40,343 bases of DNA from Dactylosporangium siamense (GTDB lineage Bacteria; Actinomycetota; Actinomycetes; Mycobacteriales; Micromonosporaceae): NCBI RefSeq assembly GCF_016862795.1, contig NZ_BONQ01000160.1:1-40343 (forward strand). Reading direction: 5' to 3'. Of this stretch, positions 1 through 40,343 are shown one piece after another. Position 1 is the stretch's first letter. The number at the start of each line of letters is the position of its first letter. The notes under the pieces are model-generated. The model had not been told where the DNA came from and did no database searches. It saw nothing but the letters and a program-made list of their open reading frames with translations. Made by a program: the position numbers and the translations under genes.

Positions 1-55
1 TGACCCAACACTGTTCCTCCGATGACCGGCCCGAGACGCTTCGCTGGCCGGTCAT
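1..55. repeat. Dispersed hairpin repeat, copy A (left edge)
   Basis: Positions 22-31 (ATGACCGGCC) and 46-55 (GGCCGGTCAT) form a perfect 10-bp inverted repeat around a 14-nt loop. The same stem, a loop differing by one base, and similar sequence before it recur at 28085-28118. The stop codon of the GH13 gene (complement of 52-54) lies inside the right arm, so the element probably also works as that gene's terminator. Bases 1-21 resemble the upstream part of the 28-kb copies, so the element may continue left of the window. Confidence 0.75.
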
Positions 56-1674
56 GCCCTGATCCAGGCGGTCGTGTCGGGCGGCAGGCTGCCGTCGGCG
101 GCGAGGTCCCCGCTGGCGAGCAGCACCTCCCCCGGCGGCAGCGGCGCGGGCACCTGACCGAAGTTGGTGATCACCCGGATCCCGCCGTTGCGGAAGTCGA
201 CCAGATCCTCGCCTTCACCGGTGCCCCACTGCAGGACGCCGCGGCCGAGCTGGTGGGTCCGGCGCAGGCGCAGCGCCTCGGTGTAGAGCGACAGGGTCGA
301 GCCCGGCACGCCACGCTCGGCGTCGGCGGCGAACCGTCCCCAGTCGGCGGGCTGCGGCAGCCATGCGGCGGAGCCCGGGCCGAAGCCGAACGACGGCGCG
401 GCGGCCTCCCACGGCACCGGCACGCGGCAGCCGTCGCGGCCCCGCACCTCATGCTTGGAGCGGAACCAGGTCGGGTCCTGCCGCTCGTCGTCGGGCAGCG
501 TGGTGTGCTCCGGCAGGCCGAGCTCCTCCCCCTGGTAGAGGTAGGCGGAGCCGGGCAGCGACAGCATCAGCATCGTGGCGGCCCGGGCCCGGCGCAGGCC
601 GAGCGCCTCGTCCGGCTGCGCGTCGCCGACGCCGATGCCGCCCTGGGTGCTGTAGCCGGCCTCGAAGCCGAGGCGGGACGCGTGCCGCACGACGTCGTGG
701 TTGGACAGCACCCAGGTGCACACCGCGCCGACGGGCGCGACGCCCTCGATCGACTCGACGATCGCCGCGCGCTGGTCGGTGGCGGTCCACGGGGCCATCA
801 GGTAGCTGAAGTTGAACGCCTGGTGCATCTCGTCGGGGCGGATGTAGCGCGCCATCCGCTCGGCCGGCGACACCCACGCCTCGCCGACCATCATCCGGTC
901 GCCCTCGTAGGAGTCCAGGACCCGCCGCCACTCGCGGTAGATGTCGTGGACGCCGTCCTGGTCCCACATCGGCGGGGTGCGGTGCTCCGCGCCCGGGCTG
1001 GTGATCGGCACCTGCGCCTCGGTCCAGTCGGGCAGGCCGCTCTCCTTGATGAGGCCGTGCGCGACGTCGACCCGGAAGCCGTCGACGCCCCGGTCCAACC
1101 AGAACCGCAGCACGTCGATGAACATCTGCCGGACCTCGGGCAGGTCCCAGTTGAGGTCGGGCTGGCTGCTGTCGAACAGGTGCAGGTACCACTCGCCGTC
1201 CGGGACGCGGGTCCAGGCGGGGCCGCCGAAGACGCTCTGCCAGCCGTTGGGCGGCTGTTCCCCGTCGGGACCGAGGCCTTTGCGGAAGTGGTAGCGCTCC
1301 CGTTTGGTGCTTCCCGGACCGGCCGTGAGGGCCTCCTGGAACCACACGTGGTCGCTGGAGGTGTGGTTGGGCACCAGGTCGACGACGACCCGCAGGCCGC
1401 GGGCCTTCGCCGCGGCGACCAGGGCGTCGAAGTCCTCCAGGGTGCCGAACCGGGGGTCGACGTCACGGTAGTCGGCGACGTCGTACCCCGCGTCGTGCTG
1501 CGGCGAGGGGTAGAACGGCGACATCCACAGCGCGTCGACGCCCAGGTCGGCGAGGTGGTCGAGGCGCGACGTGATGCCGCGCAGGTCCCCCATGCCGTCA
1601 CCGTCCGCGTCCGCGAACGAGCGTGGGTATACCTGATAGATCACGGCATCACGCCACCAGACCAGCGAACTCAC
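52..1674 (-). CDS. aglA: GH13 alpha-glucosidase (oligo-1,6-glucosidase/AglA type)
   Basis: The 540-residue product is a glycoside hydrolase family 13 enzyme with the classic order of conserved regions: DLVPNHT near residue 99, GFRVDVAHG with nucleophile Asp203, VGEAW with acid/base Glu265, and SNHD with Asp327. There is no signal peptide, so it acts in the cytoplasm, presumably cleaving imported alpha-glucosides to glucose. It is the last gene of the sugar ABC operon. Its GTG start overlaps the stop of the upstream permease gene by four bases (GTGA), which suggests translational coupling. The length fits the oligo-1,6-glucosidase/alpha-glucosidase group. The exact substrate (maltose, isomaltose, trehalose or sucrose) cannot be read from the motifs. 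Confidence 0.93.
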   Translation of the reverse strand: MSSLVWWRDAVIYQVYPRSFADADGDGMGDLRGITSRLDHLADLGVDALWMSPFYPSPQHDAGYDVADYRDVDPRFGTLEDFDALVAAAKARGLRVVVDLVPNHTSSDHVWFQEALTAGPGSTKRERYHFRKGLGPDGEQPPNGWQSVFGGPAWTRVPDGEWYLHLFDSSQPDLNWDLPEVRQMFIDVLRFWLDRGVDGFRVDVAHGLIKESGLPDWTEAQVPITSPGAEHRTPPMWDQDGVHDIYREWRRVLDSYEGDRMMVGEAWVSPAERMARYIRPDEMHQAFNFSYLMAPWTATDQRAAIVESIEGVAPVGAVCTWVLSNHDVVRHASRLGFEAGYSTQGGIGVGDAQPDEALGLRRARAATMLMLSLPGSAYLYQGEELGLPEHTTLPDDERQDPTWFRSKHEVRGRDGCRVPVPWEAAAPSFGFGPGSAAWLPQPADWGRFAADAERGVPGSTLSLYTEALRLRRTHQLGRGVLQWGTGEGEDLVDFRNGGIRVITNFGQVPAPLPPGEVLLASGDLAADGSLPPDTTAWIRA

Positions 1675-2624
1675 CCCTTGACTCCACCGGCCAGCAGGCC
1701 GCGAACGAAATATCTCTGCAGTGACAGGAACACGATGATCGGGATGACCATCGAGACGAACGCCCCGGAGGTCAGCCGCTGCCAGTCGTTGCCCCGGGTG
1801 CCGGCCAGCTCGGCCAGCCGGACCGTCAGCGGCCGGGTGTCCGGACCGGAGGTGAACACCAACGCCACCAGAAGATCATTCCAGATCCACAGGAACTGGA
1901 AGATCGTCAGGGACGCCAGCGCCGGCGTGATGAGCGGCAGGACGATCCGCCGGAACGTCATCGCCGGTCCCGCGCCGTCGACCCGGGCCGCCTCGAACAG
2001 GTCCTTCGGCAGCTCGGACATGAAGTTGTGCAGCAGGAACACGCCGAGCGGCAGGCCGAAGCAGGTGTGTGCGAACCACACGGCGAAGAAGCCGCCGCCC
2101 CACTCGGTGTAGTCACCCAGGATCTGCAGCAGCGGGATGAGCGCCATCTGCAGCGGCACGATCTGCAGCGTGAACACGCCGATGAAGATCCAGTCCCGGC
2201 CGCGGAAGTTGAGCCAGGACAGCGCGTACGCGGCCATCGCCGCCAGGGTGACCGAGAACACCACGGCCGGCACGGTGATGGTGAGCGAGTTGACGAAGTA
2301 GCTCGCCAGCCGGCCGGAGGTCGCCGAGGTCCCGAACACGACCTCGTTGTAGTTGTCCAGGGTCAGGCTGGGGTTGGTGAAGAACTTCCACCAGCCCGTG
2401 GTCTTGATGTCGTTCTCGGGGCGCAGCGACGACACGAACAGACCGAACGTGGGGATCGTCCAGAGGATCGCGATGATGATCGACACGACGCTGGCCGTGC
2501 GCGAGGTGAGCTTGCGCCGGACCCGGCCGGCCATCGTGTTCGCGGGGACCTCACCGCTCTTGTAGCGCGGGCCGGCCTCGGGCGCGTTGTCGTCTTTGCC
2601 CTTTTCGAGGGAAATGTTGCTCAT
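1671..2624 (-). CDS. Sugar ABC transporter permease, MalG-like
   Basis: This 317-residue membrane protein has about six hydrophobic segments after a charged N-terminus of about 40 residues. The MalG-type EAA loop is visible as EAARVDGAGPAMTFRRIVLP, the coupling site for the ATPase. It should form a heterodimeric channel with the MalF-like protein encoded just upstream. It overlaps that gene by ATGA and the GH13 gene by GTGA, so all three are tightly coupled. The substrate is inferred to be an alpha-glucoside from the operon enzyme. No ATPase gene lies in the operon; actinomycetes commonly energise such importers with a shared MsiK-type ATPase encoded elsewhere. Confidence 0.92.
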   Translation of the reverse strand: MSNISLEKGKDDNAPEAGPRYKSGEVPANTMAGRVRRKLTSRTASVVSIIIAILWTIPTFGLFVSSLRPENDIKTTGWWKFFTNPSLTLDNYNEVVFGTSATSGRLASYFVNSLTITVPAVVFSVTLAAMAAYALSWLNFRGRDWIFIGVFTLQIVPLQMALIPLLQILGDYTEWGGGFFAVWFAHTCFGLPLGVFLLHNFMSELPKDLFEAARVDGAGPAMTFRRIVLPLITPALASLTIFQFLWIWNDLLVALVFTSGPDTRPLTVRLAELAGTRGNDWQRLTSGAFVSMVIPIIVFLSLQRYFVRGLLAGGVKG

Positions 2625-3619
2625 CGGATCTCCGCTCGCTTCCGCAGCTGCCGGGCCTGGTACACGACGACCGGCACGACGAGCAGGAACAGCACGACGG
2701 CGAGCGCGGCGCCGCGGCCCTCACCGTTGGGGTCGTCACTCAGCCGGAACGCCTGGTTGTACATCTCGAAGGCGAGCACGCTGCTCTTGAAGTTGCCGTT
2801 GGTCGACGTCCGGACGATGTCGAAGACCTTCAGCGTGGCGATGGTGATGGTGATGGTGACCACCACGACCGCCGGCCGGATGCTCGGCATCGTGACCCGC
2901 CAGAACATCTGCCACGGGCTGGCGCCGTCGAGCCGGGCGGCCTCGACGATCTCGGCGGGGATCGCCTTGATCGCGGCGGACAGGATCACCATCGCGAAGC
3001 CGGCCTGGATCCAGATCATCATGACGATCATGTAGAACGTGTTGCTCGGCGAGCTGGTGAGGAACTGCTGCGGTTCCATGCCCAGCCAGACCAGGATCTG
3101 GTTCAGCAGACCGATCTGCTCCTGGTCCGCCTCACGGAACGCGTAGATGAACTTCCAGATGATGGTGGCGCCGACCAGCGAGATCGCCATCGGCATGAAG
3201 ATGAGCGACTTGGCGATGCCCTCGCCGCGGGCCTTGTCGACCAGCACCGCGTAGATCAGGCCGAACGCCGTGGCCAGCAACGGCACGCACACCACCCAGA
3301 ACAGGGTGTTGCGCAGCATGATGAGCGTGTCGTCGTTGGTGACGATCCAGGTGTAGTTGTCCAACCCCACGAACTTGCCGCGGGTGTTGTTGTAGAACGA
3401 CAGCGTCACCGTGCGGATCAGCGGGTAGACCAGGCCGATCGCGAGCAGGATGAGCGCCGGGCCGAGGAAGCCGAACATATGCAGGCGTTCCTTGCCCTTC
3501 CCCCACCGGGGCAGGATGTCGAGCACGAACAGAAGGCCGCCGACCACGGCGACGAAACCGCCGATGAACAGCAGCGCCGGCCAGATCTTCGCGACGTCTT
3601 CGGAGAAGTCATAGTCCAT
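2621..3619 (-). CDS. Sugar ABC transporter permease, MalF-like
   Basis: This 332-residue protein has an N-terminal pair of hydrophobic segments (about residues 13-35 and 48-70), then the usual carbohydrate-permease core. The EAA loop reads EAARLDGASPWQMFWRVTMP. It is the partner of the MalG-like permease and takes substrate from the binding lipoprotein encoded upstream. It lies second in the operon, 69 bp after the binding-protein gene, and a strong hairpin sits in that gap. Its stop overlaps the next start (ATGA). Confidence 0.92.
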   Translation of the reverse strand: MDYDFSEDVAKIWPALLFIGGFVAVVGGLLFVLDILPRWGKGKERLHMFGFLGPALILLAIGLVYPLIRTVTLSFYNNTRGKFVGLDNYTWIVTNDDTLIMLRNTLFWVVCVPLLATAFGLIYAVLVDKARGEGIAKSLIFMPMAISLVGATIIWKFIYAFREADQEQIGLLNQILVWLGMEPQQFLTSSPSNTFYMIVMMIWIQAGFAMVILSAAIKAIPAEIVEAARLDGASPWQMFWRVTMPSIRPAVVVVTITITIATLKVFDIVRTSTNGNFKSSVLAFEMYNQAFRLSDDPNGEGRGAALAVVLFLLVVPVVVYQARQLRKRAEIR

Positions 3620-3638
3620 GGGGGTGTCCTCCGACCGG

Positions 3639-3676
3639 CCGGCTCCGGCGCCGTGGTGCTCTGGCGCCGGAGCCGG
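3639..3676 (-). terminator. Intercistronic hairpin between binding-protein and permease genes
   Basis: Positions 3639-3652 and 3663-3676 are a perfect 14-bp inverted repeat with a 10-nt loop and no T-run. Such hairpins after binding-protein genes usually partly terminate transcription or protect the upstream mRNA, giving more binding protein than permease. The position shows this use is plausible; the effect is inferred. Confidence 0.7.
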
Positions 3677-3688
3677 ACCTTCAGCTGC

Positions 3689-5029
3689 TTACTTGGGCCA
3701 GGTGCTTTCGATGTAGTCCAGCGTCGCCTTGGTGTCCTTGGTGCCGTTGATCCAGTCGGTCATACCGGTCCAGAAGGACTTCGAGCCGACGGCCGCGGGC
3801 ATCAGGTCGGACCCGTCGAACCGGGCCACGGTGGCCGGGTCCTGCAGGATCTTCACCGAGAGCTTGTCGATGGAACCGGTGACCAGGCTGACGTCGAGGT
3901 TCTTGTTGGCCGAGATCCAGTCACCGAGCTTGGCCTTGCTGTTGGCCCACTCGGCGGAGGCGAGGTAGGTCTGCACCTTGACGACCTCTTCGCGGTCCGA
4001 GAAGGCGGAGACGAACTCGCCGGCGACCAGGACCGGCTTGCCCTTGGCGGGGTCCACGGCCGGGAAGTAGAAGGCGAACACGTCGCCGTCCTCGGCCACG
4101 TTCGTGCCCTTCGCCCACTGGTTGGAGTAGAAGTTGGCCTGGCGGTGCAGACCGCACTTCTTGTCCTTGACCGGCAGGCCACCCTCCTGGAAGGAGGTGG
4201 TCACGATGGTCTTCGGGTTACCGACGTACTTGGGGTTCTTCAGGATCGACGCGGTCCGCTCGGCTGCCGACACGATGCGGGGGTCGTTGAACGGGATCGT
4301 GTGGTTGACCCACTGGTCGTACACGTCCGGGCCCTGGTCGCGCAGGACGATGTCCTCGATCCAGTCGGTGGCCGGCCAGCCGGTCGCGTCACCGGACTCG
4401 ATGCCCGCGCACCACGCCTTGATGCCCGTCGCCGCGATGTCGTCGGAGAGCTTGATCATCTCGTCCCACGTGGTGGGGACCTTGTAGCCCTTCTCCTTGA
4501 ACAGCTGCGGCGAGTACCACACCAGCGACTTCACGTTCGCGCCCAGCGGCACGCCGTAGACCTTGCCGTTGACGGTGGCGTACTTGGCCCAGTCCTTCGA
4601 CCAGTTCTTGTCGAGGTTGGCCTTCACCGGCGCGGGCAGCTCCTTGAGCTGACCCTTCGTGGCGAACGAGGCGAGCAGGCCGGGCTGCGGGAAGACCGCG
4701 ATGTCCGGCGGCTGACCTCCGTCGGCACGCACCTTGATCTGGGTCTCGAACTCGCCGGACCCCTCGTACTCGATCTTGATGTTGGTGCACTCCTCGAACT
4801 GCTTCCACGAGGAGGTCAGCTTGTCGGCTTCGGCATCACGGATCGTCGCGTAAATCGAGACGGTCTTCTTCTTGTCGACCTTGTATTGCGCGTACGGCGC
4901 GCACTCGGGTTTGTCGGCGCTGGTTGAGCCGGTGTCACTGCCACTGTCACCGCAAGCGGCGGCGGCGAGTGCCAGCGCGGCCACACCGGCGAGCGCGAAC
5001 GCCCGACGCCGCCTCGAGAGGACAGCCAT
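3689..5029 (-). CDS. Extracellular sugar-binding lipoprotein of an ABC importer
   Basis: The 446-residue product has an n-region rich in Arg, a hydrophobic stretch (residues 10-24) and a lipobox LAAAAC with the lipidated Cys at residue 26, followed by a Ser/Gly/Asp linker. The rest fits solute-binding family 1 proteins for oligosaccharides. The protein would sit on the outer face of the membrane and deliver sugar to the two permeases. It is the first gene of the operon. A near-perfect ribosome binding site (AAAGGAGG) lies 7 bases before the ATG. The promoter region holds a LacI-family operator, so expression is probably induced by the sugar. Confidence 0.93.
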   Translation of the reverse strand: MAVLSRRRRAFALAGVAALALAAAACGDSGSDTGSTSADKPECAPYAQYKVDKKKTVSIYATIRDAEADKLTSSWKQFEECTNIKIEYEGSGEFETQIKVRADGGQPPDIAVFPQPGLLASFATKGQLKELPAPVKANLDKNWSKDWAKYATVNGKVYGVPLGANVKSLVWYSPQLFKEKGYKVPTTWDEMIKLSDDIAATGIKAWCAGIESGDATGWPATDWIEDIVLRDQGPDVYDQWVNHTIPFNDPRIVSAAERTASILKNPKYVGNPKTIVTTSFQEGGLPVKDKKCGLHRQANFYSNQWAKGTNVAEDGDVFAFYFPAVDPAKGKPVLVAGEFVSAFSDREEVVKVQTYLASAEWANSKAKLGDWISANKNLDVSLVTGSIDKLSVKILQDPATVARFDGSDLMPAAVGSKSFWTGMTDWINGTKDTKATLDYIESTWPK

Positions 5030-5102
5030 GGTTAGCCTCCTTTGGCTAGACCCGGTCCGGGCGAACAGCTCCGCCCACGTACCGGTGTGCTGTGTCCCTC
5101 GG

Positions 5103-5132
5103 ATGTAAGCGTTTGCAAGGTCGGTTTGTCGA
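5103..5132 (-). promoter_or_regulatory. Sugar operon promoter with embedded LacI-family operator
   Basis: On the minus strand a -35-like TCGACA (5132-5127) and a -10-like TTACAT (5108-5103) are 18 bp apart. Between and overlapping them, 5104-5117 (TGTAAGCGTTTGCA on the plus strand) matches the symmetric LacI/GalR operator pattern TGnAAnCGnTTnCA at every fixed position. A repressor bound here would block polymerase. The divergent LacI regulator is the obvious candidate. The operator match is strong; the promoter boxes are less certain. Confidence 0.7.
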
Positions 5133-5162
5133 GCCCTTCGGCAGGATTGATCGATAACGAGT

Positions 5163-5209
5163 TAGCAACACGGTGGACATATTGCTGTTGCGCAGAGTGT
5201 TGCTAGCCT
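5163..5209 (+). promoter_or_regulatory. Probable leaderless promoter of the lacI-type gene, with inverted repeat
   Basis: TTGCTG (5182-5187) and TAGCCT (5204-5209) are 16 bp apart and resemble actinobacterial -35/-10 boxes. Only 6 bases separate the -10 from the GTG at 5216, so the transcript may start at or next to the start codon. TAGCAACA (5163-5170) and TGTTGCTA (5198-5205) form a perfect 8-bp inverted repeat that frames the -35 and covers the -10, a possible second regulator site. Confidence 0.5.
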
Positions 5210-5215
5210 CCCCGT

Positions 5216-6244
5216 GTGGCCGACGTTCCCGTGCCCGTGAGCATGGAGGACGTGGCCCGGCTGGCGGGGGTCTCCTCCGCCACCGTGTCACGCACCCTCC
5301 GAGGGCTGCCCAACGTCTCCGACGAGACGCGCGACCGCGTGCTGCAGGCCGCGGCGTCGCTGTCGTACGTCGTGTCCCCGATCGCCTCCCGCCTCGCCAG
5401 CGGCCGCACCCACACGGTCGGGGTGATCGTCCCGTACGCCGCCCGCTGGTTCTTCGGCCAGATCGTCGCCGGCGCCGAGTCCGTGCTGCGCGAGCACGGC
5501 CTGGACCTGCTGCTGTACAACATCGGTGATGTCGCCGCCCGGCAACGCTTCTTCGGCCAGCTCCCCCTGCGCCGCCGAGTCGACGCCGTCCTCGTCGTCG
5601 CCATGCAGTTCACCGACCCCGAGACCGCCGACCTGCGCAGCCTCGGCGTCCCGATCGTCGCCGTCGGTCACGACGTCCCCGGCGCCGGCTGCGTCCGCAT
5701 CGACGACGTGGCGGCGGCCACCTCCGCCATCCAACACCTCCTCGGCCTCGGCCACCGCCGGATCGGGATGATCTCCACGTACGCCGACCAGGCGATGTTC
5801 CTGCCCGTCGCGCACGAACGCCGGCGCGCCTACCTCGACACCCTCACCGCCGCCGGCCTGCCCGTCTGCGACGAACTGGTCATGTCGGTCCCGCACGGCC
5901 TCGACGGCGGCGAACAGGCCATGCGCCGCCTCCTCACCCTCCCCGACCCACCCACCGCCGTCTTCGCCGAATCCGACGAACTCGCCTTCGGCGCCCTTTC
6001 CGCCCTGCGCCGCACCGGCCGGCACGTCTCCGTCATCGGCTTCGACGACCACGAGCTCAGCGCCCTGCTCGACCTCACCACCGTCCGCCAGCGCGTCTTC
6101 GAACAGGGCGTCCTCGCCGCCGGCATGCTCCGCCGCGCCATGACCGTCAGCGACTGGACCCCGGAAGAGCTCCTCATGCCCACCACCCTCGTCCTGCGCG
6201 CCTCAACCTGGCCGGTCGCGGTTAGGACCGCCAGCACCGGGTAG
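5216..6244 (+). CDS. LacI-family transcriptional repressor of the sugar operon
   Basis: The 342-residue protein begins with a LacI helix-turn-helix (about residues 9-30, MEDVARLAGVSSATVSR), a hinge-helix region, then a periplasmic-binding-protein-like effector domain. It diverges from the alpha-glucoside operon and a consensus LacI operator lies in the shared region, so it very probably represses that operon until an inducing sugar binds. I keep the GTG at 5216 because a -10 box sits only 6 bases upstream, which fits a leaderless message. An ATG at 5243 could be an alternative start and would still keep the whole HTH. Confidence 0.93.
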   Translation: MADVPVPVSMEDVARLAGVSSATVSRTLRGLPNVSDETRDRVLQAAASLSYVVSPIASRLASGRTHTVGVIVPYAARWFFGQIVAGAESVLREHGLDLLLYNIGDVAARQRFFGQLPLRRRVDAVLVVAMQFTDPETADLRSLGVPIVAVGHDVPGAGCVRIDDVAAATSAIQHLLGLGHRRIGMISTYADQAMFLPVAHERRRAYLDTLTAAGLPVCDELVMSVPHGLDGGEQAMRRLLTLPDPPTAVFAESDELAFGALSALRRTGRHVSVIGFDDHELSALLDLTTVRQRVFEQGVLAAGMLRRAMTVSDWTPEELLMPTTLVLRASTWPVAVRTASTG

Positions 6245-6292
6245 CTCGCGGCCCGTTGGATTCCTTCGGTAGCACTTCAGGGGGTTAGTGCC

Positions 6293-6430
6293 ATGACCGA
6301 GATGCCGGTGACCTGGGAACAGCCGGACGACGAGCTCGAGGACCTGATCGGCCCCGACACGGACCTGATGGACCAGGAGCCGGAGCAGCCCACACCGACT
6401 GACTTCTTCTGGGAGGACGATGAGGAGTAA
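6293..6430 (+). CDS. Acidic 45-residue microprotein
   Basis: The gene runs from ATG 6293 to TAA 6430, with AGGGGG about 9 bases upstream. The product has 18 Asp/Glu among 45 residues and no Lys or Arg. It ends in an aromatic-acidic tail (DFFWEDDEE). Codon third positions are almost all G or C, like the neighbouring real genes, which supports coding. I recognise no family. Possible roles are a protein-binding or nucleic-acid-mimic peptide, but this is speculation. It lies between the lacI-type gene and tRNA-Lys. Confidence 0.6.
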   Translation: MTEMPVTWEQPDDELEDLIGPDTDLMDQEPEQPTPTDFFWEDDEE

Positions 6431-6465
6431 CGCACCGCACAGGCCGGACGGGGGGTATCTCGTTT

Positions 6466-6493
6466 TTGGGGCCCGGCAAGGGCGTGCTAGAGT
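6466..6493 (+). promoter_or_regulatory. tRNA-Lys promoter
   Basis: TTGGGG (6466-6471) and TAGAGT (6488-6493) are separated by 16 bp. TAGAGT fits the actinobacterial TAnnnT -10 box, and it lies 17 bp before the mature tRNA 5' end. Confidence 0.6.
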
Positions 6494-6510
6494 TTCCTCC
6501 GTTCAGCCAG

Positions 6511-6583
6511 GCGCCGCTAGCTCAACTGGCAGAGCAGCAGACTCTTAATCTGCGGGTTGTAGGTTCAAGTCCTACGCGGCGTA
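6511..6583 (+). tRNA. tRNA-Lys (anticodon CTT)
   Basis: The cloverleaf can be drawn by hand. The acceptor arm is 6511-6517 with 6576-6582 and discriminator A at 6583. The anticodon stem GCAGA/TCTGC is at 6537-6541 and 6549-6553, with loop CTCTTAA carrying anticodon CTT at 6544-6546. The T stem GTAGG/CCTAC is at 6559-6563 and 6571-6575. CCA is not encoded. The 3' part of the gene is the left copy of a 40-bp direct repeat whose other copy lies at 10674. Confidence 0.97.
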
Positions 6584-6608
6584 CGCGACAAAGGCCCAGG
6601 CCACGGCA
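6569..6608 (+). repeat. Direct repeat, tRNA-proximal copy (putative attL)
   Basis: These 40 bases are identical to 10674-10713. They start in the T-loop of tRNA-Lys, run through the tRNA 3' end and enter its terminator. Weaker similarity continues to about 6650. tRNA 3' ends are the standard target of tyrosine integrases, and the element restores the tRNA at one end, as seen here. Confidence 0.85.
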
Positions 6609-6636
6609 CTCCTGCCGGACCTGGGCCCTTTCGCGT
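6583..6636 (+). terminator. tRNA-Lys terminator hairpin
   Basis: Arms 6583-6600 and 6620-6636 pair almost throughout, with core GGCCCAGG/CCTGGGCC. The loop contains a further CGGCA/TGCCG stem (6604-6608 and 6613-6617). The structure directly follows the tRNA. Confidence 0.85.
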
Positions 6637-6690
6637 TGCCGGGCCCGTACAGCCAACCCCGTCGTGCGACGTCGGCGCTCGGGTTGGCGG

Positions 6691-9600
6691 CTACTGGTCG
6701 ACGGTGAGCCTCAGCCGGACCGGCGAGGACGGCTGCGGCGGCCCGTAGCTGTCCGTGCAGATGATCTCGATGGTGGCCGACATCGCCTTCGTCGGCATGC
6801 CGTGGAGGTGCCCGGTGTCGGGGTCCAGTTCCAGTCCCGGCGGCAGCGGGTCGCCGGCGGCCGCGACCTGCCAACCCTTCAGCGGCCGGTTGAACACCCG
6901 GGTGCCGCCGTCGGCGGTGAGCATCGTGCTGTATCTGACCCCGACGGTGGCTCGCGGCAGGTCGGTGGTGGTGATGACCGGGGCCTCCTCGACGAACGCG
7001 GCGACGGTCGTCATCGTCGTCGAGGTGAACGCGGCCAGCGCGTCGACCGCGGCGATGATCGATCCCCGGGTCACGGCGCGGGGGTTGAGCCCGATCCGCA
7101 GCGGCTGCAGCACTCCGGGGATCGCGGACAGCCCGATCGCGGCCGCGCTGTACGGGTTGGTGCCGCTGTCGTGGATGGCCTTACCGGATGCGGCCAGGAA
7201 GCCGGTGGCGAAGATCCCCACCAGGATCGGGCCCAGGACCACCTCGTCGTAGTTCTTGGCGTACGGGGTCTCACCCTTGCGGAAGCTCCGCGCCCAGGTG
7301 CCGGCGCCGACCGCGAACGAACCGACGCTGAACCCGAACGCCATGGACCAGCTGCCGCCGGCGTCGTTCCAGTCGGTGCCGGTGACCGGTGGGCACGCGG
7401 TTCCCACCCCGTACAGTCCGGCCGAGCAGATCAGCGAGGTCAGCGCGGCAACCTTGCTCGTGGTGTCCCACCAGCCGGGCCGGACCGCCTTCGGCTTGAG
7501 CGGCTCCAGGTCGCCGAAGACGTCGGCGCAGGCCCCGAGCATGCCGGCGATGCCGAGGATCTTGTGGACGGTCAGCATCCCCGCCGGGTCGGTCGACGCG
7601 CCGGGGGTTGCGCCGGGCTGCCACGACGGGGCCGGCATGCTCGGGAACTCTCCGGTCGGGAACGGTTGCGTGTCGACGCCGTGCATGGCCTTGTACGCGG
7701 TGGTGCCGGCCACCGCCACGATCAGGAAGGCGAGGTCGCCGAGTGTCATCTGCGCCTCGGGCTGCTTCGCCTGGGACCGGAACCAGCCGTACACATCGTT
7801 GACCTGACCCAGCGTCGCCGGGGTGGTGAGCACGTCGTCGAGATGCTTCGCGATGACGTCGACCAGTGCCACCCCCGCCCGCACGGCGGCGTCGGCGGCG
7901 TGGACGAACGGATCGGCGAGGGACCCGACCATGTCCAGAGTCGAGGACACCGACGCCTTCGTCACGGCGTCGGGGTCGGCCGTGTCGGTGACCCTCCCCA
8001 GCGCCCGGTCCTTGTCGACGAGCACCCGGTCGGTGCCCGCCACCACGCCGCTGCCGGTCAGCGCCGTCATGAACCGGTCGGTGGCACCGGCGATCACCCC
8101 GCTCTTGTCGACCACCGGCAGATCGTTCATGGGTTCACCGAGTGCCCGGTCGAACAACCAGGTGACCTGCGGGTACGCGAACAGGTGCGAGGTGCTCGTG
8201 CCGGTCCTGTTCGCATCGGTGATGGTCGGCACCTGGTTGCCGGCATCCCCGACCCGGCGCACCCCGTAGTCGCCGCTCATCCGGTCGAGAACGCCGGTCA
8301 GCGTCGCCTTCTGGCCGGCGAACCACCCGTCGGTGTACATCGTGGCGAAGTGGTCGACGGTCTCCGCCCCGTATTTCAGGATGGTGGTGAAACCGTCCTG
8401 CAGCGCGGTCTTGGTTTTCCAGATGTGGTCGAAGTTGAACACCGCACACAGCTTCGTGGTCACCGCGTCGATGGACGTGACCACCCACGCGAGGGTCGCC
8501 TCCGCCGCCCGGACGGCCCGGTCGAGGCCGTCGATGAGGTTGGTGACCAGCTCGACGGTCTTGCCGGCGATCGTCACCCAGATCCGTGTGACGGCCGCGA
8601 CAGCGACGTTCGTCACCTCGATCGCGCCGCTCTTGATGCCCTCCCACACGTCGCCGGCGAAGTCGGCGGCGAGCTCCAGGATTCCGCCGTAGTCGGGCCG
8701 GGCCCGGATCGCGGCGAGGTGGTCCGCCGCGTCTTGCGGGTTGTCGAACTCGACATAGCCCGGCACACCGGAGGCGGTGGACCGGACGTGGTCGCCGACC
8801 GCGAAGCCGTGAATGCGGCGGCCGTGGCGGTCGAGCGCCGAGACCGGCGCCTTGCCGTCGGCCATCCGGAGCAGGTTCTTGACCCCGTTGGCGGCGGCCT
8901 CGGCGTGGCTCTCCATTCCCGGCCGCACGAGGGGCGCCAACGCGTACTTGTCGAACGTGCCGGCGACAGAGGTCAGCGTGCCGGTGCCGGCCAGGTAGCC
9001 GTGCACCGCGGCGGCCGGCTGGATGACCGCACCCTGGTGCAGACCGACCGCGTCCACGTGCAGCGTCGCCGGCAGCAGGCTGTCGGCCGGCGTGGACAGC
9101 ATCACCCGACCGAACATGTTCGTCGTGGCGGGCACGACGCGACCCGGCCCGATCAGGTGCGACACCCCGGCGATCTCCACCTCGACGAGGGTCTCGGCGG
9201 AGACCTGCACCGTGAAGCCGGGCATCGGCGCGCCCTGCTGGTCGAGGAGGGTCACCTGACTCACGTACCGGTTGACGGTGTGCGGCGCCTCACTGGTGGC
9301 CGGTTTCCGCACGTTGTCCGTGGTCCACCGGGCCGTGACCAGGTCCTGGGTGTGGATGCCGAACTGCTCGTCGGGCCGGACCGGGGCGGTGCGGCGGGTC
9401 ATGACGGTCGGGTGGAAGTCCGGGAACGGGTCGACCGCGTACTCCACGACGTGCGTGGTCAGGCCGACGCAGGCGGGTACCGGCTCGGCCGCGCGTGCCG
9501 GCCCGGTCGCCGGCACCGACTGCGCCCAGACCGGTGCGCCCCGGGGCTTCCACGAGGCCTGGTGCAGCACCTTCAGTGTGCGGTCCGCGTTCAGGCCGTA

Positions 9601-10533
9601 GACGTGCATCATGCCCACGCTGTCGGTCCACACCGTGGCCTCGGTCAGGTCGACCGGGGTCGTCGTGGTCGCGTACGAGGGCGTCGCCGGGATCCGGTGC
9701 CAGCTGACCAGGTTGCCGGCGGTGAGGTACAGGCAACCGAGGGCCGGACCGGGTGCGTGGAAGGTGCCGACGAGCGCGGTGGCATTGGTCGCCACGACCG
9801 TCGTTTCGGTTTCCATGACGTCCCACCGCTGAACGTTGGTGCCGGACCGGAGGTAGAACACCGTGCGGGTACCCGGGGCGCTGGTGTCGAATCCCATCGT
9901 GCCCGCCACCTCGTCGGGGCGGTTCCCCGCTCCGGGCAGGAGGTAGGACGCGCACACGAACCATGGGCCGTCGATGGTCGGTGCCAGCGTCGCCACCGCG
10001 TGGCGCCCCGCGACCAGCCCGCTGACGATGCCCTCAACGCCGTTGTAGGCGACGGTCAGCCCGGTCAGGCTGACGTTGGGGCGCAGCGGCCCGTCCTGGA
10101 AGGCGATGGCGCCGGACACTGCCTCCCAGGCGCACGTCGTCACCCCGTTGGTGACCGACCGGGTCAAGCGCAGCGCCGCGGGCCGGTCGCCGGGCACCGT
10201 GTAGACCGCCCAGACGCTCAGGTCCCGCCGGTGCACGACGGTGACGACCTCCTCGGCGGCGACGTTCAGCGGGGTCTGCTCCCAGCCGCTGTCGGAGCCG
10301 CTGCGCTGCAGGTAGGTCAGCTTGTTGGTGGCGTCGACGATCAGCGCCTCCTCCCGGTTGTCCCGGAACGGGTTGGCGAACAGCGCCACCCGGTTGGCGC
10401 CGGTCGCCACCGACACCACGTCGGACGCGATCGCGGTCTGCATCAGCATCGACGACACGGTCGTCGAGCCGGGTGCCGCATCGGCCGGCTCATCGGCGGC
10501 TGTAGGCCGGGGCAGGCGGTGGGTCATCGTCAT
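6691..10533 (-). CDS. Giant multidomain protein of unknown function (propeller-like, helical, Ig-like)
   Basis: I do not recognise this 1280-residue protein as a named family. Residues of about 25-390 contain repeated beta-rich segments with aromatic endings, suggesting a lectin- or sialidase-like beta-propeller. Residues of about 425-530 look like an all-beta regulatory or Ig-like domain. A long helical middle follows. Several hydrophobic stretches lie between about 920 and 1150, for example around LAFLIVAVAG and ILVGIFATGFLAA. The last 90 residues resemble a putative Ig (He_PIG) domain, with PPGLELDPDTGHLHGMPT. There is no N-terminal signal peptide. The ATG at 10533 has a GAGG-type ribosome site. 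It is the only gene between the two att-like repeats. A binding propeller joined to hydrophobic helices could mean a surface protein or pore-type effector, but this is conjecture. Confidence 0.8.
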   Translation of the reverse strand: MTMTHRLPRPTAADEPADAAPGSTTVSSMLMQTAIASDVVSVATGANRVALFANPFRDNREEALIVDATNKLTYLQRSGSDSGWEQTPLNVAAEEVVTVVHRRDLSVWAVYTVPGDRPAALRLTRSVTNGVTTCAWEAVSGAIAFQDGPLRPNVSLTGLTVAYNGVEGIVSGLVAGRHAVATLAPTIDGPWFVCASYLLPGAGNRPDEVAGTMGFDTSAPGTRTVFYLRSGTNVQRWDVMETETTVVATNATALVGTFHAPGPALGCLYLTAGNLVSWHRIPATPSYATTTTPVDLTEATVWTDSVGMMHVYGLNADRTLKVLHQASWKPRGAPVWAQSVPATGPARAAEPVPACVGLTTHVVEYAVDPFPDFHPTVMTRRTAPVRPDEQFGIHTQDLVTARWTTDNVRKPATSEAPHTVNRYVSQVTLLDQQGAPMPGFTVQVSAETLVEVEIAGVSHLIGPGRVVPATTNMFGRVMLSTPADSLLPATLHVDAVGLHQGAVIQPAAAVHGYLAGTGTLTSVAGTFDKYALAPLVRPGMESHAEAAANGVKNLLRMADGKAPVSALDRHGRRIHGFAVGDHVRSTASGVPGYVEFDNPQDAADHLAAIRARPDYGGILELAADFAGDVWEGIKSGAIEVTNVAVAAVTRIWVTIAGKTVELVTNLIDGLDRAVRAAEATLAWVVTSIDAVTTKLCAVFNFDHIWKTKTALQDGFTTILKYGAETVDHFATMYTDGWFAGQKATLTGVLDRMSGDYGVRRVGDAGNQVPTITDANRTGTSTSHLFAYPQVTWLFDRALGEPMNDLPVVDKSGVIAGATDRFMTALTGSGVVAGTDRVLVDKDRALGRVTDTADPDAVTKASVSSTLDMVGSLADPFVHAADAAVRAGVALVDVIAKHLDDVLTTPATLGQVNDVYGWFRSQAKQPEAQMTLGDLAFLIVAVAGTTAYKAMHGVDTQPFPTGEFPSMPAPSWQPGATPGASTDPAGMLTVHKILGIAGMLGACADVFGDLEPLKPKAVRPGWWDTTSKVAALTSLICSAGLYGVGTACPPVTGTDWNDAGGSWSMAFGFSVGSFAVGAGTWARSFRKGETPYAKNYDEVVLGPILVGIFATGFLAASGKAIHDSGTNPYSAAAIGLSAIPGVLQPLRIGLNPRAVTRGSIIAAVDALAAFTSTTMTTVAAFVEEAPVITTTDLPRATVGVRYSTMLTADGGTRVFNRPLKGWQVAAAGDPLPPGLELDPDTGHLHGMPTKAMSATIEIICTDSYGPPQPSSPVRLRLTVDQ

Positions 10534-10673
10534 GGTCGGTGCCTCTCGGTGTGTCCGCGATCACGACCGGTCGGTCGCACCGGGGCAGACGGACCCGTAG
10601 GAGGCGCTGATACCGGCCGGGCCGGCGCTGTCCGATCTCCGACAGTCGATCGGATGGTCAGCGGCCCGAACTC

Positions 10674-10713
10674 GTCCTACGCGGCGTACGCGACAAAGGC
10701 CCAGGCCACGGCA
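10674..10713 (+). repeat. Direct repeat, distal copy (putative attR)
   Basis: Perfect 40-bp copy of 6569-6608, carrying 15 bases of the tRNA-Lys 3' end without the rest of the tRNA. Sequence after 10713 diverges mainly in loop positions while the hairpin is largely retained. Confidence 0.85.
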
Positions 10714-10740
10714 GTCTTGCCGGACCTGGGCCGTTCGCGT
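10688..10740. terminator. Second copy of the tRNA-type terminator hairpin
   Basis: Arms 10688-10705 and 10725-10740 share the core GGCCCAGG/CCTGGGCC, and the inner CGGCA/TGCCG stem is kept although the loop bases differ from the first copy. It could end transcription from the minus-strand GH16-like gene, which stops 140 bp away. Confidence 0.65.
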
Positions 10741-10879
10741 TGCCAGGGCCGTGCAGCCCAACGTCTACAGCCGAGACCGCACGGCCGCAGCCACCAGTCC
10801 GTCCGTGCCCTCCAAGCGGCCCACCGCGACCCCTCGCAGCAGTCCACCACCGTTGCGACCGGGCCCCACCCGAAAACGC

Positions 10880-12523
10880 CTACGGGGTGTTGGCTTGCGC
10901 GTGGTTGATGCCGCTGGCGTAGAAGCCGTTCACGGCGTTCTGAACATCCGTCAGCGACATTGCCTGCTCGGCCTTGAAGACCCAGTTGACCCGCATGTTC
11001 CACGTGCGATCGCCGGTCATGGGAAGATCGATGAGCCACATGCTGAACTGGATCCCCATCCGTTCGCGCGGATATGCCGCGCCGTCACTGGTGAAGATCT
11101 TGTTGCCATCGATCGAGTAGGTGACCACGCCGTTGGCGGCGGTGAGCATCAGGACGTGCCAACCGGCGAGGGACTTGTTGGTGGCCCGCGTGACCCGGTC
11201 CCCGTCCTTGGAGCTCCGCCAGCTGGTCGTGTCGATCTTCGGCCCCGCGGCGCCCCAACCGCCGTTGGGTTGGTACTCGTAGTCGAGCTCGCTGTAGGTC
11301 GGCGACGACGGCGAGGACGAGATCGTGCAGAACGCCTGGACGACATGGTCGCCACTGCGGCCGGTAACCGGTTTGTCGGCAAAGAAGATCCGAGCGGCGA
11401 GCGTCCCGGTTTGGAAGATGTTGCTGGCCGTCGCCAGCTCGGCTTGCTTGGTGCCCTGTTTGGTGCCGTCCGAGATGGTCGTGAGCTGCAATGCCTGTCC
11501 GCCCTGAGCGGTCGGATCGGCGGGGAAGCTGACCATGTCGGCGGACCAGGTGTCGGGGATGCCCGGCCGGCCCTTCTCCGTGCGCACGTGCCAGCCGCCG
11601 ACGTTCAGCGCCGGGTCGTTCGGACCGGTGTAGTGGAAGTTGTCGAACATGACGCCGGGCGCGACGGGGGCGCTGCTCGGCGGCGCCGACGGTTGGGCGC
11701 CCGCGGCCAGGGCCTGGGGGCCCGGCTCATCGCCCCAGCTGAGGTCGCCGTCGACGTATGCGGTCACCAGTCGTGACGGCTTGAACTGCGCGGCCTTCGC
11801 GTCGAACGAGTGGTCGTTGGCCTGGTTCAGTTCCTTGTGATCGAGCCGGTACAGCTGCAGCCCGATGCCGCCGGTGTTGCGTTGCGGGGCCAGGGTGCCG
11901 GCGTCGGCCGTGAAGCCGATCTGGAGATAGTGGCTGGCCTTGGGGCTCGGGCTGGCCAGCGCCTCGACGGTCGCCGTGATGTTCGCGCACCGGAGCTCGG
12001 TCTGGAAGCAGTTCGCGCCGTACCCCGAGGCCTTGTCCGCGTCGAAGTAGTACCGCAGCTTCACGCTCCGCAGTTCGACGGGCTTGGCGGAGGTGTTGAC
12101 GACCTGAAGAAATGGCCGGCCGATCGGGGCGGCGGGTGGCGTGTCCGTTCGGTACTGAACGGTGAGCGGGACGGACGGCGGCTCGGTGGAGGCGGCCGAC
12201 TCGAGAGGGCCGATCCGCAAGGCGCCGTAGGCCGCGGCGGCGACGCCGACGACCACCATGGCCACCGCCGCGAACAGGAGGCCCCCACCGCTGCGCTGGG
12301 GTCGCAGCAGGCGCGCCGAAACGACCTGGGTCATGTCGGGGCCGCCGGCAATCAGCCGGTCAGTGTGGTAGCGCCTCTTGGAGGCGACGTAGGTGATGAT
12401 CGATGAGCCGACGAGACCGATCGTGACGGCGAAGACGATCAGTTGGACCCGGCCCGCGAGACTCACCGCGACGGCGATGCCGGCGAGCACTACGAAGACG
12501 CCCAGGCCCTTGAGGGAGTTCAT
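10880..12523 (-). CDS. Membrane-anchored CBM3-GH16-like polysaccharide-active protein
   Basis: From the ATG at 12523 the product has 547 residues. Hydrophobic segments at about 7-24, 29-46 and 82-103 anchor it to the membrane. A CBM3-like (cellulose-binding type) domain spans about 118-268. A Pro/Ala/Ser linker follows. The C-terminal concanavalin-like domain carries E412-L-D-Y-E416, matching the GH16 catalytic pattern ExDxE. It would act outside the cell on a beta-glucan or a related polymer. It lies 14 bases after the stop of the GT2 synthase gene, so both are probably one operon. A GTG at 12556 would extend it by 11 residues into that gene; I prefer the ATG. Hydrolase or transglycosylase activity is inferred from the motif only. 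Confidence 0.8.
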   Translation of the reverse strand: MNSLKGLGVFVVLAGIAVAVSLAGRVQLIVFAVTIGLVGSSIITYVASKRRYHTDRLIAGGPDMTQVVSARLLRPQRSGGGLLFAAVAMVVVGVAAAAYGALRIGPLESAASTEPPSVPLTVQYRTDTPPAAPIGRPFLQVVNTSAKPVELRSVKLRYYFDADKASGYGANCFQTELRCANITATVEALASPSPKASHYLQIGFTADAGTLAPQRNTGGIGLQLYRLDHKELNQANDHSFDAKAAQFKPSRLVTAYVDGDLSWGDEPGPQALAAGAQPSAPPSSAPVAPGVMFDNFHYTGPNDPALNVGGWHVRTEKGRPGIPDTWSADMVSFPADPTAQGGQALQLTTISDGTKQGTKQAELATASNIFQTGTLAARIFFADKPVTGRSGDHVVQAFCTISSSPSSPTYSELDYEYQPNGGWGAAGPKIDTTSWRSSKDGDRVTRATNKSLAGWHVLMLTAANGVVTYSIDGNKIFTSDGAAYPRERMGIQFSMWLIDLPMTGDRTWNMRVNWVFKAEQAMSLTDVQNAVNGFYASGINHAQANTP

Positions 12524-12536
12524 TGTCTTTTCTGGT

Positions 12537-13715
12537 TCACTTCCACGACGAAACACGCGTGGTGTAGGACTTGAAGATCGAGGACACGATCCAGTAGGTA
12601 CGCACCACGGTGTATACCAACTGAGGAATGAGCATCGCTTCGACGAGCATCGCTTTCCAGCCGAGATTGCGCACCCGTATCGCCGGATAGACGATCCAGA
12701 AGGCCGCCAGGACCCAGAAGACCGGCTGTGAGGGAACGCCGTACACGGCCAGCGCGGCGAGTTGCGTCGTTCCCCAACCCAGCACGTACGCGGCGCCGAA
12801 AAGCCCGAGAATCATTGTGGCGATGGAATGCCAGGTGAACTTGGTCCAACCTCGCCGGCGCAGGGCGTCAACGGTGCCGCGCACCCAACGCTCGCGCTGC
12901 TGGAGCAGCTCTTTCATGGTTGGCATCAGGTCGGTGTAGGCGATGCAGAGCTGGTTGGCGGTGACCTTCCAGCCGCATTCCTTGAGCGTCAGCGTGGTCT
13001 CATAGTCTTCGACCAGGTTGCGGTGGTCCTCCCAGAAGACCTTTTCCCGCAGATCGATCAGGCTTTGCAGGGCCTTGCCCCGGTAGAACGACCCGGCTCC
13101 CGCCATCGTGTGGACGTCGCTGCGGTAGCGCATGCTGGCGGCGCGCCCGTACTCGATGATCTGCATACCGAGCAGGTACCGCTGCCACGGATTCCGCCAC
13201 AGACCGGTCCGGCCGAAGCAGGCCGCGCTGACGCCACCGATGCTCTGGTCCGATTCCATGACATAGGTGGCGCGCTCGATGAATTTCGGGTGCAGCTCGG
13301 TGTCGGCATCCATGGTGAGCAGGTGCTTGACCGTGGTGTCCAGACGTCCGCCCAACTGCGACCGCAACCAGTCGATGCCGTGGTTGAGCGCGCCGGCCTT
13401 CTTGTGGGGATTGTTCGGCAGGACACGAACAATGGTTTTCGGCGACTGCCACCGGGCCGCGAAGCTTGCCGCATAGGCCTCAGTATTGTCGGTCGAATTG
13501 TTCACCACGACGATGATGAGGTCCGGGCGCACGCTCTGCCGGGCCAGCGAGTTGAGCGAAGTGAGAATCCCGACTTCCTCATTTCGCGCCGGAACCACGA
13601 CGACCGTGTCGTAGACGAAGGACGGCGATCCGTAAGTGGTCGCCCGCCCTCTCCTGCGCCGGCCGTTGGGCGTGTCCAGCGCCCCGCGCCTCGAGCCGTA
13701 TACGGTCGCGCCCAT
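12537..13715 (-). CDS. GT2 family processive-type polysaccharide synthase
   Basis: With the ATG at 13715 (GGTGAGAGG upstream) the protein has 392 residues. The GT2 landmarks are present in order: VVVVPARNEE at 37-47, DAD at 136-138, the acceptor-side ED at 236-237, and QQRERW at 272-277, the QxxRW signature of cellulose, chitin and hyaluronan synthases and PgaC. Three or so membrane segments follow from about residue 295. It would polymerise a sugar nucleotide and thread the chain through the membrane. Neighbouring genes encode a carbohydrate-binding GH16-like protein and a NodB deacetylase, so the product may be an amino-sugar polymer later deacetylated. An open frame upstream to 13826 adds 37 non-conserved-looking residues and I reject it. 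Confidence 0.88.
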   Translation of the reverse strand: MGATVYGSRRGALDTPNGRRRRGRATTYGSPSFVYDTVVVVPARNEEVGILTSLNSLARQSVRPDLIIVVVNNSTDNTEAYAASFAARWQSPKTIVRVLPNNPHKKAGALNHGIDWLRSQLGGRLDTTVKHLLTMDADTELHPKFIERATYVMESDQSIGGVSAACFGRTGLWRNPWQRYLLGMQIIEYGRAASMRYRSDVHTMAGAGSFYRGKALQSLIDLREKVFWEDHRNLVEDYETTLTLKECGWKVTANQLCIAYTDLMPTMKELLQQRERWVRGTVDALRRRGWTKFTWHSIATMILGLFGAAYVLGWGTTQLAALAVYGVPSQPVFWVLAAFWIVYPAIRVRNLGWKAMLVEAMLIPQLVYTVVRTYWIVSSIFKSYTTRVSSWK

Positions 13716-14091
13716 CAGCCTCTCACCCCCGTTTGAGCAGCGCGACGTCCACTCACCGCAGTCTGCAGCGAAGACTAGCCGATGTGAGCACACGCGCAAA
13801 GTGCCGCCCGAAATATCCGCCTGCAATAGGTTCGCCCACGAGAGTCCCGGGCAAATCGGTATATAACTGGCGCCCGGCAGGGCGGGACATAGCCCAGATC
13901 ATGGTTGATTCAGTGCGCACCGCGCAGCGGTCGCCATTCATGGCGAAATATGACATAGCCATACGCGATCTTGCGGCTAATCCTCGGGTACGGACCGGGT
14001 CGTTCCCCATACGCCAATACGCTAATCTCATCCGGCGCTGCCCCATGCGGCGAATCAGGGCTGACGGTCGATACGCCCGAAGGGCGGCATC
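13716..14091. promoter_or_regulatory. Divergent control region of the polysaccharide locus
   Basis: This 376-bp gene-free region separates the GT2 synthase from the deacetylase gene and is visibly richer in A and T than its surroundings. ATACGC occurs four times in the same direction (13961, 14009, 14017, 14071), two of them 8 bp apart, and GACATAGCC occurs twice (about 13885 and 13952). These may be regulator sites, but no known operator is recognised and the promoter boxes are not clear. Confidence 0.45.
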
Positions 14092-16263
14092 ATGCGAAAA
14101 CTACTGACGATGACATCAGTGGCACTCATTGCAATGGGCGGCCTGGTCTATGCCGCACCGAGCGGGTGGGCGGCCACCAATCTCATCGCCAACCCTTCGG
14201 TCGAAACCGCGGCCAACGCGACCACGCCGACGGCCTGGCAAACCGGGGCATGGGGGACGAACGCGACCACCTTCAGCTATCTCAGCACGGGTCACAGCGG
14301 CACGCGCAGCGTCAAGGTCCAGACCACGAGCTACACGGACGGCGATGCCAAGTGGTACTTCGCGCCCGTAGCGGTCACGCCGAACGCCACCTACACCTTC
14401 AGCGACTACTACCAGGCCACGGTGAGCACCAAGCTCATCGTGCAGTTCACCAGTGCCGGCAACGGTCTCAGCTACACCGAGCTGGCGCCCGCGCCGGCCA
14501 CGACCGGCGCCGCCTGGGGCCAGGCCACGCGAACCATCACCGCCCCGGCGGATGCCCAGAGCGTGACCGTCTTCCACCTGCTCGACGCGGTCGGCACGCT
14601 GATCATCGACGATGTCAGCCTGACGGGTGAGACCACAGCGCCCCCGCCGGTCGAGCTCGTCGCCAACGCATCGGTCGAGGTGGCATCCGCCACCAACCCC
14701 GGCCAGCCCGACGGCTGGGCCACCGGCGCCTGGGGCGGCAACACCGCGACGTTCAGCTATCCCACGACCGGCCACAGCGGGTCCCGGAGCGTCAAGGTCA
14801 CCCTCGCCAACTACACCGACGGCGACGCCAAGTGGTACTTCAACCCCGTGACGGTCACCCCGGGCGTCAGCTACTCCTTCCACGACTGGTACCAGTCCGG
14901 CGTCGAAACCGAGCTCATCGCGCAGTTCACCAGGCCGGACGGCACTTCGTACTACCAGTCGATGGCCACGGTGCCGGCCAGCAGCGCCTGGAAGCAGGCG
15001 ACCAGCTCGATCTCGATCCCGTCCGACGTCAACAAGCTCACCGTCTTCCATGTCCTCGCCGCCAACGGCTCGCTGACGCTCGACGACGCCAGCCTGACCG
15101 TCGCCGGTGGCACGCCGATCCCTGGCAACCCCATTCCGAACGCCTCGGTCGAATCGGCCGCCGGCACCGGTCCGGCGGCCTGGGAAACCGGCGCCTGGGG
15201 CGGCAACACCGCGACGTTCAGCTATCCCACGACCGGCCACAGCGGGTCCCGGAGCGTCAAGGTGACCGTCAGCAACTACACGGACGGCGACGCCAAGTGG
15301 ATACACCAGGCGCAACCGCTCGTCCCCAACAAGCAGTACCGGTTCACCGCCTGGTACAGGACCAACACGCAACCGCACGTGGTCGCCCAGTTCAATCACC
15401 ACGACGGCACGGCGGCGTACCTGACCCTGCCGCTACCCCTGCCGGCAGCCAACGCCGCAACGACCTGGCAGCAGTACAGCGACACCCTCACCGTGCCCGG
15501 CGACGCCGCCTCCGTCTCGGTCTACCTCCTGCTCAGCAGCAACGGTTGGCTGGAGACCGACGACTACAGTCTCGAGCCGTACACGCCCGCGGGCTTCAAC
15601 CGGCCACTGGTCTCGCTGACGTTCGACGACGGCTACGAAGACAACGTCACGTCGGCCCTGCCCCTGCTGCAGGCCCGGAACTTCAAGACCACCCAGTGCT
15701 TCATCACCGAAACCATCGAGGGCGTGCCGGGCGGCCCCGCGAACGTCATGGCCTTCGCCAACACCGGGCACGAGATCTGCTCGCACACCGTCACGCATCC
15801 ATTCCTCACACAGCTTTCCGGCGCCCAGCTCACCAATGAGTCGACCCATTCGCAGCAATACCTGCAGCAGCTCACCGGTCAGGCCGTGCCGAACATCGCG
15901 TCGCCCTACGGCGATTACAACGCGAACGTGCTCAACCAGCTGAAGCTGTCCTACCGATCGCACCGCACGGTGGACGCGGGCTACAACAGCAAGGACAACT
16001 TCGACATCTACCGCATCCGGGTGCAGAACGTGGACCTCACCACCACCTCGGCCGAGTTCCAGAGCTGGCTCGACCAGGCCGAGGCCACGAACACCTGGCT
16101 CGTGCTCGTCTACCACCGGATCGTGCCGACCGGCGCGAGCGCCGACGGCGACTACGACACCAACCAGGCCGCCTTCGAGGGCCAGCTCAACGCCCTGCGC
16201 GACAGCGGCCTCACGGTCAAGACCTACAACGCCGCGCTGGATGAGCTGGTGCCGCAACTCTGA
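14092..16263 (+). CDS. Secreted polysaccharide deacetylase (NodB) with three carbohydrate-binding-like modules
   Basis: The 723-residue product has a signal peptide (about 1-27, ending GWAA). Three tandem jelly-roll-like modules (about 28-178, 187-337, 347-494) each carry TGAWG, FSY, GHSG-RSVKV and YTDGDAKW, and resemble CBM4/9-type modules. A NodB deacetylase domain follows from about residue 505. It shows TFDDG (Asp512, Asp513), the metal-binding SHTVTH (His565, His569), SPYGDY (604-609) and VYHR with His675. It would remove acetyl groups from an extracellular amino-sugar polymer. The gene diverges from the GT2 synthase, which could make the substrate. The ribosome site AAGGGCGG precedes the ATG. 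Modules 2 and 3 share a perfect 77-bp DNA repeat. Confidence 0.92.
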   Translation: MRKLLTMTSVALIAMGGLVYAAPSGWAATNLIANPSVETAANATTPTAWQTGAWGTNATTFSYLSTGHSGTRSVKVQTTSYTDGDAKWYFAPVAVTPNATYTFSDYYQATVSTKLIVQFTSAGNGLSYTELAPAPATTGAAWGQATRTITAPADAQSVTVFHLLDAVGTLIIDDVSLTGETTAPPPVELVANASVEVASATNPGQPDGWATGAWGGNTATFSYPTTGHSGSRSVKVTLANYTDGDAKWYFNPVTVTPGVSYSFHDWYQSGVETELIAQFTRPDGTSYYQSMATVPASSAWKQATSSISIPSDVNKLTVFHVLAANGSLTLDDASLTVAGGTPIPGNPIPNASVESAAGTGPAAWETGAWGGNTATFSYPTTGHSGSRSVKVTVSNYTDGDAKWIHQAQPLVPNKQYRFTAWYRTNTQPHVVAQFNHHDGTAAYLTLPLPLPAANAATTWQQYSDTLTVPGDAASVSVYLLLSSNGWLETDDYSLEPYTPAGFNRPLVSLTFDDGYEDNVTSALPLLQARNFKTTQCFITETIEGVPGGPANVMAFANTGHEICSHTVTHPFLTQLSGAQLTNESTHSQQYLQQLTGQAVPNIASPYGDYNANVLNQLKLSYRSHRTVDAGYNSKDNFDIYRIRVQNVDLTTTSAEFQSWLDQAEATNTWLVLVYHRIVPTGASADGDYDTNQAAFEGQLNALRDSGLTVKTYNAALDELVPQL
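14722..14798 (+). repeat. 77-bp internal direct repeat, copy 1
   Basis: Identical to 15187-15263. It encodes the conserved core of carbohydrate-binding-like module 2, from TGAWGGN to RSVKV. Confidence 0.9.
15187..15263 (+). repeat. 77-bp internal direct repeat, copy 2
   Basis: Identical to 14722-14798, in module 3. Module 1 has the same protein motif but clearly different DNA, so copies 2 and 3 were made alike recently by duplication or gene conversion. Confidence 0.9.
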
Positions 16264-16310
16264 CCCGGCTCGCGGCCAGCGGGCGGCGGCTACCAGAAAG
16301 GCCAGACGGC

Positions 16311-16712
16311 TCAGGAGGCCGGCGGCAGGATCTGCGCGACCTCCAGGACGTTGCCGGCCGGATCGGCGAACGCGACGGTCCGGCGGCCCCACGGGCGGTC
16401 GGTCGGGCCGTTGAGGATGGTGACCCCGTGCTGCTTGAGCTCCTCGTGGACGGCGTTGGCGTCCTCCACCTCGAAGGTGAACAGCAGGCGGGCGCCCGCC
16501 TCCGGCCCGGCCACGGGTCGCGGCTCGACGAGCGTGCCGGCCCGGTCGGCGCGCAGGATGTTGATCATGAGGTTCTCGAAACGGACCACCGCCGAGGCCT
16601 CCTCGGCGTAGACGACCTCGAGACCGAGGACGTTCTCGTAGAACGCCCGCGTGGCCGCCAGGTCTTCCGCGAAGATCGTGATGACCTCGATCTTGTTCAA
16701 TCCTTTGATCAC
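16311..16712 (-). CDS. VOC (glyoxalase/bleomycin-resistance) family protein
   Basis: The 133-residue protein has two beta-alpha-beta-beta-beta halves typical of the vicinal oxygen chelate fold. The first begins KIEVITIFAEDLAATRAFYENVLGL, and the second includes LLFTFEVEDANAVHEEL and ends with the common FADPAGNVLEV. The usual first His metal ligand is not evident, so enzymatic activity is uncertain; many such proteins are unassigned. The GTG at 16712 is the start used. It is convergent with the deacetylase gene, 47 bp away. Confidence 0.88.
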   Translation of the reverse strand: MIKGLNKIEVITIFAEDLAATRAFYENVLGLEVVYAEEASAVVRFENLMINILRADRAGTLVEPRPVAGPEAGARLLFTFEVEDANAVHEELKQHGVTILNGPTDRPWGRRTVAFADPAGNVLEVAQILPPAS

Positions 16713-16869
16713 GCGCTACTCCCTCTCCCCGTCGGCACCGAAATCCCCCGGCGTTACCCGCCACAAGCCGCCGGAACGCGGCCGAGGCTTCGGTGTCCGT
16801 CCATGCCCGCCCATGATCACACACCGGCCGGCAGGCCGCTGCCCTGCGCAGACGGGCCGTGGCCGCCGG

Positions 16870-17538
16870 TCAGGACGGATACACGGTGCCCGGGACGGCG
16901 GCGACGAGCACCGTGGCGACGCCCCGCCAGCCGAGTTTCGCGTACAGCTGCTGGCCCTCCTCGCTGGCGATGAGGATGCCGCGCTCGGCGCCCGTGTCGA
17001 CGGCGGCCGCCGCCAGGGCGCCCATCACCGTGCTGGCCAGGCCGCGGCGGCGGTGGCCCGGAAACGTCGAGATCCGGTCGGCGACCGCGGACGAGCCGGC
17101 CAGGCCCATCCAGCCACGAGCGCCGACGTCGCCGGACGCATCCTCGAAGAGGGTCGCCGTGAGCGCCGCGGTGTCCTGCTCCGTCGAGAGCCGGTATCCG
17201 GCAGCCGGCGGGAACCGCGGGTGCGAGCGCAGGTCGACCGTCATCAGCAGCTCCGACCCGCGCAGCACCACCAGGCCCGCGGACTCCAGCACGGCGGTCG
17301 TGGCGGACGGGTCGGTCGTGGGCACCGTCAGCCAGGTGACCTCGTCCTCGGCGGCGACCCGGTCGGCGAGGAGGCGCAGCGACGAGGGGTCGGTGTCGAC
17401 CGCCAGATACTCGACGGCCCGGCCCAGCTGCAGGCAGCGCACCCGCAGGCCCGGGCCGAGATCGAGCGCGGCGGGGAGGGCACGGGAAGCGCTCCAGCCG
17501 CGGTGCCAGCAGGTGCTGAGGTCCCGGAGATCCGTCAC
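16870..17538 (-). CDS. GNAT family N-acetyltransferase
   Basis: The 222-residue protein carries a C-terminal GNAT domain. The acetyl-CoA loop is visible as FPGHRRRGLASTVM, and the end (GILIASEEGQQLYAKLGWR) is typical motif B. The N-terminal 110 residues are a second, weaker alpha/beta region, so it may be a two-lobed GNAT. Substrate unknown. It starts at GTG 17538 and diverges from the HrpB gene, with 42 bp for both promoters. Confidence 0.87.
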   Translation of the reverse strand: MTDLRDLSTCWHRGWSASRALPAALDLGPGLRVRCLQLGRAVEYLAVDTDPSSLRLLADRVAAEDEVTWLTVPTTDPSATTAVLESAGLVVLRGSELLMTVDLRSHPRFPPAAGYRLSTEQDTAALTATLFEDASGDVGARGWMGLAGSSAVADRISTFPGHRRRGLASTVMGALAAAAVDTGAERGILIASEEGQQLYAKLGWRGVATVLVAAVPGTVYPS

Positions 17539-17580
17539 GGCCCCAAGTAGATCATCAGCGCGGGACTACGCTGCGGCGGC

Positions 17581-19962
17581 ATGGAGGAGTTGCCGGTCCG
17601 CAGGGTGCTCGGGGACGTGGTCGAGGCCGTCGCGGAGGGCGGGGCGGTGCTGGTGGCGCCGCCGGGGACGGGGAAGACGACGCTGGTGCCGCTGGCGCTC
17701 GACGACGCGTTCGAGGGCACGGTGGTGGTGGCGGAGCCGCGGCGGATCGCGGCACGGGCGGCGGCGCGGCGGATGGCCGAGCTGCGGGGTGAGCGGGTCG
17801 GGGAGAGCGTCGGATACAGCGTCCGCGGCGACCGCAACGTCGGGCCGCGGACCCGGGTCGAGGTCGTCACGACCGGGCTGCTCGTGCAGCGGCTGCTCGC
17901 CGACCCGGAGCTGGCCGGCGTCGGCACCGTCATGATCGACGAGTGTCATGAGCGGCACCTGGACACGGACCTGGCGCTCGGGTTCCTGGTGGAGAGCCGG
18001 CAGGCGCTGCGGCCGGACCTGCGGCTGCTCGCCACGTCGGCGACCGCGGACGCGCAACGGTTCGCGGAGCTGCTCGACGCGCGGGTCGTCACGGCCGAGG
18101 GGGCGCTGCACGACGTCGCGGTGGTGTGGTGCCCGCCGGAGCGGCCGGTCCGGCCGCCGCACGGGTTGCGGGTCGACCCGGTGTTCCTCGACCACGTCGC
18201 GGCCGTGGTGCGGCGGGCGTGGCGGGAGACGGACGGGGATCTGCTGGTGTTCCTGCCGGGTGCGGGTGAGATCGCCTCGGTGCGGCGGCGGCTGGCGGAC
18301 CTGCCGACGGACGTGCTGCACGGCCGGTTGCCCGCGGCCGTCCAGGACACGGCGATCCGGAAGGGTGACCAGCGCCGGGTGGTGCTGGCGACCGCCGTCG
18401 CCGAGAGCAGCCTGACGGTGCCGGGCGTGCGGGTCGTGGTCGACGCCGGCCTGGCCCGGGTCCCGCGGACCGATCATGCGCGCGGTCTGGGGTCGCTCGC
18501 CACGGTGCGGGCGGCGAAGGCCGCCACCGTCCAGCGCGCCGGGCGGGCCGGGCGGGAGGCACCGGGGGTCGTGTACCGCTGCTGGTCGCCGGCCGACGAC
18601 GAGCGGCTGCCGGCCCAGCCCGAGCCCGAGGTCGCCGTCGCCGAGCTGACCGGGTTCGCCCTCGCCCTGGCCTGCTGGGGACATCCGGGCGGGACGGGGC
18701 TGGCCCTGCCGGACCCGCCGCCGGACGCCGCGATGCGGGTCGCGACCGCGACGCTGCAGGCGCTCGGCGCCGTGGACGGTGCGGGCCGGGCGACGCCGCG
18801 CGGGCACCGGATGTCCCGGGTCGGCGCGCACCCGCGGCTGGCCAGGGCGCTGCTGGACGGCGCGCCGAAGGTGGGCGCGCGCAAGGCCGCCGAGGTGGTC
18901 GCGATCCTCGCCGACGACTCCCTCGCCACGGGTGACGACCTGGCCGCGGCGTGGCGGCACCTGCGCGACACCCGCGACGGCCGCTGGCGCGCGGAGACCG
19001 AGCGGCTCCACAAGGGACTCACCGGGGCGCCGACCGGACTGCCCGACGACCTGGTGGCCGGGTTGGTCGTTGGGCTGGCGTACCCGGAGCGCCTCGCCCG
19101 GCTCCGCAACAACGGATACCTGATGGCCGGTGGGACGGAGGCCGTGTTGCCGCCGGGTTCGCCGCTGACCGGGCATCCGTGGCTGGCGATCGCGGTCGCG
19201 GACCGGCAGCCGGGCAACGCCGCCGCGCGGGTCCGGCTCGCCGCCGCGATCGACGAGGGCACCGCCCGCGAGGCCGGCGCGGCGTTGCTGTCCACAGTGG
19301 ACGAGGTGACGGCCGAGGGGGCGCAGCGGCTGGACCAGCTCGGCGCGATCACGTTGCGGCGGCGGGACCTGAAGAACCCGCCGCGGGCGCTGGTCGAGCG
19401 GGCGTTGCGGGAGGCCCTCGTCAAGCAGGGGCTGCGCTGGTCCAAGGAGGCGGCACAGTTGCGCCTGCGGATGGACTTCTGCCACCGGGTGCTCGGCCCG
19501 CCGTGGCCGGACGTCAGCGACGCCAGCGTCATCGAGCACACCGACCTGACCACCGTCACGAAACTGTCCACGGTGGACCCCGAGCGCACGATAAGGGCCA
19601 TGCTGCCGTGGCCCGCCGCGCGGCGGCTCGACGAGCTCGCGCCGGAGCGGTTGCCGGTGCCGAGCGGGTCCCTGGTCAAACTCGACTACAGCGACCCCGA
19701 GGCGCCGGTGCTCGCGGTGAAGGTCCAGGAGGCGTTCGGCTGGCTGGAGACCCCGCGCGTCGGCGACGGCCGGGTGGCGGTCCTGCTGCACCTGCTGTCC
19801 CCCGCCGGGCGGCCGGTCGCCGTCACCCGCGACCTCGCGTCGTTCTGGCGCACCGGATATCCGCAGGTGCGCGCGGAGCTGCGGGGCCGGTACCCGCGGC
19901 ACCCGTGGCCGGAGGACCCGGCGACGGCGGTACCCACGAAGAAGACGAACCCACGGCGCTGA
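17581..19962 (+). CDS. hrpB: ATP-dependent helicase HrpB
   Basis: The 793-residue DEAH/RHA-type helicase shows Walker A APPGTGKTT (26-34), DECH box (120-123), SAT (153-155), and motif VI QRAGRAGR (318-325). Helicase-associated and HrpB C-terminal domains follow; the C-terminal part includes the LKLDYSD-like region near 700 (VKLDYSDPEAPVL). HrpB length in other bacteria is about 800-840 residues, so it is full length. The cellular role of HrpB is poorly defined, though RNA metabolism is supposed. A TACGCT box lies 8 bp before the ATG, so the message may have a very short leader. Confidence 0.95.
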   Translation: MEELPVRRVLGDVVEAVAEGGAVLVAPPGTGKTTLVPLALDDAFEGTVVVAEPRRIAARAAARRMAELRGERVGESVGYSVRGDRNVGPRTRVEVVTTGLLVQRLLADPELAGVGTVMIDECHERHLDTDLALGFLVESRQALRPDLRLLATSATADAQRFAELLDARVVTAEGALHDVAVVWCPPERPVRPPHGLRVDPVFLDHVAAVVRRAWRETDGDLLVFLPGAGEIASVRRRLADLPTDVLHGRLPAAVQDTAIRKGDQRRVVLATAVAESSLTVPGVRVVVDAGLARVPRTDHARGLGSLATVRAAKAATVQRAGRAGREAPGVVYRCWSPADDERLPAQPEPEVAVAELTGFALALACWGHPGGTGLALPDPPPDAAMRVATATLQALGAVDGAGRATPRGHRMSRVGAHPRLARALLDGAPKVGARKAAEVVAILADDSLATGDDLAAAWRHLRDTRDGRWRAETERLHKGLTGAPTGLPDDLVAGLVVGLAYPERLARLRNNGYLMAGGTEAVLPPGSPLTGHPWLAIAVADRQPGNAAARVRLAAAIDEGTAREAGAALLSTVDEVTAEGAQRLDQLGAITLRRRDLKNPPRALVERALREALVKQGLRWSKEAAQLRLRMDFCHRVLGPPWPDVSDASVIEHTDLTTVTKLSTVDPERTIRAMLPWPAARRLDELAPERLPVPSGSLVKLDYSDPEAPVLAVKVQEAFGWLETPRVGDGRVAVLLHLLSPAGRPVAVTRDLASFWRTGYPQVRAELRGRYPRHPWPEDPATAVPTKKTNPRR

Positions 19963-20048
19963 AGCCACCCGGCGCCTCACCCACCCGGGCCCCGGCCGGC
20001 GCGCAGGCTGGAGTCCAGGAGGAGGCGATCCGACCCCGGGAGGGACGC

Positions 20049-21338
20049 ATGGACCTGAGGGCGATGGACCTGACCACGCTGGCGGCGGAGGCGTTCCAGT
20101 ACGGCTACCCGCTGCTGACCAGCCTCGCCGCGGTCGAACGCGACGGCGGCACCTACAACGCGTTCGCGCACCAGCGGCGCTTCGGCAACCAGCGCAACGC
20201 GAACCCGGACCTGCTGTATTCGACCGCGCGGCTCGACCTGTCCGGCGGGCCGCTGTGGCTCCGCATCCCCGACACCGGCGACCGGTATCACGTGCTGCAG
20301 TTCGTCGACGCGTGGACGGACAACTTCGCCTACGTGGGGCGGCGCTCCACCGGCAGCGGGGAGCGCGAGTTCCTGCTCGTGCCGCCCGGCTGGGCCGGCC
20401 GGGAGGCGCCGGGTGCCCAGGTCATCAGGATCCCGACGATGGTGACGACGCTGATCGGGCGGTTCGCCTGCGACCCGCAGGACGCGGCCGAGGTGCACGC
20501 GCTGCAGGACGCGTTGCGGATCGAGCCGATGTACCCGCAGATCCCGCTCGACGGGCTGCCGCACCCGCAGGCGGGGGTCTCCGAGGACCTGCTGTTCTTC
20601 GAGTCGCTGCGGCGGTCCCTGGCGGCGTTCCCACCATCCCCGGCGGAGCGGCGCTACCAGCGCAGGTTCGCGCCGATCGGGCTGCTGGAGCCGGGCGCGT
20701 CGCCGTACGCCGGCGCGCCGCGGGAGTTCCGCGAGACGCTGCGCGACGGGCTCGCCGCGGCCCGGGAGCAGCTGGAGGAGGAGGCGACGACCCGGCACGC
20801 CGGGCTCGTCAACGGCTGGACGAACGACCTGCACCTGTTCGACTTCAACCTCGACTACTTCGAGGTCGGCACCCTCGACACGCCGGAGTGGACGATGGGC
20901 GACCGGGACGAGGCGCACCTGATGCGGGCCGTCGCCGCGCGGACCGGGTTGTGGGGCAACCACGCCTACGAGGCGGTCGCGCCGACCGTGCACAAGGACC
21001 GCGACGGCGACCGGCTGAGCGGGGCGCACCGCTACGAGGTCCGCTTCCCCGAGCCGCCACCGGCCGACGCCGGGTGGTCGCTGTCGATGTACGACGCGCC
21101 CGGCTCGCGCCCGGTGCCGAACCAGCTCGACCGGCACGCGATCGGCGGTGGCACGCCCGGGCTGCGGCGCGACCTCGACGGCTCGCTGACGATCCGGATC
21201 CAGCACGAGCGGCCCGACGACGACACCAACTGGCTGCCGGCCCCCGAGGGTGGTTTCCGGCCGGTGCTGCGGATGTACCAGCCGGGATCACCGGTCCTGC
21301 GGGGCGAATATCAGCCGCCACCTGTCGTAAAGGTCTAG
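20049..21338 (+). CDS. DUF1254/DUF1214 domain protein
   Basis: The ATG at 20049 follows a CCGGGAGGG ribosome site and gives 429 residues. The N-terminal half fits DUF1254: a YGYPL start, then NPDLLYSTARLDLSGGPLWLRIPDTGDRYHVLQFVDAWTD split over about residues 55-95. The C-terminal part fits DUF1214, with RYEVRFPEPPPADAGWSLSMYD near 320-340 and IRIQHERP later. No signal peptide is seen. The family is widespread, and its biochemical function is not settled. The same frame is open far upstream (from 18951) across hrpB, but that part has no coding character of its own. Confidence 0.88.
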   Translation: MDLRAMDLTTLAAEAFQYGYPLLTSLAAVERDGGTYNAFAHQRRFGNQRNANPDLLYSTARLDLSGGPLWLRIPDTGDRYHVLQFVDAWTDNFAYVGRRSTGSGEREFLLVPPGWAGREAPGAQVIRIPTMVTTLIGRFACDPQDAAEVHALQDALRIEPMYPQIPLDGLPHPQAGVSEDLLFFESLRRSLAAFPPSPAERRYQRRFAPIGLLEPGASPYAGAPREFRETLRDGLAAAREQLEEEATTRHAGLVNGWTNDLHLFDFNLDYFEVGTLDTPEWTMGDRDEAHLMRAVAARTGLWGNHAYEAVAPTVHKDRDGDRLSGAHRYEVRFPEPPPADAGWSLSMYDAPGSRPVPNQLDRHAIGGGTPGLRRDLDGSLTIRIQHERPDDDTNWLPAPEGGFRPVLRMYQPGSPVLRGEYQPPPVVKV

Positions 21339-21351
21339 CAAGATATGGGGT

Positions 21352-24300
21352 ATGGATGGTGACCACCTGCCCTACCCGGCGCGGCGGCGGCGGTCCGCGG
21401 CCCAGGCTCTGGCCGGGGCGGCGGACGGCACCCTGCACGCGACGCTGACGGGGCTGCGCGCCGGCGACCGGCACAGCCGCGACGTGGCCCTGTTCATGGC
21501 GCTCGTCGGGCGGGACCGCCCGACGCTGCTGGCCACGCTCACCGACCCGGACCCGCGCCTCCAGCTCAGCGCGCGGCTGGCGTGGATCGGGACGGCCGAG
21601 ACGGAGCCGCAGCCGGTGGCGCAGTTCGTCGCCGACGCGCCCGCCGACACCCGGATGCGGCTGTATCGGCGGATCCGGGTCTGCCGGCGCACCGACCTGG
21701 CCGAGGCGCTCATCGACCCGGTCCGGGCCCGGTTCGGTGACGCCGAGGCGGCCGCGCTGCTCCCGGCGTGCGGCGCGGCGACGGCCGCCAGGCTGCTGCC
21801 GCAGCTGACGCACGTCCTCGGCGACCGCAGCGCCCTCACCCGGCGCTTCCCCGCGGTCTGCCTCGACCAGGCGGAGGCGGAGCTGGCGGCACTGCCGGCC
21901 GCCGCCCGCGACGCCTGGTGGGCGCGGCACGCGGTCGGGGTGCTGCAGGCCGCTCCCGCGCTGCCGCACCAGGTGCTGGACCTGCTGGAGCGGCACGCGC
22001 CGGCGGAGTCGTTGCCGGCGCCGCTGCGCGCCTACGGGGTGCTCGTCGCCGCCGACCCGTTGCGGGTCCTGGAGCTGCTGACCGCGCCGTCCCGGGCGGC
22101 CTGGCTGGAGGGTGTGACGCTGCCGCTCGCGGTGCTGTCGCGGCTGAGCCGGCTGCCGGTGGCGGGACTGGTCGGGCTGGCCCGGCGGCTGCGGGGACGC
22201 GGCGCCGCGTTCGCCCGGCTGCTGGACACGGTGCCGCCGCGGGACCGGGAGGAGCTGTTCACCCGCGCGATGTCCGATGTGGACCGTTCCCGGTCACTGC
22301 CGGACCCCGAGGTCCTCGAAGTGCTGCCGGCCGGGCTGCGGGTCGCGGAGGCCCGCCGGGCGCTCACGCTCGAGGCGGTGCGGCAGAGCGAACCGTCGAC
22401 GTTGCGGTTCACGGCGCACCTGCCGTGGGCCGAGGCCGAGGCGCCGCTGCTGGCCGCGACCCGGCAGGCCGGCGTCGCCGACCGCATCGCCGGCTGGCAG
22501 CTGCTGATCCTGTGCGCGGCCCGCAGCAACGACCCGGCGGCCGTGCTGAGCGCGACCCACCACCTGCTGCGGCTGCGCAACGAGCAGGACCCGGTGCGTG
22601 GCAACGCGGTCCGCAACCTCACCGAGGTCCGCCCGGCGCTGCTGCGGCCGGAGCTGGTCGAGCCGCTCGAGCAGGTCGTCACCGACGCCGTGCAGGCCCG
22701 GGACAGCTCACCGCTCACCCTGACCCGGCTCAGCGAGCTCGCGGTGCTGGTGCTGCGGGAGCGGTTCGACTCGCCGGTCCTGGTCCGCTGGGCGCTGCAC
22801 ACGTTTCAGCGGCTGCTCGGCGACGACCGGGTGCCGCACCTGGGCAGCCTGGACCGGCGGCTGCGGCGCGGCCAGGAGGTGCAGGCGTTCGAGGCGGTCC
22901 GCAGCTGGGTGCAGCTCGGCGTCGAACGGGCCAGGTTCGAGCCGCTGTTCGCGGTCACCCGGGCGCTCGGCGATCGGGCCTGGCGCCTGCCGGACCTGCA
23001 GTCGATGTTGGCGCGGGCGACCCGCCGCGGCAACCTCGCCGCTGTCTCCCGCACCGCCGTCGACCTGTGGCTCGCCGACCCCCGGCACCGCGACGACCGG
23101 GTCGAGGCGGTCCTGCGCGAGGACCCGTCGGCGATCGCGCTGCCCGCGGTGTGGCGGGCCGTCTGCGCCCGCCGCGACGACCTGCTCGGCGCGGCGCTGA
23201 CCGGGCCCTCGCCGGCCGGCCGGTTCATCCCCGCCGGGGTGCGCTGGGTGCCGCCCCGCGCCCTGTACCCGCAGCGCTGGCTCCCCCACCACCAGGAGGC
23301 CTACGTCGAGCGGCAGGCGGAGGTCGTGCGGGACCCCGGCGCGACCCCGCACACCCGGGCGGCGGCGCTGCGCAACGCGGCGCCGGTGCCCGAGGCCGGG
23401 CGGCGGCTGGTGCTGCAGGGCGGCTTCACCGGCGGCGGCGACGTCCTCGCCGACGCCGCCCTCGCCGCGTACGCCTGGACCGGCCGGACCAACGACGCCG
23501 TGACGGTCCTGCTCGCCCACACCGGCGGCGACCGGCCCCGGATCGAGGTCGGCGCGGTCGGCCGGGCCAGCCGGATCGTGCCGCCGCGGGTGCTGCTGGA
23601 GCTCCTCGACCCGGGGCAGGGCAAGGTGACCTTCCGCAAGGAGGCGGTCCGGCTGCTCGCCACCCGGTCGGTGCCGGGCGCCGCCGACGCGCTGTGGCGG
23701 CTGTGGCAGGACCCGGGGCTGCACCGCGACGTGCGGGTCGCGATCGTGTCCGCGGCCCGGCAGCGCGCCGGCGAGCCCGGCATGTGGCGGGTGCTGCACG
23801 CGGCCGGCGCGGGTGGCGACCGCGACGCCGTCCTGGCGCTGCTCGCGGCCGACCCGTGGCTGGTGCCGGCGGGTCTGCGCGCGGACTACGCCGCGCTCGT
23901 CGTCGCCGCCGGGGCAGGCCCCGACCGGCAGGTGACGACGCGGGCCTGGGCGGTCCTGCCGGGCTGGGCGCCGTGGCTGGCGGACGTCTCCGGCGCGGTG
24001 ACCGCGCGGCTGGCCGACCTCGACGACCGGACCGTATGGCCCTCGGTGGTGCGGGCGCTGGTGCGCCTCGTCGCCGCCGGTGCCGCCGAGGCGACCCTGG
24101 TCTCGGCCGTGCGCACCCTCGCCGAGCTCGACGACGCCGGGCCCACCGGGGCCACGGACCTGGACCGGCCCGCCCGGCGGCGCCTGGAGTCGCTGGTCGA
24201 GGGGCTCACCGCCTGGTCGGGCCGGGCCGCCGTGGACGCGCCCGGACGGCACGCGCTCGGCGCCGCTGGCCGTGCGCTGTCCACAGTGGATGCGTTGGTA

Positions 24301-24648
24301 CCGGCGGCAGCGGCGTTGCTGCTGGAGGCGGCCGACCTCACCGACCCCACCGGTCTGACCGGGCTGCGCGACCTGACCACGGACCGGCCGGTGCTGGCGG
24401 CCCGCCTCGCCGACCGGCTCGGGCAGCGGCTGCAGCGCCTCGTCGCCGACCCGGACGTGCCGCTGCGGATCGCCGTCGGGCTCGCCGCCGGCCCGGGGCT
24501 CGTCGAGGGACTGTTCGCGCTCGCGTACACCACCAGAGGCCGGGAGCTCGGCTGGCCGGGACCGTGGCGGGCGGCCGTCGAGACTCTGCGCCGCCACCCC
24601 CTCGCGGAGGTCCGGGACGCGGCGCTGGCGGTCTCACTGGATCAATGA
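21352..24648 (+). CDS. Large alpha-helical repeat protein of unknown function
   Basis: The 1098-residue product has no recognised enzyme motif, signal peptide or clear membrane segment. It is built of Ala/Leu/Arg-rich amphipathic helices of about 30-40 residues in series. Two HEAT-like stretches stand out around residues 740-830, for example RVLLELLDPGQ and later EAVRLLATR. This suggests an alpha-solenoid scaffold for binding another macromolecule. The ATG at 21352 lies 13 bp after the preceding gene, with GGGGT upstream, so it is probably co-transcribed with the DUF1254 gene. I cannot assign a role. Confidence 0.8.
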   Translation: MDGDHLPYPARRRRSAAQALAGAADGTLHATLTGLRAGDRHSRDVALFMALVGRDRPTLLATLTDPDPRLQLSARLAWIGTAETEPQPVAQFVADAPADTRMRLYRRIRVCRRTDLAEALIDPVRARFGDAEAAALLPACGAATAARLLPQLTHVLGDRSALTRRFPAVCLDQAEAELAALPAAARDAWWARHAVGVLQAAPALPHQVLDLLERHAPAESLPAPLRAYGVLVAADPLRVLELLTAPSRAAWLEGVTLPLAVLSRLSRLPVAGLVGLARRLRGRGAAFARLLDTVPPRDREELFTRAMSDVDRSRSLPDPEVLEVLPAGLRVAEARRALTLEAVRQSEPSTLRFTAHLPWAEAEAPLLAATRQAGVADRIAGWQLLILCAARSNDPAAVLSATHHLLRLRNEQDPVRGNAVRNLTEVRPALLRPELVEPLEQVVTDAVQARDSSPLTLTRLSELAVLVLRERFDSPVLVRWALHTFQRLLGDDRVPHLGSLDRRLRRGQEVQAFEAVRSWVQLGVERARFEPLFAVTRALGDRAWRLPDLQSMLARATRRGNLAAVSRTAVDLWLADPRHRDDRVEAVLREDPSAIALPAVWRAVCARRDDLLGAALTGPSPAGRFIPAGVRWVPPRALYPQRWLPHHQEAYVERQAEVVRDPGATPHTRAAALRNAAPVPEAGRRLVLQGGFTGGGDVLADAALAAYAWTGRTNDAVTVLLAHTGGDRPRIEVGAVGRASRIVPPRVLLELLDPGQGKVTFRKEAVRLLATRSVPGAADALWRLWQDPGLHRDVRVAIVSAARQRAGEPGMWRVLHAAGAGGDRDAVLALLAADPWLVPAGLRADYAALVVAAGAGPDRQVTTRAWAVLPGWAPWLADVSGAVTARLADLDDRTVWPSVVRALVRLVAAGAAEATLVSAVRTLAELDDAGPTGATDLDRPARRRLESLVEGLTAWSGRAAVDAPGRHALGAAGRALSTVDALVPAAAALLLEAADLTDPTGLTGLRDLTTDRPVLAARLADRLGQRLQRLVADPDVPLRIAVGLAAGPGLVEGLFALAYTTRGRELGWPGPWRAAVETLRRHPLAEVRDAALAVSLDQ

Positions 24649-24715
24649 ACATCGTGTTTCCGGACGGCGTACACCTCGCGCGGGCCATCCCGGAACCCGC
24701 CGGGTGTGCCGCACC

Positions 24716-25927
24716 ATGTCCGGCGTGAGAGTTGCGCACTTCTGCGACAGCCACGCCGGCCGCTCCGACGGCGTGGCGATCTCGGTCGCGACGACCGTGG
24801 CCCTGCTGCGCGAGGCCGGGCACGAGGTGCAGGTGTACCAGCCGGCGCCGCTGCTGCGCGGCCGGGCCGAGCCGTGCGGGGTGCGGTCGGTCCCCGTGCC
24901 GCTGCGCAACGTCCGCATCGGCCTGCCCCGCTTCCACGGGATGCGGCGGGTGCCGGACGTCGTGCACGTCCACACCCAGGGACCGGTCGGGGTCGGCGGG
25001 CTGCGGTACGCCCGGGCCCACGACATCCCGGTCGTCATGACCTGGCACACGGACCTGCTCGCGTATTCGGCGCACTTCATGGAGATCCAGCTCGGCGCCG
25101 CGCACGCCGCGCAGCGCCTGCAGGTCGGCTGGACCGCCCGGGACTACCTGAAACTGGCCCGGCCCGGCACGGAGCGGCGGGCCCAGCTGGTGCGGGTCGG
25201 GCAGGAGTTCCTGGACCGCACCTCGATCATCATCGCCCCGTCGGCGAAGACGGCGGCCAGCTTCGCCGAGTTCGAGCGGGTCCCTCCGGTGTGGACGATC
25301 CCGACGTCGGTCGCGCTGCCGGACTGCCCGCTGGGCCGCGACGACCTGCGGCGGTCGCTGCGCCTGCCGGTCGACGCCCCAGTGGTCCTCGCGGTCGGGC
25401 GGGCCACCAAGGAGAAGGACCCGGCGCTGCTGCTCGCCGCCTTCGCGCGGGTCCTGCGGCAGCTACCGGACGCGCGGCTGGTCATGCTCGGGGTGCGGCA
25501 GCGCCGCCAGGCGGTCCTGCGGCTGGCCCGGCAGGCCGGGGTGGCGCACGCGCTGCGGCTGGTCCGGCCGGTGCCGCACGCGCGCATGGCCGCGTACTAC
25601 CGGATGGCCGACGTCCTCGCCTTCGCGTCGACCACCGACACGCAGGGCCTCGTCATGGTCGAGGCGGAGGCACAGGGCCTGCCCGTGGTCCTCGCCGACG
25701 CGGCGCTCGCCGGCACGCACCGGCTGAGCACCGCGCCGGACGCCGACTCGTTCGCCGCCGCGATCGGGCGGGTCCTGACGGATCCGTCGCTGCACCGCGA
25801 GGTGGCCGAGGCCGGCCGGGCCGCCGCCGAGGCGTACTCGACCCGGCACTACCTCGACCACCTGCTGCGGGTGTACCAGGCGGCGCAAGGCATCGCGAGG
25901 ACCTCCGTCGACACCCGGGCCGCTTGA
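24716..25927 (+). CDS. GT4 family glycosyltransferase
   Basis: From the ATG at 24716 the protein has 403 residues. It starts VRVAHFCDSHAGRSDGVAIS, the N-terminal Rossmann fold of GT4 enzymes. In the C-terminal fold it carries VVLAVGRATKEKDPALLL and the EX7E nucleotide-sugar motif, seen in GLVMVEAEAQGLPVV. It fits the diacylglycerol or phosphatidylinositol glycosyltransferase branch of retaining GT4 enzymes, but the acceptor is unknown. Its last 11 residues (IARTSVDTRAA) are encoded inside a 65-bp tandem repeat and look recently acquired. Confidence 0.88.
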   Translation: MSGVRVAHFCDSHAGRSDGVAISVATTVALLREAGHEVQVYQPAPLLRGRAEPCGVRSVPVPLRNVRIGLPRFHGMRRVPDVVHVHTQGPVGVGGLRYARAHDIPVVMTWHTDLLAYSAHFMEIQLGAAHAAQRLQVGWTARDYLKLARPGTERRAQLVRVGQEFLDRTSIIIAPSAKTAASFAEFERVPPVWTIPTSVALPDCPLGRDDLRRSLRLPVDAPVVLAVGRATKEKDPALLLAAFARVLRQLPDARLVMLGVRQRRQAVLRLARQAGVAHALRLVRPVPHARMAAYYRMADVLAFASTTDTQGLVMVEAEAQGLPVVLADAALAGTHRLSTAPDADSFAAAIGRVLTDPSLHREVAEAGRAAAEAYSTRHYLDHLLRVYQAAQGIARTSVDTRAA

Positions 25928-26040
25928 TGGAGCCGGCGCGCCCGGCGGCTCAGGGTGTCGCGAGGACCTCCGTCGACGCGCGGGCCGCTTGATGGAGCCG
26001 GCGCGCCCGGCGGCTCAGGGTGTCGCGAGGGCCTCCGTCG
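25895..26040. repeat. 65-bp tandem duplication across a convergent gene junction
   Basis: Units begin at 25895, 25960 and (partial) 26025. Units 1 and 2 differ at only a couple of bases. Each full unit includes a copy of the GT4 stop codon on the plus strand and of the permease stop codon on the minus strand, so the whole convergent junction was duplicated. Confidence 0.85.
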
Positions 26041-27240
26041 GGGCGAGCCGGGCGGCCCGCACCGCCGGGTAGAGGCCGGCGACCGCGCCGATGACGAGGG
26101 TCGCGACGACCCCGCCGCCGGTCGCCCACGGTGGCACCACCGCCGGCCAGTCGCGGGTCAGCGCGTACACCGACGTCACCGACACTCCCAGGAACACCCC
26201 GCCGACCCCGCCGAGCGCCGACAGCAGCAGCGACTCGGCGAGGAACTGCAGCAGCACCTGCCCGCGGGTCGCGCCGAGCGCCCGGCGCAGACCGATCTCG
26301 GCCCGCCGTTCGAGGACCGAGATGACCATCGTGTTGGCCACGCCGACCCCACCGACGAGCAGCGCGACCGCGCCGAGGCCGAGCAGCAGCCCGGTGAAGG
26401 TCCTGTCCGTGGCCTGCCGGGCGGCGAGCGCGTCGGACGGCCGGGACACCTTGACCTCGTTGGGGTTCTGCGGGTTCGCGGTCGCGGCGAGGACCGATCG
26501 GACCGCCTCGACCTGCTCGTCCTGGGAGCGGGTGTACACGGTCGTCGGGTGCCCGTCGAAACCGAGGTACGTCTCGGCGGCCGCCCAGCCGACGAGGGCG
26601 GCCGCGTCGAGCTCCGGGGCGAGCGGCACCGGCCGCAGCACCCCCACGACCGTGAACCAGCGGCGGTCCAGGTACACCTGGATGCCCTGGGTGCCCTCGG
26701 TGCCTTCGGTGTCGAGGTCGGCCGTGTCGACGCCGAGCCGCCGGGCCGCCGCCGCGCCGAGGACGACCGCCGGGTAGCGGGCCGTGGCGTCGTTGAGCCA
26801 GATCCCGTTCGCCAGGGACGCGCCGACGGTGCGCAGCAGGTCCAGGTGCGCGGCCTGCACGCTGATCGCGCCGGTCTGCGCCGCCGGGATGTGGTCGCTG
26901 CGATACACGTGCACCCCGGACACCTTGCCGGTCGCGGCGACCTCGGTCACCGGGCCGATCCGCGCGATCATCCCGATCGACTCGTCGGGCAGCGTCGCGT
27001 CGCCGCCGAACATGTCGCTGCCGGGGGCGACGGTGAGCAGATTCGTGCCGAGCGCGTCGAGCTGCCGGTCCAGCTCCGCCCGGCTGGACGAGGAGATGCC
27101 GACGACGGCGGTCATCGCGGCGATGCCGATCGCGATGCCGAGCGCGGACAGGAACACCCGCATCGGCCGGGTCCGCAGCCCGGCGCTGCCGACCCGCAGC
27201 ACGTCACTCAGGTACAGCCGCACCGGCCGCAACGGCTTCG

Positions 27241-27244
<4 letters not shown>
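26015..27244 (-). CDS. MacB/FtsX-type ABC transporter permease
   Basis: The 409-residue protein has one membrane helix near residues 30-50, a large extracellular MacB_PCD-like domain (about 55-270), and three helices of the FtsX domain at the C-terminus (about 285-400). This is the architecture of MacB-type mechanotransmission transporters, here with the ATPase on a separate chain. It works with the ATPase (4-bp ATGA overlap) and the adaptor encoded upstream to export a peptide, drug or lipoprotein-related substrate. Its 3' end lies in the 65-bp tandem repeat. Confidence 0.92.
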
Positions 27245-27950
<706 letters not shown>

Positions 27951-27951
<1 letters not shown>

Positions 27952-28118
27952 GACGGCACCTCCGCTTCGCTCCAGCGCCGCCCTGACCAACGCTGAGCCC
28001 CCGATGACCGGCCCGAGACGCTCCGCTGCCCTGACGGCACCTCCGCTTCGCTCCAGCGCCGCCCTGACCAACACTGAGCCCCCGATGACCGGCCCGAGAC
28101 GCTCCGCTGGCCGGTCAT
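27951..28118. repeat. Dispersed hairpin repeat, tandem copies B and C
   Basis: Two units (from 27951 and from 28032) share TGACGGCACC, CTCCAGCGCC and the GATGACCGGCC block. Only the second keeps the full hairpin (ATGACCGGCC 28085-28094, GGCCGGTCAT 28109-28118), matching 22-55 at the left edge. The stop codon of the adaptor gene (complement of 28115-28117) lies in the right arm at the same offset as the GH13 stop in copy A. The units fill nearly all the gap between the adaptor and ATPase genes. Confidence 0.85.
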
Positions 28119-29188
28119 GACGGCACCCCGACGAGCGTGCCTTCGGTGATCTCGCCGCCGCTGACCTCGACCCGGCCGGCGGCGAACATGCCGAGCTCGA
28201 CGGCGACGACCCGGCTGGTGCCGCCGTCGACGACCTGCAGCCCGTAGCCGCCCTCGCTGAGCGCGAGCAGCGCCGACACCGGCACGGTGAGCACGTTCTC
28301 CTTCCGGGAGGCGGTGAACCCGACCTCGACGGTGACCTGGTCGAGGTCGATGAACGCCGCCCCGTCGTCGGGCGTGACGGTGACCTCGAGGTTCGTCTCG
28401 GCCGGGTTGTTGCCCTCGGCCGGCGTGATGACCGTGACCACCTTGACGACCTTGCCCGGCACGCTCTTGCCGGTGGGCAGTTTCACGGTGACCGCCGCAC
28501 CCACGGGCGCGAGGCGCTGCTCGGAGACCTCCAGGGTGACGGTGACCACCGGGCCGGTGCCGGTGCAGGTGAGCAGCGGCCCGCTGGCCTGGTCGCCGAC
28601 GGCGGCCTTGTGCTCGTCGACCCGGACCGGGCCGGCGGCGTAGACGACCCGGCCGAGCTCGACCACGCCGGTCTTGGTCAGCCCGAGCTTGCCCTGCCAG
28701 GCCTTGACCGCGGTCGCCGTCGACGCGGTGTACTCCTCGTCGACGGTGAACCCCTTGTAGCCGAGCGCGGCGAGGTTCTCCTCGAACTGCCGCACGTCGG
28801 CGCCCTCGGTGCCCGGGGCCAGGTTCCGGTACGCCGGCAGCCCGCCGTACAGCAGCACCACCGGCGTGTTGTCGACCCGGTACACCGACTGTCCACGCTG
28901 GACGGTGCTGCCGACGGCCGGCAGCTCGGTGACGGTGCCCTGGACCCGACCCGACACGGTGGCCGTGGTCCCGTGGCCGAGCTTGCCGTCCTCGGTCTTC
29001 GTGTCGACGAGGGTCTGCCGGGTCACCTTCGCGGTCTTCGGCGGCGCCGCCGCCGCGCCGGTGCCCGCCTCGCTGCCCCGGTCCGGCAGCCCCAGTCCCG
29101 CCGCAGCGGCGGCGCCGACGGCCGCGACCACGGCCACCGTGACGACGATCCGACCGGCCCGACCCCTGCGCCGGCGATTCGCGCTCAC
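28115..29188 (-). CDS. Membrane-fusion/adaptor protein with peptidoglycan-binding domain
   Basis: The GTG at 29188 overlaps the upstream lipoprotein gene by GTGA and gives 357 residues. An Arg-rich start and a hydrophobic helix (about 12-35) anchor it. A short barrel segment precedes a PG_binding_1-like domain (about 115-175: [19 protein letters not shown]). HlyD/MacA-like beta domains follow, with [16 protein letters not shown] and a C-terminal [10 protein letters not shown]. It probably links the MacB-type transporter to the cell wall. An open frame continues upstream to 29590, overlapping the lipoprotein gene, and is rejected. Confidence 0.88.
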
Positions 29189-29790
29189 GCGGTACCGCCC
29201 GTCTCCGTGTGCTGGCTCGTCGAGCCGCCCTCGTCGTCGCCCGGCCGCTTCGGCTGGAACTCCTTGCACGCCGCCTCGGCCTTCTTGAACGCCTCGCTGT
29301 TCGGGTCGAGGCCGCCGCCCTTGCTGCCGTCGAGGCGGATGCCGCCGTCCTCGCTCGGGTCCGGGAACTCCGGCACGCCGTTCTCCCGCATACACTGCGA
29401 GAACTTGCGCATCCGCTCCTGCATCTCCGGGTCGGCCTTCAGCGGCTCGCCACCGTTGGGCATGAACTGCTTGCACTGCTCGTGGGCCGCCTCGACCTTG
29501 GCCTTGTCGGTGCCCTCCGGGATCATCATCGAGATCCCGCCGCCCTCCATCTGCGGGTCCGGCATGTCGACGCCCTTGTCCCGCATGCACTGGGCGTACT
29601 TGAGCATGTTCTCCTGGTCCTTGACCGGGTCCGGCTTACCGCCCTTGCCGGCGTTGGCGCTGGCGCTCGCGGTCGGCGTGCCGCCCGCGCTGGCCACCCC
29701 GTTGCCCCCGCTGGGCTTGCCGCACCCGGTGACGGTGGGACCGAGGACGAGCAGCAGGCCGAGCACCAGGGCTGTCCTGACGCGCATCAT
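29185..29790 (-). CDS. Lipoprotein with duplicated CMR-cysteine motif
   Basis: The ATG at 29790 has AGGAGG 8 bases upstream and gives 201 residues. A lipoprotein signal ends at TGC with lipidated Cys23, followed by a Gly/Ala/Ser linker. Two similar units follow: YAQCMRDKGVDMPDP (65-79) with Cys106, and FSQCMRENGVPEFPDP (130-145) with Cys175. Each unit has two cysteines that could pair. The gene leads the export operon, so the protein is probably an accessory or substrate-sensing factor outside the cell. I know of no settled function. Confidence 0.82.
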   Translation of the reverse strand: MMRVRTALVLGLLLVLGPTVTGCGKPSGGNGVASAGGTPTASASANAGKGGKPDPVKDQENMLKYAQCMRDKGVDMPDPQMEGGGISMMIPEGTDKAKVEAAHEQCKQFMPNGGEPLKADPEMQERMRKFSQCMRENGVPEFPDPSEDGGIRLDGSKGGGLDPNSEAFKKAEAACKEFQPKRPGDDEGGSTSQHTETGGTA

Positions 29791-29888
29791 GGTGTGTTCC
29801 TCCTGGCGGGCCGGGCATTCGCCGGCCACTGCGCCGAAGTCAAGCCGGGAGCGCGTCACCCGGCCGTAACCGGAAACGTTGACGCCGC

Positions 29889-29910
29889 GGTGACATCACC
29901 ACGAGTCACC
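29889..29910. promoter_or_regulatory. Dyad in the exporter/two-component divergent region
   Basis: GGTGAC (29889-29894) and GTCACC (29905-29910) form a 6-bp inverted repeat 8 bp before the response-regulator ATG at 29919, inside the 128-bp region shared with the lipoprotein gene. It could be a site for the response regulator. Promoter boxes are not clear. Confidence 0.35.
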
Positions 29911-29918
29911 ATGGGGGT

Positions 29919-30575
29919 ATGCGGATTCTGGTGGTGGAGGACGAGCCGCTGCTCGCCGAGACGGTCGCGCGGGGGCTGCGGCGCGACGCGCACGCGGTCG
30001 ACGTCGTCCACGACGGCGGCGCCGCCCTGGAACACCTCGACGTCAACGACTACGACGTGGTCGTCCTCGACCGGGACCTGCCGGTGGTGCACGGCGACGA
30101 CGTGTGCCGGTCCCTGGCCGCCCGCGACTCGACCGCCAGGGTGCTGATGCTGACCGCCGCCGCCGACATCGACGACCGGGTCGCGGGCCTCGCCCTCGGC
30201 GCCGACGACTACCTGCCGAAGCCGTTCGCGTTCCGCGAACTGTCGGCGCGGGTGGCGGCGCTCGGCCGGCGGGCACGGGCGGCGACCCCGCCGGTCCTCG
30301 AGCGCGCCGGCATCCGGCTCGACCCGCACCGCCGGGAGGTCTTCCGGGACGGCCGCTACGTGCCGCTGTCCCGCAAGGAGTTCGCCGTCCTCACCGAACT
30401 GCTGCGGGCCGACGGCGCCGCGGTCTCCGCCGAGCAGCTGCTGGAGAAGGCATGGGACGAGCACGCCGACCCGTTCACCCACACGGTGCGCATGACGATC
30501 CTCAAGCTGCGGCGCAAGCTCGGCGACCCGCAGGTCGTGCTGACCGAACCCGGCGTCGGCTACCGGGTGGTCTGA
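29919..30575 (+). CDS. OmpR-family response regulator
   Basis: The 218-residue protein has an N-terminal receiver domain with acidic pocket EDE (7-9), phospho-acceptor Asp51 (VVVLDRDLP), a conserved Thr near 80 (MLTAAA) and the Lys in YLPKPF. A winged-helix DNA-binding domain follows (about 125-218: PLSRKEFAVLTELL to GVGYRVV). It pairs with the histidine kinase that starts 2 bp after its stop codon. It probably controls the divergent MacB-type export operon and itself. Confidence 0.95.
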   Translation: MRILVVEDEPLLAETVARGLRRDAHAVDVVHDGGAALEHLDVNDYDVVVLDRDLPVVHGDDVCRSLAARDSTARVLMLTAAADIDDRVAGLALGADDYLPKPFAFRELSARVAALGRRARAATPPVLERAGIRLDPHRREVFRDGRYVPLSRKEFAVLTELLRADGAAVSAEQLLEKAWDEHADPFTHTVRMTILKLRRKLGDPQVVLTEPGVGYRVV

Positions 30576-30577
30576 GC

Positions 30578-31735
30578 ATGAACAGACTGACGATCCGGGC
30601 CCGGCTCACGCTCGTCTACGGCGGGCTGTTCCTGCTGGCCGGCCTGCTGCTGCTCGGCGTCTGCTACGTGCTGGTGTACCAGCGGCTCAGCGGCAACACG
30701 TTCATCGCCGGGACCACCGCGCCACCGGGCCTGGAGGCGCCGCCGGACGGTGCGATGTTCGTCAAGCAGCTCCGGGAGAACGTCACCACCGACACCCGGC
30801 AGGTGCTGCTCACCCAGGGCGGGATCGCGCTCGGTGTCATCGCGCTCGCCGCGACCGCGTTCGGCTGGCTGATCGCCGGGCGGCTGCTCCAGCCGCTGCA
30901 CCAGGTCACCGCGACCGCCCGCCGGATCGCCGACGCCCCGGACCGGGGGCTGCACGAGCGGATCGCCCTCTCCGGCCCGCACGACGAGGTGAAGGAGCTC
31001 GCCGACACGTTCGACGTCATGCTGGCCCGGCTCGACCAGGCGTTCGACGGGCAGCGCCGGTTCATCGCCAACGCCTCCCACGAGCTGCGGACCCCGCTGA
31101 CGCTGAACCGGACACTGCTGGAGGTCGCGATCGACCCCGACGAGGCCACGCCGGAGCTGCGGCAGCTGGGCCGGACCCTGCTCGCCGTCAACGCCCGGCA
31201 CGAGCAGCTCATCGACGGGCTGCTGCTGCTCGCCCGGTCGGAGCGGCAGGTGACGGACCGCTCGTTCGTGGACCTGGCCGACATCGTCGAACACGTCACG
31301 GCCCAGTTACCGCCGGGGAAGGCCGCCGTGGACTGCGCGCCGCAGGAGGCGCCGACGACCGGCAACGCCGTCCTGCTCGAACGGCTCGTGCACAACCTGG
31401 TCGAGAACGGGGTCCGGCACAACCTGCCCGACGGCGGCTGGGTCCACGTCACCTGCGGCACCCGCCACGACGGCACCGTCGGGGTGACGGTGAGCAACAC
31501 CGGTCCGGTCGTGCCGCGCTACGAGGTGCCGCGGCTGTTCGAGCCGTTCCGGCGGTTCGGGACCGAACGGGTGGCGGCCGGCGTCCCCGGCGCCGGGCTC
31601 GGCCTGTCGATCGTGCGGGCCGTCGCCCGCGCCCACGGCGGCCACGTCCACGCGGAGCCCCGCGACGGCGGCGGCCTGGTCGTCACGGTGATCTTGCCCA
31701 CCGCGCCACCGCAGCACGGCGGATTCCCGACATAA
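30578..31735 (+). CDS. Sensor histidine kinase
   Basis: The ATG at 30578 gives 385 residues. Two membrane helices (about 11-34 and 82-104) frame a short outer loop of about 45 residues. A HAMP region (105-157) and HisKA domain with H-box ASHELRTPL (His168) follow. The HATPase_c domain shows the N-box (LVHNLVENGVRHN), an F-box-like LFEPFRRF and G2 box GAGLGLSIV. The small outer domain is like that of kinases that sense membrane-active compounds, which suits the neighbouring exporter, but the signal is unknown. Confidence 0.94.
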   Translation: MNRLTIRARLTLVYGGLFLLAGLLLLGVCYVLVYQRLSGNTFIAGTTAPPGLEAPPDGAMFVKQLRENVTTDTRQVLLTQGGIALGVIALAATAFGWLIAGRLLQPLHQVTATARRIADAPDRGLHERIALSGPHDEVKELADTFDVMLARLDQAFDGQRRFIANASHELRTPLTLNRTLLEVAIDPDEATPELRQLGRTLLAVNARHEQLIDGLLLLARSERQVTDRSFVDLADIVEHVTAQLPPGKAAVDCAPQEAPTTGNAVLLERLVHNLVENGVRHNLPDGGWVHVTCGTRHDGTVGVTVSNTGPVVPRYEVPRLFEPFRRFGTERVAAGVPGAGLGLSIVRAVARAHGGHVHAEPRDGGGLVVTVILPTAPPQHGGFPT

Positions 31736-31765
31736 GCGCTTGCCGCCGTCCGGCAGACTCGGAGC

Positions 31766-32335
31766 ATGCCCGCGCTGACCGATCCACCGGCCGACACCGC
31801 CGCGCTCATCGAACTCATGGCGTCCGGCGCCCGGGTCAGGTTCCTGCACTTCTGGAAACACGACACCGAGCCCGGCGGGCCGGTCGGGCGGGGCAGCCTG
31901 AGCCAGTGGGCGCCGATCGGGTTCACCGTCGACGGGGTGCGGTTCGCGACGGCCGAGCACTACATGATGTGGTCGAAGGCCCAGCTGTTCGGCGACACCG
32001 CCACCGCGGCCCGGATCCTCGCGGCCGGGCACCCCGGCGAGGTGAAGGCCCTCGGCCGTGAGGTCCGCGGGTTCGACGAGACCGTCTGGAAGCGGGAGCG
32101 CTTCGGCATCGTCGTGGCCGGCAGCGAGGCGAAGTTCGGCCAGCGCGACGACCTGCGCGAGTTCCTCGTCGGCACCGGCGACCGGATCCTGGTCGAGGCG
32201 AGCCCCCTGGACCGCATCTGGGGCATCGGCCTGAGCGCGCAGGACGCCTCCGCCGACGAGCCGGCCCTCTGGCGCGGCCTGAACCTGCTCGGTTACGCCC
32301 TCATGCGGGCCCGCACGACCCTGGCGTCGGCATGA
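31766..32335 (+). CDS. NADAR-family protein (YbiA-like)
   Basis: The 189-residue protein has the family hallmarks: an FLHFWKHD start, LSQWAPIGFTVDGVRFATAEHYMMWSKA in two blocks (about 46-72), and the C-terminal SPLDRIWGIGL (about 148-158). NADAR proteins include N-glycosidases acting on riboflavin-pathway intermediates and hydrolases acting on ADP-ribosylated guanine. Which applies here cannot be told. Its stop overlaps the start of the next gene (ATGA), so the two products are probably made together. Confidence 0.92.
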   Translation: MPALTDPPADTAALIELMASGARVRFLHFWKHDTEPGGPVGRGSLSQWAPIGFTVDGVRFATAEHYMMWSKAQLFGDTATAARILAAGHPGEVKALGREVRGFDETVWKRERFGIVVAGSEAKFGQRDDLREFLVGTGDRILVEASPLDRIWGIGLSAQDASADEPALWRGLNLLGYALMRARTTLASA

Positions 32336-33222
32336 CGTCCCTGCAGAAGCGGCCGCAGGAGCGCCCCGAGCCCCTGCCGGACTGGCTGGCGTGGCCGGTC
32401 CGGGTCGTCGCGGTCGCCGTGGTCGTGCCGGTCAAGCTGGTGTGGGAGCTGCTGGTCGCGTTCCAGCGGTACGTCCTGGAACCGATCCCGCGGCTGCTCT
32501 ACCGGTACCTGCTGCGCCCGATCGGCATCGCGATCGACTACGTCATCCTGCGTCCGCTCAAGTGGGTGCTGCGGCACCTGATCTGGATCCCGCTGGTCTG
32601 GGTGCTGCGCAACCTCGTGGTCACGCCCCTCGCCTGGCTCGTCGAGCACGTGGTCGCTCCGGTGCTGCAGGCACTGTGGAACGCGACCGTCTGGCTGGCC
32701 AAGCACACCCGCGTGTTCTGGATCGCCCTCGGCAAGGGCGTCCTCTACGTCCTCTGGGCCCTGGCGCAGGCGATCCGGTGGACGGCGATCGGGGTGTACC
32801 GCTACCTCCTGCGCCCCATCGGCATCGCCGTCGCGTGGCTGGTCGAGACCGGGTACCGCTACGGCGTGCGCCCCCTCGGCATCGCGATCGCGTGGCTGGC
32901 GGTCGCGGTGTGGCGCTACGTCCTGAAGCCGATCGGCCTCGCGGTCGCCGTCGTCGTCGGCGTCATCGGCTACTACGGCATCCGGCCGGCGGGGCTGCTC
33001 ATCGCCTGGTTCTGGCGGCACGTCCTGGTGCCGATCGGGCACGCGATCGCCTGGGCCTGGAACCACTCCGTGGTCCTGCTGTGGCGGTACCTGGTCGTGG
33101 CGCCCATCCGGTGGACGTGGCAATCGGTGGTGGCGCCGACCGGCCGGTGGATCCGCGACTCGGTGTTCCGGCCGGTCGGGCAGACCGTCGGCCGCGTCCT
33201 GGCCACCCTCCGCCTGCGCTGA
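32332..33222 (+). CDS. Hydrophobic protein with 12-residue proline-spaced repeats
   Basis: I recognise no family for this 296-residue protein. It is rich in Val, Leu, Ile, Trp, Tyr and Arg. Prolines fall at residues 51, 63, 75, 87, 99 and 110, a 12-residue period with sequences such as RPLKWVLRHLIW. Later repeats have a spacing of about 19 residues with RPIGIAxAWL (about 160-215). The segments between prolines are amphipathic, with regularly placed Arg, so it may lie in or on the membrane in short re-entrant helices. It is translationally coupled to the NADAR gene through ATGA. Confidence 0.8.
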   Translation: MTSLQKRPQERPEPLPDWLAWPVRVVAVAVVVPVKLVWELLVAFQRYVLEPIPRLLYRYLLRPIGIAIDYVILRPLKWVLRHLIWIPLVWVLRNLVVTPLAWLVEHVVAPVLQALWNATVWLAKHTRVFWIALGKGVLYVLWALAQAIRWTAIGVYRYLLRPIGIAVAWLVETGYRYGVRPLGIAIAWLAVAVWRYVLKPIGLAVAVVVGVIGYYGIRPAGLLIAWFWRHVLVPIGHAIAWAWNHSVVLLWRYLVVAPIRWTWQSVVAPTGRWIRDSVFRPVGQTVGRVLATLRLR

Positions 33223-33237
33223 CGGTGGCCCGGCTCA

Positions 33238-33287
33238 TGATCCGGAAGACCCTGACCACCCAGGGGTGCACAAGGTCTTCCGGATCA
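33238..33287. terminator. Bidirectional terminator between convergent genes
   Basis: A perfect 14-bp inverted repeat (33238-33251 and 33274-33287, TGATCCGGAAGACC and its complement) with a 22-nt loop lies between the 296-residue protein gene and the MMPL gene, which converge here. There is no T-run, as is common in actinomycetes. Confidence 0.85.
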
Positions 33288-33300
33288 CGGATCTCACGAG

Positions 33301-35466
33301 TCAGGCGACCGGGACCGGTTCGGGGTGTGAGGTCTCGCCCTTCACGTGCGGCAGGAGCCGGTCCAGCCAGCCCGGCAGCCACCAGTTCGCCCGGCCGAGC
33401 AGCGACATCGTCGCCGGGACGAGGACCAGCCGGACCAGGGTCGCGTCGATCAGCACCGCCGCCGCCATGCCGACACCGGTCATCTTGACGGTGACGTCGG
33501 GGTCGAGGGCGAAGCCGACGAACACCGCGACCATGATGGCCGCCGCGCCGCTGATGACCCGGCCGGTCGCGGACAGGCCACGGACCACGCTGCCCTGCGC
33601 GTCACCGGTCAGCAGCCAGTCCTCGCGGACCCGGGACAGCAGGAACACCTCGTAGTCCATCGACAGTCCGAACAGGACGGTGAAGAGCAGGATCGGCACC
33701 CAGCTCGACACCGGCACGGCGTGCGGCAGGCCGACCGCCCGCGCGCCCGCGTCGGTCTGGAAGACGGCGGTCATCACCCCGTACGCGGCGGCGACGGACA
33801 GCAGGTTCATCACGGCCGCCTTGACCGCCACGACCGGCGCCCGGAACAACACGGTGAGCAGCAGCAGCGACAGCGCGACGACGAACGCGACGACCACCCA
33901 CAGCCGGTCCGCGAGCCGGTCGGAGATGTCGGCGAAGACCGCGACGAGCCCGGTCACGAGCGCGCCGTCGGGCAGGACGTCGGCGCGGAGGTGGTCCAGC
34001 AACGCGGTGGTCCGCTCGTCCTGCGGGCCCGTCGCCGGTTCGACGATGATGACGGCGGCGTCGCCGGTACGCGCGGCCGGCGCCACGAGCGCCACCCCCG
34101 GCTGGGTGCGCAGGGCGGCGACGAGACCGTCGACGTCAGGCACCTTGACCGTGTCGACGGCGATGACGAGCGGCCCGTTGGCGCCGGGACCGAACTCGGC
34201 GGACGTCAGGTCGTACGCGAGCCGGGTGGTGTTCGACGTCGGCTGGCTGCCGGCGTCCTGCGGCCAGGTCCGCATGCCCAGGACCGGTGCGCTGAGCGCG
34301 GCGAGGACCACCAGCGAGCCGAGGGCGGCCACGACCGGCCGCCGGCCGACCAGCGCCGCCCACCGTGCCGTCCAGCCGGGCCGCGCGATCGCCGTGCCGG
34401 CTTCGCGGTCGGCCTTGCGGTCGGCTTCGCGGTCGGCTTTGGGGTCAGCGGCCGTGGCGGTGGTGACAGCGGTGCCTTTGCGGACCGCGCGGGGCAGGAC
34501 GCGCCGGCCGGCGAGCCCGCACAGCGCCGGCACCAGGGTGACCGCGGCGACCATGACCGCGCCGACCGCGGCGAACGTCGCGTACCCGAACGACGAGTAC
34601 ACCGGCAGCGTCGACAGCTTCAACCCGAACAGCGACACGAGCACGGTGAGCCCGGCGACGATGACGGACGAGCCCGCCGTCGCGTTGGCCGCAGCGGCCG
34701 CCTCACGCGGCGTCAGCCCGGCCCGCAGTCCCTCGACGTGCCGGGCGACGAGCAGCAGCGCGTAGTCGATGCCGACGCCGAGCCCGACCATGGTGGCGAT
34801 CGTCGGTGCGGTGCCGCTGATGTCGGTGACGGTCTCGAGCAGGGCGATGACGGCGGACGCGACGCCGAGCCCGGCGATCGCGACGATCAGCGGCAGCCCG
34901 GCCGCGACGACGGACCCGAGCGCGAACACCAGGATCAGCAGGGCCGCGACGATGCCGACCGCCTCGGCGGTGCCGGACGGCGCGGAGATGTTCTCGGCGA
35001 CCTGACCGCCGAACTCGACCTGCAGGCCCTCGCGGACGAGCGGCTCGGCCGCGGCCCGCAGGGCGTCCATGCCGGCGGTGCCCTCGAAGTCGGTGACCGG
35101 GATCGTGTACCGCACCGCGATCAGCGCCGTGTCGCCGTCGGCCGACATCCGCGGCTGTGACACGTCACCGGCGCTCGGCATCGCGGCCAGCCGCCCCCGC
35201 AGCCCCTCCAGGGTCGCCGGGTCCACCGGACCTTTGCCGTGCACGACGACGCGGGCGTCGGCGCCGGACATCGTGGGCAGGTGCGCGCGCAGGAACTCGG
35301 TGCCGGCCTGCGACTCGGTGCCGGGCACGTTGTAGTCGTCGTGCGGGGTGCCACCGAAGCCGGCCGACAGCATGGTGAACGCGACGAGCACGATCAGCCA
35401 GGCGCCGATCGTGCGCCACGGGTGGGCGGCGGCCGCTCCTCCGAGCCGGCCGAGCAAGCGGGACAT
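33301..35466 (-). CDS. MMPL-family RND transporter
   Basis: The ATG at 35466 has GGAGG 5 bases upstream and gives 721 residues. It has the two-fold RND plan: helix 1 near residue 20, an outer domain, five helices (about 175-325), a cytoplasmic linker, helix 7, a second outer domain and five more helices. The GxDY-type motif is present as VGIDYALLL near 235 and as GLSMDYEVFLLSRVRE near 600. Such proteins move lipids or drugs using the proton gradient. The linker near residue 345 contains a charged repeat (ADREADRKADREAG). A 16-residue upstream extension to 35514 is rejected. Confidence 0.94.
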   Translation of the reverse strand: MSRLLGRLGGAAAAHPWRTIGAWLIVLVAFTMLSAGFGGTPHDDYNVPGTESQAGTEFLRAHLPTMSGADARVVVHGKGPVDPATLEGLRGRLAAMPSAGDVSQPRMSADGDTALIAVRYTIPVTDFEGTAGMDALRAAAEPLVREGLQVEFGGQVAENISAPSGTAEAVGIVAALLILVFALGSVVAAGLPLIVAIAGLGVASAVIALLETVTDISGTAPTIATMVGLGVGIDYALLLVARHVEGLRAGLTPREAAAAANATAGSSVIVAGLTVLVSLFGLKLSTLPVYSSFGYATFAAVGAVMVAAVTLVPALCGLAGRRVLPRAVRKGTAVTTATAADPKADREADRKADREAGTAIARPGWTARWAALVGRRPVVAALGSLVVLAALSAPVLGMRTWPQDAGSQPTSNTTRLAYDLTSAEFGPGANGPLVIAVDTVKVPDVDGLVAALRTQPGVALVAPAARTGDAAVIIVEPATGPQDERTTALLDHLRADVLPDGALVTGLVAVFADISDRLADRLWVVVAFVVALSLLLLTVLFRAPVVAVKAAVMNLLSVAAAYGVMTAVFQTDAGARAVGLPHAVPVSSWVPILLFTVLFGLSMDYEVFLLSRVREDWLLTGDAQGSVVRGLSATGRVISGAAAIMVAVFVGFALDPDVTVKMTGVGMAAAVLIDATLVRLVLVPATMSLLGRANWWLPGWLDRLLPHVKGETSHPEPVPVA

Positions 35467-35535
35467 GTAAGCCTCCAGGTCAGATGTATGCAGCCACACC
35501 ATCCCCGGCGGCACTTTCAGCCGACTTGGAGTCGA

Positions 35536-36243
35536 CTAGTAGCCCGTTGCCCGGACCGTTTCGACCACGCTCCAGCCGGCGAGGGCGACCGCGAGCAGGG
35601 TGACCGTCGCCGCCGCGTACCAGCCCCAGTGCGGCCGGTGGGCGCCGCGGCGCAGGAGGGCGACGCTCAGCACGGCGGCCAGCGCGACCTCGGCGGCCGT
35701 CTCGGCCGCCCACGGTGCGAGCTCCGAGAGAAAGCGCTGGTCGTAGCCGCTCATCTGGATGAGGCGCAGCGCGGCCTGGCCGGCGAGCAGCGCGCCCGCG
35801 GCACCGGCGGCGACCGCCGCGGCGCGTGGCCCGGACCGGCGGATCGCGTGGCCGAGCAGGCCGAGGACCACCCCGCCGGCGGCGGACGCGGCGAGCCAGA
35901 ACGCGGTCGCCGTCGCGATCGACCGCAACGCCATCGCGTCGGCGGAGCTGCCGTCGTCCAGGGTCCCGCCCCGCCAGCGGTCGCCGTCGACGACGATCAC
36001 GCCGTAGTAGACCAGGGTGGCGACGGCGAGCACGGTGACCGCGGCGCCGGCCGCGGCCCGCCGGCCGCCGACGCCGGTCCGCTCGTTCGCCGCGGCGAAG
36101 GCGAGGACCAGCGCGGCGGCGCCCCAGGCGAGGCCGCTGCTGGACACCAGCACCATCGCGACGGCGAGCAGGCCGTGACAGTGGTCGGCGGCGAAGGCGA
36201 GGACCCCGAGCACCAGGCCGGCCAGCGCCGCGCGTCCATACAC
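35536..36243 (-). CDS. Membrane protein of unknown function
   Basis: From the GTG at 36243 the product has 235 residues with about five to six hydrophobic segments. The first begins almost immediately (RAALAGLVLGVLAFAA), and a pair of His residues follows at its end (DHCHG). No family is recognised. Another GTG at 36303 would add 20 hydrophilic residues but would leave only 8 bp to the divergent gene at 36312, so I favour the inner start. Neither start has a good ribosome site. Confidence 0.65.
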   Translation of the reverse strand: MYGRAALAGLVLGVLAFAADHCHGLLAVAMVLVSSSGLAWGAAALVLAFAAANERTGVGGRRAAAGAAVTVLAVATLVYYGVIVVDGDRWRGGTLDDGSSADAMALRSIATATAFWLAASAAGGVVLGLLGHAIRRSGPRAAAVAAGAAGALLAGQAALRLIQMSGYDQRFLSELAPWAAETAAEVALAAVLSVALLRRGAHRPHWGWYAAATVTLLAVALAGWSVVETVRATGY

Positions 36244-36311
36244 AGAAGGTGACTGTAGTGAGCGACTTCCGGCGCTAGGACGGGCGGCCCGGGACGGCTG
36301 CACTGGAGCGC

Positions 36312-37289
36312 ATGGGAGCTTTCATCCGCAAGGCCGCGCCGGTCGCCGGGCTGCTGGTCCTGGCGCCGTTCGTCGGGGAATTCCTGCTGGGCAACCTGTC
36401 GGTGCGGATCCTGCCCGCGTTGCTGTTCCTGGTGCCGATGTACGGCGGGGGCGCGCTGCTCATCCGGGAGGTGGTGCGGCGCACCGGCTTCGGCTGGCCC
36501 GCGATCCTGCTGCTCGGCGCCGCGTACGGGGTGATCGAGGCGGGCCTGGCCGACCAGTCGCTGTTCAACCCGGCGTTCGAGGGCCACGACTTCCAGGCGG
36601 CGACCCCGATCCCGGCGCTGGGGATCAGCGCCGGGAACTCGCTGTCGTTCGTGGCCGGGCATGCCGTGTGGAGCATCGGCGTGCCGATCGCGCTGGTCGA
36701 GCACCTGACCCCGGCGCGGCGTACCACTCCTTGGCTCGGGCCCGTCGGTCTGGCGGTGACGACACTGGCGTACACCTGGGGGCTCTGGATCGTCTTCCGG
36801 GAGGTCCATGACAGCGAGGGTTTCCTGGCCACCCCGATGCAACTGACCGGCGCGGCGATGGTCGCGGCGCTGCTGGTGGTGGCCGCGTTCCTGACCCGCC
36901 GTCCCGGCGTCCGGCGGTCGGCGGCCGGGTGGGTGCCACGGCCGTGGCTGGTCGCGGCCGGCGGGTTCGTGGTGTCCAGCGTGTTCGTCGCGCGGCCGGA
37001 GAGCTGGGCCGGGTTCTGGTTCGGGGTGGCGCTGCTGCCGCTCGCGGCTGTCGCCGTGGCCGCGCTCGCCCGACGTCCGCGGTGGACGCAGCGGCAGCGG
37101 GTCGCCCTCTGCGGTGGGGTGCTGATGACGTACGCGTGGCTCGGGTTCGCGCTGACCGGGCTGATGGAGCCCGGCGATCCGGCGCGGTGGTGGGGCAACG
37201 CGGGGTTCGCCGCGATCGCCGTGGCGCTGCTGGTGTGGTGCCGTCAGCGCACCGCCGCGGCGGCGGCTTCGGCGTCCGCCACCCAGTGA
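36312..37289 (+). CDS. Polytopic membrane protein of unknown function
   Basis: The 325-residue protein has about eight hydrophobic segments over its full length. A conserved-looking stretch, AAYGVIEAGLADQSLFNP (about 76-93), lies after the second helix pair and has Glu in a membrane context. I cannot place it in a family with confidence. TGGAG lies 5 bases before the ATG. The last 46 bp overlap the 3' end of the convergent ATPase regulator gene. Confidence 0.75.
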   Translation: MGAFIRKAAPVAGLLVLAPFVGEFLLGNLSVRILPALLFLVPMYGGGALLIREVVRRTGFGWPAILLLGAAYGVIEAGLADQSLFNPAFEGHDFQAATPIPALGISAGNSLSFVAGHAVWSIGVPIALVEHLTPARRTTPWLGPVGLAVTTLAYTWGLWIVFREVHDSEGFLATPMQLTGAAMVAALLVVAAFLTRRPGVRRSAAGWVPRPWLVAAGGFVVSSVFVARPESWAGFWFGVALLPLAAVAVAALARRPRWTQRQRVALCGGVLMTYAWLGFALTGLMEPGDPARWWGNAGFAAIAVALLVWCRQRTAAAAASASATQ

Positions 37290-40200
37290 GCGGCGCCCCA
37301 GGCGGCGGCCACCGTGCGGGCGAGCTCGAAGTGCTCCACCGCCCGGTCCCGGTCGCCCAGCAGCGCGTAGAGGCGGCCCAGGATGTAGGCGACCGGCCGC
37401 ATCGCGATCGAGGTGCTGCTCATCCCGGCGATCTGGCCACGGACCGGCAGCAGCGCGTCGATGACGGCCGGCGCGAGGTCGGGCCGGCCGACGGCCGCCA
37501 CCGCGAGTCCCCGCACGGCCAGGAACGCCGACTGGAAGTAGTCGGGACGCAGCGGGTGGACGCCGAACGGGACCGTCCGCGCCTCGTCCAGCCGCCCCGC
37601 CGACACCAGGGCGAGCGCGAGGGCGTCGTCGGCGAGCGGGCCGAGGGCCGCCTGGATGGCCCGGGTCTGCGGCAGGAGCTCGCCGAAACGGTCCTGGCTG
37701 ATCAGCACGCTCGCGGTGGCCAGGAAATGGAACCCGTCCGCGTGCAGCGAACCCTGCCGGTGCATGAAGGCGAGGGACTCGTCGTAGAGCCGCTGCGCCT
37801 CGGCGTACTCGCCGGCGACGTGGGCGAGGGTCGCGCGGCCGGAGAGGTTGATCGCCTGGGGTTCGGGCAGCTGGTACGCGGTGGCGAGCAGCCCCTGCCG
37901 CGCGGTGCGGGTCCGGACATCGGTGACGTCGTTGCGCACGGCGGCACAGTTGGTGAGCATCTGCTCGGCGACCCACTCGTAGGCGACCATCCCGTGCGTG
38001 CGGGCGAGGTCACGCAGTTGCACGGCGACGGCGGCGCGCTCGTCGGCCTCCAGGTCGAAGCGCAGCGTCCTGGCCCGGGCGACCAGTCCGAGCGCCCGCA
38101 CCGCGGGGTCCGGCACGGTCTGGGACAGCTCGTAGGCCTCGATGCCCGCCGCCGGGCCGCGCGGGTCGTCCTCACCGTCGAGCTCGTTGGTGAGCGCGTC
38201 GAGCAGCCGCACCCTGGTCGCCGCGTCGATCCCGGCGCCGGGGTCTGGCGTGCGCAGGAGTCTGGTGAGCAGGTCGACGACCCGGTGGTCGATCACGCCG
38301 TACGTGCGGATCTGCCACGGGGTCGGCACGTTCCAGGCGGTGAACGCGGCGATGAGCAGCTCCTCCCGCCCGGCGGCGACGGCGACGTCCAGGGCCCGGT
38401 CGCGGGTCGCCCGCGCCGTCGCCGTCGCGCCGGCCCTCGCCTGCGCCCGCAGCAGCCGGCCGAGCAGCTCGATGCGCAGCTGGTCCCGGTCCCCGGATAC
38501 CGTCTCCGCCGTCTGCACGGCACCGGTGAGCAGCTCGATCGCGGCGTCGTACGCGTAGCGCCGCTCCGCCAGCTCGGCCGCCCGCACCGCGTAGTCGACG
38601 GCGAGCCCGGCCGTGTCCGACGACGCGGCCCGCGCGTAGTGGTGCGCGAGGGCCGGGTAGTCGTCGGGGCGCAGGCGGCGGGTGCACGCGGCGACCCTGG
38701 CGTGCATCCGGGTGCGGCGCAGCTGCGACAGGTCCGTGTACATCGTGTCGCGCACCAGGCCGTGCACGAACCTGACCCGCCCGGGCGCCGGCTCCGTCAA
38801 CAGCCCAGCGATGAGCCCCGCCTCCAGGGCGTCGAGCACGGCACCCTCGTCGGTGTCGGCGGCCTCGACCAGGGTCTCCACGTCGGCCTCCCGGCCCACC
38901 ACGGCGGCGAGGCGCAGCACCGCGACAGCCGGCTGGGGCAGCCGGGACAGCCGCCGGCGGAGCACGTCGCGCACCCCTTCCGGCACCTCCGACGTCGCCA
39001 CCAGCGCCCCCTCCGACGCCAGAAGCTGCGCGGACTCCCGCAGGTAGAACGGGTTGCCTCCGGTGCGCTCGGCGAGCGCCGCGACCGTGGCCGCGTCGAC
39101 GTCGGCCCGGGCGAACGCGCCGACGAGCCGCTGCACGTCGTCGTGGGCGAGCCCGTCGAGGTGGACCCGCACCGGCGACCGGCGGGCGAGCGCGGCCAGG
39201 GCCTCGGCGAGCCGCTCCGGGTTGTCCGCGGGCCGGTACGCGGCGACGAGCAGCACCGGCGCGTCGGAGAGCTCCGCGGCGCTGGCGAGCAGCAGCAGCG
39301 TCTCGGCGTCGGCGGCGTGCAGGTCGTCGAGCACGATCGCGACGGGCCGGGTGCCGGCGGCCCGGCGCAGCCAGCCCCGCACCGCCCGGTGCAGCCGGAA
39401 CCGCCCGGCGGCGACGTCGGCGCCCTCGCCGGCTACCTCGGTGTCCTCGAGCAGCGGCGCGAGCGCGGGCGCGAGGTCGCCGGGCGCCACCCCGGCGGCG
39501 AGCTGGCGCAGCGCCTCGACCCACGCCCACGCCGGCGGGGCGCCGTCGACCTCGGGGCACCTGCCGACGGCGACGAGCCAGCCACCGTCGAGCAGCTCCT
39601 GCCGGAAGCGGGCGAGCACACTGGTCTTGCCGACGCCCGCCTCACCGCTGAGCAGCACGATCCGCGGCCCGGCGGCGACGGCCTCGGCGGCGACGGCGCT
39701 GAGCGCGGCAAGCTCCTGCCGGCGCCCGACGAACAGCTCGTCCGGCCGCTCCGGGTGTGCCGCCGACCCGCGCTCCGGGTGTGCTGCCGACCTGGTCGGG
39801 CCGCGTACACTACGGAGAGCGATGACGTCGGAGATCAATTTCTCTGGCGATGCTAGCGTCGTGGTAAGACTGTCCGGCGCCGACGGATTCGCCGGCCGAT
39901 CACTCGGCTCGGCTCCTCGTTCGCCTACTGGCTGGCCCTGGTTGTCGAGGAGCGCGCTCGCGCGCCCGTCGACCTGCCAGCCTCGGTCGTCCGGCCGTCT
40001 CTGGGCGCCTGGCCGTCCCTGGTCGTCCGGTCGTCCTCGGTCGTCTGGTCGTCCTCGGTCGTCCGGTCGGCGCCTGTCGTCGAGGAGTTCGTCCCCGCGC
40101 CCGTCGCCTGGCCTGCCCCGGTCGACGAGTGGCTCGCCCGCTTGCCCGTGGGCGTCGGCCGGTCGCCGTAGATCGTCGGGGAAGACCTCGCCCCCGACCG

Positions 40201-40343
40201 GCTGGCGCCGACCATCGAGGTCAGCTGGCTGACGCCCGTCGTCGAAGCCCGCCCGCTGGCGTTGGTCGTCGAGCTGGCGTTGGTCGTCGAGCTGGCGTTG
40301 GTCGTCGAGCTGGCGCTGGTCGTCGAGCTGGCGCTGGTCGTCG
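37244..40343 (-). CDS. Large AAA ATPase/TPR transcriptional regulator (AfsR/MalT-like), N-terminus beyond the window
   Basis: The frame ends at 37244 and is open without a stop to the right edge, giving at least 1032 visible residues. The first 168 form a hydrophilic linker: five DDQRQ(L/R) hexapeptides, a Asp/Arg/Gly/Pro-rich section with RPDDRG repeats, then about 30 ordinary residues. The ATPase domain begins at FVGRRQEL, with Walker A GEAGVGKT (about 233-240 of the visible part) and Walker B IVLDDLHAAD. TPR-like helices fill the rest. No LuxR-type HTH follows at the C-terminus, so any DNA-binding part (for instance a SARP-type domain) would be in the unseen N-terminus. A TTG at 39838 could be miscalled as the start. 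Confidence 0.82.
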   Translation of the reverse strand, partial: DDQRQLDDQRQLDDQRQLDDQRQLDDQRQRAGFDDGRQPADLDGRRQPVGGEVFPDDLRRPADAHGQAGEPLVDRGRPGDGRGDELLDDRRRPDDRGRPDDRGRPDDQGRPGAQRRPDDRGWQVDGRASALLDNQGQPVGERGAEPSDRPANPSAPDSLTTTLASPEKLISDVIALRSVRGPTRSAAHPERGSAAHPERPDELFVGRRQELAALSAVAAEAVAAGPRIVLLSGEAGVGKTSVLARFRQELLDGGWLVAVGRCPEVDGAPPAWAWVEALRQLAAGVAPGDLAPALAPLLEDTEVAGEGADVAAGRFRLHRAVRGWLRRAAGTRPVAIVLDDLHAADAETLLLLASAAELSDAPVLLVAAYRPADNPERLAEALAALARRSPVRVHLDGLAHDDVQRLVGAFARADVDAATVAALAERTGGNPFYLRESAQLLASEGALVATSEVPEGVRDVLRRRLSRLPQPAVAVLRLAAVVGREADVETLVEAADTDEGAVLDALEAGLIAGLLTEPAPGRVRFVHGLVRDTMYTDLSQLRRTRMHARVAACTRRLRPDDYPALAHHYARAASSDTAGLAVDYAVRAAELAERRYAYDAAIELLTGAVQTAETVSGDRDQLRIELLGRLLRAQARAGATATARATRDRALDVAVAAGREELLIAAFTAWNVPTPWQIRTYGVIDHRVVDLLTRLLRTPDPGAGIDAATRVRLLDALTNELDGEDDPRGPAAGIEAYELSQTVPDPAVRALGLVARARTLRFDLEADERAAVAVQLRDLARTHGMVAYEWVAEQMLTNCAAVRNDVTDVRTRTARQGLLATAYQLPEPQAINLSGRATLAHVAGEYAEAQRLYDESLAFMHRQGSLHADGFHFLATASVLISQDRFGELLPQTRAIQAALGPLADDALALALVSAGRLDEARTVPFGVHPLRPDYFQSAFLAVRGLAVAAVGRPDLAPAVIDALLPVRGQIAGMSSTSIAMRPVAYILGRLYALLGDRDRAVEHFELARTVAAAWGAAHWVADAEAAAAAVR
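40255..40343. repeat. 18-bp tandem repeat at the right edge, in-frame coding
   Basis: Nearly five units of GCTGGCGTTGGTCGTCGA (a single C for T change in the last two) run to the end of the window and may continue. On the minus strand each unit encodes the hexapeptide DDQRQL within the linker of the ATPase regulator. Confidence 0.9.

Follow-up and report, generated by a model that had tools for sequence, protein, structure and literature searches.

A probable integrase-less island remnant at a tRNA-Lys(CUU) insertion hotspot in Dactylosporangium siamense

A 4.1-kb segment lying between an intact tRNA-Lys gene and a copy of its 3' end in Dactylosporangium siamense is probably the cargo-only leftover of one or more decayed tyrosine-integrase elements that inserted in the 3' end of tRNA-Lys(CUU). 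The parent elements were probably of the AICE type, as found at the same tRNA in a congener (G005). The segment lies in the window analysed here, the 40,343 nucleotides of contig C160 (NZ_BONQ01000160.1) of a 12.7-Mb genome in 296 contigs. Integration at the tRNA gene, already proposed by a sequence-only reading, is well supported by genome comparison, because the interval beyond the tRNA is variable in 7/7 genomes, extra tRNA-Lys 3' copies occur in 3/6 congeners, and one of these carries a pSAM2-type element at this tRNA. The observations that carry the argument are the repeat, the hotspot, a contig with no recombinase match and the AICE-type element of the congener. We consider a CIME-like (cis-mobilizable element) and possibly tandem segment the best reading. 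The single-gene, self-standing element first proposed goes beyond the evidence, as unshared DNA runs on to 16867 and no empty site was found.

The repeated tRNA-Lys end and its terminator

The features concerned are the following.
6511-6584, plus strand: tRNA-Lys (CTT), presumed attachment site in its 3' end (ARAGORN, Rfam; synteny in 6/6 congeners)
6569-6654, plus strand: tRNA-proximal repeat copy 1, from T-loop base 6 through the terminator (repeat scan, blastn, edge test)
6590-6631, plus strand: tRNA-proximal terminator hairpin (sequence, folding)
10674-10758, plus strand: distal repeat copy 2, tRNA-Lys end and terminator (repeat scan, blastn, edge test)
10695-10735, plus strand: distal terminator hairpin (sequence, folding)

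The tRNA, with anticodon CTT (CUU), is intact (6511-6584 by ARAGORN; 6511-6583 by the Rfam tRNA model). A perfect direct repeat of 40 bp (6569-6608 and 10674-10713, spacing 4105) belongs to a repeat family, D1, with 95% identity across 62 nt, and blastn aligns 6569-6654 with 10674-10758 at 92% over 86 positions with one gap. It starts at the sixth base of the T-loop (TTCAAGT, 6564-6570), and copy 2 consists of 15 bases of the tRNA-Lys end plus the terminator, without a tRNA. The likeness breaks off sharply on the left, where the 40 bp preceding the two copies resemble each other at chance level (1470 of 2000 random window segments reach their score), and likeness beyond 6654/10758 is at chance too (1894 of 2000). 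Both terminators fold alike (-26.6 and -27.8 kcal/mol) around the same stem, and differ in two hairpin-loop bases and the 3' tail. The earlier description of a perfect 40-bp repeat running from the T-loop into the terminator, with a second copy 4105 bp away that has no tRNA (tRNA and repeat scans) and terminators that vary mainly in their loops, is thus accurate.

The 86-bp repeat sits where the attL and attR of a CIME would be expected, with putative recombination activity of the ends. No further copy of the tRNA end with terminator was found elsewhere in the host genome. A search towards hrpB for a third att copy, with 24 bases of the tRNA end as query and 8 mismatches allowed, found none: the query matched the tRNA, copy 2 (6 mismatches) and six sites at 7-8 mismatches, two of them within 10759-16867 and both on the opposite strand.

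Tandem repeats also occur farther along the window. One of 18 bp (40255-40343; 4.9 copies, 98%) lies at the contig end and may explain the assembly break; another of 81 bp (27951-28109; 2.0 copies, 98%) crosses the boundary of two genes, and one of 65 bp spans 25879-26040 (2.5 copies, 92%). A tRNA-Arg (gcg) called by ARAGORN on the minus strand at 27122-27207 overlaps FtsX/MacB-type permease frames and is possibly a false call.

The gene between the copies and its relatives

6691-10533, minus strand: gene of 1280 codons (homology; Pfam; low-confidence structure model)

This is the sole homology-supported gene between the repeat copies, in agreement with the earlier claim of a single gene with a 1280-residue product. 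Since it is the minus-strand frame to which the relatives align, we regard a plus-strand open frame of 1480 aa (6466-10908) as antisense. The N-terminal part of the protein is beta-rich, the middle is helical and holds eight mildly hydrophobic stretches (638-1177), and the C-terminus is an Ig-like He_PIG domain; longer relatives also have Big_1 and invasin-type Ig domains. It has no match in NCBIfam, PHROGs or PADLOC; a single-sequence search of the PDB returned one sequence at E 0.16 and a profile search none, and structure prediction gave a poor model (pLDDT 38.7). By eye there is no obvious N-terminal signal, and our low-confidence guess is that the protein is exported or lies at the surface. 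With a GC of 0.709 and a GC3 of 0.941, the gene is host-like and does not stand out.

Matches to the protein are absent from all six congeners (0/6), so the gene is far from being a fixture of this place in all relatives, the finding that the sequence-only reading had named as speaking against it. Among 299 other genomes of the family, 23 match, near full length only in G124 (37%) and in the remaining 22 over the Ig-like C-terminus. A class-level sample gave matches at 1e-20 in 3 of 393 other genomes (G463, 41%; G524, in two pieces; G525, in part). An alignment-based search of genome contigs recovered four loci, in Candidatus Frankia meridionalis, Nonomuraea sediminis, Streptomyces filipinensis and a Catenulispora bin, where the single-protein search of the same set gave none; G524 and the Frankia locus are probably one and the same record. 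Two plasmid records match, from Streptomyces sp. HUAS 31 (31%) and, weakly and partially, Stanieria, and no relative was found in the phage and viral collections. The relatives thus appear rare and scattered in actinomycetes, a patchiness that fits horizontal transfer, and the gene may represent an uncharacterised cargo family.

The genomic contexts of these relatives weaken the idea of a dedicated tRNA cargo, since only the one in Candidatus Frankia meridionalis lies near a tRNA. This frameshifted copy (L117, 9956-14567) ends 0.6 kb from the 3' end of a tRNA-Arg(CCT), in the same orientation relative to the tRNA as in the window, and no distal tRNA repeat was found within the 23.9 kb examined. 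No tRNA lies near the relatives at L118, L119, L120, L080, L125 and L126, and a "tRNA-Ser" near the G124 relative looks, in our judgement, like a false call in coding DNA. The proposed search for the same gene at other tRNA sites therefore led to other contexts, with no flanking tRNA repeat found (the Frankia locus being the one tested).

Recombinase, transfer and replication genes

The earlier statement that no recombinase is present holds across the contig, which has 0 PF00589 and 0 PF07508 matches (tyrosine and large serine recombinases); the host genome has 14 and 3, respectively, all on other contigs. With the G005 integrase as query, tblastn (E up to 10) found no integrase remnant in the window, and none of the six likely genes of 6585-17538 shows a Pfam transfer or replication domain. 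In terms of element classes, the segment resembles a CIME in having neither an integration gene (Pfam, tblastn) nor, among those six likely genes, a transfer gene (Pfam); of the integrase, Rep and FtsK-type transfer gene that characterize an AICE, none occurs in the window's interval.

A variable interval between tRNA-Lys and hrpB

5216-6244, plus strand: LacI-family gene, conserved left flank (Pfam, synteny)
10880-16712, no strand assigned: DNA not common with congeners, possible second element (Pfam, blastn)
17581-19962, plus strand: hrpB (TIGR01970), conserved right flank of the hotspot (NCBIfam, congener comparison)

We compared the window with six congeners (G001 to G006), seven genomes in all. 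In each congener (6/6), the LacI-family gene and tRNA-Lys stand together, with hrpB further on the same contig. In the window, tRNA-Lys and hrpB are about 11.0 kb apart; in the congeners the distance is 13.2 (G001), 22.3 (G002), 15.3 (G003), 53.2 (G004), 76.4 (G005) and 30.2 kb (G006), and by sequence comparison this interval is a variable insertion hotspot of 11-76 kb in 7/7 genomes. From just past the tRNA to 16867, blastn (E up to 1e-6, over 60 nt) aligns no part of the window with any congener, and the match to G001 resumes at 16868. Within this stretch, 10880-16712 encodes a 558-aa protein with CBM_3, a GT2 glycosyltransferase, a polysaccharide deacetylase with CBM_4_9 and a glyoxalase. 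The congeners share some pieces among themselves, for example G002 and G003 on the hrpB side; the interval is therefore variable, but not wholly private to each genome.

Strains lacking 6584-10673 and keeping a single intact site, which the sequence-only reading had suggested looking for, were found neither among the six congeners, where the DNA beside either copy is absent, nor among 354 family genomes, where 14 others match a 90-nt query only partly and weakly. tRNA scans of the six congeners' stretches called no tandem tRNA-Lys.

Other copies and elements at tRNA-Lys in relatives

Three of the six congeners have additional tRNA-Lys 3' copies within the interval, 48 kb from the tRNA in G004, 16 and 60 kb in G005, and 2.2 kb in G006. 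The most complete element is that of G005 (C13:45000-64900; 742-16776), where an AICE-like element of the pSAM2 type lies between tRNA-Lys and a 3' copy and encodes, among 10 ORFs scanned, an integrase (PF00589, PF14659), HTH_17, RepSA (6.3e-129), FtsK_SpoIIIE and GntR/UTRA. A second segment of 44 kb, reaching to the next tRNA-Lys 3' copy, matches neither PF00589 nor PF07508. An integrase lies 5 kb from tRNA-Lys in G004. In G006 (L038, 6685-8937), a 2.2-kb segment bounded by tRNA-Lys and a copy of the tRNA 3' half (43 bp, 93%) contains an IS240-type transposase and Uma2, again with no match to PF00589 or PF07508. Segments of this kind in G005, G006 and the window mean that recombinase-free stretches at tRNA-Lys are not unusual. 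The tRNA-Lys(CUU)-hrpB interval is thereby documented as a genus-wide hotspot of a large-genome actinomycete, one that combines cargo-only remnants with tandem repeats and an AICE-type element, and tRNA-end repeats can flag islands missed by integrase-based searches. Separately, 40 bp of the tRNA-Lys 3' half recur unchanged in G001, without the remaining tRNA, near the end of another contig (C9:306859-306898).

We also compared the arms, defined as the 80 nt following the tRNA end, which differ among most genomes. The window's proximal and distal arms score 100 against each other, G002 against G004 scores 88, and G001 scores 86 and 63 against the distal arms of G004 and G005. The G006 distal arm scores 37 and 30 against the tRNA arms of G004 and G002 (0/2000 shuffles each) and 13-17 against others, and beyond its 80 nt the G006 distal side matches G002/G004 about 6.6 kb further on. 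The window arms score 13-19 against those of the congeners, versus 46 and 39 (0/5000 shuffles) against an arm in another genus (G028; C21, about 1474-1750) that follows a tRNA-Lys 3' fragment with terminator. The latter looks, from its sequence, to adjoin the C-terminal end of a tyrosine integrase (15 residues matching at 80%, E 0.012, together with a motif that we take to mark this C-terminus), and may belong to a decayed element. The likeness of the window arms may in part reflect common tRNA-Lys terminator sequence, because the proximal arm also scores 33 (0/5000 shuffles; distal arm 24) against the ordinary tRNA-Lys arm of G026, from another genus. The copies in G004 to G006 and G028 begin in or just before the anticodon loop, and that of the window in the T-loop.

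Origin of the segment

In the history that we propose, an integrase would have joined the attP of an element, made of a tRNA-Lys 3' end with its own terminator, to the tRNA, so that the tRNA was restored and the far end was marked by a tRNA 3' fragment. A second, related element would then have inserted in front of the earlier one by accretion, giving the order tRNA, A (the 1280-codon gene), att, B (the polysaccharide genes), hrpB. The integrase, the replication and transfer genes and the outer att site of B would have been lost afterwards, and the remaining segment could in principle travel in cis with a newcomer at tRNA-Lys. Accretion is the likeliest detailed history and takes about half of the confidence that we place in a remnant; we infer the order of insertion, the losses and any remaining mobility. 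Against a remnant stand the failure to find an integrase remnant, a third att copy or an empty site, and the host-like GC and GC3. The start in the T-loop, where the neighbours' copies start at the anticodon loop, also means that another integrase class or a partial loss must be assumed.

Some of these points give a little weight to an integrase-free origin, in which illegitimate recombination or repair duplicated the tRNA-Lys end and terminator locally and enclosed the gene by accident: the window has no recombinase, remnant or third copy, and the repeat reaches well past the tRNA, beyond the needs of an att core. We hold such a duplication improbable at an insertion hotspot where 3/6 congeners have tRNA-Lys 3' copies, one has an AICE-type element, and 6/6 lack the 1280-codon gene. 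The chances are slimmer still that the second copy is no att site at all and instead a relic of a once complete second tRNA-Lys gene or a conserved tRNA-Lys terminator. The terminator-type likeness to the G026 arm shows that such sequence recurs across genera, but the edge inside the T-loop is sharp and no tandem tRNA-Lys was called in the congeners' stretches; an unrelated terminator, which the sequence-only reading had itself raised as an objection, is unlikely because copy 2 includes 15 tRNA-end bases and the repeat is 92% identical over 86 positions.

The sequence-only reading left a choice between a cassette moved in trans and a decayed island, of which the island fits better, because recombinase-free segments recur at tRNA-Lys and no further copy of the tRNA end with terminator was found in the genome. 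A satellite-like 4.1-kb unit, itself mobile and carried by the tRNA-Lys integrase of another element, would account for one apparently intact gene between ends that are 95% alike. Its positive support comes from the small G006 segment, which shares the tRNA and the missing recombinase match, and whose distal arm is like those beside the tRNA in G004 and G002, as insertion would predict. This unit, however, was found at no other tRNA, its gene's relatives stand in other contexts with no flanking tRNA repeat found (Frankia locus tested), and the genome search gave no additional copy of tRNA end plus terminator, so that we give it little credence. A wider version, in which small cassettes ended by a tRNA 3' end and terminator move in trans among actinomycetes through the tRNA-Lys integrases of passing AICEs, is a long shot; if it were true, each insertion would renew both tRNA and terminator, and the window and the 2.2-kb segment of G006 would be two examples.

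Comparison with known systems

No direct ICE, IME or AICE ancestor of the window segment was found; the related material consists of the AICE-type element of G005 at the same tRNA and the arm likeness to G028. The probable remnant shares with CIMEs a repeat-bounded segment in a tRNA 3' end in which no recombinase or transfer gene was detected, its site being occupied in a congener, here G005, by a more complete element. It differs in that its repeat begins in the T-loop and includes the terminator, and its end activity and descent are putative. Published descriptions of CIMEs agree with a decayed, cargo-only segment (PMC5704250).

Decay and accretion at tRNA hotspots are described for Streptomyces AICEs and agree with our reading of the window (PMC9513070). 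As set out there, strain-specific elements share one tRNA, tandem elements are bounded by direct repeats, and remnants without signature genes occur, all as seen here; strains with an empty site exist in Streptomyces, whereas none was found here, and the window keeps only cargo (PMC9513070). The Dehalococcoides ssrA islands likewise insert in the T-loop region, form tandem segments between repeats of the RNA 3' end and have an integration module in only some of these segments, but use serine recombinases and a tmRNA target (PMC3146451). Mycobacteriophage Ms6 (T-loop, "class II") provides an actinobacterial att core that starts around the T-loop of a tRNA 3' end, although it is a phage with its own integrase and uses tRNA-Ala (PMC1762012). 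The structure in the window is thus of a known kind, a probable integrase-less island remnant at tRNA-Lys, and a fairly ordinary one given the six congeners.
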